From assembly GCA_945883435.1 (NCBI GenBank), contig CAMCXK010000005.1:1-64000 (forward strand): a DNA stretch of 64,000 bases, in the 5' to 3' direction. Positions 1 to 64,000 of the stretch are shown here, piece by piece. The notes under the pieces were generated by a model that worked only from the letters and a program-made list of their open reading frames with translations, was not told the origin of the DNA and ran no database searches. The first letter of the stretch is position 1. Each line of letters starts with the position of its first letter. Source of the DNA: Chthoniobacter flavus. GTDB lineage: Bacteria; Verrucomicrobiota; Verrucomicrobiia; Chthoniobacterales; Terrimicrobiaceae. Both the position numbers and the translations under genes were made by a program.

Positions 1-156
1 GACAACACCGGGCTGGGCGGGTCGGTTTCACTCTCGCAAGTTGGCAACAGCATTGTGCTCAACGGCTACAGTGCAGTTCCCGAGCCGACCACTTGGGCGC
101 TCCTGGCTGGTTCTGTGATCACCATCGCGCTGCTCCGTCGCCGCCGGAACCTCTAA
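1..156 (+). CDS. PEP-CTERM sorting-signal protein, C-terminal fragment
   Basis: Only the last 51 codons are in the window; the gene begins upstream. The C-terminus has the whole tripartite PEP-CTERM signal: the motif VPEPTTWALL, a hydrophobic helix, and a basic tail RRRRNL directly before the stop. Proteins of this type are exported and then processed by an exosortase at the membrane, usually for display or release with exopolysaccharide. The exosortase itself is not in this window. The function of the mature protein cannot be judged from the fragment. It lies directly upstream of, and on the same strand as, the Verru_Chthon cassette genes, so the two could be co-transcribed. The sorting signal is clear; the association with the cassette is inference. 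Confidence 0.9.
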   Translation, partial: DNTGLGGSVSLSQVGNSIVLNGYSAVPEPTTWALLAGSVITIALLRRRRNL

Positions 157-361
157 TTTCCGATTGAAGAAGCTCCCCCACAACGGAATTTTTCGCATCC
201 ACCGCCAGCCTTATCCCACCGGGAGCGCTGAGGTGGTGGATTTGGCACGTGGACAAGTCCCCGGCGCGATGATTCCAATCCGGGGTTCTAAAGCCGGCCT
301 GCGAAGGGGCCTGACGCGTCAGGCTGTTCGTTACGGGCAGAGCGACCAGGGCCCGCAGACA
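157..361. other. Spacer with imperfect hairpin before the Verru_Chthon cassette
   Basis: About 205 bases separate the PEP-CTERM gene from the likely start of the next gene. An imperfect inverted repeat (ATCCACC at 197-203 and GGTGGAT at 235-241, with CAGC/GCTG inside) could form a hairpin, but no T-run follows it, so it is not a typical terminator. The reading frame of the next gene stays open back to a TTG at 164. The encoded residues show no recognisable domain and no signal peptide, so I read this stretch as non-coding. Confidence 0.45.
309..324. promoter_or_regulatory. Perfect 16-bp palindrome (possible operator)
   Basis: The sequence GCCTGACGCGTCAGGC equals its own reverse complement. 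It lies about 38 bases upstream of the GTG start proposed for the cassette C gene. A perfect dyad of this length is the right size for a dimeric regulator's operator. It has no spacer loop, so a transcript hairpin is less likely. No second copy was noticed in the window. Function is inference. Confidence 0.3.
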
Positions 362-1414
362 GTGAGACCGACACAGGATGCCTGTATTGCAAACCGAAAA
401 ACCGTTTCCGGGTCGAGGGCAGCCTTTTCACTTTTGGAAATGCTCGTGGCGATGGCGGTGCTTCTGCTGATTGGAAGCCTGCTGGCAAGCGTGGTGGGCA
501 ACATCTCGCACCTGACCCAACACACCACCGGGAAAATCGAGGAAATGCAAACCGGCCGCTTTGCATTCGACAGAATGACCCGGATGCTCTCTCGAAGCCA
601 ACTCAACGAGTATCTGGACTACTACAACCGGGATATCCGGAAATTTATGGCCGAAACGAGCCCGACCGAAGCACGGGATTTTGTGCCGCAAGACTTTCGC
701 CGGTATTCCGACCTTCAGTTCCGGTGCGGGCCAGCCTCGGAATTGGGCCTTTCGGGCTCCCCGACGCTCTCGACACACGGCGTCTTCTTTCAAGCCCCGG
801 CCGGGTATTCGGAGACCACGCGGGCACTCCCGCAGGCTCTGAACGCAATCGGCTATTTCATCGAGTATGGCTCGGAGCAAGCCGACCTGCCGCCGTTTGT
901 CGCCGAAGACAGGGCCGCCCGCGGGGTGGCTCCGGTCTACCAGTTCCGACTGAAGGAAGTGCTTCAACCGACGGAGAAGGCGGCTTTTTACCAGCCCACA
1001 AAAAATTGGATCGCCGAAGCCGCCGGCAGTCCCGGCAATGTGCACACGCTGGCGAGGGATGTGATTGCTTTAATCCTGTTGCCAAAAGAGGGCGCAAATG
1101 CTGAGGCTACAAGTCTTTCAAGCGATTACCGCTACAACTCCCGCATATCCAATGCGACCCCTCAGCCCATTCAGCAACACCGTCTGCCTCCCGTGCTTCA
1201 AGTGGCCATGGTGGTGTTGAATCGAAAGTCCGCCGCCCGGGTCTGTCTGGATTCCAATGCGCCCAAGCTTATCGAAGGCCCCAACGGAGAGGAGTTGTTC
1301 ACAAAGCCGGAACGTTTCTCCGAGGACCTTCAAGCCCTGGGAAAATCCCTGAGTCAAAAACGATTGAGCTACCGCATCTTCAACACCGAGATACCTTTGA
1401 ATTCGAGCCTCTGA
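362..1414 (+). CDS. Verru_Chthon cassette protein C-like, prepilin-type protein
   Basis: The diagnostic part is a prepilin-type N-terminus: a short basic leader, then AFSLLEMLVAM and a hydrophobic helix of about 20 residues, with the conserved Glu at position 5 of the mature chain. The residue before the Phe is Ala, not the usual Gly. The soluble part (about 300 residues) has no catalytic motif. Size, pilin-like head and position directly before the giant A protein match the family Verru_Chthon cassette protein C, whose molecular role is unknown. The start is uncertain: GTG 362 gives a leader of about 21 residues, ATG 269 or TTG 164 would give much longer ones, and none has a good ribosome site. 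It ends 7 bases before the next gene, so they are probably one operon. Confidence 0.7.
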   Translation: MRPTQDACIANRKTVSGSRAAFSLLEMLVAMAVLLLIGSLLASVVGNISHLTQHTTGKIEEMQTGRFAFDRMTRMLSRSQLNEYLDYYNRDIRKFMAETSPTEARDFVPQDFRRYSDLQFRCGPASELGLSGSPTLSTHGVFFQAPAGYSETTRALPQALNAIGYFIEYGSEQADLPPFVAEDRAARGVAPVYQFRLKEVLQPTEKAAFYQPTKNWIAEAAGSPGNVHTLARDVIALILLPKEGANAEATSLSSDYRYNSRISNATPQPIQQHRLPPVLQVAMVVLNRKSAARVCLDSNAPKLIEGPNGEELFTKPERFSEDLQALGKSLSQKRLSYRIFNTEIPLNSSL

Positions 1415-1421
1415 ATCTTGC

Positions 1422-4400
1422 ATGAAACCAAAAAGATGGCCTCCATTCCCCGTCCGCCGCCAAGCTGGCATCGCCTTGATGCTGGTTCTTTTTGCCATCA
1501 TTGTCACGACAGCGCTTGTCCTGGCCTTCTTTTCCAGCATCCAGTCCCAAGTCACGTCCTCGGCCATCTACTCGGGAGCCATCGAGTCCTCGGCATTATC
1601 GGATTCGGCGATTCAGCTGGTCATTGGCCAAATCCGCGACGCCACGAACCACGGGAACGGCACACGTTCATGGGCTTCGCAACCCGGCTTGATCCGCACT
1701 TACAACACCTCCGGAAACGAGGCGGGCAGCTACAAACTCTATTCCGCTTCCGCCATGCGACCGGCTGGACCATTCAACCCGGTGACCGCACTGGCCGATG
1801 AAATCCCTGCCGATTGGGCCGCCCGCCCCGGAGAGTTTGTGGATCTGAACACCCCGATGCAGCGCGCCGATGGAAGCTACGCGTTTCCAATTCTCGACCC
1901 GCTGGATCTGACCTCCGCGGGAAATTCCACCGAAGTGGAGGGCTTCGGAGTCACCAATCTGAACTTTATCTCCAGCTCCAATGGTGCCGGGAATTCAACC
2001 CACACCGAGATCAAGATGCCAGTGCGGTGGCTTTATGTTTTGCAGAATGGCGCGATGGCCCCCCTGCTGGAGGGAAAAGTCGCTGGAGCCTCTCCCTCGA
2101 ATCCCATCATCGGCAGGGTCGCCTTTTGGACCGACGATGAAACTTGCAAGCTGAATATCAATACCGCCTCGCACGGGATTTTTCATGGGAAACCGTATGC
2201 CGATACCGGCAGCACGACTGGCACGCCTGCAAATTACACCGAGCGCAGGCTGGGCTGGGCGCTTCCGGTTGCCAATGAGTTTTCCAGATTCCCTGGGCAC
2301 TTGGCGATGACCTCGCTTAGTCCAGTGCTCAAGAGCCTCTGGAATGCCGATGTTTACGATTTCAGCGGAGCCAGTTACTTGGCCCTTGTCGACCCCTATT
2401 ACCAATATGTCTCACCCAAGACTGGCTCCGGAGGCAGCAAGGGGGCTTCGGTTCGGACCACCGGCGCTTCCCCATTCAAGCCTCCGAGCGTCACAAGCAG
2501 CACCAAACGGCTTTATGCCACGCCGGACGAGTTGGCTTTTGGTCCTGACCGCTCAATAAACGGAGCCGGATTGCTGACTCCGGACTTCGTCTCCGGGCGG
2601 CGTTTCTTCCTCACCTCCTCCAGTCGGGCCCCCGAGGTCACGCTGTTTGGCACGCCGCGCATTTCTCTTTGGCCCTTGCAACGGGACCCGGACCCGGTCC
2701 TGGGACTACGAACCCGCAATACCAAGGACCGCCTGCTTGCAGCGTGTTCGACCATCAATGGGAAGCCGTTCTATTTCGAGCGAGGAACTGTGACTGCCGC
2801 CGCTGCCTCTCCTGCCGCTTCCGAGGACCTGGACTTTAGTCTTTCCACTTGGGGGGCGAACAAGCTTCCCGACGCATTCGACCCGGAAAGCCATCTTGCC
2901 GAAGGGACGCGCAATGCAAGCCTCTACGCTTATTTGCAAAATATCACAAGTCGTGGCGTGCCCGGATATGCGGGGAGCTTCGCTGCCAAATACGGCACCA
3001 CCAACCGCGACCAGTTGCTCACCCAAATGGTTGATTTCATGCGCAGCAACATCAATATCCAGTCGGCCAACGGCATGGATTTTGTTTACCGCTACGTGGC
3101 TGATGCCCCCGCTTACGGAAATGCGAGCGATGGTGGAGCTCTTAGGAATCAGGTCACCCCCCTCCGCCCCGCGAGCGGTCCTGCCGCAGGCACCAAAGGC
3201 TTGGGCTGCTTCTCCAATCTGAGCGGGGTAACGATGGTTTTCCTGATCAACAGCGCCACGGTTACCGGGAATGGGACCTCCCGGACGGTCACCCCCACTG
3301 GGATGCGTTGCTTTTTGATGTTCGATTCCAACAACCCACTCGCATCGGCTTTGGGGGTGAACTGGTCCGGCCGTTTGCGCGTGAAGGGATTGGAATCTCT
3401 CAGTGTCACTCCACAAACGGGCAGCTTGACCCAACTTTACCCAAGCGCACCGGCGAACGGGATCGAAGCCTGTCTTTATTTTTCGCGCGCAGGAACATCC
3501 AACGTGAATGGGCCAGACTGGTTGGGCGCCCAATTCAGCAATTTGCGGGGCAATTCACTTCCCAATCCTGGACCCAACCCATACCGGTTGATCGGAACAA
3601 ATCCGCTCCGTGACTTTACCTTATGTTCCACAAACATCCCTTTGCCCGCCGGGGCAGGCTCGAGCTTTAGTTTTTCCGGCGGAAACTTGACCGTGGAAGT
3701 GTATTCCTCCCTGGCGCCCCAACGCCCGGGCCAGGACAAGCTGGTTCAGTCCGTGAACATCCCACTCCCCAGCGGCACATGGCCAATGCCCAGACCGGTT
3801 CTCATCCCGGTTCCCGCAGGGGGTTCCGATGCCAGACTAAACAGTTTTAACGAGCGGGCCAACCGACGCGATAGCAACAGCGGGGCAGGCGGCATAGGAG
3901 GCTGGAACAAAGCTCCTTATTGGGATGAGGATCCTGCTTTTTTCGATACTCCAAACCAGGTGACGCCTTATGTCGGCTACATGGCTTACGCCGGAGCGGA
4001 TGTGATTAAGTCCGTGGCTCTGGATCCAGACACCGCGACCGCTGATTACCGTCTGCTGGCTTCCCAGCGGGAGGTCCCTGGCAGCGCTTTTTCCGGTTTG
4101 CCGACAGGATCTTCGTCTTACAGCGGATACACGGAGAGCACCCGCAGCAGTTATGCATTTTGGGATAAATCGTCCTGCAATACCGACAAGGGGTCTGTGA
4201 ACGCGAGCAAAACCATTTTGATTCCTGGCACTCAGTTTGCCCAATCCAACGGAACGTTTTCAGCTGTCATTCCACTCACCTTCGACCAGAAGAGCCCGGT
4301 AGGAGCCCGTCTTTTAGGCGGCGACATCTTGGGCGACTGGGATACTGCATCCGGCAACTTTAGCGATAATAGCCTCGGGGGGCGCTTTGATCGCGGTCTC

Positions 4401-5345
4401 ACAAATCAAAACTACGGCGGTTACTTTGGTGCCATTGCCTCTGGCAACGATCCCGGCGTTTCCATGTCCACGGAGGGTTACTCTCCCAACCGTGAAATTT
4501 CCTCCGCCGTGAGTTTCGGAGGTCTTCTCACCCACTCGGCTCTCAACCCGCGTCCATGGGAGACGCTCCTCTTTTGCGCCAATCCGGCAGCCGGTTCGGC
4601 GCACCCGGGATTTGCCTCTCCCCCGGACCATCTGTGGCTGGATCTTTTCACCATGCCTGTGGTGGAGCCTTATGCCATCAGCCTCCCCTTTTCCACCGCA
4701 GGCAAAGTGAACATGAATTACCAAATCGCCCCGTTCACTTACATCCAACGCTCGACGGCCCTCCGCGGGGCATTGAAAAGCACATGGCTTACCGCAATCG
4801 GAACCGGGGAGTCCGCTGCGGGACGCTACAAAAAGAACAGCAATGCCATCTACCGCTACGCCATCAACCCGGATGTCACTCTGGAGGGATTTGATCAGAA
4901 ATTCCAGAACGGCGAGATTTTCCGCTCCGCCACCGAGATTTGTTCCATGTTCCTTGCACCGAAAGGCCCGCTCCCCGGAACTGGAGGGCCCACAAGTTAC
5001 TCCAGCATTGCCTCTTGGTGGAACAATTATGCCCAGACCGCAGACAATGTCCGCGAGGATCCCTACGGGCATCTTTATCCACGACTGACCACGCAGTCGA
5101 ACAGCTACACCGTTCATTACCGTGCGCAGGCGCTCAAGATTCCACCATCCATCAATTACAACGTGATCGATCCGGCGAAGCTTTTAGTCACATCGGAATC
5201 GCGCGGTTCCACCTTGATCGAGCGCTATGTGGACGCTTCGGACCCCCGGATGCAGGAAGACGGGTTTGATCCGGCGACGAATTTTGCAACCGTGGACAAA
5301 TATTACAAATTCCGGATCGTTAACAACGTTGCATTTGCTCCATGA
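1422..5345 (+). CDS. Verru_Chthon cassette protein A
   Basis: A 1307-residue protein. It starts with a basic stretch and a PilX-like hydrophobic segment (about residues 12-36, beginning QAGIALMLVLF), followed by a helical stretch of the type seen after pilin heads. The rest is a long soluble region rich in Ser, Gly, Asn and Pro with no enzyme motif that I recognise. Length, N-terminus and cassette position fit the large A protein that defines Verru_Chthon cassettes. By analogy with pseudopilin systems it would sit in the inner membrane, with its bulk outside, perhaps as a tip or adhesin subunit built on the small pilin-like partners; that is inference. Its stop overlaps the start of the D gene (ATGA), which implies coupled translation. 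No cassette B protein is found between C and A or after D. Confidence 0.8.
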   Translation: MKPKRWPPFPVRRQAGIALMLVLFAIIVTTALVLAFFSSIQSQVTSSAIYSGAIESSALSDSAIQLVIGQIRDATNHGNGTRSWASQPGLIRTYNTSGNEAGSYKLYSASAMRPAGPFNPVTALADEIPADWAARPGEFVDLNTPMQRADGSYAFPILDPLDLTSAGNSTEVEGFGVTNLNFISSSNGAGNSTHTEIKMPVRWLYVLQNGAMAPLLEGKVAGASPSNPIIGRVAFWTDDETCKLNINTASHGIFHGKPYADTGSTTGTPANYTERRLGWALPVANEFSRFPGHLAMTSLSPVLKSLWNADVYDFSGASYLALVDPYYQYVSPKTGSGGSKGASVRTTGASPFKPPSVTSSTKRLYATPDELAFGPDRSINGAGLLTPDFVSGRRFFLTSSSRAPEVTLFGTPRISLWPLQRDPDPVLGLRTRNTKDRLLAACSTINGKPFYFERGTVTAAAASPAASEDLDFSLSTWGANKLPDAFDPESHLAEGTRNASLYAYLQNITSRGVPGYAGSFAAKYGTTNRDQLLTQMVDFMRSNINIQSANGMDFVYRYVADAPAYGNASDGGALRNQVTPLRPASGPAAGTKGLGCFSNLSGVTMVFLINSATVTGNGTSRTVTPTGMRCFLMFDSNNPLASALGVNWSGRLRVKGLESLSVTPQTGSLTQLYPSAPANGIEACLYFSRAGTSNVNGPDWLGAQFSNLRGNSLPNPGPNPYRLIGTNPLRDFTLCSTNIPLPAGAGSSFSFSGGNLTVEVYSSLAPQRPGQDKLVQSVNIPLPSGTWPMPRPVLIPVPAGGSDARLNSFNERANRRDSNSGAGGIGGWNKAPYWDEDPAFFDTPNQVTPYVGYMAYAGADVIKSVALDPDTATADYRLLASQREVPGSAFSGLPTGSSSYSGYTESTRSSYAFWDKSSCNTDKGSVNASKTILIPGTQFAQSNGTFSAVIPLTFDQKSPVGARLLGGDILGDWDTASGNFSDNSLGGRFDRGLTNQNYGGYFGAIASGNDPGVSMSTEGYSPNREISSAVSFGGLLTHSALNPRPWETLLFCANPAAGSAHPGFASPPDHLWLDLFTMPVVEPYAISLPFSTAGKVNMNYQIAPFTYIQRSTALRGALKSTWLTAIGTGESAAGRYKKNSNAIYRYAINPDVTLEGFDQKFQNGEIFRSATEICSMFLAPKGPLPGTGGPTSYSSIASWWNNYAQTADNVREDPYGHLYPRLTTQSNSYTVHYRAQALKIPPSINYNVIDPAKLLVTSESRGSTLIERYVDASDPRMQEDGFDPATNFATVDKYYKFRIVNNVAFAP

Positions 5346-5941
5346 GTCACTTGCAAAATAGAATCAGCAAAGCATTCAGCCTGTTGGAACTTCTCGCCGT
5401 CGTCGCCATCGTGGCGATCATGGCCGTGCTGACGATGCCCGCGCTCCGTTCGATCTCTCGAGCGCAGGATATGACCCGGGCCGGCACCATTCTTGTGGAG
5501 CAAATCGAGAAGGCGCAACAGCTGGCCACATCGAGGGCCCGGCCCTCGGAGATTCGATTTTACCATTTCCAGCTGCCCGGCCAACCCGACGCACAATACC
5601 GGGCGATTCAGGTCTTTTCTTTCGATGAACGTGGCGAAATGGCATCCCCCGCCTTCCCGTCTGTGATGTTGCCGGGTGGAGTTGCCTTGCATCCACTGGA
5701 TAAATTTTCTCCGATTCTTTCGCAAGCCCCCCGTTCGGGCATGTCGACATTGCCCGGCGGAACGTCCTGCAGCTACAAAGCCTTTCAGTTCCGGCCTGGT
5801 GGTTCGCCCGACCTGCCTGCCAACGCCTCCTTTGTCACGGCTGTCTTGGAATCCGACATTCCATCGGGTCGCACCCCGACAAACTACTCCTGCGTGAAGG
5901 TCGAGCCCGGCACCGGTCGGCCGCTGCTTTACCGGCCATGA
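5342..5941 (+). CDS. Verru_Chthon cassette protein D, pseudopilin-like
   Basis: This is a 199-residue protein. It begins with a leader of about 11 residues and a class III prepilin motif: AFSLLELLAVVAIVAIMAV, the standard methylation-site head with Glu at mature position 5. The residue before the Phe is Ala, as in the C protein of this cassette. The soluble domain resembles type II secretion GspH-like minor pseudopilins in size, but no catalytic motif is present. The start codon overlaps the stop of the A gene by 4 bases. A prepilin peptidase elsewhere in the genome would be needed to process it. Assignment to cassette protein D rests on size, N-terminus and gene order. Confidence 0.78.
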   Translation: MSHLQNRISKAFSLLELLAVVAIVAIMAVLTMPALRSISRAQDMTRAGTILVEQIEKAQQLATSRARPSEIRFYHFQLPGQPDAQYRAIQVFSFDERGEMASPAFPSVMLPGGVALHPLDKFSPILSQAPRSGMSTLPGGTSCSYKAFQFRPGGSPDLPANASFVTAVLESDIPSGRTPTNYSCVKVEPGTGRPLLYRP

Positions 5942-5997
5942 AGAACATACTATGCAAAGTCTTAAAAAATTTGTCACCTGAGTTTTGAATAAATTTT

Positions 5998-8900
5998 ATG
6001 AAACATAAAACATCGGATTTTTTTGCCGATATCGCGACATCCCTACCGGGAAAACAACGTCAGCACCTTCAAGCACCCAGCCCGGCGGCCGTGCCCGACT
6101 TGGAGCTGCCCTTGGCGGGCGCAACGGTCTCGAACAGAGTCCCGGCACCCCGTATTACCACGTTTGAGGAAATGCAGGCGGCCCTTGCCGAACTGCGCGA
6201 GAAGCACCACCCATTTCTCCAGAATCTTGCGCCCGAACTTCCCTCAACCCGGGACCGACTCGAGTTCAAGACCTTTTCCTGGCGCATCGAACAGCCGGAA
6301 GACCGTCAAAATTTTGCCACCGTCTTGCAAGGGGCCGGGCTGTGGCAAACGGTTGAAATCCCCCACTACGGGCCGCCTTTGGGCCAAGCGGCGACGCTTT
6401 ATCGATGCGAGTTTGAACTCCCCTCTTGGGCAGCAAGGCACGAAGCGTTCGGCCTGTGCTTCGGAGGAGTGGACTACCGCTGTCAAATTTATGTCAATAG
6501 CCTCTGCATCGGCACGCATGAAGGGTTCTTCGAGGAATTCCGACTCGACTGCACAGCTGCCTTGAAACCCGGAAAAAATGTTCTTCTGGTGCGTGTTGAA
6601 AATGATTTCACCATGTTGGGGGAAAATATCGGCCCCTTAAAGTCCGACGGAGACAAGATTTACGCCGCGACTGGCCTTGGCTACGACGAACCGGAACTCG
6701 GGTGGCACCATTGCCCGGCCGGGATGGGAATCTGGAATACCGTCGCCATCGAAGGCACCTCGCGTCTCTACATCGACGATCTTTGGGTCCGGCCATTGCC
6801 GGAGACCCACGAGATCGAAATCCACGCGGAAGTGGAAAGCCACAGTCAAAATTTTGAGGAGGAGGTCCTCCTTGATCTCTCCATCTTTGGTCAAAACTTT
6901 CAGGCCGTCGCCCTTCGCAACCATATCCACCGGGGTGAAGCTCCGTTCGTCCGCGGGTTCGGCGATTTGGCACACGGCTTTGATGAGGTGTTTCCAGAGA
7001 TTCTGGGCTCCGGGCGCAACTATATCCGCCTCCGCGTTTCATTGCCTGACGCGCGCCTCTGGAGCCCGGATCAACCGTGGTTGTATCAGTTGCAAGCCTG
7101 CTTGCGCGAGCCCAAGGGAAAGTTCCACCTCAATGGCCAGGAGATCCGCCTGCGCGGGGCCAATACCATGGGAAACTTCGAGCGCTGCATTATGCGGGGC
7201 GATCTCGAGGGCCTGTGCGATCAGATTCTTTTGGCCAAGCTGACCAATATGAATTTTCTGCGCATGACCCAGCGGCCAGTGCATCGGGAGTTTTATGAAT
7301 TCTGCGACCGACTGGGACTGATGGTGCAAACGGACCTTCCGTTGTTCAGCACGATTCGGCGCAGCCAGTTTGCGGAAGTGGCGCGCCAAGCCGGCTGCAT
7401 GGAACGTCATGTTCGCCGCCACTGCTCCAATATCCTTGTCTCCTTCATTAACGAGCCTCGACCAGCCGCTGGAAGCAAACCGCACCGCTTTGTCCACCGC
7501 GATGAAATGGAAAGCCTTTTCGAAATGGCCGCCCGTCAGGTTCGGTTTCACAACCCGGACAGGGTCGTCAAATACGTGGATGGGGACTATGACCCGCCGG
7601 CACCGGTCGGGCTGCCGGACAACCATGTCTACTGCGGCTGGTATATCGGTCATGGAATCGACTTGGGAGCGCTGCATCAAGGACGCTGGCTCCCGGTCAA
7701 GCCCGGGTGGCACTGCGGATGTGGAGAATTTGGCGCCGAGGGTCTCGATTCCTACGCCGTTATGGCTTCGGAATATCCCGCCCGCTGGAAGCCCCTCTCG
7801 CCGGACGCTCCTTGGAATCCAGGCGTGATTGCGATGTCGCAAACCTGGAAGTTTCACCGCCTCTGGTATGAACCCGCCTCCACCGCGCAAGGTTGGATCG
7901 AGGCAAGCCAGGATTTTCAGGAATGGATCATTGGCATGATGACAAGATCGTTCCGTAGGATGCCATGCTTGAATTCATTCGCTGTGCATCTCTTTATCGA
8001 CGCCTGGCCAGCCGGGTGGATGAAAGCCATCATGGACTCGCATTGCATCCCTAAAAAAGCATGGTTTGCCTACAGGGACGCCCTCGCTCCGCTGGCGGTC
8101 TCGCTCCGCTGCGACCGAACACATGTGTGGGCGGGCGAGCGCGTCGCTGTGGAAGTGTGGGTCTGCAACGACCATCCCGAGGCCCGATCCGGATTGACCG
8201 TCCACTACGAACTTTTGGTGAATGGAACGATCTTAACCGCGGGGAAATATCCAGCCGAGGCTCCTGCCTGCGCACCCGTGTGCCTCGGGCTCATCCCACT
8301 CCAGATTCCCGAGGTCGGTTCACGATCACGTCTGGAACTTGGCATCACTCTTGAGGATGCCTCAGGTCGCCCGGTGCACTCGCACGAGTTGGCATTTGAG
8401 GCCTTTCCGATTCCGACTCCAGCCACCCAGCAAGTGTGGACTCCACAGGCCAATCCGGCGACGCAGCAGTTCTTGAAAAGGTTGGCGTTGGCTACAGTGG
8501 ATTTGCTTTCCGATTCCGACACGCTGCTGCTGACGAACATCAGCGATCTTGAAGAGAATCGGGAACAGATCGAATCGGCCGTGCGGAAGGGGGCCACAGC
8601 CGTGCTCCTCAATCTGCCTCCGGGGGAACACCGCTTGGGCCATGCGGAACTGTGTGTCCGGGAAGCCGGGATGGGGCCAAGGCATTTCGTGTCCCGCGCA
8701 ACGGGACATTCCTTGGTGGAAGGATTTCACCCCAATGATTTTCGGTTCTGGTTTCACGAATCCGCCCAGCGGGTCGCGCCGATTCTGACAACCGTCCTCG
8801 ATGCCGCAGGATGGACCCCCATCTTGCTGACTGGAGACGGTGGGTGGACCAAAGATTGGGAGTATTATCCGGCTGCCGCTGAAATCCGCGATGGCCAAGG

Positions 8901-9060
8901 GCTCTGGCGAGTCTGCCAACTTCCGCTGAGCGAGTGCATCCGCCACAATCCAACAGCTCGGATTTTCGCACAGCGACTCTTCCGCCATAAAACGCGAAAG
9001 CCCATTCAAACACATCCAATTCCATCAGATCATGTTGTGAAGGAAGTTCTGGTATCATGA
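5998..9060 (+). CDS. Glycoside hydrolase family 2 protein
   Basis: The 1020-residue product has GH2 architecture: an N-terminal jelly-roll sugar-binding domain (about residues 85-255, with LFYRCEF-like and GTHEGFFEEF segments), an immunoglobulin-like domain, the linker-to-barrel motif FHLNGQEIRLRGAN, a TIM barrel, and a C-terminal beta region. In the barrel SFINEP places the general acid/base at Glu486 after Asn485, and GEFGAEG gives Glu577 as the likely nucleophile. GH2 enzymes remove beta-galactosyl, beta-glucuronyl, beta-mannosyl or related residues by a retaining mechanism; the substrate cannot be read here. No signal peptide is seen, so it probably acts on oligosaccharides taken up into the cell. 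The next gene encodes another glycosidase on the same strand. Its C-terminal 150 residues are unusual for the family and may be an extra domain. Confidence 0.8.
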   Translation: MKHKTSDFFADIATSLPGKQRQHLQAPSPAAVPDLELPLAGATVSNRVPAPRITTFEEMQAALAELREKHHPFLQNLAPELPSTRDRLEFKTFSWRIEQPEDRQNFATVLQGAGLWQTVEIPHYGPPLGQAATLYRCEFELPSWAARHEAFGLCFGGVDYRCQIYVNSLCIGTHEGFFEEFRLDCTAALKPGKNVLLVRVENDFTMLGENIGPLKSDGDKIYAATGLGYDEPELGWHHCPAGMGIWNTVAIEGTSRLYIDDLWVRPLPETHEIEIHAEVESHSQNFEEEVLLDLSIFGQNFQAVALRNHIHRGEAPFVRGFGDLAHGFDEVFPEILGSGRNYIRLRVSLPDARLWSPDQPWLYQLQACLREPKGKFHLNGQEIRLRGANTMGNFERCIMRGDLEGLCDQILLAKLTNMNFLRMTQRPVHREFYEFCDRLGLMVQTDLPLFSTIRRSQFAEVARQAGCMERHVRRHCSNILVSFINEPRPAAGSKPHRFVHRDEMESLFEMAARQVRFHNPDRVVKYVDGDYDPPAPVGLPDNHVYCGWYIGHGIDLGALHQGRWLPVKPGWHCGCGEFGAEGLDSYAVMASEYPARWKPLSPDAPWNPGVIAMSQTWKFHRLWYEPASTAQGWIEASQDFQEWIIGMMTRSFRRMPCLNSFAVHLFIDAWPAGWMKAIMDSHCIPKKAWFAYRDALAPLAVSLRCDRTHVWAGERVAVEVWVCNDHPEARSGLTVHYELLVNGTILTAGKYPAEAPACAPVCLGLIPLQIPEVGSRSRLELGITLEDASGRPVHSHELAFEAFPIPTPATQQVWTPQANPATQQFLKRLALATVDLLSDSDTLLLTNISDLEENREQIESAVRKGATAVLLNLPPGEHRLGHAELCVREAGMGPRHFVSRATGHSLVEGFHPNDFRFWFHESAQRVAPILTTVLDAAGWTPILLTGDGGWTKDWEYYPAAAEIRDGQGLWRVCQLPLSECIRHNPTARIFAQRLFRHKTRKPIQTHPIPSDHVVKEVLVS

Positions 9061-9151
9061 GTCGGGAGATCATACCCTCGTCTCCAAGATTGTTGATTTG
9101 CAAAGGCGCTCGCGCAGGCCAGTTATTCAGATTTTGGAATTAAGACGCATA

Positions 9152-9157
9152 TATAAT
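9152..9157 (+). promoter_or_regulatory. Perfect -10 hexamer before the propeller glycosidase
   Basis: TATAAT lies 15 bases before the ATG at 9172, in an AT-rich patch within otherwise GC-rich sequence. No convincing -35 hexamer occurs 16-18 bases upstream. If used, transcription would begin near 9164, leaving a leader of about 8 bases with no Shine-Dalgarno sequence. This is a motif match only. Confidence 0.35.
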
Positions 9158-9171
9158 CTTTTGACAATATT

Positions 9172-10059
9172 ATGATGATTAATACTAAAAATATATACAA
9201 TCCTATTCTCAGGCTTCATAACAATCTGAGGGATCCGTCCGTATTTAAACTTCCGGACAGGTATCTACTTTTTTACACCCGCTATGTCATTGGCCACTGG
9301 AATCTGGCCCGCAACTGGCATGTCTCGTGTTGTGAAACCAAAGACTTTGTGACTTTTTCCGGACATCGGGATATCACCGCAGAAAATTTCGCCTCACCGG
9401 GGGATGTTGTTCATTGGCATGGCCGATGGATCATGCCATTTCAATCCTACCCAGTGCGGCCCCAATCGTTGTTTTTCGCGGAATCCGACAACGGCATGGA
9501 CTGGTCGGCTCCCAAAGGATTTCTAGAAAAAGCATTGGACCTCCCTTGGAACACCGACCAGAGGGCGATCGACCCATCGTTTGTCGTCCATGGCCGCGAA
9601 CTCCATTGTTTCTTTGTCGGTTCCGAGGGTTTGGGCACTCCGCAGCGTGCAAACCTGCTTGGACATGCCGTGACCGAAGATCCCACCTTGCAAAACTGGC
9701 GGATTCTCACCCCCGATTCCCCCTTGATGGGCCGCGACAGGGCTCCCGATGGAGTGGAAAATGTCGTTATTTATCGAGCTGGCGGCAAGTGGTTGATGAT
9801 GTTGAGCGAAGGTATGGAGAATCAACATCTGGCGTTGGCAGAGTCGCAGGACTTGATCACTTGGCGGCCTGCGGGAATTGTCGAGATTGCACCCCAACCT
9901 TGGTTTTCCTTTCGTCATGGGGCCCCATTCATCTGGCAAGAAGAGGACCGCTACTACATGGTTCTTATGGGGGAGGAAGACGCCTCGCACCGATCCTCCC
10001 TCGGTTTTCTGACTTCGGCAGATGGCTTCAAGTGGGAGGTTTTGCCCTCTCGAGATTGA
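9172..10059 (+). CDS. Five-bladed beta-propeller glycosidase (GH43/GH32/GH130-like)
   Basis: The protein is 295 residues, almost exactly a single five-bladed propeller without accessory domain. The segment LRDPSVFKLPDRYLLFYT near residue 19 is the typical first blade (R-D-P motif, then Y-L-F-Y). Later blades repeat the pattern of an aromatic W-x-S/P ending and Y-M-V-L strands, as in YYMVLMGEE. Acidic residues in R-D-P and in DGVENVVIY are candidates for catalysis. Families GH32, GH43, GH62 and GH130 share this fold, and the sequence alone does not decide between fructosidase, arabinanase/xylosidase and phosphorylase activities. No signal peptide is present, so it is probably cytoplasmic and may act with the preceding GH2 enzyme on the same imported glycan. 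A second ATG directly follows the first, and neither has a ribosome site. Confidence 0.68.
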   Translation: MMINTKNIYNPILRLHNNLRDPSVFKLPDRYLLFYTRYVIGHWNLARNWHVSCCETKDFVTFSGHRDITAENFASPGDVVHWHGRWIMPFQSYPVRPQSLFFAESDNGMDWSAPKGFLEKALDLPWNTDQRAIDPSFVVHGRELHCFFVGSEGLGTPQRANLLGHAVTEDPTLQNWRILTPDSPLMGRDRAPDGVENVVIYRAGGKWLMMLSEGMENQHLALAESQDLITWRPAGIVEIAPQPWFSFRHGAPFIWQEEDRYYMVLMGEEDASHRSSLGFLTSADGFKWEVLPSRD

Positions 10060-10363
10060 GGACCCTGGAACCCCCGCCGCTCAATAATCCTGAATTATCC
10101 TTTTGGTGAGATGTTCATGATTCAGAGTGAGCCAAAGATGACTTCCCGAATACAAGCGATGGACATGAAGTATCCTGCGGCAACTCGTCTGTCATCATCC
10201 GTGCCCGTGGTTGGAATCGATCCCCGTTCTTAGGGCTTTGGCGCGAGCTGGAAAATCGAGATGCAACTTAGGAAACCCGATCTCGGGACTGATGTTCTGT
10301 TTGATTCCAGCGAGGCGTTTTCGCTATTTGGAATTCGCGACTTGCGAACCTTGAAGTCATGAA
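10060..10363. other. Intergenic stretch without recognisable gene
   Basis: About 304 bases lie between the convergent ends of the propeller glycosidase and the first giant LEPR protein. I see no ORF with recognisable content in either direction, no RNA gene and no strong hairpin with a T-run. The best inverted repeat is weak (GCGA ... TCGC near 10310-10326). It probably holds terminators that cannot be defined by eye. Confidence 0.5.
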
Positions 10364-13300
10364 TCAGAGGTCAAACAGGCGCTCGGGAGCGGACCCGGAA
10401 TAGGCGTAGGTCAGCACCGCGCCGTCCACCAGAGATCCCCCGCCGAGATACGGGCTGGCGACTCCTTGAATCGCACCCGAGTAATTCGGCCCCGAGTAGT
10501 AAGCCCGGTTGTTGACGTGAACGATCGGGACATCATTGGCATCGGTGGCCTTGAAAACGCCGATCTTGCCTCCCGCCGGGACGGAAACTCCGGAGACCGA
10601 AGTGATCGCGGCGATGCGATCCACGGAGCCGGCGACCATGGAAAGGATGTTGCGGGCTTCAAATCCCGTAATGGAACCAGCCACGCCGGCCGAAGCCGGT
10701 TCGCCGCCACGCACCAGACCGCTGGCCCCGGCAAGAACGCCCACATTTCCAGTTGCAGGAGAGAGCGCCGTGACAGCCCCGGTTCGAATGTCGGAGGTAA
10801 AGACGGCCATGGGGCTGCCGAAGGGCACGTAGGATCGAATCGGTGTCGCCGCGGCAATGATGCCCGCGTCCCCGGCGAGTTTGATCGCTTTCAAGGACCC
10901 GCCCGCGCCGGCACCGGTGGCGGCATCGGAAGTTAGTCCGTAATTCAGCGTGTTTCCGCCGTTGCCGGCAATGAGATCCGTGCTGACTTGAATGCTGTTC
11001 GGCTGGGTGAGCGAGGAAATCCCTCCCCCGGCACCGCCACGGCCATTGGAAGATCCCATCGCCCAGATTTGCTGGAAGAGGGACCAAACCAGTGGATCTG
11101 CTCCGGGTGGTGGAGGATTTTCCTTTTGAATCTGGGAAGCGGATACAGCCGAAGCATGGCCCCCGTCTCCGGCAATCGCGACGACACGGCCATTGTCGAG
11201 AGCCGAGGCGTTCAGCGTGACACTTGAGATTTGACCACCACCACCACCGGCGAGAAAGCCATTGCCTCCGGCACCAGCCGCAAAGACGAGCGAACCGGTG
11301 TCTGCGACAAACACGCTCTGGGACAAGGCTCCACCCGCACCGCCTTTGGCGGCTGCGGAAAGACCACCATCTCCCGCAAGAACGGGGATCAACTCGCTGG
11401 AGGCGGTGATTTCAGATCCACTCACATGACCTCCGCGACCACCGTCGCCGAGAACTCCGTCGCCACCGTCTCCTGTGGTGACAGTCGCGGTAAAGGGAGT
11501 TCCAATTCCGGTCACACGGTTGACAAATCCCGAAATGGAGCCTCCATGCCCGCCCGTGAGGCCCGACCCGCCAGAGCCCGTGGAAAGAGCCACCTGGCCA
11601 ATGAGCACATTGTAATCGGCCGTTGGACCGGAATTCGAGATATCGCCACCGTGTCCAGCCGCGCCGGCGCTGGAACCGCCTCCGAATCCCGTGGCAAACG
11701 ACAATGAGGCCGGACCAATCCAGCCGCCATTGACGGTGCCAGCCTGGTTTTTGAAGTTGCCGATAAAGCCGCCCGAGCCGCCTGCCAACGTGCCGAATCC
11801 GCCCGACCCGGTGACAATGTCAAGGCCATTGACTTTGACGTCGGGGATTTTTACGTCCCCTTTGCCAAGGACAAATCCTCCGTTTCCGCCACGGGCTCCG
11901 AATCCGCCATCCCCGGTCACGAGCGTGAGGTTTGAAAGCTCGGTTTTGGTATTCACTCCCTCGAAGAAGATTCCCGAAATCGAACCTCCGGCCCCTCCGC
12001 TGCCAAGCAAGCCGGAACCACCGTTTTGAGTCGTGAGAGTGCGGGTCACACCTTCGGTGAAAATGCCAAACAAGCCCCCGGCGCGGCCTCCGGAGAGAAA
12101 TCCTCCGCCTCCGGATCCGGAAAGAAAAGTCGTCGAATTGAAGCCGGCGACCTCCAGCGCTCCCGTCATGATGCCTTCGGAATTTTTGGTGGCCACTCCT
12201 TGGCCGAGATTGCCCCCATGGCCACCGTTTCCGAGGTAGGAGAACCCGCCATCTCCAGCCACCAGTATCAGATCGCTGGAAATCAACTCATAGCCGTAAA
12301 GGTTCCAAGGAAGCCCATTGGCTGGTGCGGTCAAACCGGAAAATCCACCCTCAAACGGCCCGGAGAGGGCGTATCGGGAATTCTCCGCGCCGGAGGTGGC
12401 ATAGCCCGTGAAAGAAACCGGCGAAGACAGCGCCCCATCACTGGCGTCCGTGGGACCGTATTGATCGAACCCGACAACATCAAACTGGCGGATAATCGGG
12501 TCATTTTTCTCTCCCACTTGAGCGGCAAAAGCCACCTGGCCACCAGCAATTTCAAAGGCTCTGGAAACTTTGTTGACTTCAAATACCCCGGCCACAACCA
12601 AGGGAATTTGCGGCGTTCCAGCCGCAGCCTTGGGAGCGGTCACCGCGATACCATAATAGGTGGTCGGCGACGGATCCGCCACGGGACTGGCCGCACGCGC
12701 ATCGGTCAAGACAACTTGAGCGACCGTTCCATCTCCGTTGCTACCATCCAAGACGGAGGCCACGGTGAAATCGCCATACTGTCCAAAAACGACAGGGTCG
12801 AAAAATCCATCACCGTTTGCATCGGCGATGGCGAAGTCGTAAGCGGAGATGTTTTCCGCCTTTTCGTAAAAAAGCTTGTTGATTTTAACCCCACCCACAT
12901 CGACCTCGGCCACCTTGCGGGGATTGAATTTGATACCTGCAATGGTCGAGAGATTCTGCAGGCTTCCGTTCGGGAAGGCGATCGAAGGATCAAAGGAAAA
13001 CGTCTGGAAGGTGGATGGAGTGTCGCCATCAGGTCTCGTAAGAACGGCCAGAATATCGGAGCGGTTGTCTCCGGATTCGATCGCCGTGGCTTTCAAGGTC
13101 AAGGCCACCTCCTGCCCTTTGAAAGAGGCGGCAAGAGCAATGGGAAACTTGGTGGGAACGGAGCCCGAGCCAAGGCCGAAGTCCGCCGCGAAAAAGCCAT
13201 CGGGAATGCCAGCGGAGTCTGTCAACCCGGATAGGACAACCAAAGAGGCGGGATAGGGGTCGGAGCTGATTTGAGGCTCGGCAACGTTGATCAACGCCAA

Positions 13301-14983
13301 GTCCACAATTCCGTCGTCATTGAAATCTCCACTGGTCAAGTTGGTGTTGACTCCACTGTCTCCGAAGGGCGTCGGACTGTAACGTGGGATATCGAATCCC
13401 AGCCAGTCACCGGCTCCATCGAAGCCCCGGTTCAAGAAGCTTTTGACTCCACCGAAGGTGGATCCCTGGCTGGATGCCGTTGCGATGTCGGGAAGTCCGT
13501 CACCGTTGAAATCCGCCACCGCCAGAGGAGACATGCGGACAGCGTCCTCCGCATAGAGAGACGGCTCGAGAATCATGAACCCTTGACGGAATCCACCCGC
13601 TCCGTTGCCGAAGGCCACCGCCATTTGTTGGGTCGTCTGGGTCAAAAACACCGCATCGCTGTTGCCATCGGCATCGAAGTCGAACGACCGGAAACTGCCC
13701 AAGTCGCCGGCTTCGCGGGTGGTTGTCAGGAAGGCGGACGGCGCGGGTTCGCCCACACTGAAAAGTTGGAATTTTGCGGCGTCCAGACTCGTGCCCGCGC
13801 CGGCATTCGCGAGCCCATCGCCCCCGCGGCCCAATCCGACGCGCACATCACCATAGATTTCGATCGGGGCATTCGGCTTGAAGAGACCCGCTTGGCCGGC
13901 ATTTCCCAGAAGCCCCTGCCCGCCATCCCCGGTAAAGAGGCTCACCACGCTGTTCGGGGAAGCGGTGACCCCGAAATTGATGATCGATCCCCCATTGCCA
14001 CCGGACACACCATCACCGCCATCGCCCGCGATCGCACGGAATCCTCCCACATCGCCGTTGAGGTAAACATCACGAATGTCCCCGCCTTTGGCTCCGAAGC
14101 CTCCGTCGCCGGTTTGAATGCCGCCGATGAAGAAAACAGCGGGCTCGAATTCCGTTGAGGAATAAATGCCGGAACCGGCCTTGATGCCGATCAAGTCGCC
14201 GCCAGCCTGTCCGGCCGCCGGAATGAAGGCGGCCAGGTCGCCCCGGAGACTCTGACCGGGGCCGGCGCCGACGAGTGGCGAAGTGCCAAAGCTGAAGGCT
14301 TGGCCACTGACTGCGGTGCCGGTGAAAAAATGTCCCAACGAAGGCGTGGGCGTGAGACCGCCATACCAGCGGTTGGCCAAAATGTATTTTTCCTGCTGGG
14401 CCGAAAAACCCGCCGTGTCGATCAAGAGACCATTCCCGCCGAATCCCAAACCTCCCCCGGCGAAGACATTTCCATAAATCGAGTAATTCGAGAGGGCGAG
14501 ACGGTTCAACGGAGTATTGCCCTCCACGGACGCGTTAAGATCCGCAGCCACCACCGATCGCAAAGTGATCGATTCAATACGGGAATTGAGAACAATTTTC
14601 CCGTCACGGCCATTGGACGAATCCCCGTCGGAATCGGTGAGAAGTCCACCCGGGAGGAGATTGGTCACGATATCGCCGTGGATATCGACAAACGAAGTCA
14701 ATCGCAGTCCGTCACCCGCTGAAACGCCCGTGATTTCGTCGTGATCCACCGAGCCGTTGCCGTTGAGGTCGGTTGTGAACACCAGCGCTTGTCCTTTTTC
14801 AACGTAAAGGTAGTAGCTGCCCGCAAAGGGACCGGAACTGCCCAATCCTTGGCCGGGGCCGAGGAGAATGCTGGAGCCCGCCACCGCAGCGGAGATGGCG
14901 GATTCATTCAACCCGGCCGGCGCGATGCGAGGCTCAAGAGTTTCGAGAATGGGGGAACCAATCGGAGAGGCAGGGGTTTTCAT
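10364..14983 (-). CDS. Giant glycine-rich secreted protein, LEPR-type N-terminus, FG-GAP repeats
   Basis: A 1539-residue protein with no enzyme motif. In order: a LEPR-type N-terminal motif (LETLEPRIAPAG, residues 14-24); a strand-rich stretch with YLYVEKGQALVF; a canonical EF-hand calcium loop at residues 72-83 (D-x-N-x-N-G-x-V-x-x-x-E); a first block of Gly-rich repeats; four FG-GAP/VCBS-type units at roughly residues 425-790 (for example VADFNGDGLPDIA and SGDFNDDGIVDLA); then a long second block of Gly-rich repeats of about 40-60 residues (GDGG-G--GG-GG followed by two hydrophobic strands), probably a beta-solenoid. LEPR-type motifs occur at the N-terminus of very large exported proteins of PVC bacteria. 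There is no C-terminal transmembrane segment, PEP-CTERM or autotransporter barrel. It starts immediately after the stop of its upstream paralogue, so translation is likely coupled. Probable role: surface or matrix protein (inference). Confidence 0.78.
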   Translation of the reverse strand: MKTPASPIGSPILETLEPRIAPAGLNESAISAAVAGSSILLGPGQGLGSSGPFAGSYYLYVEKGQALVFTTDLNGNGSVDHDEITGVSAGDGLRLTSFVDIHGDIVTNLLPGGLLTDSDGDSSNGRDGKIVLNSRIESITLRSVVAADLNASVEGNTPLNRLALSNYSIYGNVFAGGGLGFGGNGLLIDTAGFSAQQEKYILANRWYGGLTPTPSLGHFFTGTAVSGQAFSFGTSPLVGAGPGQSLRGDLAAFIPAAGQAGGDLIGIKAGSGIYSSTEFEPAVFFIGGIQTGDGGFGAKGGDIRDVYLNGDVGGFRAIAGDGGDGVSGGNGGSIINFGVTASPNSVVSLFTGDGGQGLLGNAGQAGLFKPNAPIEIYGDVRVGLGRGGDGLANAGAGTSLDAAKFQLFSVGEPAPSAFLTTTREAGDLGSFRSFDFDADGNSDAVFLTQTTQQMAVAFGNGAGGFRQGFMILEPSLYAEDAVRMSPLAVADFNGDGLPDIATASSQGSTFGGVKSFLNRGFDGAGDWLGFDIPRYSPTPFGDSGVNTNLTSGDFNDDGIVDLALINVAEPQISSDPYPASLVVLSGLTDSAGIPDGFFAADFGLGSGSVPTKFPIALAASFKGQEVALTLKATAIESGDNRSDILAVLTRPDGDTPSTFQTFSFDPSIAFPNGSLQNLSTIAGIKFNPRKVAEVDVGGVKINKLFYEKAENISAYDFAIADANGDGFFDPVVFGQYGDFTVASVLDGSNGDGTVAQVVLTDARAASPVADPSPTTYYGIAVTAPKAAAGTPQIPLVVAGVFEVNKVSRAFEIAGGQVAFAAQVGEKNDPIIRQFDVVGFDQYGPTDASDGALSSPVSFTGYATSGAENSRYALSGPFEGGFSGLTAPANGLPWNLYGYELISSDLILVAGDGGFSYLGNGGHGGNLGQGVATKNSEGIMTGALEVAGFNSTTFLSGSGGGGFLSGGRAGGLFGIFTEGVTRTLTTQNGGSGLLGSGGAGGSISGIFFEGVNTKTELSNLTLVTGDGGFGARGGNGGFVLGKGDVKIPDVKVNGLDIVTGSGGFGTLAGGSGGFIGNFKNQAGTVNGGWIGPASLSFATGFGGGSSAGAAGHGGDISNSGPTADYNVLIGQVALSTGSGGSGLTGGHGGSISGFVNRVTGIGTPFTATVTTGDGGDGVLGDGGRGGHVSGSEITASSELIPVLAGDGGLSAAAKGGAGGALSQSVFVADTGSLVFAAGAGGNGFLAGGGGGQISSVTLNASALDNGRVVAIAGDGGHASAVSASQIQKENPPPPGADPLVWSLFQQIWAMGSSNGRGGAGGGISSLTQPNSIQVSTDLIAGNGGNTLNYGLTSDAATGAGAGGSLKAIKLAGDAGIIAAATPIRSYVPFGSPMAVFTSDIRTGAVTALSPATGNVGVLAGASGLVRGGEPASAGVAGSITGFEARNILSMVAGSVDRIAAITSVSGVSVPAGGKIGVFKATDANDVPIVHVNNRAYYSGPNYSGAIQGVASPYLGGGSLVDGAVLTYAYSGSAPERLFDL

Positions 14984-17900
14984 TCAAGAGTCAAAGGTGT
15001 TGCGTTCGTCGATCAAGGCATAGCCGGTTCCGGAGACAGAACCGGGCACAGCCGTCAGAAATGCTTCGGGCCGGAAGTTTTTGTTGGCACCCAATGTCAA
15101 GGCGGCCACAAAGCCGTCCAATGGCCGGGTGGTTCCGAGCGTCCACGGGAAGGGATTCGAGGCGATGGGAGTTGAAACTCCTGCGACATCGATCTGAAAA
15201 ACATTCGCTCCGGGAGCCGCAGGATTACCAGCCACTCCGCCGACAAGATTGGCGGAGGAGAAATTCAGAAACGCCCCGAAATCCGGACTGAGTGGATCGA
15301 TATCGGCAATTGCCGGAGTGAGTCCACGCAGGAAAACTCGATCCACGAGGTGGGCCAAGCCAAAATCCGCAGGGGAAGCCGTGGTAGGGCGTCCAGCCAC
15401 GATCGCGGAAATGGCGGCCGCCGTGATTTGCGTCACGCTGCCCGCTTGGCCGTTTAGTTTGGCATCTCCCCCGGTGCCCCCGAGACCGGCGAAAAGACCG
15501 CCCATTCCATCCGAGCCAAAAGCCGCTCCCGAACGTGTGCCGATGTCTCCGAAGGTATTGATTTCCGTCAGCGACCCTCCCCGTCCTGCTTTGGCGGGGG
15601 AATCTCCGCCATTCCCTGCAGCAAGAAATTGAAGGACAACACCCGGTGCGGTTGCGACTTTGGAAATGCTTCCTCCATCTCCGGCCGTTCCTTTCGAACC
15701 GGGCAAGAGGGATCCCCCGTGGCCGGCGGTCACTTCGACCCGGCCATCACCACCGTAGATGCTCAAACCCGAGACAGCCCCCCCGGGAGCCGCTTTGGAT
15801 CCGGCAACCCCGCCATTTCCATCGCCGGCAGAAAGACGAGTGAACAAGCCGTCCCCGGCTTGGCCGGCAAGATTAAGGAGGCTTCCTCCCGCACCAGCAC
15901 CTGCGGGGCCGACAGACCCTTGGCCGCCAGCGACCGTCACAGTGCCAGCGGGAGCGGTTGCAGGATCGGGTTGGAAATCCGCGTTCATTCCATACCAGGC
16001 CGCATTCGAAATACTGCCGCCGTGCCCACCCGCATGCCCATCCCCAGCTTGAAGGGAAATATCGAGAAATGCGGAAACCGAAACCGTTTTCAAGAACCCG
16101 CCCTGGCCGGGTTTGGATGCTCCCGGAGAAGGCGAAGCCTGCCCCGCGACAAGCGATGCGCTCCCGGTGGATGCTGAAACAGTAGCCCGCTCCACCGCTC
16201 CACCATTCCCAACGCTGGCTCCCGGACCTCCATCCCCCGCAGTCAGAAGAACCGACAAGCCGGGATTCGTGAGGGCAGGAGTGGTTGCGGCAATCAAAGT
16301 CACCGAGGAAACCAAACCGCCGGCACCACCTTTTCCCTGGGGCCCGGTGCCCGCTCCACCGGCTCCAGACGCAGCCTGCAAAATTCCGGAGCCGGTGAGA
16401 TTGGAAACATCAAAAATTTTGACACTGGAGTTTTGAAGCCGTCCTCCAGCACCCGCAACAGGACCATCTCCTCCAGCACCCGCTGCCAACGAGGGAAGAG
16501 TGGCAAATCCGAGATAAGTGATGGCGTTGAGATCCCCACCGGCTCCCCCGGATTTTCCTCCACTGCCACCGGCACCCGCCGTGAAGGAAAGAAGGCCATT
16601 GCCAGCACCGGCGGCGGGTTCAAAAATGGAAACCCGGTCGAGCGAACCTCCCTTGCCCCCCGCTCCGGAAAGCGAAGTTCCGCCCTGGCCTCCCACCACC
16701 TCATTGCCGGGAGTGTCAAAATCCAAATACAAGGCCTCCACGCCGGTGACCTGGCCACCGGTTCCACCTGCACCGGTGGTGGCAGTCCCGCCCTGACCGG
16801 CCCGGATGGACAACAGATCGACCCGATCTCCGGGCTGGTAGGAAAGCTGCACCTTCGCCACCGATCCACCCGCACCGCCGCTGGATCCCGATGATCCACT
16901 GCCGGCTTGAAGAACAACCTGATCGCCCAAAATGGAAAGGCCGGTTAGCGATCCTCCGGGGGCACCGGGACCAGTGGACAAGCCCGCCGACCCGCCGCGC
17001 ACGGCAACCGTGTCGCGCAAGGAAGGGTCCAACGCGTCTGAAGCATTCAAATTCTGAACCATCAAGGAGGAAACACCGCCGCCCGCACCGGCTTTTCCAG
17101 TTGGCAGGGAGGCATTGCCTCCGGCTCCCCCGAGGATTTCAATCTCGTCAATCAGGGCGCTTTGCGGAGCCGCAGAAAAAACCTGAATGCCTGAAACAGT
17201 CCCTCCAGCCCCGCCCGCTGCGGCTCCCTGGCCACCAGCCCCGGCCGCCAAGGAAACGTAGTCGTTGAGAGCCTCAGGGGATTTAATGATTTTTTTTCCC
17301 TCGAGCTGGAATCCAATATCAATGCGGGAGAGACCTCCTCCGGCTCCGCCGGATCCAGTGAGGGAGGCCCCGCCAGCACCAGCCACAATGCGGATATCCC
17401 CATAAACCGGGACCGTGGGATCAGCGTCCCCTGTTCCAGACACTATTATACCGGAAACGGATCCTCCCGGGCCGGCTTTCGCCCCGTCGCCTCCACGGCC
17501 GGCAGCGACCAGAAACCCGTTGCTGTCGGCAAGGACCGAGAGGCCCAGAATCGACCCTCCCTTGCCTTGGGATCCCCCCACCCCTGCCACGACCTCATCC
17601 ACTGCGCCCAGCTGAATCGATTGGAGCGATCCCCCGGCTTTTCCCGCCGCTGGCGTGTAGGCCGCCAGCAAACTGGATCCGAATGCGGATCCCGTGCCAC
17701 CCCAGGAATAAGTATAGGTGCCGTCGGAAGACGTGGTGAGCTGTTCTGCCGTTCCCGAGATCGAGATTTTGGCCATCGATCCTCCGGAAACAACCCGCCC
17801 GAGGATGTCTCCTTGCACGTTGAGCGAGACAATCGTTCCATCCGGGATCAAGGATCCGGGAGTCAAAAGACGGGACTTGGCATCGAAATTCACCACCACA

Positions 17901-18358
17901 TCGCCATCGATGGAACCGGCTACTTTGACCGCCGCCCCGCTGGACAGCGAGAGGCCTGTCAACTCCTCCGCCTCGACGCGCCCGTCCCTGTTTCGATCCT
18001 GAAAGAACGCCAGCAGGCTTCCCTTTTCAACGCTCAAATAGCTCTTGTCCGGCTTGGCTTTTTCGTTCCATTCCGGCCACATGAAAACTTTGTCACCAGC
18101 GGACAAGGGGAGTGCGTAGTGATTTGTGCTGCCGGCAAACAAAGATTGGGTTCCGTAGGGATTGGCATCGGCCGCGTTGAAAAAATCCCCCTCCAGATAC
18201 GTCGTGTTCGCGGGGTCGGAATCCGTCGGTGCCCCGACCTTGATCAGAACCGCTGGAGCGATGCGTGGCTCGAGGCATTCCAGCAAGGCGTCCGACGCAG
18301 CAGCACGGGAAGTTTGGGAGATGAACATAGTGTCTGACAAAACGTCGGACATCTTCAC
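14984..18358 (-). CDS. Giant glycine-rich secreted protein, LEPR-type N-terminus (paralogue)
   Basis: This 1124-residue protein shares the plan of the protein encoded just downstream, but without FG-GAP repeats. It has the LEPR motif LECLEPRIAPA (residues 27-36), a strand region with YLSVEKGSLLAF matching its partner, a canonical EF-hand loop at 121-132 (D-R-N-R-D-G-R-V-E-A-E-E), and then a continuous array of Gly/Ala-rich repeats built on GGAGG cores separated by short strands with valine and isoleucine. Composition is very low in Cys and Trp. The first in-frame start is GTG 18358; an ATG at 18352 and another at 18328 are alternatives, and none has a clear ribosome site. The stop TGA is followed directly by the ATG of the second giant gene. 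The pair probably arose by tandem duplication. Export route and function are unknown. Confidence 0.75.
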   Translation of the reverse strand: MKMSDVLSDTMFISQTSRAAASDALLECLEPRIAPAVLIKVGAPTDSDPANTTYLEGDFFNAADANPYGTQSLFAGSTNHYALPLSAGDKVFMWPEWNEKAKPDKSYLSVEKGSLLAFFQDRNRDGRVEAEELTGLSLSSGAAVKVAGSIDGDVVVNFDAKSRLLTPGSLIPDGTIVSLNVQGDILGRVVSGGSMAKISISGTAEQLTTSSDGTYTYSWGGTGSAFGSSLLAAYTPAAGKAGGSLQSIQLGAVDEVVAGVGGSQGKGGSILGLSVLADSNGFLVAAGRGGDGAKAGPGGSVSGIIVSGTGDADPTVPVYGDIRIVAGAGGASLTGSGGAGGGLSRIDIGFQLEGKKIIKSPEALNDYVSLAAGAGGQGAAAGGAGGTVSGIQVFSAAPQSALIDEIEILGGAGGNASLPTGKAGAGGGVSSLMVQNLNASDALDPSLRDTVAVRGGSAGLSTGPGAPGGSLTGLSILGDQVVLQAGSGSSGSSGGAGGSVAKVQLSYQPGDRVDLLSIRAGQGGTATTGAGGTGGQVTGVEALYLDFDTPGNEVVGGQGGTSLSGAGGKGGSLDRVSIFEPAAGAGNGLLSFTAGAGGSGGKSGGAGGDLNAITYLGFATLPSLAAGAGGDGPVAGAGGRLQNSSVKIFDVSNLTGSGILQAASGAGGAGTGPQGKGGAGGLVSSVTLIAATTPALTNPGLSVLLTAGDGGPGASVGNGGAVERATVSASTGSASLVAGQASPSPGASKPGQGGFLKTVSVSAFLDISLQAGDGHAGGHGGSISNAAWYGMNADFQPDPATAPAGTVTVAGGQGSVGPAGAGAGGSLLNLAGQAGDGLFTRLSAGDGNGGVAGSKAAPGGAVSGLSIYGGDGRVEVTAGHGGSLLPGSKGTAGDGGSISKVATAPGVVLQFLAAGNGGDSPAKAGRGGSLTEINTFGDIGTRSGAAFGSDGMGGLFAGLGGTGGDAKLNGQAGSVTQITAAAISAIVAGRPTTASPADFGLAHLVDRVFLRGLTPAIADIDPLSPDFGAFLNFSSANLVGGVAGNPAAPGANVFQIDVAGVSTPIASNPFPWTLGTTRPLDGFVAALTLGANKNFRPEAFLTAVPGSVSGTGYALIDERNTFDS

Positions 18359-18446
18359 CCAGAGTGGTCTTTTCTCAAGGGAAAATTCCGCCTTTTGAAC
18401 ATGGCGGGGGTTGCCTCCGGGGCACGTGTGGATTTAGATTGGCGCC

Positions 18447-19610
18447 ATGAAGCGAGTTCCTCTCCTGGCATGGCTGGTGGCGGGTTGGTTGGCGATATCG
18501 TGCGGGCCGCAACCCGCACCGGTGGTTCCTCCCCCGGCGGAAGAACCGAAGGGGATGACGATCTTGAACGTGGGGGTGCTCCTTCCGCTGAAGGGGCCGG
18601 GTTCAAAGGGGGGCGAGGACGTGCTCAACGGTCTTGCCATGGCTGCCGAGGAGGTCAATGCGGCCGGAGGGGTTAATGGAAACGTCTTCCGCCTGGTGGT
18701 GAGGGACACGCGCTCGGAACCCGATCGGGCCAAAAAAGCGGTGGCCGGACTGGTGGCGGAGGACAAGGCGTTTGTGCTGGTGGGCGGATTGGCCGGTGGC
18801 AGTGCCGAGGCGGCCGAAGCGGCGGAGGCGGCGCAAGTGCCCATGCTGGCGCTGGGAGGCACCATGCCTGGCATTCCCTCGCGCGAGCCGTGGATTTTCC
18901 GCCCATGCCAGACGGATTTTCATTCCGGAAGGGTCATGGCCCGATGTGCGGCGAATCTCAATGTGCGGCGGGTGGTGGTGGTGTATGATCCGTCGAATGC
19001 GTTTTCGAAAAATCTGGCGGCGGCGTTTGTGACGCAATTCAAGCGGCGGCCGGATGCGCGGGTGTCGGGCGAGGTGATCGACGGGTCGTTGAAGGATCTG
19101 GCGGCGGTTTTGGAAAGGGTGCGCCGGAAAAATCCCGATGCGATCTACCTCCCGCTCCTCGGGGACCAGGCGGTGGAGGCCGTTCGCAAGGCCCGCGAGA
19201 TGGGTCTGACTGTGCCGGTGCTGGGAACCGCAAGCTGGGACACTCCCGAATTTTTGGATTTTGCGGGACCGGCCGGTGACAATTGCTACTTCCCCGCGCG
19301 GTATCATCCGGAACTTCAAAGCGAGGCGGCCGGTCTTTTCCGGGCGGGCTATGAAACCAAGTATGGCCGCCCGCCCAGTGCGATGGCGGCGATGGGCTAC
19401 GATGCCCTGGCGATGATCGCCGAGGCGGTGCGGACCGCGCATTCCGCCTCGCCGGTGGATGTGAAGTCGGCTCTGGCGAAAATGCGGAATTTCCCGGGAC
19501 TGACCGGGCCGATCACCACCGACCCCGACTTGGCGCGCCTGGAGGAGGTGGCCGTGCTACGCTGCGAGAACGGGAAGCCGCGGTTCTTGGAAATGGTGCC
19601 GGTCCATTGA
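18447..19610 (+). CDS. Lipoprotein substrate-binding protein, branched-chain amino acid type (orphan)
   Basis: 387 residues. The N-terminus is a lipoprotein signal ending in LAISC, with acylation predicted at Cys19, then a Pro-rich linker. The mature part is a type I periplasmic-binding fold of the LivJ/AmiC class: VGVLLPLKGPGSKGGEDVLNG at the start of domain 1, AAEEVNAAGGVNG, a characteristic region around PMLALGGT, and YETKYGRPPSAMAAMGYDA near the end. Such proteins bind amino acids, amides or aromatic acids outside the cytoplasmic membrane and pass them to an ABC transporter or a sensor. No permease or ATPase gene is adjacent, so its partner is elsewhere or it works as a receptor. It diverges from the giant LEPR genes over an 88-base spacer. 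A second member of the family lies at 52092. Confidence 0.82.
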   Translation: MKRVPLLAWLVAGWLAISCGPQPAPVVPPPAEEPKGMTILNVGVLLPLKGPGSKGGEDVLNGLAMAAEEVNAAGGVNGNVFRLVVRDTRSEPDRAKKAVAGLVAEDKAFVLVGGLAGGSAEAAEAAEAAQVPMLALGGTMPGIPSREPWIFRPCQTDFHSGRVMARCAANLNVRRVVVVYDPSNAFSKNLAAAFVTQFKRRPDARVSGEVIDGSLKDLAAVLERVRRKNPDAIYLPLLGDQAVEAVRKAREMGLTVPVLGTASWDTPEFLDFAGPAGDNCYFPARYHPELQSEAAGLFRAGYETKYGRPPSAMAAMGYDALAMIAEAVRTAHSASPVDVKSALAKMRNFPGLTGPITTDPDLARLEEVAVLRCENGKPRFLEMVPVH

Positions 19611-19638
19611 AGCCGGAAGGCGGGGAGCGGAGCGAATC

Positions 19639-19658
19639 CGGCGGTCAGCAAACCGCCG
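19639..19658. repeat. GC-rich hairpin, REP-like, between convergent genes
   Basis: CGGCGGT and ACCGCCG flank a six-base loop, giving a perfect 7-bp stem. It sits between the ends of two convergent genes. No T-run follows, so it is not a classical intrinsic terminator. Short GCGGCGGTTTG-type palindromes are the kind of element often dispersed in intergenic DNA as REP sequences. I saw only this one in the window, so the repeat status is inference. Confidence 0.35.
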
Positions 19659-20048
19659 CTACAGGGCAGGCGGGGCAGGCTGGATCAGCTCGATTTCGTA
19701 ACCCTCGGGGGCATCGACGAAGGCGATCACGGAACCGCTGGACGTTTTGTGCGGCCCGTCGCTGAGCGGGTAGCCGAGCGAGGCGGCGTGGGCCGCGAAC
19801 GCCTCGAGATCGTCCACCTCGAAGGCCAGATGGGTCAAATCGGGCCCGACGATCACGGGACCGCTTCCGTCGAATTTGCAGATTTCGATGAGTTCCTCGC
19901 TGCCAGGGGCCTTCAAAAAGACCAACTCCGAACCGCGTCCGCTGGTGCTGCGGCGGATTTCCTCGAGTCCGAGGACGCGGGTGTAGAAGAAAAGGGTTTT
20001 GTCGAGATCGGAGACCCGGTAGCGGGTGTGCAGAAGGCGTTTAATCAT
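19659..20048 (-). CDS. gloA: VOC-family glyoxalase I (lactoylglutathione lyase-like)
   Basis: 129 residues, the length of a single-module glyoxalase I. Family marks: HTRYRVSDLDKTLFFYTRVLGLEE at the N-terminus (metal-ligand His and the typical Y-T-x-V-L-G), LIEICKF, then THLAFEVDDLEAF (second His) and FVDAPEGYEIELIQ (final Glu ligand). Glyoxalase I converts the methylglyoxal-glutathione hemithioacetal to lactoylglutathione in the cytoplasm using a divalent metal. VOC proteins are broad, so another thiol or substrate cannot be excluded. The ATG at 20048 overlaps the end of the upstream TPR-like gene by 8 bases, which defines the start and implies coupled translation. Confidence 0.8.
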   Translation of the reverse strand: MIKRLLHTRYRVSDLDKTLFFYTRVLGLEEIRRSTSGRGSELVFLKAPGSEELIEICKFDGSGPVIVGPDLTHLAFEVDDLEAFAAHAASLGYPLSDGPHKTSSGSVIAFVDAPEGYEIELIQPAPPAL

Positions 20049-21321
20049 GGGATGCGGGTTGAGGCGGGTTGAGATGGGATTGAAGAAGCGGGGAGTTGCC
20101 AAAAGCGACGAACGCCGGATCGCGCAAACATTGCTTGAGAGTGGGCGCCGGCAGTGTGGCGGAGGCCATGGCGAGAGAGGCTTCGGCTGTGGCGGAATCA
20201 TCCAAACGCAAGGCCCGATAGGCGCGCAGCAGCGGTGCGGAGAGTCCCTGGAAGGATTCGTCTCCGCGATTCCTCAAGGACTCGTCGTCCATTTGCTGGA
20301 GAGCCAAGAGCTCGAGAGAAATGTCCAGCGCGAGGCGGTCGTTGGAAGCGGATTGCCTCGCTTGTGCGGCTTGGATCAGCGTGTGCGCCTCGTCGAATTT
20401 CCGCTCAAAGCGCCGGAGAACCGCAAGCTCAATGAAGGGTCGCGGATCGGTCACGTCGGCGGCGATGGCACGCTGAAGAAGTTGTTCGATCCGGATGCGG
20501 GGGTTCCCCATGCTTTTGAAGGACTCGCTGGTTGCCAGACGGGCTTCGATGAGCGCCTGTATCGTAAGGGCCTCGGAAATCGATTCCCGAGCCGCCAGCG
20601 CCTCGTCCACCATTCGCTGAGCCAGAGCGAGATCGCCGGCCTGAAGAGCCGCCCGGGCCGTGAGAATCGACAGGGAGGAGAGTGCGGGGTGCATCGCCTT
20701 GACGGATTGGAACTGCGCAGCCGCCTCCTTGCCCCGACCTTCGAGAAGGTCGTTCATTCCCTGCTCGATGGCGTCCCGCACGTCGGGCGTGAGACTCACA
20801 TTTTCCTTGAGCGCGACCGCTTCGGCGCGGGCGACGCCGTCATCAAGCCCGATCGAGAAGGCCAAGACCCCCACGACTGTGGAGGCAACCACAGAGATCA
20901 CCGTCGCCCAAAAAATGTGCAGCCGGCCATCCCACGAACCGCCCCGATCCCCGCGTTTTTTGGGCGACTCAAACGAACGGCTCCTGTGGCGACGCGGACG
21001 GGAGGAACGGGCAGGTTCGGAACCCGGGACAGGCATTTGCTCCACGGATTCCGGCGGGTTCGGCGACCTGACGGGTTGAAACACGCGTTTGGGCCGCTGC
21101 ACCAGATCGGGCTCATGATCCAAGGGTGGGAATGAAGACTCTGGAGGCTTGGAGGCGGGCGCCGGTTGGGACACAGCCAGGTGATTCAAAAGGGAGGTCA
21201 GCAACTCCGGTGTGACCACGGGACTCGCCGGCTGGGAGGGGCTTTTTTCTTCAGGAACAATGCGCGGCGTGACTTTGACCGGTTCGCGGCGGCTGGAGTC
21301 TGGAGAATCGCCGGAGTGCAT
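20041..21321 (-). CDS. Membrane-anchored TPR-like protein
   Basis: Unrecognised protein of 426 residues. The first 130 residues are rich in Pro, Ser and Arg with no fold signal and would be cytoplasmic. One transmembrane helix follows (about residues 135-157, FWATVISVVASTVVGVLAF). The C-terminal 260 residues are alpha-helical with Ala/Leu periodicity and segments such as GRGKEAAAQFQSVKAMHP and AALQAGDLALAQRMVDEAL, typical of degenerate tetratricopeptide repeats for protein contacts outside the membrane. The ATG at 21321 is 4 bases beyond the stop of the zinc-ribbon gene, and its own stop overlaps the glyoxalase start, so the three form an operon. Function unknown. Confidence 0.62.
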   Translation of the reverse strand: MHSGDSPDSSRREPVKVTPRIVPEEKSPSQPASPVVTPELLTSLLNHLAVSQPAPASKPPESSFPPLDHEPDLVQRPKRVFQPVRSPNPPESVEQMPVPGSEPARSSRPRRHRSRSFESPKKRGDRGGSWDGRLHIFWATVISVVASTVVGVLAFSIGLDDGVARAEAVALKENVSLTPDVRDAIEQGMNDLLEGRGKEAAAQFQSVKAMHPALSSLSILTARAALQAGDLALAQRMVDEALAARESISEALTIQALIEARLATSESFKSMGNPRIRIEQLLQRAIAADVTDPRPFIELAVLRRFERKFDEAHTLIQAAQARQSASNDRLALDISLELLALQQMDDESLRNRGDESFQGLSAPLLRAYRALRLDDSATAEASLAMASATLPAPTLKQCLRDPAFVAFGNSPLLQSHLNPPQPASHD

Positions 21322-21325
21322 CGAA

Positions 21326-22039
21326 TCAGGCCGGCAGGTGAAGAAGACGTCCGCAGTGCGGGCACGAGACAATCGTCTTCTCGGAGCGCACCGCCAGGGC
21401 GGTTTGCGCCGTGACCTTCATGTGGCAACCCATGCAGGTGTCGTGCTCAAGCGAGACAACCGCCCGCGCGTTTTTGGTTTCAAAAAGGCGGTCGTATTGG
21501 TCGAGAACGTCCTCCTCAATGCCCTGGGTGGCCTTGGCCCGCAGGGCCTCGAATTCGGAGATGCGCAGCCGGAGATTTGCCTCCTTCTCCACAAGGGTCG
21601 CGAGGAGCGCGTCGATTCGGTTTTTTTCGGAGTCGTGGACGCGCGTGGCCTCTTCAATGGCAGGTTGCAGCGCGTCCAATTCCTCCATGAGCCCGATTTC
21701 GCGGTCTTCCAGGGATACAATCGCCTTGTCCGCGTTTTCGATTTCATGGGCGAGCGCGGTGTATTCCTCGTTTTTCCGGGTTTGAAGTTGTTGGCCGCGG
21801 TATTTGGCAATCAGGTCGCGCTTCGCAGCCGCCTCGACCTGCAGGGATTTCTTTTCCACCTCGATGGCTTTGGAGCGGGCCTTGGAAGCCTCCAAGCGGG
21901 CTTCGGAATCGCGAACCAGTTTGCGCTTCGCCTCGACCTCGAGGGGCACCGCCTTCAACTCGGCGCGCAACTGGCAGAGGGTCTGGTCCCGCGACTGGAG
22001 CGCCAGCAATTGTTCGAGGGCGGTAATCATGGACTTCAT
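21326..22039 (-). CDS. Coiled-coil protein with C-terminal zinc ribbon (CT398/YbgI-like DUF)
   Basis: About 237 residues. Almost the whole length is a heptad-rich antiparallel coiled coil (many E, K, L and A), ending in a zinc ribbon with C-M-G-C-H and, about 20 residues later, C-P-H-C-G. This is the plan of the small conserved family typified by chlamydial CT398, thought to bind nucleic acid or partner proteins; no activity is proven. The start is uncertain: ATG 22039 (MKSMITALEQLL) begins close to the conserved part, while ATG 22078 would add 13 residues. It diverges from cobA-hemD and is first in a three-gene operon with the TPR-like protein and glyoxalase. Confidence 0.72.
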   Translation of the reverse strand: MKSMITALEQLLALQSRDQTLCQLRAELKAVPLEVEAKRKLVRDSEARLEASKARSKAIEVEKKSLQVEAAAKRDLIAKYRGQQLQTRKNEEYTALAHEIENADKAIVSLEDREIGLMEELDALQPAIEEATRVHDSEKNRIDALLATLVEKEANLRLRISEFEALRAKATQGIEEDVLDQYDRLFETKNARAVVSLEHDTCMGCHMKVTAQTALAVRSEKTIVSCPHCGRLLHLPA

Positions 22040-22107
22040 GGGTAGCGGGCCCGCGCCGGAAATCAAAAGATTTTCCATCCCCGCGGGCGGGATGTCATGG
22101 TGGGCCG

Positions 22108-23637
22108 ATGCCGAATGGAATCTGCTATCTGGTGGGCGCGGGCCCTGGGGACCCGCTTCTTCTCACACTGAAGGGCCGGGACTGCCTCGCCAAGGCCGAT
22201 GTGGTGGTGTGTGACCATCTCGCGAATCCGGCCCTGCTTCAATTCGCAGGAGCCGGCGCGGAAATCGTTCATGCGGGCAAAAAGGCGGGCGATCACGCGA
22301 TGGCACAGGCCGCGATCAACCAACTTCTGGTCGAGCGGACCCAAGGCGGAGCGACTGTGGTGCGCTTGAAAGGCGGGGACCCGTTTTTATTCGGGCGGGG
22401 TGGCGAAGAGGCAGAGGCCTTGGCGGAGGCGGGATGCGCCTTCGAGGTCGTGCCGGGAGTCACCTCCGCAATCGCCGGCCCGGCTTATGCCGGCATTCCC
22501 GTGACGCACCGGGCACACAATACGATGCTCACCATTTTCACGGGTCACGAGGATCCCGGAAAATCCTCCACCACGCTGGACTACGGGGCCATCGCCCGCG
22601 CACCCGGCACGAAGGTCATGCTCATGGGCATCGAGCGGCTGCAGGCCATCACAGAAAACCTTATGGCCGCCGGCATGTCGCCCCAAACGCCTGTGGCGCT
22701 GGTGCGGTGGGCCACAACCGGCCAGCAGAAAACCTTGTGCTCAACGGCCGGAGAAGTCGCGGGGGCGGCCGCCAAAGCGGATTTCAAGCCTCCCGCAGTG
22801 GCCGTTTTTGGAGAGGTGGTGGACCTGCGAGGCTCGTTGAACTGGTTCGAGTCGTTGCCGCTTTTTGGAAGGCGGATCGCAGTCACGCGCACCCGTCGAC
22901 AAGGTGGCGAACTGGCTGCGAGATTGCGGTCCCTCGGAGCGGACGCCTATGAAGTTCCCACGATTCGCATCGAACCCGCGCCCGACAAGCGGGCCTTCTA
23001 CGAGGCGGTCGCCTACGCCCACGGATACGATTGGCTCGTTCTCACGAGCCCGAACGGGGCGGATGCCTTCTTCGAGGCTTTTTTCGAAATCTACAAGGAC
23101 GCGCGCGATCTGGGAGCCGTGCGGATCGCTGCCATCGGACCCGCGACTGCGGCACGGGTGCGATCCTACCGCTTCCAGGTCGATGCCATGCCCGAGCGGT
23201 TTCTGGCCGGGGAAATCGCCGCCGCGATGGAAAAGGAAACCAGCCTTGAAAACCTGAAAGTCCTGCTCGCGAGGGCCAGCGGCGCCGACGGGGAGCTGCC
23301 CGCCGGATTGTCGCAGCGCGGTGCCATTGTGGACGATGTGGTGGCCTACCGCACAATGCCGGAGACCGGGGGTGCCGGCATCCAGCGCTACCGCACCGAA
23401 GGAGCCGATCTCGTGACATTCACCAGCGCATCCACCGCGGAGAATTTTCAAAGCCTGGCCCTGCCCGAGCCGAAGGGTGTGGTTTATGCCAGCATCGGAC
23501 CCGTCACCAGCCGCGCCATGCGCGAACAGGGACTTGCCGTCGGCCTCGAGGCTTCCCGACATGATATCCCCGGCTTGGTCGAAGCGATCGTCGCTTTTTT
23601 TAAAAAAACCCATTCAAATCCGCACCTTGATGAATGA
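22108..23637 (+). CDS. cobA-hemD: Uroporphyrinogen-III C-methyltransferase / uroporphyrinogen-III synthase fusion
   Basis: The 509 residues carry two enzymes. Residues 1 to about 245 are the SAM-dependent methyltransferase: VGAGPGDPLLLTLKG at the N-terminus, VRLKGGDPFLFGRGGEE, VPGVTSAIAGPAYAGIPVTHR and the LMGIERL region. Residues about 255-500 are the HemD type synthase (FGRRIAVTRTRRQGGELAARL, then VLTSPNGADAFFE and VTFTSASTAENF). Together they close hydroxymethylbilane to uroporphyrinogen III and methylate it twice to precorrin-2, the branch point to siroheme and cobalamin. The fusion is known in several phyla. The sulfite reductase at 61829 in this window needs the siroheme. No cysG-type dehydrogenase/chelatase is nearby. 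The stop lies inside the start of the PAS gene (8-base overlap). Confidence 0.92.
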   Translation: MPNGICYLVGAGPGDPLLLTLKGRDCLAKADVVVCDHLANPALLQFAGAGAEIVHAGKKAGDHAMAQAAINQLLVERTQGGATVVRLKGGDPFLFGRGGEEAEALAEAGCAFEVVPGVTSAIAGPAYAGIPVTHRAHNTMLTIFTGHEDPGKSSTTLDYGAIARAPGTKVMLMGIERLQAITENLMAAGMSPQTPVALVRWATTGQQKTLCSTAGEVAGAAAKADFKPPAVAVFGEVVDLRGSLNWFESLPLFGRRIAVTRTRRQGGELAARLRSLGADAYEVPTIRIEPAPDKRAFYEAVAYAHGYDWLVLTSPNGADAFFEAFFEIYKDARDLGAVRIAAIGPATAARVRSYRFQVDAMPERFLAGEIAAAMEKETSLENLKVLLARASGADGELPAGLSQRGAIVDDVVAYRTMPETGGAGIQRYRTEGADLVTFTSASTAENFQSLALPEPKGVVYASIGPVTSRAMREQGLAVGLEASRHDIPGLVEAIVAFFKKTHSNPHLDE

Positions 23638-24076
23638 TCGGCACGTAACCCTCGACACCGGCATAAAACGCATGATCTCCGATTTGTTCACCGACTCCGG
23701 CAACCCCGGGCCACAGCCCGCCGAAAGCATCTTTGATCGTGTCCTCGAGAGGATTGATGCCACCCCGGCCTGTGTGCGCACCGACACCTCGGGCTGCATC
23801 ACAGAAATCAACCCCGCCTTTTCGCAGCTTTGCGGATACCGGTTTGAAGAAGTCAAAGGACGCAAACCCGGAGCAATCCTGCAAGGCGAAGCGACCACGG
23901 GCGAGAGCATCGAGGCCATCCGTCAGGCGATCCGCGAGCGGCGGGCATGCGAAGTCGAAATGGTGAACTACCACAAAGACCAGACCACCTACCGGGTGTC
24001 CATTCAAGTGCGACCGATTTTCAGCGCGACCGGCGCCCACGAGGGTTTCGAGGCTTTGGAAACAAAGCTGTCCTGA
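23630..24076 (+). CDS. Stand-alone PAS-domain protein
   Basis: 148 residues: an N-terminal 45 residues without clear fold, then a single PAS domain (about 45-140) with the hallmark run DTSGCITEINPAFSQLCGYR, FEEVKGRKPGAILQGEAT and a final strand YRVSIQVRPIFS. No kinase, cyclase, HAMP or DNA-binding domain is attached, so it would have to signal through a partner. The flavin-binding LOV cysteine is absent (GRKPGAILQG replaces GxNCRFLQG), so it is not a LOV photoreceptor. The C-terminus ends shortly after the PAS core. The start ATG at 23630 is inside the last codons of cobA-hemD, arguing for coupled expression and perhaps for a redox or heme-related input; that link is inference. Confidence 0.75.
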   Translation: MNDRHVTLDTGIKRMISDLFTDSGNPGPQPAESIFDRVLERIDATPACVRTDTSGCITEINPAFSQLCGYRFEEVKGRKPGAILQGEATTGESIEAIRQAIRERRACEVEMVNYHKDQTTYRVSIQVRPIFSATGAHEGFEALETKLS

Positions 24077-24132
24077 TCAAGCGGGGCGATTTCCGGGATT
24101 GATCGCCGCCTCCGACAGGAGAGACTGCATCC

Positions 24133-25017
24133 ATGGTTCTCAAGCGGCCAGTCACTATCTACCGGGATGGATTGTCGATCGGGGAGTTCAGCACCCCCGA
24201 CTTGCAAGGGTTGCTGGCAAAGGGCGATTTACTGGAATCGGACGAATGCCGGCCAGCCGGAGTCGATCAAACAATCCCCCTCCCCGACTACATCTCCTCC
24301 AGCTCGATCTCGGCGTTTCAGCAACCCGTGGAATCGAGGGAGGAGGCGTTCGACAACTCGTTGCCCGCTCCGTTTCCGGCGGGCCGCGGCGTGCCTCCCA
24401 TGGCCAGCTTGGCGGGATGGATTTTGTTCTTGGTGACATTCGCCGTCCTCTGCGGGGCGGTTGCCTGGATTTTGACCCTGGAGTCGGAAAAGGAGACCGC
24501 CCTGGCATCTGTGGAACGCCTCACCGGGGAACTCCGGGCCAGCCGCTCCGAGGCGGCGCAAAGCCTGCTTCCAGAGGCCATGCAATCCACCACGGTGCTT
24601 GGCCGGGTGGCCCTTCAAGGTCCTGATGGCAAGCCAGCGCCAATGCCTGGATTTTCCATCCAACTCCTCAAACGGCGCGATGTGGAGCCGTATCTGGAGC
24701 AAAAAATCAAGATTCTCGGCGGGCCCTCCGCCTTGGAATCTCAGGAAGGGCTGAACGCCTTGCTGAACGGCCTTCCGGAGCCGGCCCTCAAAACCGTCAC
24801 CGACGGCGCAGGCGCCTATTCCTTCACCTTGCCGGACGAAGCGGAATATGTCGTCTACTCCAGCATGAGCCAACCCCGGGCGGAAGGAGGCGTGGACGTG
24901 TTCCTCTGGCTCCAGTCGGTCTCAAAAGGGGATGCCATCGCGCATCCGGTAAACCTCACCGAGAAGAACCGCGTCACGATTTTCGCACCCGAGTTGATGA
25001 TTTCCCCTGGCCGCTGA
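24133..25017 (+). CDS. Single-pass membrane protein with GYF_2-like N-terminus
   Basis: Unrecognised protein, 294 residues. Residues 1-50 (VTIYRDGLSIGEFSTPDLQ, then LLAKGDLLESDE) resemble the short GYF_2-type 'interface' domain often found on bacterial membrane proteins. One transmembrane helix lies at about 95-117 (GWILFLVTFAVLCGAVAWIL), followed by a short coiled coil and a C-terminal domain with VLGRVALQGPDGKPAPMPGF and YSFTLPDEAEYVVY, which looks like a carboxypeptidase-regulatory or transthyretin-like beta-sandwich. The cytoplasmic N-terminus and external sandwich are predictions. An AGGAGA sequence lies 10 bases before the ATG. It converges with pepF, with 6 bases between the stops. Confidence 0.6.
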   Translation: MVLKRPVTIYRDGLSIGEFSTPDLQGLLAKGDLLESDECRPAGVDQTIPLPDYISSSSISAFQQPVESREEAFDNSLPAPFPAGRGVPPMASLAGWILFLVTFAVLCGAVAWILTLESEKETALASVERLTGELRASRSEAAQSLLPEAMQSTTVLGRVALQGPDGKPAPMPGFSIQLLKRRDVEPYLEQKIKILGGPSALESQEGLNALLNGLPEPALKTVTDGAGAYSFTLPDEAEYVVYSSMSQPRAEGGVDVFLWLQSVSKGDAIAHPVNLTEKNRVTIFAPELMISPGR

Positions 25018-25023
25018 ACCGTC

Positions 25024-26820
25024 TCAGGAAAGGAGCGCGTCCAGTTCGTCCACGCGGCGCTCGAAGAGAGCCAGGGCGGCTTCGACCGGTCCGGGAGTCG
25101 CCATATCCACACCCGCAGCCTGAAGGGCCTCGATCGGGAAACGGCTGCCTCCACTGCGCAGAAAGTCGAGGTAGGTCGCCGCATCGCCCGTCTCCAGAAC
25201 GCGCGTCGCCAAGGCAATCGCCGCCGAGAGGCCGGTGGCATATTTGTAAACGTAAAAGGCGCTGTAAAAATGCGGAATGCGGAGGCACTCGAGCTCCAAC
25301 TCCGGATCAAGGGCAAAGCGGGGGCCGAAATAATCGCGCAGGAGACCCGCGTAAATCGACTGGAAGCGGTCCAGCGTGAGGGCTTCGCCACGCTCCTCGG
25401 CCGCGTGGGCTTCACGCTCGAATTCGGCAAACATTGTTTGGCGGTAGATGGTGCCGCGGATGTCGTCGATCTGGCGGTTGATCAGAAACGCCCTCATGTG
25501 GGGATCGGAGGTTTTTTCGAGCAGGTGTCCGGTGAGAAGAACCTCGTTGAATGTCGAGGCCACCTCCGCAAGGAAAATCGGATACCCGTGGTTTTGATAA
25601 AGCTGGGCGGACCGCGCATACCAAGTGTGCATCGAGTGCCCGGCCTCGTGGGTGAGCGTGTAGACGTCCGAGAACACATCCGCCTTGTAGTTCATCATGA
25701 TGTAAGGCGGCGCGGTAAAAGTTCCATAGGAGAAAGCGCCGCTGCGCTTGCCCTTGTTTTCGTAGCGGTCGCACCAACGGCCTTCGCGCAGGCCATGGGC
25801 GAGAACACCGGTGTAATCGGATCCCAATGGCGCGAGCGACTCGAGAACCATATCAACAGCCCCGTCCCACGGAACATTGGTTTGAATTTCCCCCACGAGG
25901 GGCACGTAGGTGTCGTAGTGGTGGATTTCCTCCAGCTTGAGAACGCGGCGGCGCAGGTCGAAATAGCGGAAGAGGGGCTCCAGGCGCCCGCGAACGGCGG
26001 AGATGAGATTGTCGTAAATCGCCACCGGCACATTGTCGGGAAACAAGGCGGCCTCGCGCGCAGATGCATGGCGACGGGCCCGTGCGCGGAAGACGTCCCC
26101 CCGCATCGAACTGGCCAGACTCGAGGCCAGAGTAAAGCGGTGCTCTGAAAACTCGCGGTAAAACTGGTGGAAAGCCGCTTTGCGAACAGACGCGTCCCGC
26201 TGTTGTAAAAACGAGGAAAACGAGCTTTGCGTCAACTCCCGCTCATTGCCCTCGCCGTCCTTGAGGTTGCCGAAACGCATGTCCACGTTGGTCAATTGCG
26301 AAAACGTCTCCGAGTGACCGGCAAGAACCGATCCGCCCAAGGCCAGCAAGCGCTCTTCAGGCGCGCTCAAGGTGTGGGGTTTCGCCCGGCGAAGCCTGGT
26401 GAGCGGAATCGTCCACCCGGTAAGGTCGGAACTGGCCAGGAAGGCGGCAAACGTCGCGTCGTCGAGTTCCTGGATTTCAGGCGCGAGAAAGGAAAAGGCC
26501 TCGCCAACCTTGACGAGAAGGCTGTCCAGGCGCGCCTCCCGGTCGAGCGCGGCGGAATCGGAACTGTCGCCCGCCACGCACAGGGCGGCATATTGCCGGA
26601 GACGGTCAACCGACTGGTCGATGGATTTTTCAAATTCCAGCACCTCGGCCAGGCGGGCCGCGGAGCTCGCGAGGGATCCCTGGAAATCCCCGATGCCGGG
26701 ATAACGGACGGCCAGCGCGGCCAGTTCCGCCTCCCAGGCGGAGGCATCGGCAAAGAGCGGCGTGAGGTCCCAAGTGTCGGCAACGGGAACTTCGGAACGG
26801 GACGGGGTCAGAGTCGCCAT
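25024..26820 (-). CDS. pepF: Oligoendopeptidase F (M3B metallopeptidase)
   Basis: 598 residues, the usual size. It begins TWDLTPLFADASAWE like other PepF proteins. The active site is THEAGHSMHTW, with zinc ligands His391 and His395, catalytic Glu392, and the third ligand in the downstream helix (VASTFNEVLL). The segments YGTFTAPPYIMMNYK and HFYSAFYVYKYATGLSAA are typical of the family. It cleaves oligopeptides of about 7-17 residues in the cytoplasm. The start is taken at ATG 26820, preceded by CAGGGA; the frame remains open 30 bases upstream only to a TTG inside the yqeY end. It is the last gene of the operon that starts at 30891. Confidence 0.9.
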   Translation of the reverse strand: MATLTPSRSEVPVADTWDLTPLFADASAWEAELAALAVRYPGIGDFQGSLASSAARLAEVLEFEKSIDQSVDRLRQYAALCVAGDSSDSAALDREARLDSLLVKVGEAFSFLAPEIQELDDATFAAFLASSDLTGWTIPLTRLRRAKPHTLSAPEERLLALGGSVLAGHSETFSQLTNVDMRFGNLKDGEGNERELTQSSFSSFLQQRDASVRKAAFHQFYREFSEHRFTLASSLASSMRGDVFRARARRHASAREAALFPDNVPVAIYDNLISAVRGRLEPLFRYFDLRRRVLKLEEIHHYDTYVPLVGEIQTNVPWDGAVDMVLESLAPLGSDYTGVLAHGLREGRWCDRYENKGKRSGAFSYGTFTAPPYIMMNYKADVFSDVYTLTHEAGHSMHTWYARSAQLYQNHGYPIFLAEVASTFNEVLLTGHLLEKTSDPHMRAFLINRQIDDIRGTIYRQTMFAEFEREAHAAEERGEALTLDRFQSIYAGLLRDYFGPRFALDPELELECLRIPHFYSAFYVYKYATGLSAAIALATRVLETGDAATYLDFLRSGGSRFPIEALQAAGVDMATPGPVEAALALFERRVDELDALLS

Positions 26821-26846
26821 GGCTTGCAAATCCCTGAGCAACCCCC

Positions 26847-27302
26847 TCAAGAGGGCAACAAACGCTGAACCTCGGTGCTGATCGAGCGACCGTCGGAGCG
26901 CCCGGCTGCCTTTTCGGTGACAAGCTTGATCACCGCTCCCATGTCCTTCCGCGAGGAGGCTCCGGTGGAGGCGATGGCCTCTTGCACCAACGCCGTCAAT
27001 TCAGGCGCGGAAAGCGGCTGTGGCAGGTAGGTGGCCAGCACATCGATCTCGGCCTTTTCCGCAGACGCCATTTCGGGACGGCCGCCTTTTTCAAACGCCT
27101 CGATCGAGTCCTGGCGTTTCTTGACCTCCTTGCGGACAATCGCCAGCGCGGCGGCGTCGTCAAGGCTGCTGCCGGCACCTCCTTTTTCAATGGCGGCGTT
27201 CATGAGAGCGGTCTTCAACATGCGAAGCACACCCAGCTTCGATTGGTCGCGGGCCAGCATGGCGGATTTGATGTCTTGGTTGATGCGGTCTTGAAAAGTC
27301 AT
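26847..27302 (-). CDS. yqeY: GatB/YqeY domain protein
   Basis: 151 residues, entirely the YqeY fold: an N-terminal helical domain (DRINQDIKSAMLARDQSKL, VLRMLKTALMNAAIEK) and a C-terminal domain like the tail of the amidotransferase subunit GatB (LATYLPQPLSAPELTALVQ, SRKDMGAVIKLVTEKAAGR). The domain binds tRNA in GatB; the free-standing protein is widespread in bacteria with no settled function, often beside rpsU or dnaG. Here it sits between a thioredoxin-fold protein and pepF in a translation-related operon. The start is at ATG 27302, with the next upstream gene ending 22 bases earlier. Confidence 0.88.
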   Translation of the reverse strand: MTFQDRINQDIKSAMLARDQSKLGVLRMLKTALMNAAIEKGGAGSSLDDAAALAIVRKEVKKRQDSIEAFEKGGRPEMASAEKAEIDVLATYLPQPLSAPELTALVQEAIASTGASSRKDMGAVIKLVTEKAAGRSDGRSISTEVQRLLPS

Positions 27303-27324
27303 AGGAACGGGAGTCGGGCGGGGG

Positions 27325-27798
27325 TCAGTCGCGGCGAAGCTTTTTCTGCACCGCGAAAGAGTTTTGAATGATATCGAAGATGCGCTGGGCGGGAAGGACA
27401 CGGTTGCCGATGAAGTCGAGGTTGCCATCCGGGCCGATCAGCGCGATCGCAAACCCCTCGGGTGCGTCAAATGCGGTGCACACCGCCGCGGGATCGGAAA
27501 CGCCAAGGAACGGAATGTTCGAGCGCAGCAACCCCTGTTCTTGCGAGAACGCCGCGACGCACACCAGACCGCTTGCAGCCAGTTGCCCGTAGAGTTTCTG
27601 CAGCTGGCCGACTTGCGACCGGAATGCCCACTGGCGCGGCGAATCCGCGAGAAGAACCACCACGGGACGCCCCCGCAAAACCTCGGCTTTTTGTGGCTTG
27701 CCGGCGGCATCCGTCCACAAGAAGCCCGGGGCGGGGCGCGCCACCTCGGCCCGGGCGGCGCCCAAGGCGAGAAGCAAAACAAGAACGAAGCGGCTCAT
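27325..27798 (-). CDS. Exported thioredoxin-fold protein without active-site cysteines
   Basis: 157 residues with a signal peptide (hydrophobic VLVLLLALG, Ala-rich end near residue 17). The mature part follows a thioredoxin/peroxiredoxin-like order: FLWTDAAGKPQKAEVLRGRPVVVLLAD, a helix, SGLVCVAAFS, a strand with FDAPEGFAIALIGPDGNLDF, and a C-terminal helix. It resembles DUF4174-type proteins. There is no C-x-x-C motif; the only cysteines are at scattered positions, so a redox role is doubtful. Its start overlaps the frr stop by 4 bases (ATGA). Function unknown. Confidence 0.6.
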   Translation of the reverse strand: MSRFVLVLLLALGAARAEVARPAPGFLWTDAAGKPQKAEVLRGRPVVVLLADSPRQWAFRSQVGQLQKLYGQLAASGLVCVAAFSQEQGLLRSNIPFLGVSDPAAVCTAFDAPEGFAIALIGPDGNLDFIGNRVLPAQRIFDIIQNSFAVQKKLRRD

Positions 27799-28355
27799 AT
27801 CTTCATCAACTCCGCCTCCTTGGCGGCTGTTTGCTTGTCGATCTCGGCCACGAACCGGTCGGTGAGCTTCTGAACCTCCCCCTCCGTGTCACGCAATTCA
27901 TCCTCGGAAATCGTGCCCTCCTTCTGCTCCTTCTTCGCGGCGTCCATGGCCTGGCGGCGGCAGGCGCGCACACGCACGCGGGACTCTTCCGCGATCCCCT
28001 TGACCGTGCGGGCCAGGTCGCGGCGGCGCTCCTCGGAAAGTTCGGGAATCGGCAAGCGGATGATTTTGCCGTCCACCGAGGGATTGATGCCGAGGCGGGA
28101 TTCGTTGATGCCGCGTTCGATGTCGCGCACGGTCGAGGCATCGAACGGCTGAATGACAAGGAGGCGGGGCTCCGGCGCGGTGATGAGGGCGAGTTGCTTG
28201 AGTTTCATCGCCGATCCGTAGGCTTCCACGTCGATGTTCTCAACCAGCGCCGGAGAGGCTTTGCCCGTGCGGATCGCGGCAAATTCGTGAACCATGAATT
28301 GAAGGCCCTTTTCCATGCTCTCCTCGGCCTCGAACAGGATTTCCTCGATACTCAT
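27795..28355 (-). CDS. frr: Ribosome recycling factor
   Basis: 186 residues, the normal size, collinear with RRF over its whole length: an N-terminal helix, [46 protein letters not shown], and the long C-terminal helices with [21 protein letters not shown]. With EF-G it splits post-termination ribosomes. Start and stop overlap the neighbouring genes by 4 bases each (ATGA), in the common order pyrH-frr. A standard essential gene; nothing unusual seen. Confidence 0.97.
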
Positions 28356-29098
28356 GATGCGTGTTCCGGTTTGTCCGAAACGAGCGTGCCAACCGGATGG
28401 CCGGTGATGGCAAGACGGATGTTGTCGGGTTTGTTCATATCAAAAACAATGATCGGCATTTTATTGTCCATGCACAGGCTGAATGCGGTGGAGTCCATGA
28501 CCTGAAGCCGGCGGGACAGCGCCTCGGTGTAGGTGATGTGCGAAAAGCGGGTGGCTTCCGGGTTCTTCACCGGATCGGCATCGTAAATGCCATCCACCTT
28601 GGTGGCTTTGAGGATGACCTCGGCCCCGATCTCCGCGGCCCGCAAGGCGGCGGTGGTGTCGGTCGAGAAAAAGGGATTGCCGGTGCCCGCCACGAAGATC
28701 ACGACGCGGCCGAGTTCCAAGTGCCGGGTGGCCCGGCGCACAATGAACGGCTCGGCGAGGTTTTGCATTTCAATCGCGGTTTGCACCCGCACCTCCACGC
28801 CCTGCGCCTCAATGGCCGCCATGAGGGCCAATCCATTGATCACGGTGGCCAGCATGCCCATGTAATCGGCCGTGGTGCGGTTCATGCCGCGGTGGCTGGC
28901 AGTGAGTCCGCGCCAGATGTTGCCGCCGCCGATCACGAGAGCCAGCTGAACGCCGGACTTGCGGACTTCGGCGACCTGTTTGGCGATCGCTTGAACAACC
29001 TCGGGACTGATGCTGTCGCGGCTTCCCGGCTCGCGAAGGACCTCACCGCTCAATTTGAGAACAACACGTTTGTAACGCAGCGGAGTGGAATCAGGCAT
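28352..29098 (-). CDS. pyrH: Uridylate kinase
   Basis: 248 residues of the amino-acid-kinase fold. Marks: [12 protein letters not shown] (phosphate loop), [24 protein letters not shown] (UMP contact), [24 protein letters not shown] and [14 protein letters not shown]. It phosphorylates UMP to UDP as a hexamer in the cytoplasm. The start is placed at ATG 29098; the frame extends 30 bases further upstream, but that region has no family similarity. It follows fmt and overlaps frr by 4 bases. Confidence 0.96.
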
Positions 29099-29124
29099 AG
29101 GAAGGATGCCGGCATCAAACCGCA

Positions 29125-30072
29125 TCAATCAACTGGAAGAAAGGACAAATCAAAAACGTCCCCCGGGGTGATGCCCGCACCGCACAGAAAATCGCGGGCA
29201 GTCATGCGGCGACGGCCTTCGGCCTGAAGTTCGTGAATTTGCAGCGCGCCGCTTCCGCAGGCGGCCACAAAGGCCTCCGCATCCGCCCGAAGGATGCAGC
29301 CCGGAACTCCCGAACCCTCCACCGCAGAGGCGGCATGGATTTTGAGAACGCGTCCCTTCAAGCGCCCGAACGCACCGGGCCAAGGCGACATCGCCCGCAC
29401 ACGCAAAGCCAACTCCCGGCTTGGGAGCGTCCAGTCGATCCAGCCCTCGGATTTCCGGAGCTTCGGCGCGTGGGTGGCCAAGGCCGGGTCTTGGGGTATA
29501 CGGGGCGCCTGGCCGCCGGCGATTAAAGTGAGCGCCGATCGCAAGGCGGCGGGAGCCACGGCCGCCAAGCGGTCGTGCAGCGAACCGGCCGTGTCGTCCG
29601 GAAGAATATCGATTTTTTCAACCAGCAAAACATCCCCGGTATCGAGCCCTTCGTTCATCCACATCACGGACATGCCGGTCTCCCGGTCCCCGGCCAGAAG
29701 CGCGGCCTGAATCGGCGAGGCCCCCCGGTGTCGGGGCAGGATCGAGGCATGCAGGTTTAGACACCCCAAGCGGGGCCAATCCAGAACGGACTTTGAGAGA
29801 ATTTGCCCGTAGGCCACAACGACCAGAAGGTCGGGGTGCAGTCCGCGGAGGACCTCCATCGCCACCGGATCGCGGAGTTTCGGAGGTTGGAAAACCGGCA
29901 CTCCGCGGGCTTCGGCAAGGAGCTTCACCGCGGAGGCGCGCGGCTTCAAATCGCGCCCGGCCGGCTTGTCAGGCTGGGTGACCACGGCAAGCACCTGGTG
30001 GCTTGGATCACCCAAAAGATATTCCAATGCGGGAATTCCAATCTCTCCAGTGCCGCAAAAAACGAGTCGCAT
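29125..30072 (-). CDS. fmt: Methionyl-tRNA formyltransferase
   Basis: 315 residues. The N-terminal catalytic domain has [30 protein letters not shown], the folate/catalytic region [21 protein letters not shown] (Asn, His and the S-L-L-P-x-x-R-G-A-x-P signature) and [18 protein letters not shown] with the catalytic Asp. A C-terminal OB-like tRNA-binding domain follows, ending ITPGDVFDL. It formylates initiator Met-tRNA from 10-formyl-THF. It is 3 bases downstream of the zinc-finger peptide gene. No peptide deformylase gene is adjacent, although pairing is common. Confidence 0.96.
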
Positions 30073-30075
30073 GGA

Positions 30076-30282
30076 TCAGGGCAGGCGGGATTGGTGGCGG
30101 GCCATCAGCAACTCGCCGCCGCCCACCTCGCGCTGCCCGAGGGAACTGGCGCAACCAGTGCAAAGATAATCATAGATTTCCTTGTCCGGAAGAACGAGGA
30201 GCAGTTTCTGGCGGACCGGCATGGCCTGGCGGCACTTGTTGCAATAAAGCGAGGAGGCTCGCAGGTTTTCAAACTGTCCCAT
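30076..30282 (-). CDS. Small zinc-ribbon-like protein (two CxxC motifs)
   Basis: 68 residues, uncharacterised. Two cysteine pairs, C-N-K-C near residue 14 and C-T-G-C near residue 41, are spaced as in a single zinc ribbon, with a strand-rich loop of MPVRQKLLLVLPDKEIYDYL between them. The N- and C-termini are short and basic or polar. It fits tightly between the adenylate-kinase-like gene and fmt, with 3-base gaps on both sides, so it is surely co-transcribed and probably a real protein and not a chance ORF. A role as a small metal- or RNA-binding factor linked to translation is inference. Confidence 0.7.
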   Translation of the reverse strand: MGQFENLRASSLYCNKCRQAMPVRQKLLLVLPDKEIYDYLCTGCASSLGQREVGGGELLMARHQSRLP

Positions 30283-30285
30283 GGG

Positions 30286-30891
30286 TCAGGCGGCGCTTGC
30301 AGAGTCCTCGCGCACGACAAGATCCAGGATGTCGCGCAAAACCTTGACGGGCGGCTGGGTGGCATCGATGTGGGTGATGAGCGAATCTCCGTAATGGTCC
30401 AAAAGCGGCTTCGACTCGGTTTCGTAAGCCAGCAACCGGCGGCGGATCACCTCTTCGTTGGCGTCGTCAAGCCGGTTGTCCTTCAAGGCGCGTTTTTTCA
30501 AACGGGCCACCACCTTTTCACGATCCGGACAGGACAAATGAAAAACGCGCTTGACATCGATGATTTCATCCATCAGCTGCGCTTGTCGAACGTTGCGAGG
30601 GATGCCGTCGAGCAACAAGCGGTCGATGTCCGGCTTGAAACGCCCGGCCGAGACCGCCGCATCGATCGATTCTCGCCACAGCTGAATCGTGATCTCGTCG
30701 GGCACCAACTCGCCACGGCTCGAATGGGAGAGGAAGGTTTGCCCGAGCGGGGTCCGGACATCCAACCGCCGGAACACATCCCCGCAGGCACAATGGAAAA
30801 ACGTCGGCAAGCTTCCCAGCGTGACACCCTGCGTGCCTTTGCCACTGCCGGGTGCGCCGAGAAAAAGGTAGGTGGAGTAGCGTTTGGACAT
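30286..30891 (-). CDS. Adenylate-kinase-like nucleoside monophosphate kinase
   Basis: 201 residues with the P-loop FLGAPGSGKGTQGVTLG, a CGDVFRRLDVRTPLG region equivalent to the NMP-binding S-T-G-D-x-x-R, LLLDGIPRNVRQAQLMDE (the D-G-x-P-R motif of adenylate kinases) and paired arginines in NEEVIRRRLLAYETESKPL. The LID is short and has no zinc cysteines. A full Adk with zinc LID is encoded at 33884, so this is a second, divergent copy; substrate specificity (AMP, or another NMP) is uncertain. It is the first gene of the fmt-pyrH-frr operon. Confidence 0.82.
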   Translation of the reverse strand: MSKRYSTYLFLGAPGSGKGTQGVTLGSLPTFFHCACGDVFRRLDVRTPLGQTFLSHSSRGELVPDEITIQLWRESIDAAVSAGRFKPDIDRLLLDGIPRNVRQAQLMDEIIDVKRVFHLSCPDREKVVARLKKRALKDNRLDDANEEVIRRRLLAYETESKPLLDHYGDSLITHIDATQPPVKVLRDILDLVVREDSASAA

Positions 30892-30942
30892 GCGGGAAGG
30901 ATAAGGAATTCCGTCCGCTCATCAAACCCGGAAAAGCAAAAA

Positions 30943-30976
30943 ACGCGCCTCTTCCGCAAGGAGCGGGGAAGCGCGT
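30943..30976 (-). terminator. Strong bidirectional intrinsic terminator after rpsD
   Basis: ACGCGC and GCGCGT enclose TCTTCCGC/GCGGGGAA, giving a stem of about 13 pairs with one bulge and a five-base loop. Read on the minus strand (after rpsD) it is followed by a run of six T; on the plus strand it is also followed by five T. It ends the ribosomal operon and separates it from the adenylate-kinase-like operon. Confidence 0.85.
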
Positions 30977-31001
30977 TTTTGAAGATGCCTGCGCGGCTTG
31001 G

Positions 31002-31613
31002 TTAGCGGGCGTAAAGCTCGACGACCAACTGCTCGTTGACAATCGGGTTGATTTCCTGGCGGCTTGGGATGCGCACCACACTGCCAGTGAGATTGTCCTT
31101 GTCCACCAAGAGCCAGTCCGGAACGGTTGCAATCTGGGTCAATTCGACACCGCGCTTGGCAAGACGCTGGGACTTGTCCTTTGTCTTGATCGCCACGACA
31201 TCTCCCGGCTTGAGATTCATCGAGGAGATGTTCGTCTTGCGGCCATTGACGGTCACGTGACCATGCCCGACCATTTGACGGGCTCCGCGCAGCGTTTTTG
31301 AAAAGCCCATTTTTTGAACCACATTGTCCAAGCGGGTTTCCAGAAGTTGCAGGAGAATCTCGCCGGTGACACCGCGGCGGCGGCTGGCAATTTCAAAGTA
31401 GCGACGGAACTGGCGCTCCAAAACGCCATATTGGTGGCGGAGCTTTTGTTTTTCCGCGAGGGCGGTGGCGTAGTCGCTTTGTTTGCGTCGCGTGCCCTTC
31501 GGGCCATGCTGGCCGGGAGGATAGGCTTTGCGCTCGAGGGCTTTCGGTGATCCGCTGATCAAAACGCCGTAGCGGCGGCTGACTTTGGTTTTGGGTCCAG
31601 TATATCGTGCCAT
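31002..31613 (-). CDS. rpsD: 30S ribosomal protein S4
   Basis: 203 residues, full length. It contains MARYTGPKTKVSRRYG, KLRHQYGVLERQFRRYFEIA, and the S4 RNA-binding domain (LETRLDNVVQKMGFSKTLRGARQMVGHGHVTVNG). The N-terminal zinc cysteines of some S4 proteins are absent, so this is the zinc-free form. S4 starts small-subunit assembly on 16S rRNA. It is the last gene of the operon; rpoA and rplQ, which normally follow, are not here, and a strong terminator stands downstream. Confidence 0.97.
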   Translation of the reverse strand: MARYTGPKTKVSRRYGVLISGSPKALERKAYPPGQHGPKGTRRKQSDYATALAEKQKLRHQYGVLERQFRRYFEIASRRRGVTGEILLQLLETRLDNVVQKMGFSKTLRGARQMVGHGHVTVNGRKTNISSMNLKPGDVVAIKTKDKSQRLAKRGVELTQIATVPDWLLVDKDNLTGSVVRIPSRQEINPIVNEQLVVELYAR

Positions 31614-31734
31614 GGGAAATTTAAGGTTTTAAGGATTGAGTTTGGAGTTGCGTGAAAAAGGCGGCTCGGGAGAGTTCGGGGCCGATTGAGATGTGAAGGG
31701 TCGGATTCAAAACATCCAACTCTCCGACAAGCAC

Positions 31735-32340
31735 TCAAACACGGCGTTGCTTGGGCGGACGGCAACCGTTGTGGGGAATCGGAGTCACATCCCTAATCAT
31801 GGTCACTTCAAGGCCGATGGCTTGCATGGCACGGACAGCGGATTCACGTCCAGAGCCCGGGCCTTTGACGCGGACTTCAACCTCTTTAAGACCATGTCCC
31901 ATCGCTTGGCGGCAGGCATCCTGGGCAGCCATCTGGGCGGCGTAGGCGGTGCTTTTGCGGGAGCCTTTAAAACCACATTTCCCGGCGCTTGACCAACCGA
32001 GAACAGAACCGCGGTGGTCGGTGATGCTGATAATGGTGTTGTTGAAGCTGGCTTGAACATGGGCAATCCCCTGGACAACGCCTTTGCTTCCCTTGGCCTT
32101 GACGATTTTGATCGGCTCGATGGTATCGTCCAACGAAATGCTCACTGGGGAGGGAGCCGCCGCAGGGGCGGCTTCGGCGGATTTTTTGCCCTTGCCGGCG
32201 GATTTGGCCTTGGGAGCTTTTTTGGCGGGGGCTTCGGCAGCCGGAGTGGACTCCGCCACAGGCGCGGCGGCGGTCTCGGCAACAGGTGCGACCGGAGTCT
32301 CGACGGGAGCTTCGGCGGGTGTGGTGTTTTCTTCGCTCAT
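31735..32340 (-). CDS. rpsK: 30S ribosomal protein S11 with long Ala/Pro-rich N-terminal extension
   Basis: 201 residues compared with about 130 in most bacteria. The S11 domain starts near residue 75 ([23 protein letters not shown]) and runs to the end, including [21 protein letters not shown] and [17 protein letters not shown], all typical of the platform protein. The first 70 residues are low complexity: acidic and rich in Ala, Pro, Glu and Val, then a Lys-rich patch ([14 protein letters not shown]). The start at ATG 32340, 15 bases after rpsM, is the only reasonable one upstream of the domain with operon spacing, so the extension seems to be made. The next gap, to rpsD, is 121 bases. Confidence 0.94.
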
Positions 32341-32355
32341 ACGGAATGGATAAAA

Positions 32356-32751
32356 TTAGACTTTGCCGGATTTGGCGTCTTTGTTGCGTTGAACACCGAC
32401 GGTTTTGCGCGGTCCCTTACGGGTGCGGGCGTTGGTGGAAGTGCGTTGACCGCGCACCGGGAGTCCCCGGCGGTGGCGGATACCGCGGTAGCAATTGATG
32501 GCTTGGAGCCGCTTGAGATTGCCTTGCACCTCGCGGCGCAAATCGCCCTCGATCGGAATGCGGTTGGCATTGATCGCATGAATGATCGCATTCAGTTGTT
32601 CCGGCGTGAGATTTTTGGCGCGGATGTTCGGGTCGATGTTGGCTTGTTCAAGGACCTTTTTTGTGTTGCTTGGCCCCATTCCATAAATGTAGGGCAGCGA
32701 GGCTTCGATGCGTTTGTCGCCTGGGATGTCGACTCCAAGTAAGCGTGGCAT
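32356..32751 (-). CDS. rpsM: 30S ribosomal protein S13
   Basis: 131 residues. The whole sequence matches S13: [21 protein letters not shown] (helix-two-turn-helix start), [20 protein letters not shown], and a basic tail with [22 protein letters not shown] that contacts tRNA and the head of the 30S subunit. Located between rpmJ and rpsK as in standard alpha operons. Confidence 0.97.
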
Positions 32752-32788
32752 GGTGTTCTAATGTTGGGTTGGCGGCCGTCCCGAGGGA

Positions 32789-32902
32789 TCAGCCTTGTTT
32801 TTGTTTGTGGCGCGGGTTTTTGCAAACGACGCGGATCACGTTTTGTCGGCGCACGATCTTGCACGCTTCACACAGTCTTTTTACTGAGGCTCTGACTTTC
32901 AT
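32789..32902 (-). CDS. rpmJ: 50S ribosomal protein L36
   Basis: 37 residues, [20 protein letters not shown] at the start and a [11 protein letters not shown] end. The pattern C-x-x-C ... C-x4-H is the zinc-binding (C+) form of L36. The start ATG overlaps the stop of infA by 4 bases and the stop lies 37 bases before rpsM, the usual infA-rpmJ-rpsM order. Confidence 0.95.
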
Positions 32903-33150
32903 TTTCTATTGTTTGGTTGAGGTGACGAGGATTCTTTTTTTCGGTAGGTGATGCGGCCTTTGGTCAGGTCGTAGGGAGACATTTCCAACATGACGCGGTC
33001 CCCGGGAAGAATGCGAATGAAGTGCAGACGCATTTTTCCGGAGATATGGGCAAGGACGCGGTGACCGTTGTCCAGTTCGACCCGGAACATCGTGTTCGGA
33101 AGCAGCTCGACGACTTTGCCACTTACTTCGATAGCGTCTTTCCTGGCCAT
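32899..33150 (-). CDS. infA: Translation initiation factor IF-1
   Basis: 83 residues: the OB-fold IF-1 core ([63 protein letters not shown]), plus a short Ser/Pro-rich tail. IF-1 binds the 30S A site during initiation. Unusually, its ATG lies inside the end of map, 28 bases before that gene's stop, and its stop overlaps rpmJ by 4 bases. Confidence 0.96.
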
Positions 33151-33887
33151 GTCAATACTTCAGGTTCACTTTCCGTCACGAGCACCGTGTGCTCGAAATG
33201 GGCCGAGGGCCGCCCATCCGCAGTGACTGCCGTCCACTTGTCGGCAAGAATTTTGACGTCCGCACAGCCCATGTTGATCATGGGTTCGATTGCAAGCGTC
33301 ATGCCAGGCTTCAGCTTGGGACCGGTCCCCCGTTTTCCAAAGTTCGGAACTTGGGGATCTTCGTGCAATTTGCGTCCCACTCCGTGGCCGACGAATTCCC
33401 TCACGACCGAATAACCGCACTTCTTCGACTCAGACTCAACGTGGTGGGAGATGTCCCCCACCCGGTTGCCTGGTCGCGCAAGAGCGATGGCTTGCATCAA
33501 AATCCGCTCCGTATCCGCCAAGAGCATCTCAACGCCCGGATCGATAATTCCCACCGCCACCGATGTGGCATTGTCCCCGACCCAGCCGTCTTGGATAATA
33601 CCGACATCCATTTTCACGATGTCGCCATAAGCGATGGCCCGATGACTGCCAATTCCATGAACCACCTCTTCGTTGAGACTGATGCAGATGTGGCCGGGGA
33701 ACTTGCGATATCCGAGAAAGGCACTTTTGACTCCCCGCTGGGACATGAGTTGAGAGGCGGCATGGTCGATTGCTCCTGTTGTCACTCCGGGCGCGATAAG
33801 CGTGGTGAGGTGATGGAGAATCTCGGAAGCCGTGCGACCCGCCTGGCGCATTTTTTCGATTTCATGCGGCCGTTTGATCGGGATCAC
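33123..33887 (-). CDS. map: Methionine aminopeptidase, type I
   Basis: 254 residues of the pita-bread fold. Metal ligands are visible in family order: the Asp of [23 protein letters not shown], a second Asp in the same run, His in [20 protein letters not shown], and Glu in [12 protein letters not shown] and in the final strand. No N-terminal zinc-finger extension, so type Ia. It removes the initiator Met after deformylation. It overlaps adk by 4 bases and infA by 28 bases, a standard secY-adk-map-infA arrangement. Confidence 0.96.
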
Positions 33888-34534
33888 AACGCCTCCTCCT
33901 TCATATCGGCATAAAGAATTTGAAAAACCTCGTCACGCGCAGCCTCGACATCAATCGCTTTCAACAGGCCTTTGGAGGTGTAATAGTCCGCGACAGGCTG
34001 GGTGAATGTTTTATATTCCGCCAATCGGTGCTCCAGCGCCTCGCGAGTGTCATCACTCCGCCGAACAAGAGATCCTTGGCATTTGGGGCATGCATCGCCC
34101 ATGGCCAAGGCATGGAACCGGGTATTGTAAACCGCCCCGCACTTTGAACAGGTCAAACGGCCGAGCATACGGGCGAGGACCTCTTCATCCGAGATCTCCA
34201 GAAGATACACCACGTCCAAAGGAATGCTTCGTTCGAACAGCATTTTGTCGAACTCAATGGCTTGACCGATCGTTCTGGGGAATCCGTCAAAAATGAAACG
34301 CGTGCGGTTGTCCATCCACTGACGGACCACCCGCAAGGCGAGGTCATCCGGAAAAAGGTGCCCTTCACGCGCATAGCGGTCAGCCTCCAATCCAATCGGT
34401 GATTCCGCCGCCCGCTCTTTCCGCAAGATTTCGCCCGTGGAGACATGTGGAATAGAGAAGGCCGCCGAGAGAAGGGAGGCTTGGGTGCCCTTGCCACAAG
34501 CGGGGGGGCCAATCAACACAACGCGGCTTTTCAA
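33884..34534 (-). CDS. adk: Adenylate kinase (zinc-LID form)
   Basis: About 216 residues from the TTG at 34534: VVLIGPPACGKGTQASLL (P-loop), HVSTGEILRKE, FIFDGFPRTIGQAIEFD, and a LID with two Cys pairs (CSKCGAVYN and CPKC) that bind zinc. It interconverts ATP+AMP and 2 ADP. Note ACGKG in the P-loop in place of the usual GAGKG. No ATG is available in frame between the secY stop and the P-loop, so a TTG (or ATT at 34537) start is required. Longer frames upstream run into secY. Position between secY and map is typical. Confidence 0.93.
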   Translation of the reverse strand: MKSRVVLIGPPACGKGTQASLLSAAFSIPHVSTGEILRKERAAESPIGLEADRYAREGHLFPDDLALRVVRQWMDNRTRFIFDGFPRTIGQAIEFDKMLFERSIPLDVVYLLEISDEEVLARMLGRLTCSKCGAVYNTRFHALAMGDACPKCQGSLVRRSDDTREALEHRLAEYKTFTQPVADYYTSKGLLKAIDVEAARDEVFQILYADMKEEAL

Positions 34535-34548
34535 AATCGTGCGACCGC

Positions 34549-36057
34549 TCAAAGACGGGCGGCAAAGTAGATGGAAACACCGGCAATAACAAGAACGGCG
34601 ATTCCAGCGTATATCCAAACCAGCGTTTGGTCGCTCAAACCGGAACCGCTGCTGAGTCGGGCGCGGGCTTCTTGGGCACTCCGAATCTTTCCCTTGCGGA
34701 GAAACCCGTCATAGTGGCGTTGGAGGAGGTGGGTTTCAACCTGCCGCATGGTATCCAAAACGACCCCCACAATAATGAGAAGACCAGTTCCACCGAAAAA
34801 CTGAGACGTCATATAAGGAACCTGCAGCGACTGGCTCAACAATTGAGGGAGGACGGCGATGGCCGTGAGAAAAATGGCGCCTGCAAAAGTGAGGCGGGTC
34901 ATGGTATAATCCAAAAAGTCGGCCGTTGGCTTACCCGGGCGCACCCCAGGGATGAACCCACCATGCTTCTTAAGGTCGTCAGCAATTTGGACTGGCTGGA
35001 ACTGAGTAGCCACCCAGAAGTAACTAAAAAAGAAGATCATCAAGGCGTAGAAAACGTAATGAAGCCATCCGTAAGTAAGCAGATTTGACAAATCCTGCGC
35101 CCAACCGACGCCCGGGAAGGCCATGTTGAGGATGGTTGACGGAAAGAGAAGTATGGCCTGGGCAAAAATGATCGGCATGACACCGGCATAGTTCACCTTG
35201 AGGGGCATGTATTGGGTTTGTCCTCCAAAGACCTTGCGTCCCACAACCCGCTTGGCATATTGGATACTGATTTTGCGCTGGGCTTGGGTTACGGCGATGA
35301 CTGCGGCAATCACAAAGATCAAAAAAGCGATCATCAAGACCAAAACAACCGGACTGACCGCCGATTGCGCCTCGGCAGCCGAAGGAACAAAAGTTCGCCA
35401 CGCTTGAATCAAACCTGCCGGAAGTTGGGCTAGAATGCCAACTGTGATGATGATCGACATCCCATTACCAATCCCCTTTTCGGTGATTTGGTCTCCGATC
35501 CACATCAGAAGCAAGGTTCCTGCAGTCATCGTGACAATCGTCAACACTTGAAAACCAAAGCCAGGGGTAGACACCAAAGGCAAACCGATTTTGTTGATGG
35601 TATCCATGATCCCTGGCAGAAACGGATTGGCTTGAGGGTTCTCAAAGGATTTCGCCAATAGATAAGCTTGAAAAATACACAGCCCGATTGTTGTGTATCG
35701 GGTGTATTGCATGATTTTTTGCCGCCCGCCATCTTCGCGTGAGAGCTTGCCCAGCTGAGGGATAACAGCTGTCAAAAGCTGCAGCATGATGGAAGCACTA
35801 ATGAATGGCATGACGCCCAAGGAAAAGAGCGCGCAATTTGACAACGCACCGCCACTGAAAAGGTTGAAAAGCGCCGCAACCCCACCGGCGGAGGCCGCAT
35901 CAGCCTTGTCCAAGAACCACTGACGAAGAACCTCCGCATTCACACCAGGCGTCGTGATCGCGGATCCCGCCCTCACGACGACGATAATCGCAAGTGTAAA
36001 GAGCACCCGGGCCCTGAGTTCCGGAATGCGAAAAATATTGGCGAAGGCTGAAATCAT
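34549..36057 (-). CDS. secY: Preprotein translocase subunit SecY
   Basis: 502 residues, ten predicted transmembrane helices. Marks include the plug region after helix 1 (GVNAEVLRQWF), FSLGVMPFISASIMLQLLT, YTTIGLCIFQAYLLAKS, QAQRKISIQYAKRV (cytoplasmic loop for ribosome/SecA contact) and LKVNYAGVMPIIFAQAILLFP. It is about 60 residues longer than the Escherichia coli protein; the extra length is in loops, notably around residues 30-55 and 140-170. It forms the protein-conducting channel with SecE and SecG. It sits between rplO and adk, as in many bacteria. Confidence 0.97.
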   Translation of the reverse strand: MISAFANIFRIPELRARVLFTLAIIVVVRAGSAITTPGVNAEVLRQWFLDKADAASAGGVAALFNLFSGGALSNCALFSLGVMPFISASIMLQLLTAVIPQLGKLSREDGGRQKIMQYTRYTTIGLCIFQAYLLAKSFENPQANPFLPGIMDTINKIGLPLVSTPGFGFQVLTIVTMTAGTLLLMWIGDQITEKGIGNGMSIIITVGILAQLPAGLIQAWRTFVPSAAEAQSAVSPVVLVLMIAFLIFVIAAVIAVTQAQRKISIQYAKRVVGRKVFGGQTQYMPLKVNYAGVMPIIFAQAILLFPSTILNMAFPGVGWAQDLSNLLTYGWLHYVFYALMIFFFSYFWVATQFQPVQIADDLKKHGGFIPGVRPGKPTADFLDYTMTRLTFAGAIFLTAIAVLPQLLSQSLQVPYMTSQFFGGTGLLIIVGVVLDTMRQVETHLLQRHYDGFLRKGKIRSAQEARARLSSGSGLSDQTLVWIYAGIAVLVIAGVSIYFAARL

Positions 36058-36100
36058 GCGTGCGGAAGTCTCTCAAGCCAAAGTGGCTCAGGGAGTATCG

Positions 36101-36562
36101 TTAAGCAACCGCTTCAGAGGGAAGGATGACATTTCCCCCAGATTTTTCGATTTTTTCGCGTGCTGTGGCACTCACTTCGTCCACTTGAATGGTCAAGGCC
36201 TTGGAAAGCTCGCCGCGACCCAAAATTTTAATCGCATCAAATCGGCCTTTTACCAAGCCGAGGTTGCGAAGAGACGCCTCGTTCACAGTGGCACCAGCCT
36301 CGAAGTTTTTATCAAGAGAATCGAGATTAACAACGCCGTAGGTGGTCTTGAATGCGGCATTGTTAAACCCACGCTTGGGAAGTTGGCGATAGATCGGCAT
36401 TTGACCGCCTTCGAAACCCAGACGGATACTGCCGCCGGAACGTGCTTTTTGGCCCTTATGCCCTTTGCCGGAAGTTTTTCCCTTGCCGGAGCTCTCACCG
36501 ATACCGAGACGCTTGCGGCGATGTTTGGCACCGGGGTTTGGTTTAATGGTATGAAGTCTCAT
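36101..36562 (-). CDS. rplO: 50S ribosomal protein L15
   Basis: 153 residues. The typical glycine-rich start is present (LHTIKPNPGAKHRRKRLG, GESSGKGKTSGKGHKGQKAR), followed by FEGGQMPIYRQLPKRGF and a C-terminal domain with VKGRFDAIKILGRGELSKAL. The gene directly follows rpsE with a 3-base gap; rpmD (L30), which normally lies between them, is missing. Confidence 0.97.
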   Translation of the reverse strand: MRLHTIKPNPGAKHRRKRLGIGESSGKGKTSGKGHKGQKARSGGSIRLGFEGGQMPIYRQLPKRGFNNAAFKTTYGVVNLDSLDKNFEAGATVNEASLRNLGLVKGRFDAIKILGRGELSKALTIQVDEVSATAREKIEKSGGNVILPSEAVA

Positions 36563-36565
36563 GGA

Positions 36566-37150
36566 TTAAGCATTAGCAGGTTCAACAGACTCAACAGCGG
36601 GGGCTTCTACGGCAATGGCCGCTGCTTTTGGGCGAAGGGTTTTCCCACGGAGACGGAATACTTCCTCGCGGGGGCGAAGCTGTGTCAGGGCGTCGATCGT
36701 GGCATTGACCACATTGGCGTGGTTGCTGGAACCTAACGATTTCGCCAAAACATCACGAATTCCAACGGCTTCAAGAACAGCACGCACTCCGCCACCGGCA
36801 ATGACGCCAGTTCCGGGAGAAGCCGGACGGAGAAGAACACGTCCTCCGCCAGATGCTCCGGTGACCATGTGAGGGATGGTATTCTCTTGAACCGCGATTT
36901 TCACCATGCGCTTCTTGGAGGCATCCGTGGCTTTGCGAATTGCTTCGCTCACCTCATTGGCTTTACCAAATCCGACACCGACTTTGCCTTTTTGATCGCC
37001 CGAAACGATCAAGGCGCTAAAGCTGAAGCGACGACCACCTTTTACAACTTTGGCACAGCGGTTGATGAAAACCACCTTTTCGGTTGTTTCCTTGGGTTCC
37101 CGCGGGGTTTCAGGACGCTGGGATTTTTTATCGCGAGGTTTCGGAGGCAT
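36566..37150 (-). CDS. rpsE: 30S ribosomal protein S5
   Basis: 194 residues. The double-stranded RNA-binding domain ([41 protein letters not shown]) and the C-terminal S5 fold ([46 protein letters not shown]) are complete. Both ends are longer than usual: about 25 basic/Pro-rich residues in front and an Ala/Glu/Val-rich tail behind. S5 acts in decoding fidelity. It lies between rplR and rplO. Confidence 0.97.
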
Positions 37151-37156
37151 AGGTAA

Positions 37157-37513
37157 TTAGAATTCGAATCCACCTTCGCGAGCGGCGTCGGCGAGAGCTT
37201 TGACTTTGCCGTGGTATTTGAAACCACCACGGTCGAAAACGACTTGTTTAATGTTTTGAGCGACCGCACGCTCAACAATCAATTTACCGACTTGAACGGC
37301 AGTTGCCACATTGGCACCTGTTCCTTTGTTGGCGCGCAGACTCTCCTCGGTTGTATTGACGGAGACCAACGTCTTTCCCACAGAGTCGTCAATGAGTTGA
37401 GCAGTAATGTGACGGCCCGAAAAATGAACCGCCAAACGGGGGCGGGATGATGTGCCAACCAACTTTTTGCGAAGGCGGGTGTGGCGGAGTTTACGTTTAT
37501 CAGTGGCTGACAT
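37157..37513 (-). CDS. rplR: 50S ribosomal protein L18
   Basis: 118 residues. L18 signature: RHTRLRKKLVGTSSRPRLAVHFSGRHITAQLIDD, then GANVATAVQVGKLIVERA and FDRGGFKYHGKVKALADAAREGGFEF at the C-terminus, the 5S rRNA-binding end. Standard position between rplF and rpsE. Confidence 0.97.
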   Translation of the reverse strand: MSATDKRKLRHTRLRKKLVGTSSRPRLAVHFSGRHITAQLIDDSVGKTLVSVNTTEESLRANKGTGANVATAVQVGKLIVERAVAQNIKQVVFDRGGFKYHGKVKALADAAREGGFEF

Positions 37514-37516
37514 AGG

Positions 37517-38056
37517 TTATTGAACGGTTTTGCCTTCCTTGCGGCGAATTTGCTCACCCACGAAGCGAACACCTTTGCCCTTGTAGGGTTCTGGCGGATA
37601 GAAAGCGCGGATATCGGCAGCGCATTGGCCGACGACTTGCTTGTCAATTCCTTCGATGGAGAGCTTCGTATTCTCGGAAACGGTCACTTTGACCCCCTCA
37701 GGAATTTGAAAAAGAATTGGGTGGGATTTACCGAGGCTGAGGTTCAAAATGGAGCCTTGAACGGCGGCTTTAAAGCCCACGCCATGGATCTCCATGTCGC
37801 GCTTGAAACCGGCACTGACACCTGTGACCATGTTGGCGAGAAGAGCTCTGGAAAGTCCATGCATGGCTTTTTCCTCGCGTGAGGCACCAACCGTCGACAG
37901 GCTCAAAGAGTCGCCGTCCACTTTGGCGCTCACAACTTGGGGCAGTGTCCAATGAAGAGAGCCTTTTGGACCCTCGACTTGGACGCATTGATTTTCACCA
38001 ACCGTGACTTTAACCTTGGGGGGCAAACTGATGGATTTTTTTCCAATTCGCGACAT
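37517..38056 (-). CDS. rplF: 50S ribosomal protein L6
   Basis: 179 residues with the two L6 repeats and the C-terminal motif YKGKGVRFVGEQIRRKEGKTVQ. Starts MSRIGKKSISLPPKVKVTV as usual. L6 lies near the sarcin-ricin loop. Gaps to both neighbours are 3 bases. Confidence 0.97.
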   Translation of the reverse strand: MSRIGKKSISLPPKVKVTVGENQCVQVEGPKGSLHWTLPQVVSAKVDGDSLSLSTVGASREEKAMHGLSRALLANMVTGVSAGFKRDMEIHGVGFKAAVQGSILNLSLGKSHPILFQIPEGVKVTVSENTKLSIEGIDKQVVGQCAADIRAFYPPEPYKGKGVRFVGEQIRRKEGKTVQ

Positions 38057-38059
38057 AAC

Positions 38060-38449
38060 TTACCAGATGTAGGCGAGAAGCTCCCCGCCGATGTTTTGTT
38101 TACGGGCATCATGCCCAGTGAGAATTCCACGCGAAGTGGAGAGGACAGCAATCCCCATTCCACCAAGCACCCTTGGAATATCCGTCGCTCCGACATAGCG
38201 ACGCAGACCTGGGCGGCTCACCCGCTTGAGGCCGGAAATCGCGCTGGTGCGGTTTACGTATTTATTTTGGATTTTGATCGCTTGACGGCCCTCGTTATTA
38301 ACGAGTTCAGCATCTTTGATGTAGCCCTCTTTTTTGAGAATCTGAGCCAAATCACTCTTGAGTTTGGAGTAAGGAATCTCCAAGGTGGCTTGACCGGCCG
38401 AGGTCGAGTTGCGAAGCCGGGTCAACATGTCGGCAATGGGATCGTTCAT
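38060..38449 (-). CDS. rpsH: 30S ribosomal protein S8
   Basis: 129 residues. MNDPIADMLTRLRNSTSAGQ at the start, PGLRRYVGATDIPRVLGGMGIAVLSTSRGILT and ARKQNIGGELLAYIW at the end match S8. It follows rplE after 6 bases; the rpsN (S14) gene that normally lies in this gap is absent. Confidence 0.97.
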   Translation of the reverse strand: MNDPIADMLTRLRNSTSAGQATLEIPYSKLKSDLAQILKKEGYIKDAELVNNEGRQAIKIQNKYVNRTSAISGLKRVSRPGLRRYVGATDIPRVLGGMGIAVLSTSRGILTGHDARKQNIGGELLAYIW

Positions 38450-38455
38450 GATGGA

Positions 38456-39055
38456 TTATTCCGCAGGAGTTTCAGTCGCCGGCTTGGGGGCCGCTGGCTT
38501 TTTGGCTTTGTCCGAAAACGGCATACCGAGTTCACTGAGGAGAGACTTGGCCTCCTCGTTGGTTTTTGCAGTAGTGACGATAGTGACGTCGAAGCCAATA
38601 TTCTTTTTAATACGATCCAGCTCGATTTCCGGGAAGATGGATTGATCGGCGACTCCGAGGGTGTAGTTGCCTTGGCCATCAAACGCCCGGGGCGAAACTC
38701 CGCGAAAATCGCGAATCCGCGGAAGTGCGGTCTTGATAAGACGCTCTAGGAACTCATACATGATTCGGCCTCGAAGCGTGACTTTAGCTCCAATGGCTTG
38801 ATCTTGGCGAAGCTTAAAGTTCGAAATAGCCTTTTTGGAGTTGGTGATCACAGGGCGTTGGCCCGTGATTGTGGTCAGTTCGGTGCGGGCGATCTCAAGC
38901 GACTCCTTGACATCATTTGCCGAGCCCACACAAGTGTTGACGACCACCTTCGAGATTTTCGGAATTTGGTGAATGTTTTCGTAACCGTGCTTGGATTTCA
39001 AAGCCGGCACGACTTTTGTTTTGTATTCCGAGAGAAGTTCGGGTTGTTGTGTCAT
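38456..39055 (-). CDS. rplE: 50S ribosomal protein L5 with C-terminal extension
   Basis: 199 residues. Complete L5: NIHQIPKISKVVVNTCVG, TGQRPVITNSKKAISNFKLR, ATLRGR-type loop and FPEIELDRIKKNIGFDVTIVTTAKT near the end. The usual length is about 180; about 20 extra residues form a Lys/Ala/Pro-rich tail. L5 contacts 5S rRNA and P-site tRNA. Confidence 0.97.
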   Translation of the reverse strand: MTQQPELLSEYKTKVVPALKSKHGYENIHQIPKISKVVVNTCVGSANDVKESLEIARTELTTITGQRPVITNSKKAISNFKLRQDQAIGAKVTLRGRIMYEFLERLIKTALPRIRDFRGVSPRAFDGQGNYTLGVADQSIFPEIELDRIKKNIGFDVTIVTTAKTNEEAKSLLSELGMPFSDKAKKPAAPKPATETPAE

Positions 39056-39068
39056 TGTCCGTTAATTA

Positions 39069-39341
39069 TTAGGCAGCTTTTGAACCGCCTTTTTTAAATG
39101 GGGCAGCCGCTTGGATGAGTTTGACATTGGAGACATGAATGGGTCCCTCTTTCTCAAGAATAGCCCCGTTCGGATGATCTTGGGACTTACGCTGATGCTT
39201 CTTGATCATGCGAACGCCTTCAACAACAACTTGAGACTTTGCAGCGCGGATCTCAACAACTTTGCCTGTCGCGCCCTTGTGATTTCCAGAAATGACTTCG
39301 ACTTGGTCGCCTTGACGAACATGAAACTTGGGCTTGCTCAT
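39069..39341 (-). CDS. rplX: 50S ribosomal protein L24
   Basis: 90 residues with the KOW motif [21 protein letters not shown] near the start and [27 protein letters not shown] afterwards. L24 initiates 50S assembly on 23S rRNA. Its start overlaps the rplN stop by 4 bases. Confidence 0.96.
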
Positions 39342-39703
39342 AGGACCTCCGGTGCCAGGGAAATAATCTTCATGAAGTTTTTCTCGCGCAGTTCTCGAGC
39401 CACGGGCCCGAAAATCCGAGTGCCGCGAGGATTCATATCTTTATCGATGATCACGATCGCATTGTTGTCAAAACGGAGGGCGGAGCCATCCTCGCGACGA
39501 ACAGGTTGTTTGGTTCGCACAACGACAGCGCGCACAACGTCTCCCTTTTTCACGGTGCCACCAGTGGAGGCCTCCTTGACGTTGGCAGTGATGACATCAC
39601 CGATGGCGGCATTTGCCGTGGCTTTGCCAATGACACCGATCATGGTCGCCATGCGGGCTCCGGTGTTGTCGGCAACGTCAAGTCTGGAACGAATCTGAAT
39701 CAT
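39338..39703 (-). CDS. rplN: 50S ribosomal protein L14
   Basis: 121 residues, [19 protein letters not shown] at the start, [21 protein letters not shown] and [26 protein letters not shown] at the end; fully typical. It lies 5 bases after rpsQ. Confidence 0.97.
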
Positions 39704-39708
39704 AGCAA

Positions 39709-39987
39709 TTAATGTTTAAGGACCTCAACAAGGCGCCAGCGCTTCGTTTTGCTGAGCGGTCGGGTTTCCATGATACTCACGCGATCGCCGATCTGAGCCT
39801 CATTTTTCTCATCATGAGCATGGAACTTGGTAACGTGTTTTGTAATTTTTCCAAATTTGGGATGCGGCACACGCGTGATCGATTTAACGACGATGGTTTT
39901 GTCCATTTTGTTGGAAACAACCTCGCCGACACGAACTTTGCGAAGCCCACGGGAATCGGATTCGGATGGTGCTTGGGACTCTTGCAT
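39709..39987 (-). CDS. rpsQ: 30S ribosomal protein S17
   Basis: 92 residues. The OB-fold core [38 protein letters not shown] and [19 protein letters not shown] is typical; about 15 polar residues precede it. It binds 16S rRNA helices 7 and 11. It follows rpmC after 3 bases. Confidence 0.96.
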
Positions 39988-39990
39988 GGA

Positions 39991-40188
39991 TTATTTCGAG
40001 GAGGATGATTTTGTGCTGAGAACAGTTTCCACCCGAGCGATGTTGCGGCGGGCAATGCGAATCAAGTGAGGACGTTCCAATTGACCGCTTTGCTGTTGGA
40101 TACGAAGGTTGAAAAGGTCTTCTTTAAGTTCCCGTTTTTTTGAAGCCAACTCCTGCGGCGTGAGTTCTTGAATCTCTTGAATTTTCAT
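39991..40188 (-). CDS. rpmC: 50S ribosomal protein L29
   Basis: 65 residues, two helices: IQELTPQELASKKRELKEDLFNLRIQ and HLIRIARRNIARVETVLS. Typical of L29, at the polypeptide exit. The gene is 2 bases after rplP. Confidence 0.95.
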   Translation of the reverse strand: MKIQEIQELTPQELASKKRELKEDLFNLRIQQQSGQLERPHLIRIARRNIARVETVLSTKSSSSK

Positions 40189-40190
40189 AA

Positions 40191-40610
40191 TCAGGCAGCG
40201 TGGTGGCGTGTCAAGAAGCGTGTGCGAACAGGAAGTTTGTTGGCAGCCAAACGCAAGGACTCACGGGCAATGGTTTCGGAAATGCCATCCAACTCAAAAA
40301 GAATGTTTCCAGGGCGGACAACGGCCACCCAGTATTCAGGCTGGCCTTTTCCTTTACCCATTCGAGTTTCAGGAGGTCGAGCGGTAACACTTTTGTCCGG
40401 GAAAATTCGAATCCAAAGTTTGCCTTTGCGTTTCATGTTACGGGTTAGTGCCACGCGGGCAGCCTCAATTTGAGTATTGGTAATCCATCCGCGCTCCAAA
40501 GTCTGAAGACCGAATTCCCCGAAGTCGATGGTTGTATTCCGTGAAGCCAGACCCTTGCGGCTACCCCGCTGAGTCTTGCGATACTTCACACGTTTTGGCA
40601 TCAATGGCAT
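40191..40610 (-). CDS. rplP: 50S ribosomal protein L16
   Basis: 139 residues. [58 protein letters not shown] and [19 protein letters not shown] are diagnostic of L16, which organises the A-site region. Located between rpsC and rpmC. Confidence 0.97.
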
Positions 40611-40633
40611 ATGCTCTTGTCTTTCTTAGTTAA

Positions 40634-41338
40634 TCAGTTTGAGGCAGCGACAGGCTCTGGAGAGGAGCGATCCGGTGAGCTCGGTCGGCGATCGGAGGCA
40701 ACCTCCGGTTGCTCCTCGACCTTCTTACAAATCCAGCATTTGACCCCGATTTTACCGGCGACAGTCTCGGCCTCCGTGAAGCCATAATCAATGGGAGTGC
40801 GCAGCGTGTGAAGGGGGACTTTTCCTTCGTGGTAACGCTCGGTGCGCGCGATTTCCGCTCCACCAAGTCGACCTGCAACTCGGATTTTGATGCCCAAGGC
40901 TCCTTGATCCATAGTGAGCTGAACTGCGCGCTTCATGGCGCGGCGAAAAGAAATGCGACGCTCCAATTGAGAAGCGACATTTTCTGCGACCAATTGAGCA
41001 TCGATGTCGGGATTTTTTACTTCCACGATATCAATTTTAACTTGCTTGCCTCCGGCCAAGTCACTGACTTCCTTCGTCAAACCCTCAATCTCTTGACCCC
41101 GCCGACCGATCACAACACCTGGGCGGGCTGTGTGGATTGTAACGCGGAGGCTGTTCCATGCCCGCTCAATGACGATTCGCGAAATCGCAGCTTGTTTGAG
41201 CTTCTTCTTGAGGACATTGCGGATTTTTTCGTCTGCAATCAGGTAGTCCGCAAAATCTTTGCGTGACGCGTACCATTTGGAACCCCAGTCGCGTGTGACT
41301 GGGAGCCGAAAACCGATTGGATTAACTTTTTGGCCCAT
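40634..41338 (-). CDS. rpsC: 30S ribosomal protein S3
   Basis: 234 residues. [18 protein letters not shown], the KH domain with [20 protein letters not shown], and the C-terminal domain [21 protein letters not shown], then [19 protein letters not shown], are complete. A polar Ser/Pro-rich tail of about 25 residues extends the C-terminus. S3 forms part of the mRNA entry helicase. Confidence 0.97.
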
Positions 41339-41356
41339 ATGAGGTGGTTGGATAAA

Positions 41357-41764
41357 TTACTCCGCTGTTGCAGGTGCGGACGATGTTTTCTTCTTGGATT
41401 TTTTGGGTTTATCTTCGCGACGCACAATTTCGATTTCATCAGTCACTGTGACAGAGATGTGGCTGGTGCGCTTGCGGATGGGTCCTGCACTTCCGCGGGC
41501 TTTGGGTTGAAAACGTTTTAATGTGGGTCCTTCCCCAACGACCGCTTCCTTGACCACCAATTCGGATGGATTTGCCTCATTGTTATTTTCGGCGTTGGCG
41601 ATGGCGCTTTTTAAGGTTTTGAGGACCAGCCCAGCCGCTTTTTTGGGCGTAAAGCGAAGCAAGTCCAAGGCGTCGGAGGCCGGCATTCCTTGAATCGCAC
41701 GGGTGACCTCACGAGCCTTGAAGGCGGAGATTTTCGCATACCGATGTATTGATTTGACCTGCAT
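41357..41764 (-). CDS. rplV: 50S ribosomal protein L22
   Basis: 135 residues. AFKAREVTRAIQGMPASDAL, FTPKKAAGLVLKTLKSAIANAENN and RFQPKARGSAGPIRKRTSHISV are diagnostic; the loop reaches into the exit tunnel. A Lys/Ser/Ala-rich tail of about 20 residues follows. It lies 15 bases downstream of the inserted coiled-coil gene, where rpsS would normally be. Confidence 0.97.
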   Translation of the reverse strand: MQVKSIHRYAKISAFKAREVTRAIQGMPASDALDLLRFTPKKAAGLVLKTLKSAIANAENNNEANPSELVVKEAVVGEGPTLKRFQPKARGSAGPIRKRTSHISVTVTDEIEIVRREDKPKKSKKKTSSAPATAE

Positions 41765-41779
41765 ATGTTCGTTTAGTTG

Positions 41780-42508
41780 TTAAATTTTGATTTTGACAAG
41801 ATCTCCAATGAGCGGTTTGGAATCGCGTTGGAGATAAGATTGAATCACAGCTGCAGAGAGGTTCTCCCTCACTTCGATAATCGTCGCTTCTGCTTGGCAT
41901 TCATTGCCACGATACACTTGAATTGGATGACCAACTTTCAAGGATTTGTCGGTTCCTGCGTTAAGAACGATGAGTGACTTCGGGAGATCGACGTGAAGAA
42001 TGACAATTTCGGGATCTCTATTATTTTGGGTGGAAGCTGGCGAAGATAGAGAGGCATTGATCTTGCGGAGGCACTCTTCGACTCTCGCGCGAATTGGCGG
42101 GGAAGGGAATTGTCCATTTTCTGATGCAAGAACCAACACTTCACTTATTTGGAGCATTAGGGAGGCAAAGCGCTCGTTTTGATTTTTGAGACTCTTTAGT
42201 TCTTTAATGAATTCCAAATTTTCAAAACTTTCCCCCGCGGAACTGAGGTTTGTTGCGGCGAGTTGTTTTTCAGCCGCTTCTTTCTTGAGTGCAAGGGATA
42301 CGACAGTCTCGGTGAGCGAATGGATCGTTTCCTCCAATAGTAAGATGCGTTCCTGCAATGGAGCTTCATCAGGAGTCGACAAAGCTCCGCCGAGATCCGG
42401 ATTGTCCGGCAGACGTGATTCAAAATTTGTCAAAGAGCGTTTGTCTTGAGCACCACCGCTTGAGCAGCAGGCGAAGACAAGAAAAGCCGCCAAGGCGACT
42501 TTCCTCAT
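41780..42508 (-). CDS. Exported coiled-coil protein inserted in the ribosomal operon
   Basis: 242 residues, no recognised family. The N-terminus looks like a signal peptide (MRKVALAAFLVFACCSSGG); FAC could be a weak lipobox. After a linker, about residues 50-130 are a coiled coil (LQERILLLEETIHSLTETVV and KELKSLKNQNERFASLMLQ). The C-terminal 75 residues form a compact strand-rich domain: LPKSLIVLNAGTDKSLKVGH, IQVYRGNECQAEATIIEVRE, GDLVKIKI, a pattern like the FlgT C-terminal/SH3-like barrel seen in exported Verrucomicrobia proteins. It is placed between rpsS and rplV, which are adjacent in nearly all bacteria, with a 1-base gap upstream and 15 downstream, so it is co-transcribed with ribosomal genes. 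The gene is AT-richer than its flanks. Likely periplasmic; role unknown. Confidence 0.72.
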   Translation of the reverse strand: MRKVALAAFLVFACCSSGGAQDKRSLTNFESRLPDNPDLGGALSTPDEAPLQERILLLEETIHSLTETVVSLALKKEAAEKQLAATNLSSAGESFENLEFIKELKSLKNQNERFASLMLQISEVLVLASENGQFPSPPIRARVEECLRKINASLSSPASTQNNRDPEIVILHVDLPKSLIVLNAGTDKSLKVGHPIQVYRGNECQAEATIIEVRENLSAAVIQSYLQRDSKPLIGDLVKIKI

Positions 42509-42509
42509 G

Positions 42510-42788
42510 TTATTTTGTCACTTTGGCGGTGTGAGAACCGTGTTTCTTGAAAATGCGTGTTGGGGAAAACTCTCCCAACTTGTGGCCAACCATATTTTCC
42601 GTTACAAAAACCGGAATAAAAGTCTTTCCGTTGTGGACGTTGAAGGTATGTCCAACAAAATCAGGAGTGATGGTGCTCCGTCGGGACCAAGTTTTAATTG
42701 GTTTCTTGCTGTTGGATTCGTTGAGGCGGTCGATTTTATCGAGTAGCTTCCACTCGACATATGGACCTTTTTTCAGTGAACGAGCCAT
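42510..42788 (-). CDS. rpsS: 30S ribosomal protein S19
   Basis: 92 residues: [63 protein letters not shown]-type core, typical of S19 in the 30S head. It is followed after 1 base by the inserted exported gene instead of rplV. Confidence 0.97.
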
Positions 42789-42790
42789 GA

Positions 42791-43639
42791 TTAATTTTTC
42801 GATTTGGAGTTACGGCGCTGAACGATAAACGTATCACTTGGTTTGTGTTTGCGGCGGGTTTTAAAACCTTTTGCAAGCTGTCCCCAAGGAGACATCGGAT
42901 GGTGGCGCCCGCCACCGCCTTTGCTCTTGCCCTGACCGCCGCCCATTGGGTGGTCGACAGGGTTCATGACCATGCCTCGGACATGCGGACGAACTCCCAA
43001 CCAACGACTGCGACCGGCTTTCCCAGACGAGACGTTCATGTGGTCGGAATTTCCAACTTGCCCGATCGTCGCGTAGCAATTTTCATTAATTCGCCGGATT
43101 TCACCAGATGGGAGCTTGATCAAAGCATATCCACCCTCGCGGTTTGCCAAAATGGCAACGGAACCCGCGCTGCGGATAATCTGACCACCACGACCTGGAA
43201 TGAACTCAATGTTGTGAACTGACGTGCCAAGCGGAATCGATTTCAGAGGCAGAGCGTTTCCCACATTGGGTTCTGCTTTTTCACCAGCCATGAGCTTGGA
43301 TCCAACCTGAAGACCGTTTGGAGCTAAAATGTAAGCCTTTTCTCCATCGGCATATTGCAGAAGGGCAATCCGGGCCGTGCGGTTAGGATCGTATTCGATC
43401 GCGATGACTTCTGCAGCCACCTCCCGCTTGCAGCGCTTGAAGTCGATCACTCGGTAGCGGCGTTTGTGCCCCCCCCCGATGTGGCGCATGGTGATGCGGC
43501 CTTGGTTGTTACGGCCGCCTGTGCGCTTGATCGGCTCGGTCAGTGACTTTTCCGGCTTGCTTTTCGTGATTTCGCCAAAATCCGGGAGGATCTTGAAGCG
43601 GGCCGCCGGCGTGAGAGGTCGAAAGGTTTTAAGTGCCAT
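42791..43639 (-). CDS. rplB: 50S ribosomal protein L2
   Basis: 282 residues, with [43 protein letters not shown] and the peptidyl-transferase-proximal [21 protein letters not shown] with its conserved His. Complete and ordinary. Gaps of 2 bases to both neighbours. Confidence 0.98.
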
Positions 43640-43641
43640 GG

Positions 43642-43929
43642 TTAGACGAGGTCCAGTTTTTCACCGGCTTGGAGAGTGACGATCGCTTTTTTCCAATCCG
43701 GGCGTTTTCCAAAATCTGCGCGGCGTTCACGTTTTTTCTTTCCGATGAAGTTCGCGGTATTGACACCCACAACCTTCTTTTTGAACAACAACTCGACGGA
43801 ACGCTTGATTTGAATTTTGTTGGCTTCCGGATGAACCCGGAAAACATACTTGTTGAGCTTCTCGGAAAGCAATGTGGCTTTCTCGGTGAGAAGGACTGTT
43901 TTGATGGTGTCTTGAGGTTCCAGTGTCAT
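43642..43929 (-). CDS. rplW: 50S ribosomal protein L23
   Basis: 95 residues: [53 protein letters not shown] and [18 protein letters not shown] match L23, the docking site for trigger factor and SRP. It overlaps rplD by 4 bases. Confidence 0.97.
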
Positions 43930-44543
43930 TTCGAGAGCCTTTCAGAAATTTTATCGAGCGCCGACTTGGTCACGATAATTTTGTCGAATGAGAGGAGTTG
44001 CTCGGTATTGACATCAGAGGCCCGGGCAAGTTGGGCGACCTGCACATTGCGAGCCGCTTTGAGAGTATTTTCGGTGAACGTCTCGTGAACGATCAAAGTT
44101 CTCTTCGAATCCGGCGAGACAGATTTCAGGAGGGCAACGAACTGCTTGGTTTTGGGCTCGGAGACTTGGAAATCCTCGACCAGAATGACATCGCTCAAAA
44201 CAATTCGGGCGCTCAGGGCCTTGCGAAACGCAAGACGCTTGACTCCCTGAGGAATGTTTTTGGTGTAATCGCGGGGCTTGGGTCCATGGGCCACACCGCC
44301 GCCAACCCAGACAGGGCTGGAGAAATAACCGGCGCGCGCACGGCCAGTGCCTTTTTGACGCCATGGCTTGCGGCCTGAAAGATTGACATCGCCTTTGGTC
44401 TTGGCGCAGGCCGTGCCGCTGCGGCGCGCGGCTTGGATCGCGACGACGACATCATGCACCGCCTGGTTGCCCTTCGATTCCTCGGTGACAAGGTCGATAC
44501 GGGCGTCGGAGGCCAATGAAGGTGTGAGAACAGTGGAACTCAT
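43926..44543 (-). CDS. rplD: 50S ribosomal protein L4
   Basis: 205 residues from the ATG at 44543. Diagnostic: ARRSGTACAKTKGDVNLSGRKPWRQKGTGRAR, SPVWVGGGVAHGPKPRDYTKNI and FDKIIVTKSALDKISERL. L4 lines the exit tunnel and, in Escherichia coli, represses its own operon. Here it is the first gene of the cluster: rplC and rpsJ, normally just upstream, are absent, and a promoter with a leader of about 160 bases precedes it. The frame upstream of the ATG has no L4 similarity. Confidence 0.96.
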   Translation of the reverse strand: MSSTVLTPSLASDARIDLVTEESKGNQAVHDVVVAIQAARRSGTACAKTKGDVNLSGRKPWRQKGTGRARAGYFSSPVWVGGGVAHGPKPRDYTKNIPQGVKRLAFRKALSARIVLSDVILVEDFQVSEPKTKQFVALLKSVSPDSKRTLIVHETFTENTLKAARNVQVAQLARASDVNTEQLLSFDKIIVTKSALDKISERLSK

Positions 44544-44706
44544 GGTTGCGGAGCAAACCCCCGAAACCGGAGGCCGCTGAAGCGGTCCGCGCTGATCTGG
44601 AAATTTGCGTTGGTGAACATTGTGATTTCGTTGGCAAAGGCGGTGTGGAGCCGATCGGAACAAGTTTGTCGATCATGGCGCCGCATGCAGGCGACCCTTT
44701 GCGGGA
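44544..44706 (-). promoter_or_regulatory. Untranslated leader of the ribosomal operon
   Basis: About 160 bases of leader without a convincing gene. A compact GC stem (GGCCGC ... GCGGTC, 44572-44587, loop TGAA) lies 30 bases before the rplD start. Ribosomal leaders often carry structures that bind L4 or another ribosomal protein to repress the operon; whether this one does cannot be decided by eye. The short frames here show no family similarity. Confidence 0.4.
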
Positions 44707-44712
44707 GGGCGA

Positions 44713-44740
44713 AAGCTACAGGGTCACGCCCTCTTGACAA
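44713..44740 (-). promoter_or_regulatory. Probable promoter of the ribosomal operon with UP element
   Basis: On the minus strand: TTGTCA at 44740-44735, a 16-base spacer, and TAGCTT at 44718-44713. Directly upstream (44741-44761) is an AT-rich stretch with a run of ten A, like an UP element. The -10 match is only partial (T-A-x-x-x-T). It fits a start near 44706. Confidence 0.5.
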
Positions 44741-44782
44741 GAATTATTTTGTTTTTTTTTTCTGGACTCTTCAAACGGGCGA

Positions 44783-45157
44783 TCAAAGGCGGAAGGCCGG
44801 GGCATCTGAGTCGGGGGCGGCCAATGGCACGCGGGGCTGCGCACCGGCGTTCGCCGGCGGGGCGTTGCGGCGGCGCGGTTCTTTGGGAGGGGCGACCTCC
44901 AAAACCGCCAACGGCACGTAGCCTGTGCGACCATCCGGGGTCTGGATTTTTGCAAACGCACCGCGCTCCGCCAGAAGTTCCACACGGGAGCGGGCCTCCA
45001 GAAGAACCAACTCGGCAGGAGGAGCCGTCAACAATGCCACATTGGCCGCGTTGGTCCAGCGAGGGCCGATGGGAACTGGCGCGGATGACCTCGACGCACA
45101 AGCCGGGAAAGCACTGGCAACGACAATCGCGAGAACAGCAACAGGCGGATTTTTCAC
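44783..45157 (-). CDS. SH3-like lipoprotein
   Basis: 124 residues from GTG 45157. A signal peptide (VKNPPVAVLAIVVASAFPAC) ends in a lipobox-like FPAC, acylation predicted at Cys20. The mature part has one bacterial SH3-type repeat: ANVALLTAPPAELVLLEARSRVELLAE, then FAKIQTPDGRTGYVPLAVLE, typical of domains that bind cell-wall peptides. A Pro/Ala-rich tail ends it. The start codon is 7 bases after the stop of the nucleotidyltransferase gene, preceded by a GAGGCGG sequence. The same frame stays open much further upstream, but that part is a shadow of the nucleotidyltransferase. Envelope-associated; exact role unknown. Confidence 0.65.
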   Translation of the reverse strand: MKNPPVAVLAIVVASAFPACASRSSAPVPIGPRWTNAANVALLTAPPAELVLLEARSRVELLAERGAFAKIQTPDGRTGYVPLAVLEVAPPKEPRRRNAPPANAGAQPRVPLAAPDSDAPAFRL

Positions 45158-45164
45158 GCCCGCC

Positions 45165-46112
45165 TCAATCGCGGGAGCCAGTCCCGCACTGCAAGAAAAA
45201 ACGATCTCCGGCGATACAATGGGAGAGCCTTGCATCCGGCGGAAGATTGCGGGCGGACCAGACAATCGAATTGCAAATTGCCAAACGACAGGGCAAGGGA
45301 ACGGCCGGTGCCACGGCACCAAATCCATCAACGGGCTCGCAACCGCATTCCCTGCGGTGCCAATCCGGCGGCTGGTGGGCGAGTTTCCAGTCGCCGTGCC
45401 ACAAGTGACGGTGGGCGTCAAGATAGGCATCGGGATGACCGATGTCCGTCCACATTCCCTCGTCCAGAACGACGCCCCGGACCCGTGCGCCGGCAGCGAT
45501 TTCGCGGGCGAGAACCGGGATGAAAGAAACCGGCCCGCCGTGCGGAAGCGCTTCAAAAATGGCCGGCGAGAAAACCGCCACTCCGGCGTAGAGATAAGCA
45601 AGATCCTTTCGGCCTCCGAGAATCCCGCGCAAGTCGGTGACAAGGCCGGAAGAGGCATTCCACTGAACCCTGCGCTCGCTTCCCTCAGAGCGGAGGGCCA
45701 GGGTGGCGAGGGGCTTTGAAGCCGCATGGGCCGCCGCCAACGGGCGAAGGGGAAGATCGGAAAGAATATCGGCGTTGTAGACGAAAAAGTCCCGCTCACC
45801 GATCTGATCGCGGGCATTGAGAATGCCTCCGCCGGTATCGAGAAGAACGGGCTCGTGGACAAGCCGGACCTCGCGGCCCCGGTAGAATCCCCGGCCGTGA
45901 CGGATTCCGAGGACCGCGTCGAACGCCTCCGGAAGATGGTGCGTGTTGACGACGAACCGGGTGACTCCGGCGTCCAGGAGATGGTCGAACGCAAAAGTCA
46001 GAAGCGGCTTGTTGAAGAGGGGAACAAGCGGCTTGGGGCGCTCGCCAGTGAGTGGTTGCAAGCGGGTTCCCAAGCCCGCGCCAAGGACAAATGCCGTGCG
46101 AATCTCCGGCAT
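45165..46112 (-). CDS. Sugar-1-phosphate nucleotidyltransferase (MurU/RmlA-like)
   Basis: 315 residues. The N-terminal Rossmann-like domain has the pyrophosphorylase signature AFVLGAGLGTRLQPLTGERPKPLVPLFNKPLL (G-x-G-T-R-x-x-P-L-T then K-P), DTGGGILNARDQIGERDFFVYNADIL (the metal-binding Asp) and DEGMWTDIGHPDAYLDAH near residue 220. Such enzymes make NDP-sugars from sugar-1-phosphates; MurU-type members act on N-acetylmuramate-1-phosphate in wall recycling. The last 80 residues look like a short acyltransferase-type beta-helix or a linker. Specificity is open. The gene follows larB with 3 bases between. Confidence 0.82.
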   Translation of the reverse strand: MPEIRTAFVLGAGLGTRLQPLTGERPKPLVPLFNKPLLTFAFDHLLDAGVTRFVVNTHHLPEAFDAVLGIRHGRGFYRGREVRLVHEPVLLDTGGGILNARDQIGERDFFVYNADILSDLPLRPLAAAHAASKPLATLALRSEGSERRVQWNASSGLVTDLRGILGGRKDLAYLYAGVAVFSPAIFEALPHGGPVSFIPVLAREIAAGARVRGVVLDEGMWTDIGHPDAYLDAHRHLWHGDWKLAHQPPDWHRRECGCEPVDGFGAVAPAVPLPCRLAICNSIVWSARNLPPDARLSHCIAGDRFFLQCGTGSRD

Positions 46113-46115
46113 GGT

Positions 46116-46799
46116 CTAAGTCTTGGAACGCTCGGCGAGACGCAGAATCGCGTCGGCGGCGCAGGCGGCTCCGAATCCGTTGTCGATATTCACAACGGTG
46201 ACCCGGCTGGCGCAGCTTGTAAGCATGCCCAACAGGGCGGACAGTCCGGAAAAATTGGCCCCGTAACCGCGGCTCGTGGGAACGGCGATCAGCGGGAGAT
46301 CCACCAATCCGGCAACCACACTGGGAAGAGTTCCCTCCATGCCCGCAATCACCACCAGAACTCCACAGGAGCGAAGACGGTCGATCTCGCCAAGAAGCCG
46401 ATGGAGCCCGGCGACTCCGACATCGGTGACCCGTTCCACCGGCCGCCCGAAGGCATGCAGGCAAACCGCGCACTCGTCAGCCACGGGAAGGTCGGATGTG
46501 CCAGCACACACGATGCCGATACGCCATGAATCCGGAACGGGAGCCGGGGCCCCGATCGTCACACAGCGGGCGCGGGCGTGCCACTCGGCATCCTGAAACT
46601 CCTCGCAAAGCGCGGCCGCATGGGAATCCTCCGCCCGTGTGGCGAGAACCGTCTGCCCCGCCACATGCAATGTGCGGGCGACATGAACAACCTCGGAGGG
46701 AAGCTTGCCCGGGCAGAAAATCGTCTCCGGGCGCCCGCAGCGCGCGATGCGCTCCAGATCCACGCGGGCAAAGGGCTCTCGGATATCAGGGCTGGACAT
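46116..46799 (-). CDS. larB: LarB-type pyridinium-3,5-biscarboxylic acid synthase
   Basis: 227 residues. The C-terminal 130 residues match AIR-carboxylase-type LarB: IGIVCAGTSDLPVADECAV, VAGLHRLLGEIDRLRSCGVLVVIAGMEGTLPSVVAGLVDLPLIAVPTSRGYGANFSGLSALLG and a final SRVTVVNIDNGFGAACAADAI. LarB carboxylates and hydrolyses nicotinic acid adenine dinucleotide, the first step to the nickel-pincer cofactor of lactate racemase-type enzymes. LarE, LarC and LarA are not nearby. It overlaps the GNAT gene by 14 bases, so translation is probably coupled. Confidence 0.9.
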   Translation of the reverse strand: MSSPDIREPFARVDLERIARCGRPETIFCPGKLPSEVVHVARTLHVAGQTVLATRAEDSHAAALCEEFQDAEWHARARCVTIGAPAPVPDSWRIGIVCAGTSDLPVADECAVCLHAFGRPVERVTDVGVAGLHRLLGEIDRLRSCGVLVVIAGMEGTLPSVVAGLVDLPLIAVPTSRGYGANFSGLSALLGMLTSCASRVTVVNIDNGFGAACAADAILRLAERSKT

Positions 46800-47241
46800 A
46801 AAAGCGCATGGGCGTCATCGCGCTTTCGACAAATCCGTGCTTGAGGTAGAAATGGCGCGTTTCGTCGAGATCGTCGGTGAGAAGCGTGATGCGCAGGAAT
46901 TTTTTTTCACGGGCAAAAGCGATGGCGTGTTCGAGCAGGCTGGATCCAAAGCCGCTCCGGCGATGGTCGCGATGCACGACCAAGTCCTCGAGCAGCAGGA
47001 CGAATCCACCCTCGGCGGTGCTGATGGTGATGAGCAGGTTGATCATTCCGATGATTGAACGCTCATTCCGTAGAACGAAAATCCGGCCCCGGCTGGGCTG
47101 CTCCAGAATAAGTCGAAGGCCGCGGATTTGTTTTTCCCGGTCGGGACGAAAATCCTCCTCTTGCGAGAAAAGATCGTGGAGGAGTTCAGTCAACTCCGGC
47201 AAATCGTCCAGCGTGGCAGGTTCAATCCGCAGGTCGGGCAT
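46786..47241 (-). CDS. GNAT-family N-acetyltransferase
   Basis: 151 residues, one GNAT fold: RIEPATLDDLPELTELLHDLF at the N-terminus, LLLEDLVVHRDHRRSGFGSSLL (motif A with the acetyl-CoA loop R-R-x-G-x-G), AFAREKKFLRITLLTDDLDE and HGFVESAMTPMRFYV. It transfers an acetyl group to an amine; the substrate cannot be read. It lies between mutL and larB in one operon. Confidence 0.85.
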   Translation of the reverse strand: MPDLRIEPATLDDLPELTELLHDLFSQEEDFRPDREKQIRGLRLILEQPSRGRIFVLRNERSIIGMINLLITISTAEGGFVLLLEDLVVHRDHRRSGFGSSLLEHAIAFAREKKFLRITLLTDDLDETRHFYLKHGFVESAMTPMRFYVQP

Positions 47242-47289
47242 GGGTTCGATTTATCGCACACCCGGGGCGCCTGGGCAACCGCCATCCCC

Positions 47290-49044
47290 TTAGCGTCCGA
47301 ACTTGCGCTCCAACTCGCCGAACGACCATTGAATCATGGTCGGGCGTCCCTGCGGACATGCATAAGGCAGGTCGCAACGCAGGAGATCGTCCACCAACCG
47401 GCAGGCCGTTGCGGCGTCGAATGGCGAGGAATCGCGGGCGGCAAGCCGGCTCACCGAGCGCACCAGCGAATCTAGAACCGGATCGCGCATGCCCAGTGAT
47501 CCCGAGGCCTTGAGCCCCTCGCAAACGTCCAGGAGAACCGCTTCAAGCCGTCCCCCTTCCAGACATGCCGGAACAGCCTCCACTTTGAAAGTGCCGCCGC
47601 CGAAGGCTTCCAGCTGGAATCCCGCACGGTGAAGCGGGTCCAGATTTCCCGAGATCCAGATCGCCTCCTTGGGAGGGAATTGCACCATGGCCGGCAGAAG
47701 CAGCCGCTGACTGGGAATCGGACCCGACGCGATCTCCCGGCGCAGCCGCTCGAAAAGAATCCGCTCGTTGGCGGCCCGGGAATCCACCAGCACCAATCCC
47801 TCCTCGCCCTCCATCAGAATCCATTTTTCCCCGAGGTCCCCGATCAACCGGTAGCGTTCAGGGCCGGGCCTTGCGGAGGCCATTTGCGGAGGATCCTGAG
47901 GAAACTCCAGGCGGGGAGCCAAGGGCGCGGGACTAAAAACCTGCGGTGGCGGGGAGGAGGAAGCTCCCGGTCCGGGAACACCGGGAACTTCCGCGGGCAT
48001 CCGGCTTGGAATCGACCGCACAGGGTCGGGCGGCGGGGTTGCGCGGGTGGTGGAAGGGGATTCGAGAGTGGCGCGCACAGCCGCATAAACCGCCTGGCGC
48101 ACCAGCTCGGGCCGGTGCAAACGAACCTCCCGCTTTGCGGGATGCACATTGCAGTCGAACGAGAGGGGATCCAACTCGAGGCACAGCACCGACATGGGGT
48201 GGCGGCCTTTGGAAAGGGCATCCGCATAGGCTTCGCGAAGCGATTGCGAAACGGCCGGACACCGCACCACGCGGCGGTTGAGAATCACAAACTGCAACTC
48301 CCGGTCGGGGCGCCCCTCACCTGGTTTGGCAATAAATCCCCGCAACGCGAGCCCAGGCGAACCCGTGCGGGAAAGCGGACGGAGCTTGGACAGGAAGTCG
48401 GGGCCGAGCACGTCACGGATGCGGACAGCGAGATCCTCCGTGGCGGCCGCCTGCCAGAGCAGACGCCCGTCGCGCACGATGGAAAGTGCCACTCCCAGGT
48501 GCGCCAGGGCAATGGATTGCGCCTGGTGGACCAAATGGGCCGACTCGGTTTCCTCGCCGCGCAGGAATTTTCTGCGGGCAGGCAGGTTGAAGAAAATCGA
48601 CTCCACGTCGATCGAGGTGCCCGGAGCCATGCCACATTCGCGGACAGCCGCAATTTTCCCTCCTGCGACCTCGATTTCGGTGCCGGCTTGCGCGGTGGCC
48701 GGACGGGTCCGAAGGCGGAAGCGGGACACGCTGGCGATACTCGGCAGGGCTTCCCCGCGAAAGCCCATCGTCGCCACGGAAGCCAGGTCCGCAGCGGATC
48801 GGATTTTGCTGGTGGCATGGCGTTCCAGACTCAGCAGGGCGTCCTCGCGATCCATCCCACATCCGTTGTCCACCACCCGAACAAGTCGAGTTCCACCGCG
48901 CGAAAATTCCACCGACACCCGGGTCGCCCCGGCATCAATGCTGTTTTCGACGAGTTCTTTCAAAACCGAGGCTGGACGCTCGACCACCTCGCCCGCTGCC
49001 ACCTGGCTTGCCACATCGTCGTCCAGAAGTCGAATCCTGCCCAT
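47290..49044 (-). CDS. mutL: DNA mismatch repair protein MutL, altered endonuclease motif
   Basis: 584 residues. The GHKL ATPase half is fully conserved: IRLLDDDVASQVAAGEVVERPASVLKELVENSIDAGA, RVVDNGCGMDRED, GFRGEALPSIASVSRFRL, NLPARRKFL. The middle is a Pro-rich linker; the C-terminal dimerisation domain keeps CPQGRPTM. The endonuclease motif D-Q-H-A-x2-E-x4-E is changed to DSRAANERILFE: Asp, Ala and both Glu remain, but Gln is Ser and His is Arg. The nicking activity may be lost or modified. It couples MutS recognition to strand excision. The start overlaps by 2 bases that of the divergent IscA-like gene. Confidence 0.93.
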   Translation of the reverse strand: MGRIRLLDDDVASQVAAGEVVERPASVLKELVENSIDAGATRVSVEFSRGGTRLVRVVDNGCGMDREDALLSLERHATSKIRSAADLASVATMGFRGEALPSIASVSRFRLRTRPATAQAGTEIEVAGGKIAAVRECGMAPGTSIDVESIFFNLPARRKFLRGEETESAHLVHQAQSIALAHLGVALSIVRDGRLLWQAAATEDLAVRIRDVLGPDFLSKLRPLSRTGSPGLALRGFIAKPGEGRPDRELQFVILNRRVVRCPAVSQSLREAYADALSKGRHPMSVLCLELDPLSFDCNVHPAKREVRLHRPELVRQAVYAAVRATLESPSTTRATPPPDPVRSIPSRMPAEVPGVPGPGASSSPPPQVFSPAPLAPRLEFPQDPPQMASARPGPERYRLIGDLGEKWILMEGEEGLVLVDSRAANERILFERLRREIASGPIPSQRLLLPAMVQFPPKEAIWISGNLDPLHRAGFQLEAFGGGTFKVEAVPACLEGGRLEAVLLDVCEGLKASGSLGMRDPVLDSLVRSVSRLAARDSSPFDAATACRLVDDLLRCDLPYACPQGRPTMIQWSFGELERKFGR

Positions 49045-49423
49045 GCCGTTTGACTTTGCACGGAATCGTTTTTATGAAAAGGCCGTGATCCACGTGACCG
49101 ATGCCGCCGCCGATGCGTTGAATGAGCTTCTTCAAGCGAAACCGGGTGCCGCCGGACTCCGGCTGGGAGTTGAAAAAGGCGGATGCGCCGGCCAGCAATA
49201 CGTGATCGAGGCCGGTTGCGAACGCCCCGGCGACATGGTTTTCAGCCACCTTGGAGCGAAAGTTTTCGTGGATGGGGAAAGTTTGGCCTACCTCGATGGA
49301 TCCACACTTCACCACGAAGACGGTCTCACCGGAGCGGGATTCCGGATTCAAAACCCGCGGGCAACCCGTTCTTGCGGTTGTGGCACGTCATTCGAGCCCT
49401 CCCGCGAAAGTGCGGTCCGCTGA
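49043..49423 (+). CDS. IscA/HesB-family iron-sulfur carrier-like protein
   Basis: About 126 residues from ATG 49043, or 112 from GTG 49085 (family members begin near VIHVTDAAADAL). Hallmarks: VEKGGCAGQQYVIEAG with the first Cys, and SCGCGTSFEP near the end with the C-G-C pair. These three cysteines hold or transfer an Fe-S cluster. A-type carriers usually lie in isc or suf operons; here it is alone, divergent from mutL with overlapping start codons. Its stop is 9 bases before the next gene. Confidence 0.85.
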   Translation: MPFDFARNRFYEKAVIHVTDAAADALNELLQAKPGAAGLRLGVEKGGCAGQQYVIEAGCERPGDMVFSHLGAKVFVDGESLAYLDGSTLHHEDGLTGAGFRIQNPRATRSCGCGTSFEPSRESAVR

Positions 49424-49432
49424 GAGAAATCC

Positions 49433-50962
49433 ATGCCCGGAGAATCCGAGACAACGAACAGCCGAGGGTGGTTCAAGGACCCGGACTCGGATCCGTCGCG
49501 CACGGCAAGGCGCGATGAGAGCGGATTGTTTGGCTGGACCGTTTTGATTTTAATTTTCATCGGCATCGCCATCGCTTGCTGGATCGGGAGTTTTTATGTG
49601 TTCGGCCATCCGGAAAAGCCGATCAGCCATCAGATTCTCACCAAGTTGAAGAAACTGGAGCCGCCCAAGCGCTTCGAGTTGACCGCCGCGCCGAGGGGCG
49701 AGTTTTTAAGGGCGGAACAGCTGATTGACCGGTATGGACCGCTCAAGCCCCGTCAACTTGCGAGGACCAACGAAACCCTCGTGCGGAACTATCTCCGGAA
49801 CTACAAACCCGCCGAAGGCCTTGTTCCCTATGTGATCGGAACGTTTGAGATCCTCGATTCCTTCGAACTCGGGGGAGGCGACTTTTTTCCCTGCGGTGTT
49901 GTTGCGGTGGCCCGGTCAAAGGAAAATCCAAACCTTCTGGTCGAACACGTTTTTTGCGCCCCGGAGCGCACCGTTCCAACCCTCCACCGCACGCTTTTAA
50001 CCGGACTGGAGATCGACTTGAAAAGGGAGAACGAGCTGGCGGCCGTGGTGAATGTCGAGCGGTTGAGGGACGGGCGCCTCAAGCTGACCACCGTGTCAAT
50101 CATGTATCCCAGCTACGAATCCGCCGGGACTGATGGCACATTCACCCTGTCCCCCCCGGAGCGCTTGAATGTGGGTGCCGGGTTGCCGGTCGTGAAAGGC
50201 GAACGCCAGCGCGAGGCCGATGCCAAATTCGAACACCACCAGAAAAAAACCCGCACCGCTTCGCGCAAGCCCGCCCCGGCCGTGGCCGACGATACTCGGT
50301 TGGTGCGCGTCGAAAAACCACTTCCTGTCGAGTCTGCGGCACCGGTCTTGCCGCCGGCGCCTCAGGCTTTGGCAACCCCGGTCCCCTCCCCTTCGCCTTT
50401 GTTTGCGGAAGTGCGGAAGGCAGAGCCCGTCGTTGCAAGCACGGACCCCGTGGAGGTTGTCCAACCCGTTCTGGAACCGGTTTCCGCGCCGGCCGCCACA
50501 CCCTTTCCTTCGCCGGTGGCGGCTGTTTCCCCGGGTCCGGCCCCAACCGTTTCCCCGAGCCCATCTCCGAGTCCCGAGGCCCGCAAGGCCATTGCGGCCG
50601 CGGGCGGCCGGAATTGGACGGTTTACGAGCCCGGCCGCATGCCGCGCGGCCGCCTGGTGGGAGCGGGCGAAATCGCGGACTTGGCAAAGCGCCGGGCGGC
50701 CGGCGAGCGATTGTATCTGCAGGGCAGCTTCCGCGTAACGGCGGCGGGCGCGGACCGCGCAGTGCTGCGCATGCCGCAGCGCATGCTCGGAGGGCGAACC
50801 GACAACATCCGCGTGATTGTCCAATATCCCGAAGGTGTTCAGGCACCGCCCGACGGAGCCAACGTCAGCCGCGATTCCCAGCGGCCGTTCCAAATCATGG
50901 ATGTGAGGGAAGGCACCGGCGGGCAAATCAATGTGTATGTCCGCGAGGTCACGAAGCCTTGA
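49433..50962 (+). CDS. Membrane-anchored protein of unknown function
   Basis: 509 residues. One transmembrane helix follows a short polar N-terminus (about 31-56, FGWTVLILIFIGIAIACWIG). After it comes a folded region (about 60-240) with YGPLKPRQLARTNETLVRNYLRNYKP and GTFEILDSFELGGGDFFPCGVVAVA; a Pro/Ala/Ser-rich linker (about 260-395, ending in a P-S-P-S repeat); and a final compact domain (about 400-505: NWTVYEPGRMPRGRLVGAGEI, RMLGGRTDNIRVIVQYPEGV). I recognise no family. The protein is predicted to face outward. It probably shares a transcript with the IscA-like gene and the methyltransferase, which overlaps its end by 32 bases. Confidence 0.62.
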   Translation: MPGESETTNSRGWFKDPDSDPSRTARRDESGLFGWTVLILIFIGIAIACWIGSFYVFGHPEKPISHQILTKLKKLEPPKRFELTAAPRGEFLRAEQLIDRYGPLKPRQLARTNETLVRNYLRNYKPAEGLVPYVIGTFEILDSFELGGGDFFPCGVVAVARSKENPNLLVEHVFCAPERTVPTLHRTLLTGLEIDLKRENELAAVVNVERLRDGRLKLTTVSIMYPSYESAGTDGTFTLSPPERLNVGAGLPVVKGERQREADAKFEHHQKKTRTASRKPAPAVADDTRLVRVEKPLPVESAAPVLPPAPQALATPVPSPSPLFAEVRKAEPVVASTDPVEVVQPVLEPVSAPAATPFPSPVAAVSPGPAPTVSPSPSPSPEARKAIAAAGGRNWTVYEPGRMPRGRLVGAGEIADLAKRRAAGERLYLQGSFRVTAAGADRAVLRMPQRMLGGRTDNIRVIVQYPEGVQAPPDGANVSRDSQRPFQIMDVREGTGGQINVYVREVTKP

Positions 50963-52046
50963 GGAGCGGATCGCGGAGGAAATCCGCAGGAACGGCCCGA
51001 TTCTTTTCTCGCGGTTCATGGAGCTGGCCCTTTATGACCCGGACGGGGGATATTATGCCGCTGGACGGGCCCGCATCGGAAGAAGCGGGGATTTTTTCAC
51101 CAATGTGAGTGTCGGTCCCCTCTTTGGCGCCCTTCTCGCCCGGCAGGTTTTGGAGCTGCGCGGGATGCTCGGGAATCCAGACCGTTTCTTGGTTGTCGAG
51201 CAGGGAGCGAACGATGGCCAACTCGCCAAGGATGTGCTCGACGGCCTCCGGGCCGCTGGTTGCGGAGACATTCCGTATTGGATCGTGGAGCCCTTTGAAA
51301 ACAGGCGGACCGAACAATCGCTCACCTTGCAGGGCGAGAACGTGCGGTGGGTTGCGAGTCCCGATGAACTGCCGCAGGGGAGCGGTGTTCACCTCTCCAA
51401 TGAACTCTTCGATGCCTTGCCGTTCGACATCGCCGAGTCAAATGGTTCCCGCTGGCATTTGATGGCCGTGGAGGAGCGCGGTGACGGATTCGGCTTTGTC
51501 GATGGGCCGCCGGTGGATCATCTGCCAGGGCGGCCCGCGGGCTTCCGCTTTGAAGTGCGACGGGACCAGAAAGGACTTTTAAGGTCCCTGGCCAACCGTT
51601 TGACGCGGGGATTTTTGCTGATCATCGATTACGGATTCGAGCGCGATGAATTGCTGGCGCCCCATCGCTCGGGCGGCACGCTGGCCTGTTACAAAGCCCA
51701 TCGAAGAGATGATGCTCCGCTGGAAAACCCAGGCCGCAAAGACATCACCGCCCATGTGGATTTCACCACCTTGCGGGAAGAGGCTGTGAGCGTTGGATGG
51801 CGCGCTGAGGCAATGCTTGACCAGCACCGGTTCATGGTGGGAGCGGCCGAATCGCTCTTGAAAAGCCTCGACGGGCGGCTGCCGGATGCCGCATCGGCAA
51901 AGATTCTGCAGCAATGGCGCACCCTCATGCATCCGTCCACGATGGGAACTCAATTCCGGGCGGCGCTTTTTTCCAACGGCGTTGATTGCCCGGCTGGCAG
52001 GCCATCCGGATTCCGGTATGCGAGAAAGTCCGACCGGGAGGACTGA
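50931..52046 (+). CDS. MidA/NDUFAF7-family SAM-dependent methyltransferase
   Basis: 371 residues. ALYDPDGGYYAAGRARIGRSGDFFTNVSVGPLFG at the N-terminus and FLVVEQGANDGQLAKDVLDGL (SAM loop) identify COG1565; HLSNELFDALPF and LLIIDYGFERDELLAPHRSGGTLACYKAH follow in family order. The mitochondrial homologue NDUFAF7 methylates an arginine of complex I; bacterial substrates are not known. The frame starts at ATG 50931, with a second ATG at 50937, and overlaps the end of the previous gene by 32 bases. Confidence 0.85.
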   Translation: MCMSARSRSLEERIAEEIRRNGPILFSRFMELALYDPDGGYYAAGRARIGRSGDFFTNVSVGPLFGALLARQVLELRGMLGNPDRFLVVEQGANDGQLAKDVLDGLRAAGCGDIPYWIVEPFENRRTEQSLTLQGENVRWVASPDELPQGSGVHLSNELFDALPFDIAESNGSRWHLMAVEERGDGFGFVDGPPVDHLPGRPAGFRFEVRRDQKGLLRSLANRLTRGFLLIIDYGFERDELLAPHRSGGTLACYKAHRRDDAPLENPGRKDITAHVDFTTLREEAVSVGWRAEAMLDQHRFMVGAAESLLKSLDGRLPDAASAKILQQWRTLMHPSTMGTQFRAALFSNGVDCPAGRPSGFRYARKSDRED

Positions 52047-52091
52047 TTTCCCGATTGCAGCAGGCGCGGCGATTTGGACGATAGAGGGCCG

Positions 52092-53228
52092 ATGAAACCA
52101 ATTTTTCTTTCCGCCCTCGCCCTGTGCGTCCTCGCAACGGGGATGTTCGCCGATTACCGCATCGGCGCGGTTTACTCCACCAAGGGCGAGCAATCACCGA
52201 TCGATCTTCCGTCGTGGGAGGGAGCCCGTGCCGCCGCAACCGCCATCAACAAGGCTGGTGGGATTCAAGGCCAAATGCTGCAACTGGAATTGATCCCGGT
52301 GGATTCCACGGCGGGCGGGGTGCGATCCGCAATGGCCGGGGCACTCGCCGACGGGAAGCCTTGGAACGGTTTCGTGGGCCTTTCCGATACCGACCTGGCT
52401 CTTGAAGCCGGCCTGGCGGCCCGGAAGGCCGGAAAGGTTTTTATCACATCCGGAGCCACATCCCCCCGGCTTCCGGCGGCGGCGGGGCCCGGGTTTTTCC
52501 TGGCTTGCTTCGGGGACAACGCCCAAGCGGCTGTCGCGGCCGACTGGCTGCGCACCGAAAAAAAATGTGCCCGGGTGGCGGTCATTTTCGACCGCACCGA
52601 GACTTACACCCGGCTGCTTAAGCGGTATTTTGTGCAGGCTTTCCGGCGCGCCGGCGGGAAGATCGTTTCGGAAACAGCGTATCAGCCGGGACAACCCGTG
52701 CGGATCACTCCCTCGGTGTTGAAGGCCGATGCGGTCTTCCTCGCGGCGGAAACCGCCGGGGACGCACAGGTTTTGATCCGCAAGCTGCGCTCGATGGGAT
52801 ACCCCGGCCCGATCGTCGGGGGAGACGGTTACGATGCGCCTGCAAAGTGGCGGGATGCCGCTGTTGCAAAAAATGTCCACTACACAACGCATGCGTTCCC
52901 CGCACGTTCTCCGGGATCCGCCTCGCCGCGGACGGTGGAGGTTTTTGAAAAAACCCTCCGCAAGCAAAGCGGCAAGGGAACCGCAGGGGCCTTCGCCGGT
53001 CTGGGGCACGACGCGGTGCTTCTGATGGCCACGGCGCTGGAGCAATCCCGGGGCGATGACACGGCCGCCGCGGCTTATTTGGCCGAGTATGGCCGGTTGG
53101 CGGGCGTCACCGGCCCCATCCGCTTCGTGAAGGGGGGAAGCCGGGTGCCGGTCAAACCAGTGGCCATTGTTTCCGCGGAGTCGGGGGTGCGGCGGGAGAT
53201 CGTTCCCGCGGTGGTTCCACGGCCTTGA
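52092..53228 (+). CDS. Periplasmic substrate-binding protein, branched-chain amino acid type (orphan)
   Basis: 378 residues from ATG 52092. A signal peptide (FLSALALCVLATGMFA) gives a mature start near residue 18; no lipobox. The type I binding fold follows: YRIGAVYSTKGEQSPIDLPSWEGARAAATAI, NKAGGIQGQMLQLELIPVD, VFITSGATSPRL, VAVIFDRTETYTRLLKRYF and LVGGDGYDA-like stretches. Only weakly similar to the lipoprotein version at 18447, so an old paralogue. No ABC permease or ATPase gene is adjacent. The stop is 12 bases from the motE stop, convergent. Confidence 0.82.
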   Translation: MKPIFLSALALCVLATGMFADYRIGAVYSTKGEQSPIDLPSWEGARAAATAINKAGGIQGQMLQLELIPVDSTAGGVRSAMAGALADGKPWNGFVGLSDTDLALEAGLAARKAGKVFITSGATSPRLPAAAGPGFFLACFGDNAQAAVAADWLRTEKKCARVAVIFDRTETYTRLLKRYFVQAFRRAGGKIVSETAYQPGQPVRITPSVLKADAVFLAAETAGDAQVLIRKLRSMGYPGPIVGGDGYDAPAKWRDAAVAKNVHYTTHAFPARSPGSASPRTVEVFEKTLRKQSGKGTAGAFAGLGHDAVLLMATALEQSRGDDTAAAAYLAEYGRLAGVTGPIRFVKGGSRVPVKPVAIVSAESGVRREIVPAVVPRP

Positions 53229-53240
53229 GTGGCAGGCGGC

Positions 53241-53909
53241 CTATTGGGCGGCTGGAGTTTCGTTTTTGAAAAGCCGGAGTTGGTCGCTGATCGCAGCGGC
53301 CCTGGCAGCCAGGGTCTGGGTTTTATCCGAGGCGTTGGGATCCACCGTGCGGGCCATTTCGCCAAGGATCTTGGCCACCACATCGGATTTCATCGTGGCG
53401 AGGAGTTTGACAATGTTCGCATCCGACATCTCAGCCAGGATCGCCACTGCTTGGGCCGGCTTCATGCTTGCGTAGGTGCGGGCGAGGGTGCGCACATTCG
53501 ACTTCTCGGTGTCGAGAAGTTCCGTCGTCTCGCTGGAAAGTTCGGTGCGCATTTTTTCGATCTCGGTGCGGAGGCGGAGCAACTCCTGCTTTTCGGCCTC
53601 GATGCGGAGTTCGACCGCGGCGAGATCCTTGGTGCGCTTCTCGTAGGTCTCACGTTCCTTCTGAAGTTCCGCGATGAGGGTGTCGATTTCCGCGGTGTAA
53701 AAGTCCCAATCTTTGGATTGCGCGGTGATTTTGGTTTTGAGGGCCGCCGGTTCGGGCGGCGGCGTGGTGATTGCGGTCCAGCGCGTCAGGAGGACGCCGG
53801 CGGCGGTGGCGGTGCCAAGAAGCACGGCCAGGATGACAAGCCCCCAGCTGGAGGCGGGTTTGGCGTCCTCCTCGGAGAACGGGTTGAGGGTGGGTGTGGT
53901 GGCACTCAT
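53241..53909 (-). CDS. motE: MotE-like flagellar protein (MgtE-N type)
   Basis: 222 residues: one transmembrane helix near residues 22-43 (WGLVILAVLLGTATAAGVLL), a long coiled coil (EIDTLIAELQKERETYEKR to RTEIEKMRTELSSET) and a C-terminal segment resembling the MgtE N-terminal domain (YASMKPAQAVAILAEMSDANIVKLLATMKSDVVAKILGEMA). This is the plan of MotE, the periplasmic chaperone of the stator protein MotC, usually the last gene of a fli operon, as here. It is 1 base after fliJ. MotA/B or MotC genes are not in the window. Confidence 0.75.
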   Translation of the reverse strand: MSATTPTLNPFSEEDAKPASSWGLVILAVLLGTATAAGVLLTRWTAITTPPPEPAALKTKITAQSKDWDFYTAEIDTLIAELQKERETYEKRTKDLAAVELRIEAEKQELLRLRTEIEKMRTELSSETTELLDTEKSNVRTLARTYASMKPAQAVAILAEMSDANIVKLLATMKSDVVAKILGEMARTVDPNASDKTQTLAARAAAISDQLRLFKNETPAAQ

Positions 53910-53910
53910 G

Positions 53911-54351
53911 TTATGGGTTTGCGGGTTGGAGGAATCGGCTGTTGATGAAATCGTCGATGCGGGCTTCTTCGGCCTTTGCTTGTCCGGCCCGGATCTGAAC
54001 GAGCCATCTTTCGCGGAGTTTCTCGACCAGTTTGAGTTCCCGGTCGGCGGCGATCAAGGCTTCGCGGCGGGCGTCGACTTTTTTTTCCTCCTGGGCCAGT
54101 CGAAGGACGAGTGTCTTGAGCAGGTCGCGTTGGGCATTGAGGGCGTTCCAGCCTTGCTCTCGCACCCAGGCGGGAAAGCGTTCCCCGGAGATCATGCGGG
54201 TGAGTTCCTCAAGGCGGTGTTGGGCCTCGGCGACGCGGTCCGCCGCGGCGTCGCGGTCGCGGACAGCGGCGGCAAACGCATCGGCCGCCTTGTCTTTGGC
54301 CTGGACGCGGAGGTCGAGCACTGCTTGAAGGCTGAAACGCGGGTGTTTCAT
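53911..54351 (-). CDS. fliJ: Flagellar export protein FliJ
   Basis: 146 residues, one long antiparallel coiled coil with the FliJ start FSLQAVLDLRVQAKDKAADAFA and a conserved end region RERWLVQIRAGQAKAEEARIDDFIN. FliJ is the stalk-like component of the flagellar export ATPase ring, acting with FliI and FliH. Start ATG 54351 overlaps the fliI stop by 4 bases (ATGA). Sequence similarity is weak in this family, so position carries much of the assignment. Confidence 0.82.
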   Translation of the reverse strand: MKHPRFSLQAVLDLRVQAKDKAADAFAAAVRDRDAAADRVAEAQHRLEELTRMISGERFPAWVREQGWNALNAQRDLLKTLVLRLAQEEKKVDARREALIAADRELKLVEKLRERWLVQIRAGQAKAEEARIDDFINSRFLQPANP

Positions 54352-55676
54352 GAGACGATCGCCTGCAGGGCGTCGAAGCTTCGGACACGGGTCCATTTGT
54401 CCTCCACCGGCTGGCGGAGAAGATCGCGGAGGGGTTGGTTTTTTTCGATGGCGAGATCCACTTGGGCGTTGCTGCCCTTTGAGTAGGCTCCAATGGTGAT
54501 CACATCCTCGTTGCGCCGGTAGACAGCGAGGAGGTCGCGGGCCTTTCCGATCGATTGCAACTCCTCCTTCGAGCAAATTTCGAGGGTGACGCGGCTCACA
54601 CTTTCAAGCACATCGACCGCAGGAAAGTGGTTCGCCGTGGCCAAGGCGCGGCTGAGCACCACGTGGCCGTCCAGAATGCCCCGCACGGCGTCCGCGATCG
54701 GTTCGTTCATGTCGTCGCCATCGACGAGAACAGTGTATAGAGCCGTGATCGAGCCTTTCTCGCCGTTCCCGGTGCGTTCCAGAAGGCGGGGAAGAATGGA
54801 AAACACCGAGGGGGTGTAGCCCCGGCTGGCAGGGGGTTCGCCCACGGCAAGACCGATTTCGCGCTGGGCCATGGCGTAGCGCGTGACCGAGTCCATCATG
54901 AAAAGCACCTTGCGTCCCTCGTCGCGAAAATGCTCGGCCACCGCAGTCGCAAGAAGCGCGGCGCGGCGGCGGACGAGGGCGGGCTGGTCGGAGGTGGAGA
55001 CCACGATGATCGAGCGGGCCATGCCTTCCGGGCCGAGGTCCTTTTCGATGAACTCGCGAAGTTCCCGGCCACGCTCACCGATGAGTGCGATCACATTGAT
55101 ATCGGATTCCGCCCCGCGGGCGATCATTCCCAAAAGGGTGGATTTGCCCACACCCGAGCCTGCGAAGATGCCAAGGCGCTGGCCGCGGCCGACGGGCGTG
55201 AAGAGATCCAGCGCCTTGACGCCGGTTTGAAAAGGCTGGGTGATCCGCTGGCGGGTCAGCGGGTTCGGGGGTGCGCAATGCAACGGCCTCAAAGCGCCCA
55301 CAGGCAGAGGGCCCTTGCCATCGATGGGACGGCCGATACCGTCGATGATGCGTCCCACCAGGGCATCGCTCACGCCGATGCCGGCGGCGCGTCCGGTGGC
55401 CACCACCTCACAGCCCGCGTGAATTTCCTGCATTTCCCCAAGCGGCATGAGCAGAACCCGGTGGTCCCGGAATCCCACCACCTCGGCTTGAAGCCCGGAC
55501 AGCCGGCTCGAGCGGATTTCGCAAATGTCACCGAGCGAGACGTTCGGACCGATCGACTCGATGACCAGACCGGTCACTTGAACAACCTCGCCCATGCGCA
55601 CCACCGGAGCGGCTGCTTCGATGCGGCCGCGCAGGTTTTGCATGAGCACGGGCAGGCTGGGCGAGGGGCGGGTCAT
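54348..55676 (-). CDS. fliI: Flagellum-specific ATP synthase FliI
   Basis: 442 residues. Walker A GIFAGSGVGKSTLLGMIARG, Walker B KVLFMMDSVTRYAMAQREIG, then LAVGEPPASRGYTPSVFSILPRLLERTG, the run shared with F1-beta-like type III secretion ATPases. An N-terminal region GQVVQVTGLVIESIGP-type and a C-terminal helical export-specific part are present. It hydrolyses ATP to unfold flagellar exports. Start ATG 55676 overlaps fliH by 4 bases. Confidence 0.96.
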   Translation of the reverse strand: MTRPSPSLPVLMQNLRGRIEAAAPVVRMGEVVQVTGLVIESIGPNVSLGDICEIRSSRLSGLQAEVVGFRDHRVLLMPLGEMQEIHAGCEVVATGRAAGIGVSDALVGRIIDGIGRPIDGKGPLPVGALRPLHCAPPNPLTRQRITQPFQTGVKALDLFTPVGRGQRLGIFAGSGVGKSTLLGMIARGAESDINVIALIGERGRELREFIEKDLGPEGMARSIIVVSTSDQPALVRRRAALLATAVAEHFRDEGRKVLFMMDSVTRYAMAQREIGLAVGEPPASRGYTPSVFSILPRLLERTGNGEKGSITALYTVLVDGDDMNEPIADAVRGILDGHVVLSRALATANHFPAVDVLESVSRVTLEICSKEELQSIGKARDLLAVYRRNEDVITIGAYSKGSNAQVDLAIEKNQPLRDLLRQPVEDKWTRVRSFDALQAIVS

Positions 55677-56278
55677 TTGATCGAACGGGAGATGGATTCC
55701 AATTTCGTCATGGCGCGGGCGTCGATCAGTCCAAAGCGGCTGCGTGCCATGCAATCCCCCGGGCCGAGGTCTGCATCCGGAAGAAAACGGATACCCGGAT
55801 ATTTTTGGTGCAACTGGGCATCGACACCCTCCATGAGGGCAAGGTCGGCGGGACTCAAGCGGATTTCCACATCGGTGGTTCCCGGGGCGATTTCGGCGAG
55901 CGTCTGTGTGACGATCGCAAGAAGATTTTCCCGATCGGGCCGGAAGCCGCCGAGCACACGGCGCGTAATTTCCAGCACAAGATCGGGCAACGTTTCGTGC
56001 AACTGGTGGCCAAGGGCCTCGCCTTGGGAGGAAATCGAAGCCAGCACGGCATCCTGAAGCTGCGCGATTTCGATGCGTTGGGCACCAATCTGCTCGTTCA
56101 ACGCCGCCGTGGCCTCCTGAAAACCCTCGTGGCGCGCCTCCTCGCGCGCCGCTTCCAACTGGGCCAGTGAAAACACCGGTTCCGGGGGCGGCGGGGGCGG
56201 CGGCGGTGGGAGTTCCCCGACAAGGCAAATGTCCACGGGAACGGCACTGAAGCCGATTTCCCTAACCGACGGAGTCAC
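55673..56278 (-). CDS. fliH: Flagellar assembly protein FliH, with nine consecutive prolines
   Basis: 201 residues from the GTG at 56278. GGAGG lies 6 bases before the start, and the start is 17 bases inside the end of fliG, so it is well fixed despite an open frame further upstream. The protein has a short N-terminus, a run of nine Pro (56183-56209), a helical part (EPVFSLAQLEAAREEARHEGF) and the FliH/V-ATPase-E-like C-terminal domain (RPDRENLLAIVTQTLAEI, DLGPGDCMARSRFGLIDA). FliH links FliI to the C-ring. The poly-Pro run should stall ribosomes unless EF-P is present. Confidence 0.85.
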   Translation of the reverse strand: MTPSVREIGFSAVPVDICLVGELPPPPPPPPPEPVFSLAQLEAAREEARHEGFQEATAALNEQIGAQRIEIAQLQDAVLASISSQGEALGHQLHETLPDLVLEITRRVLGGFRPDRENLLAIVTQTLAEIAPGTTDVEIRLSPADLALMEGVDAQLHQKYPGIRFLPDADLGPGDCMARSRFGLIDARAMTKLESISRSIK

Positions 56279-57284
56279 CGGTATCCTCCGTGGAAATATC
56301 GATTTCGCCGGCCTCGGAGAGCTGCATGATCTGGGCGATGATGCGTTCTTGGGCTGCTTCGACATCCTTGTTGCGGACGGGACCTTGAATTTCCATTTCC
56401 TCCTTGAGGGACTCGGCGGCACGTTTCGACATGGCACCGAAGAACGCGCGCCGAACGGGTTCGCCGGCCGATTTGAGGGCCACGGCAAGATCCTGGGTTT
56501 CCACGTCGCGGAGGAGGCGTTGCACGTCGCGCTGGCTGAGGAATGCGATATCGTCGAAGCTGAAAAGCCGCTTGCGAATGGCCTCGCCGAGTTCGGTGTT
56601 CCGCTCCTCGATGCGGGAAAGAAGGGTTTTGCCAAGTTCCTTGTCGAGCGATTTCAGAAGCTGGGCGGCCGCTTGGGCCCCGCCGCGGCGGTGCATGCTG
56701 TATTGCTGGGGTCCGGAGGAAAGGTGCTTGCCAAGGCTTTTCAGGACCTTGTTGATCAACTCGCTCGAAATCGAATCCATCGTGCCAAGGCGCTCCACGA
56801 TCTCTTCGCGGACCTCCGGCGAAAACAACGGGATGATCTGGGAGACCTGCCGCGCATCAAGGTAGGACATGATGAACGCGACCGTCTGCGGTTGCTCGTT
56901 TTTGATAATGTTGAAGATTTGGCGCGTGTCCATCTGGCTCAACTCGCGGACAGCGTCGATCGAGTTGCTGGCCGGCAGGGCGCGGAGCAGGATGCTGGAA
57001 GCCGCCTGGGGACCGCGGGCGGCCTCCAGAGCGCGCTGGGCGAACGACATTCCGCCGAGGGCACTGGACATGCCCTCGCCGATGAGACCGCAAAATTCGT
57101 CCAGGATTTTCTCTTGCAAGCGGAAGTCCACAACGTCCATGAGGGCCATCTCCCGGGCCACCGCCTCGATTTCAGGGTCGCGGAGTTGCTTCATGAGTTC
57201 CGGGGCCAGGTCGGGGCCGACGATGATGAAAAACGCAGCAAGCTTCTGCGTTTTCGACATGGATTCGTATTCAGCGGTGGGCAT
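56262..57284 (-). CDS. fliG: Flagellar motor switch protein FliG
   Basis: 340 residues with the three FliG domains: an N-terminal FliF-binding part (KLAAFFIIVGPDLAPELMKQ), the middle domain with NEQPQTVAFIMSYLDARQV (the E-H-P-Q-T motif as EQPQT), and a C-terminal torque helix region with KRLFSFDDIAFLSQRDVQRLLRDVETQDLAVALK. FliG forms the C-ring top and transmits torque from the stator. It follows fliF after 3 bases. Confidence 0.96.
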   Translation of the reverse strand: MPTAEYESMSKTQKLAAFFIIVGPDLAPELMKQLRDPEIEAVAREMALMDVVDFRLQEKILDEFCGLIGEGMSSALGGMSFAQRALEAARGPQAASSILLRALPASNSIDAVRELSQMDTRQIFNIIKNEQPQTVAFIMSYLDARQVSQIIPLFSPEVREEIVERLGTMDSISSELINKVLKSLGKHLSSGPQQYSMHRRGGAQAAAQLLKSLDKELGKTLLSRIEERNTELGEAIRKRLFSFDDIAFLSQRDVQRLLRDVETQDLAVALKSAGEPVRRAFFGAMSKRAAESLKEEMEIQGPVRNKDVEAAQERIIAQIMQLSEAGEIDISTEDTGDSVG

Positions 57285-57287
57285 GGG

Positions 57288-58895
57288 TCAGGTATTGCTT
57301 TTTGAGATGAGCCACTCCCGGAGGGTGGCGCCCACGTTTTCCGGCTTTTGACGGATGAGCGAGTTGAGGAGTTCGGGCGAAACCTTCAGGTTTTTTTGAC
57401 CTGGAAGGAGCGGCACGGCCTCCTCGACCAGCTCGGCATCCGGCAATGCCGCGGTCGGTTGTTGGGGTTGTTGGGTTTCGTCCACAAGCTCGAAGGAAAT
57501 TTCTTCCGGTTTGGCGCGGCGCAGCATGAAGAAGAAAATGCCGAACACGATTGCGGCGATGGCCAGCGCGGCAATCGGGCGAACGAGCTCCACCCAGCCG
57601 CCCACTTGGTCGGCGATCGGGTCCGCAGCGGTCACAGTGGACGGGAATGGCACTTCTTGGATCGAGACAAAACTGGACGGGTTTTCGTTTTTAGGCACAT
57701 CGATCCCCAAGGCGTTGATGACCATGCTGCGGAGTTCATTGATTTGTTCCGGGGTTCGAGGGGTGGGTTGGCCGGTTTCGGATGACGTTTGGGCCAGAAA
57801 AACGGCGGCTGTAATGCGAGTGATGGCGCCTGGATTTTTCACCACATTGGTGGTGGACTTGTTGATTTCGAAGCTCTGCGTGCGCGATGAGCGCGCGGTG
57901 TTGCTGGTTTTGGTCGGAGCTTCTTGTTCGTTTGGCTGTGCCGCACCCGGAACGTTGGCTGCCGTGCCCGCGCCGGCATTCGGTTCCGGAGCCTTTTCCA
58001 CCGTATTGACGGTGTCCTCCATGGTTGTCTCCTGACGGGGAACTTGACCTTCGGGATCGAATTTCTCCTCCGTGAGCGTGGAGGCGTCGGTGTTGATGGT
58101 TGCGGAAACGCGCACCACGGAATTGCCGGGTCCGAGCACTTTCGAGAGCATCGTTTCGACTTTGGTGGCGAGATATTCCTCGGTTTGCTGACGGTATTTC
58201 ACGACGCTGGCCGCACTCCCAAGCTGGGGATCGGATTTGAGATCCTCCGAAAGCACGTTGCCGGCGTTGTCAACCACGGCGACGTCATCAATTTTCAACC
58301 CCTCGACGGCATTCGAGACCAGGGAGCGGATGGAATTCACGGCGGCGGCATCCAATTTGGAATTTCCAGTATCCACGAAAACCGAAGCAGTTGGCCGGGA
58401 ATCGGTGGTGCGGACGAGAAGACGGCTTTCCGGCATGACGACCATGACACGCGCCGACTTCACGCCTTGCATTTGAGCCACCGTGCGACTCAGTTCCCCC
58501 TGAAGGGCGCGGGTGTAATTAGTGCGTTGCACAAAATCACTGATTCCAAAGTTGCTGCGGTCGAAGATTTCAAACCCCACACCGTCGGTATTGGGGAGAC
58601 CTTTGGATGCGAGATCCATGCGAACACGATAGACATCCTTGGAATTGACGTAAATTGAGGTGCCGCCTCCACCGAGTTCAAAAGGGATGTTTTGTTCCTC
58701 GAGGGCTTGAACCACCTCGGCTGCCTCTTTTTCACCCAGTTTGCCGTAAAGCAATTTCATGTCGGGCTTCTGAGCCCAGTAGAGCATGGCTCCAATTCCG
58801 AGAAGCACAGCCGCCGCACCCGTCGAAACGAGGATGCGGTGAGTGGGCGTGAGTTCGCTCCAGATTTTGGCGATTTGCTGAAAGGCCTGTTTCAT
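57288..58895 (-). CDS. fliF: Flagellar MS-ring protein FliF
   Basis: 535 residues. N-terminal transmembrane helix (residues about 20-40), the ring-building YscJ-type motifs (VQALEEQNIPFELGGGGTSIYV, MDLASKGLPNTDGVGFEIFD, YTRALQGELSRTVAQMQGV, RVMVVMPESRLLV), a central periplasmic domain, a second transmembrane helix near 440-460 (AALAIAAIVFGIFFFMLRR), and a cytoplasmic tail that binds FliG. FliF builds the membrane ring on which the motor assembles. Confidence 0.96.
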   Translation of the reverse strand: MKQAFQQIAKIWSELTPTHRILVSTGAAAVLLGIGAMLYWAQKPDMKLLYGKLGEKEAAEVVQALEEQNIPFELGGGGTSIYVNSKDVYRVRMDLASKGLPNTDGVGFEIFDRSNFGISDFVQRTNYTRALQGELSRTVAQMQGVKSARVMVVMPESRLLVRTTDSRPTASVFVDTGNSKLDAAAVNSIRSLVSNAVEGLKIDDVAVVDNAGNVLSEDLKSDPQLGSAASVVKYRQQTEEYLATKVETMLSKVLGPGNSVVRVSATINTDASTLTEEKFDPEGQVPRQETTMEDTVNTVEKAPEPNAGAGTAANVPGAAQPNEQEAPTKTSNTARSSRTQSFEINKSTTNVVKNPGAITRITAAVFLAQTSSETGQPTPRTPEQINELRSMVINALGIDVPKNENPSSFVSIQEVPFPSTVTAADPIADQVGGWVELVRPIAALAIAAIVFGIFFFMLRRAKPEEISFELVDETQQPQQPTAALPDAELVEEAVPLLPGQKNLKVSPELLNSLIRQKPENVGATLREWLISKSNT

Positions 58896-58924
58896 GCCGA
58901 CGGGACAGAGGAATTAAAAGCCGC

Positions 58925-59287
58925 TCAGACTTGGGCGCGCATGAGTTCCTGGTAGCTCTCGACGAGTTTATTGCGCAACTCCACCATGAGAGTGAAGGCC
59001 ACGCTGGATTCTTGGCCGGCGATCATGGCTTGATGGAGGTTTGTCGATTCGCCGGTCATGATTTTGTTTTTTTCTGTGGCAGAGGTCTTCATTTTGCCAT
59101 CCACATCGTTCACGAATTTTTTCATGAGCGATCCGAAGGCATCGGGACCGGCGGCTTGGGTGCCACCGGCGGCAAATCCTGCCTCGCGCAGGGAATTGGT
59201 GCGCTCGAGGTCGGTTCCGAGCGGGCGCATGGTCAATGGCGCGGTGAGATTGGTGAAGTTGGCGGGAACGGCGGCGATGGGATTCAT
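58925..59287 (-). CDS. fliE: Flagellar hook-basal body protein FliE
   Basis: 120 residues. The C-terminal half is typical FliE: ESTNLHQAMIAGQESSVAFTLMVELRNKLVESYQELMRAQ, preceded by a variable N-terminal region. FliE joins the MS ring to the rod. It lies between flgC and fliF, with 18 and 29 bases to its neighbours. Confidence 0.92.
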   Translation of the reverse strand: MNPIAAVPANFTNLTAPLTMRPLGTDLERTNSLREAGFAAGGTQAAGPDAFGSLMKKFVNDVDGKMKTSATEKNKIMTGESTNLHQAMIAGQESSVAFTLMVELRNKLVESYQELMRAQV

Positions 59288-59305
59288 AAGAGGTGGAGGT
59301 TAAGT

Positions 59306-59719
59306 TTAGCGACCGATGGAAAGGGCTTGGGTGGCCATTTGGCGCGCATTGCGGACGACCGCGAGGTTGGCCTCGTAGGAGCGGGTGGCTGTAACCATAT
59401 CGACCATTTCGAATGGCACATTCACGTTTGTCATTTGAACGTTGCCATCCGCATCGGCGTGCGGGTGCTCCGGGTTGTGGATGATTTCCCCAGGCGTTTC
59501 GTCGCGTTTGATCTCGGAAACACGCACGCTTTGAAGGTTCGGGTTGCCGGAGGCGGCATCAAGCATCGACTCAAAAGCGACAATGCGACGCTGGTAGGGT
59601 TTCCCATCAATTCCTTTGGTGGTGTGGGCGTTGGCGATGTTTTGAGAAACGATTTCGACACGCATTTTTTCCGCGTCGAGGGCGCCGGCGGTGATGGAGG
59701 AAGCAGGAAGGATATTCAT
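59306..59719 (-). CDS. flgC: Flagellar basal-body rod protein FlgC
   Basis: 137 residues. The rod-protein N-terminus SSITAGALDAEKMRVEIVSQNIANAHTTKG and C-terminus NVNVPFEMVDMVTATRSYEANLAVVRNARQM are both present. Exported through the flagellar system as a proximal rod subunit. It begins 11 bases after flgB. Confidence 0.95.
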   Translation of the reverse strand: MNILPASSITAGALDAEKMRVEIVSQNIANAHTTKGIDGKPYQRRIVAFESMLDAASGNPNLQSVRVSEIKRDETPGEIIHNPEHPHADADGNVQMTNVNVPFEMVDMVTATRSYEANLAVVRNARQMATQALSIGR

Positions 59720-59730
59720 GACCAGAATGA

Positions 59731-60120
59731 TTAGACCGGGCGGCCGATGATGGCGTGGCGGAGTTGTTTGAGAGAACCGCTGGCGAATTCGGTTAAGGCA
59801 CCGAAGTTCATGCTGTTTTTACTCATGGCAAGCAACTCGCTGTCGATTTGAACATTGTTACCATCAGCCCGCAGGCTGGGCGCCAAGTCATCGAGCTCGG
59901 TGCGGGGTTCCAGACTGGAGATGCTGGAGGACTCGCGGGAGGCGATGGTGGAGCGAAGTTCTTCTTCGAACGAACGGCTGAGATCGACGCGCTTGTAGCC
60001 AGGGGTGGAGACGTTGGCGATATTGCTGGCGATGGCGGCGTGGCGCATCGCCGAGACATCCATCATTTTTTTGACAGCGGTGTAGTTGTCGCTGTTAAAG
60101 AGGGAGGCCACAAGTTCCAT
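59731..60120 (-). CDS. flgB: Flagellar basal-body rod protein FlgB
   Basis: 129 residues from ATG 60120. LFNSDNYTAVKKMMDVSAMRHAAIASNIANVSTPGYKRVD contains the rod signature; the C-terminus has DSELLAMSKNSMNFGALTEFASGSLKQL. First gene of the flagellar operon. The frame is open 18 bases further to another ATG (60138), but family alignment favours 60120. No Shine-Dalgarno is visible, and a -24/-12 element stands 12 bases in front. Confidence 0.93.
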   Translation of the reverse strand: MELVASLFNSDNYTAVKKMMDVSAMRHAAIASNIANVSTPGYKRVDLSRSFEEELRSTIASRESSSISSLEPRTELDDLAPSLRADGNNVQIDSELLAMSKNSMNFGALTEFASGSLKQLRHAIIGRPV

Positions 60121-60131
60121 GCTGTGGGAAA

Positions 60132-60148
60132 AGCACAACCCGTGCCAA
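60132..60148 (-). promoter_or_regulatory. Sigma-54-like -24/-12 element before flgB
   Basis: On the minus strand the sequence TTGGCACGGGTTGTGCT has GG and GC exactly 10 bases apart and agrees with TGGCACG-N4-TTGCW except at one base (GTGCT). Sigma-54 promoters for flagellar genes are common. With standard geometry transcription would start at 60121, one base before the flgB ATG, leaving no leader. Confidence 0.5.
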
Positions 60149-60213
60149 GCACCAAGGCCCCGAAAAAGCAGGACAGGCAGGGGCCCCTCCGGAAAAAATT
60201 GCCGCTGCGAATC

Positions 60214-61722
60214 TCAGTTGTCTGTGGAGGGTTTCGGGAGGATCTCCGATGCATCATCGGCATCCGAAGCGACCGCCTGCTCGACCAGTGCCGGCGGCAA
60301 TGATTTGGCCGGTTTGACCCCGAGATCGCGCAACTTTTCAGCTTGGCTGATCAGGTTGCCGCGGCCGGTGGAAATCAATTTCAGGGATTCGTGAAAACTT
60401 TGGGAAGCCGCGTCGAGGGATTTTCCGATTTTTTGGAACTCCGCCACGAACGACTGGAACTTCTCATAGAGCTTGGCTCCGCGATCGGCGATTTCGAGAG
60501 CATTACGGGTTTGGTTTTCCTGCCTCCAGAGGTGTTCGACGATGCGCAAGACGTAAAGAAGGGTCGAGGGGCTGGCGAGTAGGACATTTTTTCGCCAAGC
60601 CTCCATGAAAAGCGAGCCGTCTTGCGAGATGGCCAGAAGGAAGGCGGGCTCGACCGGAACAAACATGACCACAAAGTCCAGCGTGTCGCCAAGGCCGTGG
60701 AGTCGGCTGTAATCCCTCTTGGAAAGTCCGTCGATGTGCTCTCGGAGGGAATCGAGATGCTTTTTGAGATGGCTTTGCCGCTCGATCGGGTCCTCGGCGG
60801 CGCAGTGGGCGGCGTAGGCATCGATGGAAACCTTGGAATCAACGACGAGGCAGCGGTTCGAGGGAAGGTGGAGAATCACATCGGGACGGCCTTTTTTGGA
60901 ATCCTCGTTTTCGTAAATGCGCTGGGTGGAAAAGCCGGTGCCTTTGCGGATGCCGGAGGCCTCGAGAAGCTGTTCAAGAATCATCTCGCCCCAATCACCT
61001 TGAATTTTGTTGGAGCCTTTCAGGGCCTGAGCGAGGTTTTTGGCCTCGTTTCCGAGGGATTGGTTCAACCGGGCGAGGGTTCCCACCTCGGATTGGAGGA
61101 GCAGGCGCTCCTTGCCGGCATCTTCGAGAACGCGAACGATCGATGCTTTGAAATCCACCAACTGGTCGTTCATGGGCTTCAAAAGGTCGCCGATGGCTTT
61201 TTCGCGGGCGGCAAGGTCCCCCTTGGCCTCGGATTGGAAAGTTCCGAGCTGGGTGCGGGCGATTTCCAAAAAGCTTTGGTTGTTGCTTCGAAGAGCCTCG
61301 GCGGAAAGGGCCTTGAAAGCGTCGCCGAGCCGGGTTTGCGCCTCGCCGAGAAGCGCCATCTTCTCAAGGGCCGAATTTTTTTCATTGTCCAAGGCGGCTT
61401 GCAACTCGATCCGCGCCGCCATCAAAGTGGACGCTTCCGACCGGAGAGAGCGAATTTCCGATTCGAGGGAGGAAATGCGTGACGCCTCGGCCTCGGAGGC
61501 GGCAAGGCGAATGGCGATGGATTTGCAGCTCTCATCGAGCAATCGAGCACGCTCCCCCAAGGCGGCGGCCGATTCCTCGCAAAGAGTCAACCGCCCGCGC
61601 AAGGCTCCCGCCTCACCGGCCAGACGGATTTTTTTCAAAAGCAAAACAACGGCCGGGATCAAGCCGACAAGAAATCCGGCAATTCCAAAAATCAAGTGCG
61701 TGAGGTTCATCGCCTGATCCAT
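60214..61722 (-). CDS. rmuC: DNA recombination protein RmuC
   Basis: 502 residues. N-terminal membrane helix (FGIAGFLVGLIPAVVLLL), a long coiled coil to about residue 210, and the RmuC nuclease-like domain: LEQLLEASGIRKGTGFSTQ, SKKGRPDVILHLPSNRCLVVDSKVSIDAY (Asp and the V-x-D-S-K motif), DFVVMFVPVEPAFLLAI. In Escherichia coli it limits inversions between short repeats; the biochemistry is unclear. Start at ATG 61722, or ATG 61710 with a GGATCAGG in front. It diverges from cysI with about 105 bases between. Confidence 0.92.
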   Translation of the reverse strand: MDQAMNLTHLIFGIAGFLVGLIPAVVLLLKKIRLAGEAGALRGRLTLCEESAAALGERARLLDESCKSIAIRLAASEAEASRISSLESEIRSLRSEASTLMAARIELQAALDNEKNSALEKMALLGEAQTRLGDAFKALSAEALRSNNQSFLEIARTQLGTFQSEAKGDLAAREKAIGDLLKPMNDQLVDFKASIVRVLEDAGKERLLLQSEVGTLARLNQSLGNEAKNLAQALKGSNKIQGDWGEMILEQLLEASGIRKGTGFSTQRIYENEDSKKGRPDVILHLPSNRCLVVDSKVSIDAYAAHCAAEDPIERQSHLKKHLDSLREHIDGLSKRDYSRLHGLGDTLDFVVMFVPVEPAFLLAISQDGSLFMEAWRKNVLLASPSTLLYVLRIVEHLWRQENQTRNALEIADRGAKLYEKFQSFVAEFQKIGKSLDAASQSFHESLKLISTGRGNLISQAEKLRDLGVKPAKSLPPALVEQAVASDADDASEILPKPSTDN

Positions 61723-61828
61723 TGATAAACGGTGCGGGAAACGAAAAAAGCGGAATCAGAGGCCGTGCAGCGGTCAACTTCAGCGTTGCGGCGCAGGGAC
61801 CTCTTTGGAATGATTGGACGACGATCTC

Positions 61829-63544
61829 ATGACCAACGAACCCAACGCCGTCAAGCCCCTCAGCGCGAACGAACCCCTCAAGGCCGCCTCACGCCACCTG
61901 CGCGGCCACATCGCGGAGGAACTCGCGGACACCTCCACGGGAGCCATCGCCGAGGAAACCGGTCAACTGACGAAATTTCACGGTCTTTATCTTCAAGACG
62001 ACCGCGACCTGCGCGTGGCGTTGAAGAAGGCCGGCAAGGAAAAAGCATTTTCGTTCATGCTTCGCGTGCGCCTGCCGGGCGGAAAGGCAACCCCCGCGCA
62101 ATGGCTGGTGCTCGACCAACTGGCCCGAGATGTGGCCTCCCCCTCGCTGCGGTTGACGACCCGGCAAACCTTCCAATTCCACGGTGTGCTCAAGGGCAAC
62201 GTGAAAAAGCTGATTCAAGGCATGCACCGGGTGTTGCTGGATTCCATCGCGGCCTGCGGAGACGTGAACCGCAACGTGATGGCTCCCCCAAATCCGGAGC
62301 GCTCACCTGCAGCCCAGGAGGTTTATGAGGCCGCCCGCTCGTGGAGCGAATTCGCGCTGCCGAAGACACGGGCTTATCATGAAATCTACCTTGATGAGGA
62401 GTTGGTGGCTGGTGGTGAACCCGAGCAAGAGCCGATGTATGGCGACACCTACCTCCCGCGGAAATTCAAAACCGGATTCGTCCTGCCTCCGTCGAACGAT
62501 GTGGATGTGTTTTCTCAAGACTTGGGTTTTATTGCGATCGTGGAGGAGGGCCGCCTCGCCGGCTACAACGTAACCGTCGGGGGAGGCTTGGGCATGAGCC
62601 ATGGAAACGCCGAGACCTTCCCGCGTCTGGCGGATGTCTTGGGATTCATCACTCCGGACTCGGTCAATCGCGTGGGCGAAGCAGTCCTCACCACGCAACG
62701 TGACTTCGGCGACCGCACCAACCGCAAGCATGCCCGTCTGAAATACACCATCGAAGATCGTGGCATCGAGTGGTTCAAAGGTGAGGTGGAACGGAGATCG
62801 GGCGTGGGTTTCGCACCCGCCCGCGCGTTCGAGTTCACCACCATCCAAGACCCCTGCGGATGGCACGAATGCGTGGACGGCACCTGGTTCTACGGATTGC
62901 ACATCCTGAGCGGCCGGATCGTGGACCGGGAGGGATGGCCCATGAAAACCGCCTTGCGGGAAATCGCAGGGGTTCATACAGGGGATTTCCGACTGACCCC
63001 CTCACAAAACCTGACTATTTCCGGCGTCACATCCGCGCAAAAACCCGTCATCCAGGCGATTCTTGCGAAACATGGCCTCGACCGGGAAAACGACCGCTCG
63101 GGCATGCGATTGAACGCGCTTTCCTGTGTAGCCCTTCCCACGTGCGGATTGGCCTTGGCCGAAAGCGAACGGGCCCTTCCGGAACTTCTGGAAAAATTCG
63201 AATCCGTTCTGGAGGAAAACGGCTTGTCCCATGATGCCATCAGCCTCCGGGTGACCGGGTGTCCCAACGGTTGTGCGCGCCCCTACCTGGCCGAAATTGG
63301 TTTGGTCGGAAAGGCGCCGAACAAATACGCCCTGTATGTGGGAGCGGCTTACAATGGCACGCGGTTGAACCGGCTTTTATCGCCGTCGGTCTCGTTAGAC
63401 GGCGCGGTGGAAACCCTGCGCCCGGTCATTAAACGTTACGCCACGGAGCGACTTCAGGGCGAGGGGTTCGGAGACTTTTGCCAACGTGCAGTGCTTCCGG
63501 AGGATGCCACGTTTCATAGCATTGGAACCCCGGTTGCCGCCTAA
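61829..63544 (+). CDS. cysI: Assimilatory sulfite reductase hemoprotein (CysI-type)
   Basis: 571 residues from ATG 61829 (a TTG 15 bases earlier is possible). Two ferredoxin-like halves: RGHIAEELADTSTGAIAEETGQLTKFHGLYLQDDRDLR and LRLTTRQTFQFHGVLKGNV at the front; the [4Fe-4S]-siroheme ligands in CVALPTCGLALAESER and VTGCPNGCARPYLAEIGLVGK (C-x5-C ... C-x3-C). It reduces sulfite to sulfide with six electrons. NADPH- and ferredoxin-dependent forms are alike here; no cysJ, cysH or cysD is adjacent, so the electron donor is open. The siroheme precursor enzyme is encoded at 22108. Confidence 0.92.
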   Translation: MTNEPNAVKPLSANEPLKAASRHLRGHIAEELADTSTGAIAEETGQLTKFHGLYLQDDRDLRVALKKAGKEKAFSFMLRVRLPGGKATPAQWLVLDQLARDVASPSLRLTTRQTFQFHGVLKGNVKKLIQGMHRVLLDSIAACGDVNRNVMAPPNPERSPAAQEVYEAARSWSEFALPKTRAYHEIYLDEELVAGGEPEQEPMYGDTYLPRKFKTGFVLPPSNDVDVFSQDLGFIAIVEEGRLAGYNVTVGGGLGMSHGNAETFPRLADVLGFITPDSVNRVGEAVLTTQRDFGDRTNRKHARLKYTIEDRGIEWFKGEVERRSGVGFAPARAFEFTTIQDPCGWHECVDGTWFYGLHILSGRIVDREGWPMKTALREIAGVHTGDFRLTPSQNLTISGVTSAQKPVIQAILAKHGLDRENDRSGMRLNALSCVALPTCGLALAESERALPELLEKFESVLEENGLSHDAISLRVTGCPNGCARPYLAEIGLVGKAPNKYALYVGAAYNGTRLNRLLSPSVSLDGAVETLRPVIKRYATERLQGEGFGDFCQRAVLPEDATFHSIGTPVAA

Positions 63545-63552
63545 ACAAACAG

Positions 63553-63569
63553 CCTGCCTTGCGGGCAGG
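63553..63569. terminator. Short hairpin after cysI
   Basis: CCTGCC and GGCAGG enclose a five-base loop, 9 bases after the cysI stop. No T-run follows. Possibly a Rho-type or weak terminator, or a dispersed palindrome. Confidence 0.35.
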
Positions 63570-63596
63570 GATTGCTGAGATTGCTCAAAAACAAAA

Positions 63597-63625
63597 ACGC
63601 GGTTGAACAGGACGTTCAACCGCGT
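63597..63625. terminator. Strong hairpin between convergent genes, probable terminator
   Basis: ACGCGGTTGAAC and GTTCAACCGCGT form a perfect 12-bp stem around the loop AGGAC. It is preceded by an A-run (read as T on the other strand) and followed by CTTTC. It lies between the ends of cysI (plus) and the small cysteine protein gene (minus), so it probably terminates the minus-strand transcript and perhaps both. Confidence 0.75.
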
Positions 63626-63645
63626 CTTTCGTTGGAAGGAAACCC

Positions 63646-63804
63646 TTAGAGGGAGACCTCGGTCACGAGGGATTGTTTTTCACCCTCTTTGGCCTCGCCT
63701 TTATCTTTTTTATCACCGCATCCGCTACCGGGGCAGGAACCCGCGAAAACGGAGGCAACGGAGAAGGCGATGGTGACTGCTGCGAAGAGCACGAGTTTTT
63801 TCAT
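63646..63804 (-). CDS. Small exported cysteine-containing protein
   Basis: 52 residues, of which about 21 are a clear signal peptide (MKKLVLFAAVTIAFSVASVFA). The mature part is about 31 residues: GSCPGSGCGDKKDKGEAKEG and a short tail. Two Cys in C-P-G-S-G-C could bind metal or form a disulfide; the rest is Lys/Glu-rich. No family recognised. The start is at 63804; upstream frame content is not similar to anything. It lies 46 bases downstream of efp on the same strand. Confidence 0.6.
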   Translation of the reverse strand: MKKLVLFAAVTIAFSVASVFAGSCPGSGCGDKKDKGEAKEGEKQSLVTEVSL

Positions 63805-63850
63805 AGGCCACAAGAGTCGCCTCGAAAGCGGGGAAGTCAAACGGAATTTT

Positions 63851-64000
63851 TCAAGCGCGGCCCATGTAGGTGCCATCCACCGTGCTGACTTTGATCATTT
63901 CCCCTTCTTTGATGAAGAGCGGGACTTGGATCACCTTGCCGGTTTCGAGGGTTGCCGGTTTTTGGACGTTGTTGGCCGAGTCGCCGCGCACACCTTCGGC
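63851..64000 (-). CDS. efp: Elongation factor P, C-terminal fragment
   Basis: The last 49 codons are in the window; the gene continues beyond position 64000. The sequence [20 protein letters not shown] followed by [20 protein letters not shown] and YMGRA is the third OB-like domain of EF-P ([15 protein letters not shown]-x-x-G). EF-P enters the ribosomal E site and rescues stalling at consecutive prolines. The residue that is modified (Lys or Arg in domain I) is outside the window. Confidence 0.92.

Follow-up and report, generated by a model that had tools for sequence, protein, structure and literature searches.

LEPR-XLL is annotated as an N-terminal domain without a stated function and occurs on proteins that rank among the largest in bacteria; in the phylum genomes analyzed here, open frames carrying it reached 20,466 aa. 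In the open-access literature, LEPR-XLL is no more than mentioned, in two papers, and nothing was found there on a site-2 protease/HlyD system for giant proteins. Leader removal by a site-2 protease has been proposed for a different class of products. In daptide clusters, the enzyme MpaP/DapP is a site-2 protease fused to an RRE, and gene content together with omission work led to the prediction that it removes the leader; the daptide precursors share the motif ELExMEAP, in which the numbering puts P at position -1 (PMC10036551).

Two further systems are related to the locus described here. HlyD-type adaptors and a TolC-family channel, as used in type I secretion and tripartite efflux (HlyD-TolC), are also present in the exporter modules reported below. 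However, type I secretion employs an ABC pump, whereas in the modules examined its place is taken by a PqqD-M50-HlyD protein, joined in many clades by a SecA-like ATPase. The second system is represented by the integrin-alpha-like FG-GAP proteins (PF13517, PF01839), to which one region of one of our two proteins is similar in both domain match and fold.

The window (the whole stretch of 64,000 nucleotides that was analyzed) contains two adjacent genes, A and B, whose products carry the N-terminal tag LEPRIAPA. We propose, with a probability of roughly 0.6, that A and B serve as structural proteins outside the cell and have a leader that is read by an RRE/site-2-protease/HlyD/TolC exporter devoid of an ABC transporter. 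Translational coupling of the A-B pair is part of this explanation and is covered by the same estimate.

The A-B pair and its predicted architecture

The start codon of A is GTG, with an in-frame ATG also at position 18352, and that of B is ATG. The junction reads ...GACTCTTGA followed by ATGAAAACC, and thus the ATG of B abuts the TGA of A with no gap. In a profile-profile comparison, the two families aligned end to end (probability 100; E 1.7e-49), while 67 residues were aligned by BLASTP alone. We conclude that A and B are full-length paralogues, and the original prediction of two LEPRIAPA paralogues joined stop to start was confirmed. The motif positions and the composition also agreed with its statement that the tag, a VEKG strand, and glycine-rich arrays are common to both proteins (Table 1). 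The VEKG motif lies in the context YLSVEKG/YLYVEKG, found in both A and B; both also contain a repeated G-rich unit of approximately 35 residues, and their glycine content is 20.6% (A) and 19.0% (B). Pfam and NCBIfam scans revealed no whole-protein family for either of them.

Table 1. Positions of the A-B features in the window
Feature	Positions	Strand	Basis
Gene A, LEPRIAPA-tagged glycine-rich protein, 1124 aa	14984..18358	(-)	ORF call and orthologues
LEPRIAPA tag of A, residues 29-36	18251..18274	(-)	DNA pattern and N-terminus alignment
VEKG strand motif of A, residues 110-113	18020..18031	(-)	Sequence and AlphaFold model
EF-hand-type loop of A, DRNRDGRVEAEE, residues 121-132	17963..17998	(-)	Pattern and conservation
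Glycine-rich beta array of A, residues ~242-1000, predicted ordered	15359..17635	(-)	Composition, AlphaFold, Foldseek
TGA/ATG junction of A and B	14981..14986	(-)	Sequence read
Gene B, LEPRIAPA-tagged paralogue with FG-GAP insertion, 1539 aa	10364..14983	(-)	ORF call and profile comparison
LEPRIAPA tag of B, residues 16-23	14915..14938	(-)	DNA pattern and N-terminus alignment
VEKG strand motif of B, residues 61-64	14792..14803	(-)	Sequence and AlphaFold model
EF-hand-type loop of B, DLNGNGSVDHDE, residues 72-83	14735..14770	(-)	Pattern and conservation
First glycine-rich array of B, residues ~287-400	13784..14125	(-)	Composition, model
FG-GAP/integrin-alpha-like propeller region of B, residues ~435-800	12584..13681	(-)	Pfam, model, Foldseek
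Second glycine-rich array of B, residues ~905-1365	10889..12271	(-)	Composition

Both A and B contain a 12-residue loop of the EF-hand pattern (D or N at positions 1, 3, and 5; E at position 12). The residues D121 and E132 were invariant in A, and in B, D72 was invariant and E83 nearly so. Since the Pfam EF-hand models remained below the gathering score on A (EF-hand_5, E 0.2) and gave no match on B, the assignment rests on pattern and conservation. Hence, of the canonical EF-hand loop claimed originally, the pattern and its conservation held, but the Pfam models did not recognize it.

The AlphaFold model of A, which was based on 13 sequences, had a mean pLDDT of 76.8 and a pTM of 0.76. Residues ~110-1000 were predicted to be mostly ordered, with pLDDT values mostly above 85 in the array, while residues 1-58, which include the tag, and residues 1012-1124 were predicted to be disordered. 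Disorder of the glycine-rich arrays, named at the outset as an argument against a secreted matrix or surface-layer pair, was therefore not seen for A. A Foldseek search against the PDB yielded no confident solved relative of A; the best matches were weak and corresponded to beta-helix proteins with TM values below 0.25, for which reason the label "beta-helix" was dropped.

The model of B (residues 1-900) was weaker than that of A, with a mean pLDDT of 64.6. Nevertheless, Pfam matches to PF13517 and PF01839 were detected in its FG-GAP region, and Foldseek aligned the predicted propeller with integrin-alpha propellers (probability 1.00; E about 1e-4). Unlike in integrin-alpha-like proteins, the propeller of B is an insertion within a glycine-rich protein that carries the tag and has no other integrin-like part. 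This propeller was absent from the original description of the pair.

Neither Pfam nor NCBIfam revealed a C-terminal anchor or beta-barrel (PEP-CTERM, autotransporter) in A or B, and Pfam gave no match to SLH or other cell-wall-binding domains. The C-termini were weakly hydrophobic, and the one of A is part of a disordered region. This is in line with the earlier statement that both proteins lack PEP-CTERM and a beta-barrel.

Among 97 genomes of the order, B was present in eight, seven of which lie outside the genus and family of the window's genome. A scan of named genomes identified 15 A-B loci in 14 other genomes, all in the order A then B; the 15 relatives compared are Verrucomicrobiota MAGs labeled Chthoniobacter, Chthoniobacteraceae, Spartobacteria, and similar. 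A long glycine-rich partner was encoded directly upstream of B in 15/15 loci, with a significant match to A in 14 of them, and the A-B distance mostly ranged from a 4-bp overlap to +36 bp. One MAG, RYN_612, harbored two A-B pairs (L084 and L088). Since the close A-B arrangement is preserved at these 15 loci, the comparison indicates that A-B is a tight bicistron under selection and no peculiarity of the window's contig. Congeners without A-B prompted the idea of a transfer from another lineage. The base composition of A-B was close to that of its neighbors.

A few kilobases from A-B, the window contains the Verru_Chthon cassette (pseudopilin-like genes, 164-5941), which could be imagined to export or display the two proteins. 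We regard such a role as hardly credible, because GH2 and GH43/32-like genes intervene, on the other strand, and because the A-B loci of relatives have different neighbors.

The tag and its relation to LEPR-XLL

The DNA pattern LE.RIAPA had 3 matches in the 2.8-Mb genome of the window, the third belonging to a protein of 2292 aa encoded elsewhere. As the reversed control gave 0 matches and orthologous pairs exist in other genomes, the tag pattern of A-B is not due to chance. Furthermore, among the 97 genomes of the order, LE.R[IV]APA was matched 3, 20, 22, 9, 12, 4, 21, and 3 times in the eight B-bearing genomes, where some of the matches were chance ones (e.g., in G084 and G094), versus 0-1 times in each of the 89 genomes without B, which corresponds to the reversed-control level. 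Genuine tags were N-terminal, occurred in B-bearing genomes on up to approximately 20 proteins per genome, and belonged to proteins otherwise unlike in length and domains.

Across 62 distinct N-termini, the tag consensus was [ILV]-E-x-L-E-x-R-I-A-P-A. The E at position -2 was present in 61 of the 62, although it was outside the search pattern, and position -3 was mostly I, L, or V. No Sec-type hydrophobic core preceded the tag or lay within it.

With LEPR-XLL (NF012209, LEPR-8K), the A-B pair shares the N-terminal [ILV]ExLExR core on giant, repetitive proteins. The second half of the motif differs: it is LLSA, LLSG, or LFDG in LEPR-XLL but IAPA, with no x-L-L, in A and B. The NF012209 cut-off of 17 bits was not reached by B (12.7 bits) or by one orthologue (11.2 bits), and A and five other LExRIAPA N-termini gave no match; when the window's genome was searched with this model, the tag was unmatched at E 0.001. 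By the HMM test, A and B are thus not LEPR-XLL members. Judged from the sequence comparisons, the LExRIAPA tag is not unique to A-B but a version of the LEPR-XLL N-terminus, which is annotated yet unexplained, and the A-B pair is a new member of a class of tagged giant proteins, with a tag variant of its own.

A putative exporter module with a PqqD-M50-HlyD protein

A search for LEPRIAPA N-termini in Verrucomicrobiota and their neighborhoods, suggested along with the original prediction, was fruitful: besides the tags in the B-bearing genomes, it revealed exporter genes adjoining A-B in relatives. At L083/L025, genes for GAF-HlyD, HlyD, and M50-HlyD proteins are located just upstream of A-B, and at L085/L026, M50-HlyD precedes A. 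At L097, A, B, GAF-HlyD, HlyD, M50-HlyD, and TolC are all encoded on a single strand, and at L096, GAF-HlyD follows directly after B, before the contig ends. The window's genome has its GAF-HlyD, HlyD, and M50-HlyD genes on contig C9, unlinked to A-B, and the encoded trio shows 43/50/54% identity to the A-B-linked trio of L025; a TolC partner was not identified in this genome. It also has no dedicated SecA-like ATPase, the sole match being the housekeeping SecA. No ABC transporter was present inside the module at the loci examined.

M50-HlyD, counted within the order as full-length matches at E<1e-30, was detected in 7/8 genomes with B and in 9/89 without it (97 genomes; p=6.5e-6); this p-value and those given below overstate the association, since genomes of the same clade are not independent samples. 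In G030, M50-HlyD was not found even by profile, despite the A-B pair, about 20 LExRIAPA matches, and an assembly that is 96% complete.

In ten distant homologues of M50-HlyD, including the one of the window's genome, the M50 motifs HExxH and NPLxxFDGYY were invariant (residues H214, E215, H218, N309, P310, and D315). The N-terminal ~100 residues appear to be PqqD-like: PF05402 was above the cut-off in L171, L172, and L149, sub-threshold in L143 and L160, and undetected in L100 from the window's genome, which aligns to these homologues. PqqD is a member of the RRE group of cytoplasmic leader-peptide-binding domains. Among NCBIfam models, the M50 part matched the daptide intramembrane metalloprotease NF041824 best (E 1e-44 to 1e-52), at a score below the equivalog cut-off (173 versus 300 bits).

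That A and B instead leave the cell by Sec or by an ABC-type type I system, with the tag serving surface retention or chaperone binding and M50-HlyD modifying or anchoring the giants after export, appears unlikely. Parts such as HlyD and TolC are common to type I systems, G030 has tagged proteins although M50-HlyD was not found there, and a SecA-like ATPase accompanies many modules, so that Sec-type translocation could take part; yet no hydrophobic signal core lies within the tag or ahead of it, the modules examined have no ABC transporter, and PqqD/RRE is known to bind leaders in the cytoplasm.

With the daptide enzyme, the M50-HlyD protein shares the M50 part and probably an RRE-like domain, and the daptide leader L-E-x-M-E-A-P closely resembles the tag L-E-x-R-I-A-P. 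However, daptides are modified peptides of small size served by a separate exporter, whereas the M50 protein described here carries a fused HlyD and the putative substrates of the module range from about 500 to over 10,000 aa. Because the leader likeness was noticed after the tag-module link, it is supportive but post hoc; it leads to the prediction that cleavage would occur after IAP or IAPA. Since cleavage is deduced only from the likeness to daptide leader processing, the tag may alternatively be an uncleaved targeting signal recognized by the exporter, with the M50 center having another substrate or a structural role. We consider this improbable, given the invariance of the catalytic M50 motifs and the short, predicted unfolded tag region.

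The module is not restricted to genomes with A-B. Of 289 phylum genomes, 61 had M50-HlyD (E<=1e-20) and 19 had LEPR-XLL (E<=1e-3), and 18 of these 19 strong LEPR-XLL genomes also encoded M50-HlyD (Fisher p=1.2e-12). Within a single well sampled family, the link was 7/7 for genomes with LEPR-XLL versus 1/17 (p=2e-5). In ten genomes, a LEPR-XLL frame was located 2.3-13.8 kb from M50-HlyD. Gene-by-gene reading of eight of the ten close-linkage loci and of two others revealed a repeated set comprising a tagged giant, a SecA-like ATPase (PF07517, PF01043, PF21090; about 650 aa), M50-HlyD, GAF-HlyD, HlyD, and usually TolC. The N-termini of the LEPR-XLL neighbors included VEPIEPRILLSA, VEALEQRILLSA, and IEPLETRLLLSA, and modules also adjoined LEQRQLLAG, LETRTLLAG, and LEDRILFDGAA proteins that were missed by the LEPR-XLL HMM.

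On proteobacterial plasmids, the annotated module adjoins a 4033-aa LEPR-XLL protein in Thalassospira and one of 12,918 aa in Pseudosulfitobacter. Other plasmid-borne modules adjoin giants with the tags LEPRFMFDAA (Azospirillum), LESRQLFDGAA (E. coli plasmid), and LEARLMFDAAA (Eleftheria). The module neighbors in Alisedimentitalea and Magnetospirillum had no such tag in the annotated start. M50-HlyD was more common than detectable tags (61 genomes versus 19-27), a comparison in which NF012209 misses tag variants such as the LEDRILFDGAA beside a module. LExRIAPA alone was ruled out as an explanation of the M50-HlyD distribution, the module being much wider than this tag. Together, these sequence data indicate that the tag variants and the machine recur together in very different bacteria. 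The LEPR-XLL giants, presumably surface proteins, adjoin the same exporter module as the A-B tag.

The claim that A and B have an export signal of their own is well supported by the comparison, through the multi-copy N-terminal tag, the exporter linkage, and the co-occurrence, but the tag does not belong to A-B exclusively. As export of the pair is a prediction, A-B might also be an intracellular or vestigial glycine-rich pair with a lineage-specific tag that has no targeting role. This is very improbable in our view, since the tag is conserved at the N-termini of otherwise different proteins and is exporter-linked across phyla.

A model for export and its significance

According to the explanation that we favor, A and B would be translationally coupled and would act outside the cell as structural proteins that probably bind calcium, and their [ILV]ExLExRIAPA N-terminus would be a leader peptide rather than a Sec signal. 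In the cytoplasm, the leader would bind to a PqqD/RRE-like domain that belongs to an inner-membrane protein and is fused there to an M50 (site-2-protease-type) center and a HlyD adaptor. The M50 center would then cut off the leader, probably directly behind ...IAP or ...IAPA; HlyD adaptors and TolC would provide the way out for the A or B chain. Once outside, the glycine-rich beta arrays may form rigid rods, to which B would add an integrin-like FG-GAP head. We infer recognition, cleavage, and transport of A and B, as well as their calcium binding and surface role.

We give about even odds to a broader proposal, in which the LExR-IAPA, LExR-LLSA, and LExR-LFDGAA N-termini are leaders of a widespread, undescribed secretion system for giant surface proteins. 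It would combine a recognition domain of the RiPP type and a site-2 protease in one fusion with HlyD, often with a dedicated SecA-like ATPase, and would use HlyD-TolC conduits without an ABC transporter.

The link between tag and machine, beyond A-B itself, is the part that a specialist would find surprising. If true, it would provide an exit route for the LEPR-XLL and LExRIAPA giants, and the annotations "LEPR-XLL" and "M50-HlyD" would become a testable substrate-machine pair. Secreted giants of Verrucomicrobiota could also be predicted by means of a simple sequence rule, and the leader-based logic known from small modified peptides would have been reused for giant proteins.

Genes around the A-B pair

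The edge of the window's contig carries a pseudopilin-like Verru_Chthon cassette, in which genes A and D matched TIGR02600 and TIGR02596, respectively, while the match of gene C to TIGR02599 was below threshold (219.5 versus 256.5). Immediately downstream of the A-B pair, which encodes the LEPRIAPA-tagged, glycine-rich giant proteins, GH2-like and GH43/GH32-like genes were found in convergent orientation.

Coordinates of the features described in this part
Feature	Location	Strand	Family match
Verru_Chthon cassette genes C, A, D	window 164-5941	+	TIGR02599, TIGR02600, TIGR02596
GH2-like and GH43/GH32-like genes	window 5998-10059	+	
FliI/YscN ATPase (flagellar-type) and FliF genes	window 54348-58895	-	
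Third LExRIAPA protein	window's genome, contig C21 (L101:226-7104)	+	
Plasmid exporter locus L163	NZ_CP081687.1 54820-69240		

Further LExRIAPA proteins and pairs

The third LExRIAPA protein of the window's genome (2292 aa, 24% glycine) carries the tag variant LELRIAPA, and a Pfam scan of it gave no match. The genome of MAG RYN_612 harbors two divergent A-B pairs (L084 and L088), the second of which is followed by a gene for a 1657-aa protein.

LEPR-XLL giants, exporter modules and plasmid loci

In other Verrucomicrobiota, exporter modules associated with the N-terminal domain LEPR-XLL include an approximately 650-aa SecA-like ATPase with SecA_DEAD, PP_bind and P-loop domains, which Alisedimentitalea also has (L143, L149, L152, L153, L154, L156 and other loci); no separate gene for it was found in the window's genome. 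LEPR-XLL open frames of 18,000-20,466 aa were detected in Verrucomicrobiota genomes (G110:C142, G113:C1, G184:C1 and G249:C29). On Escherichia coli and Citrobacter plasmids, the gene for a 4459-aa Ig-like protein, whose N-terminus at L163 reads LESRQLFDGAA, is followed by TolC, HlyD, HlyD and M50-HlyD genes. Three alphaproteobacterial plasmids (L160, L171 and L172) carry a small DUF3467 gene between the giant and exporter genes.

Follow-up and report, generated by a model that had tools for sequence, protein, structure and literature searches.

A predicted exported coiled-coil/β-barrel protein is encoded between rpsS and rplV in the S10 operon of Chthoniobacter flavus and across much of the Verrucomicrobiota

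A gene for a predicted exported coiled-coil/β-barrel protein lies inside the S10 operon of Chthoniobacter flavus, between the genes for ribosomal proteins S19 (rpsS) and L22 (rplV). The gene, here termed X, is old and occupies the same place across much of the phylum Verrucomicrobiota; it is no recent accident. The gene order of the S10 operon is one of the best conserved in bacteria. X, which is non-ribosomal, predicted to be exported, fast evolving yet selected, and missing from many lineages, offers a natural test of what keeps genes in ribosomal operons and of a possible tie between envelope growth and the supply of ribosomes. The reading that we favour, with somewhat better than even confidence, is that the X product is an old envelope scaffold, vertically inherited as a member of the S10 operon, the supply of which may be tied to ribosome synthesis. 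A search of the literature, supplements aside, found no description of X, or of the rpsS–rplV region in Verrucomicrobia; the available portions of PMC3444138 and PMC2837039 do not mention X.

The window, i.e. the whole stretch of DNA analysed, comprises 64,000 nucleotides (contig CAMCXK010000005.1, positions 1 to 64,000). X occupies 41780-42508 of the minus strand and encodes 242 residues, its assignment as a gene being based on the ORF, on homologs in the same place in relatives, and on dN/dS values. The order on the minus strand is rplB (L2; 42791-43639, assigned from the ORF sequence), rpsS (42510-42788; Pfam PF00203, E 3.2e-38), X, rplV (41357-41764; PF00237, E 1.8e-39), then rpsC (S3; 40634-41338; PF00189 and PF07650). 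The rpsS stop is separated from the X start by 1 nt, and the X stop from the rplV start by 15 nt, so the coordinates, strand and spacing given in the first-pass annotation are exact. Its description of X as AT-richer holds in comparison with rplV and rplB (46.8% GC for X, 51.9 and 54.7% for these neighbours), but not with rpsS (44.6%).

In the window, rplD (43926-44663) is the first gene of the ribosomal cluster, and the S10 operon is split in this genome: rplC (L3, identified by a Pfam match) is on contig 43 (L267, about 879-1848), preceded by an S10-like ORF, as judged by eye, and followed by a terminator-like stretch. Over 36101-44663 of the window, a clear Shine-Dalgarno sequence is absent from the 22 nt before the start of most ribosomal genes, rplX being an exception.

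Homologs of X are present, with one match each, in 47 of 58 genomes of the same genus, family and order, and the ORF is therefore not due to chance. Loci were obtained for 29 of the 47 matching genomes and for the C. flavus genome itself (n = 30); X lies between rpsS and rplV on the same strand in 29 of these, the 30th (L015) ending before rplV. Identity to the window protein in these loci is about 28-33% for X and 74-100%, mostly >85%, for S19. A scan of genome contigs with the single window sequence found no relative. A profile (A1) made from an alignment of 29 X sequences, leaving out one with a truncated start (L026), matched 66 named contigs, most of which carry an annotation as Spartobacteria, Chthoniobacterales or Verrucomicrobia, including C. 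flavus Ellin428 (L064). Of these contigs, 63 have both flanking genes with an ORF between them, and the other three are cut by contig ends; in L090 the pair encloses only a shortened ORF.

Among 237 genomes of the class with completeness of at least 90%, the A1 profile matches 150, i.e. 40 from the same genus, family or order (the C. flavus genome included) and 110 others. Loci were sampled from 60 of these 110, mostly those with stronger matches, and 59 of them have X in the rpsS–rplV interval, the exception (L185) being a weak match elsewhere. Akkermansia muciniphila (G134, taken as BAA-835) carries a 236-residue X between the pair (L147), so that the question of why X stays there is testable in a cultured organism. 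In a survey of the phylum, which placed S19 and L22 in 144 genomes (S19 found in 140, L22 in 141), 20 loci were taken from outside the class, 16 chosen for a longer rpsS–rplV distance and four for a short one. In 15 of the 16 long-gap loci, which come from other families of the phylum, there is an ORF that matches the X profile (E 4e-20 to 4e-5); the remaining one (L252) has a 214-nt gap without an X ORF, and the four short-distance loci have no X. This is the synteny comparison that the first-pass annotation had proposed, and it places X between the pair at depth in the Verrucomicrobiota; the accompanying premise that rpsS–rplV adjacency is nearly universal fails within this phylum, where other genomes carry X there or split the pair. 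Splitting is seen in several phylum genomes (f59, f64), in which rpsS and rplV lie on separate contigs or are widely spaced along a single chromosome, e.g. at 1.62 and 2.53 Mb in G353, and represents an unusual break in the S10 operon.

Trees of X and of the joined S19, L22 and S3 sequences were compared for 143 loci. Five loci (L199, L220, L085, L090 and L049) were excluded from the trees and from the junction statistics on account of no X, a remnant, a wrong-frame ORF, a frameshift or a truncated start; L097-L125, which contain many repeats, were also omitted, with the loss of several order loci that have no other copy, and in 22 of L001-L030 X is identical to that of a later locus. The two trees have 78 of 140 splits in common, compared with no more than 2 in any of 200 tip shuffles, and the rank correlation of their distances is 0.79, compared with at most 0.17 in 500 permutations. 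The simplest reading is vertical descent at a high rate. X is under purifying selection, with dN/dS values of 0.05-0.27 in all nine of the pairs, chosen as close, for which it was calculated; the ribosomal genes have lower values in almost every comparison. We infer that X was present in the ancestor of these classes and was then lost repeatedly. One of the two origins initially suggested for X, a recent tolerated insertion, with its extreme form of a degenerating ORF limited to one strain, could account for the identity of only about 30% between X and its relatives beside strongly conserved neighbours. It is rejected, its probability being negligible, because the place of X is conserved across the class and also in further Verrucomicrobiota families, because X has been inherited with the operon, as the congruent trees show, and because it is widespread and under selection.

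Many genomes of the class do without X. From 80 class genomes with no match or a weak match, S19 was located in 77 and 60 loci were sampled. In 40 of the 60, rpsS and rplV are 0-44 nt apart, and in seven more a gap of 86-149 nt contains no ORF, from which it follows that X is dispensable in many genomes. Eleven of the 60 hold an X-type ORF, nine of these being of 112-127 residues (L218, L221, L223, L231, L238, L240, L241, L242 and L244) and two being divergent forms of 174-180 residues (L215 and L225), of which L215 falls below the A1 threshold (E 1e-3) and is included because it resembles L225. The short forms, of which L221 was read, comprise a signal peptide and the barrel only, as do four further short forms between rpsS and rplV (L181-L184). 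There is no recognisable X in the 314-nt gap of L220 or the 553-nt gap of L199, and no remnant of X was found in the gap-only loci with a wide profile, which was trained on L215 and L225, such that its matches to these two are circular. Two 0.9-Mb genomes of family f7 (G031, with the 149-nt gap of L217, and G040, that of L220) are without X, and G047, a 2.5-Mb genome of the same genus, keeps it; the loss in the smaller genomes looks like decay during genome reduction.

These losses bear on the main rival to the favoured reading, which is that a useful envelope protein entered the operon once and rides on its strong transcription, its place being without functional meaning. The operon persists in many genomes that have lost X without visible harm, and X evolves at several times the rate of the genes beside it (mean tree distance 3.12, vs 0.82 for the ribosomal set). 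Its codon use is also unadapted: the codon use score of X is 0.681, within the ranges of both the ribosomal genes (0.676-0.823) and the other genes (0.655-0.759), and is no closer to the ribosomal genes than other genes are, so that high expression of X is not supported. However, a homolog is retained at this place in all but one of the 60 class loci outside the order, with no relocation, and the clean losses, which leave gaps of 0-44 nt, suggest that the site is no trap. Such a passenger is thus possible, but we consider it the less probable account.

The domain layout of X was largely anticipated by the first-pass annotation. The N terminus (residues 1-21; 42446-42508, minus strand) is signal-peptide-like as judged by eye, and the hydrophobic start is conserved across the aligned homologs. 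A linker connects it to the region that AlphaFold2 predicts to be helical and probably coiled coil (residues 48-155; 42044-42367, minus strand), with helices at 48-88, 95-130 and 137-155. The proposed coiled coil depends on this model, which has a mean pLDDT of 73.7 and a pTM of 0.36. The C-terminal part, previously described as SH3-like, is predicted to be a β-barrel (residues ~165-242; 41783-42016, minus strand) on the basis of its strands, high pLDDT and structural matches to FlgT, and it is the constant part of X, being retained in the 112-127-residue forms. At the other extreme of length, the L172 homolog has 558 residues, with a long low-complexity Pro/Thr-rich insert ahead of the coiled coil. 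Window X has no Pfam match to a ribosomal protein family, the only match being to PF05859 (E 0.041), and five X members searched against NCBIfam gave no match above cut-off.

Foldseek ranks two structures of FlgT highest for the X model (E 1.2e-4 and 1.3e-4). In VIA-align comparisons, the X barrel superimposes on the C-terminal domain of FlgT with a Z score of 12.0 (8z5n; rmsd 2.1 over 76 residues) or 11.1 (3w1e). The N-terminal barrels of F1-ATPase are just behind, at about 10.8, and the fold is therefore a common one that proves no function. X thus shares its barrel fold with the C-terminal domain of this flagellar T-ring protein (PF16538, FlgT_C), to which 22 of 29 X members have weak Pfam matches (best E 1.1e-4). 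The curated cut-off of 27 bits is not reached by window X, which gave no match, by its own genome (none at E ≤ 1), or by Ellin428 (15.7 bits). By contrast with FlgT, X has predicted helices or coiled coil where FlgT has its N-terminal and middle domains, and is found beside ribosomal genes; no other FlgT family appears among the matches listed for the 29 members (25 of 51 families).

MreC, the rod-shape protein, consists of a coiled coil followed by a barrel, a layout that X shares, and the X barrel of Ellin428 matches MreC weakly (PF04085, 14.7 bits; cut-off 28). Identity of X with MreC was rejected, as the match is below cut-off and the C. flavus genome has a separate gene as MreC (134.6 bits, contig 2).

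A third protein of interest is TsaP, the secretin-associated protein of type IV pili (for background see PMC7545093), which is exported, as X is predicted to be, and to which the X barrel region has a weak profile match (3jc8, E 0.5). TsaP combines a LysM domain with a barrel of this type, whereas no LysM domain was detected in X, either among the matches listed for the 29 members (25 of 51 families) or in diverse members. X might, like TsaP, serve a type IV pilus or a secretin machine as an accessory. PilT exceeds its cut-off in 40 of 40 genomes that have X and in 32 of 40 that do not, a comparison uncorrected for shared ancestry, the eight X-less genomes with PilT below cut-off belonging to two clades (six of f20 and two of f13), and the 0.9-Mb genomes without X are also without PilT. 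The lack of a LysM domain among the listed families argues against this role, as does the retention of PilT in those 32 genomes without X. Moreover, in a second set, three genomes keep X without PilT over cut-off (G047, G209 and G055, the last being 73% complete and the place of its X unconfirmed), so X is no strict companion of retractable pili. A role as a pilus or secretin accessory is, overall, unlikely.

The junctions flanking X are typically short, with a median of 8 nt before X (≤30 nt in 157 of 174 loci) and 20 nt after it (≤100 nt in 171 of 174), near-duplicates being included in both counts. The coding strand within 41200-43000 gave no site resembling a promoter or a terminator. The tight junctions suggest coupled translation of X with its neighbours, and the proposal made at first pass, that X may couple the synthesis of the envelope to the production of ribosomes, agrees with the export signal, the shared strand, the tight junctions and the lack of a promoter- or terminator-like site. 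On the favoured reading of X as an operon-borne envelope scaffold, X would be transcribed together with the ribosomal protein genes, with translation coupled through the junctions. The product would be exported via its signal peptide, or in some lineages held by an N-terminal anchor, would probably self-associate through its helical/coiled-coil part, and might present the small FlgT-C-like β-barrel in the periplasm. The position between rpsS and rplV would then cause the supply of X to follow ribosome synthesis, and hence growth rate.

Arrest peptides such as SecM control secA, and X could by analogy act in cis, export targeting of the nascent chain controlling how rplV and the downstream genes are translated. 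An export signal that precedes essential genes across a tight junction is in keeping with such a sensor, but the conserved part of X is a folded barrel rather than a short end motif, X forms differ greatly in length, and many genomes do without X, making regulation of this type very improbable. It is also doubtful, though conceivable, that X constitutes a link between ribosome and envelope peculiar to the Verrucomicrobiota, in which the nascent export-targeted chain would bring the S10 mRNA to the membrane, enabling mutual sensing and coordination of growth.

A precedent for the location of X, whether as a scaffold or otherwise, is provided by secY (34549-36057 of the window, read by eye), which sits in the spc operon and, like X, has a fixed place in a ribosomal protein operon although it belongs to the export/envelope side and not to the ribosome. 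Whereas secY is essential and almost universal, X is limited to part of one phylum as far as searched, and is absent from many of its genomes.

The C. flavus genome (G000) also encodes a paralog of X, on the minus strand of contig 17 (L266, 4894-5814; E 2.5e-7 to the X profile). The paralog resembles X in having an N-terminal hydrophobic stretch, a coiled coil and a barrel of the same kind, but differs in that it lies outside the ribosomal operon, near an rsmH-like gene.
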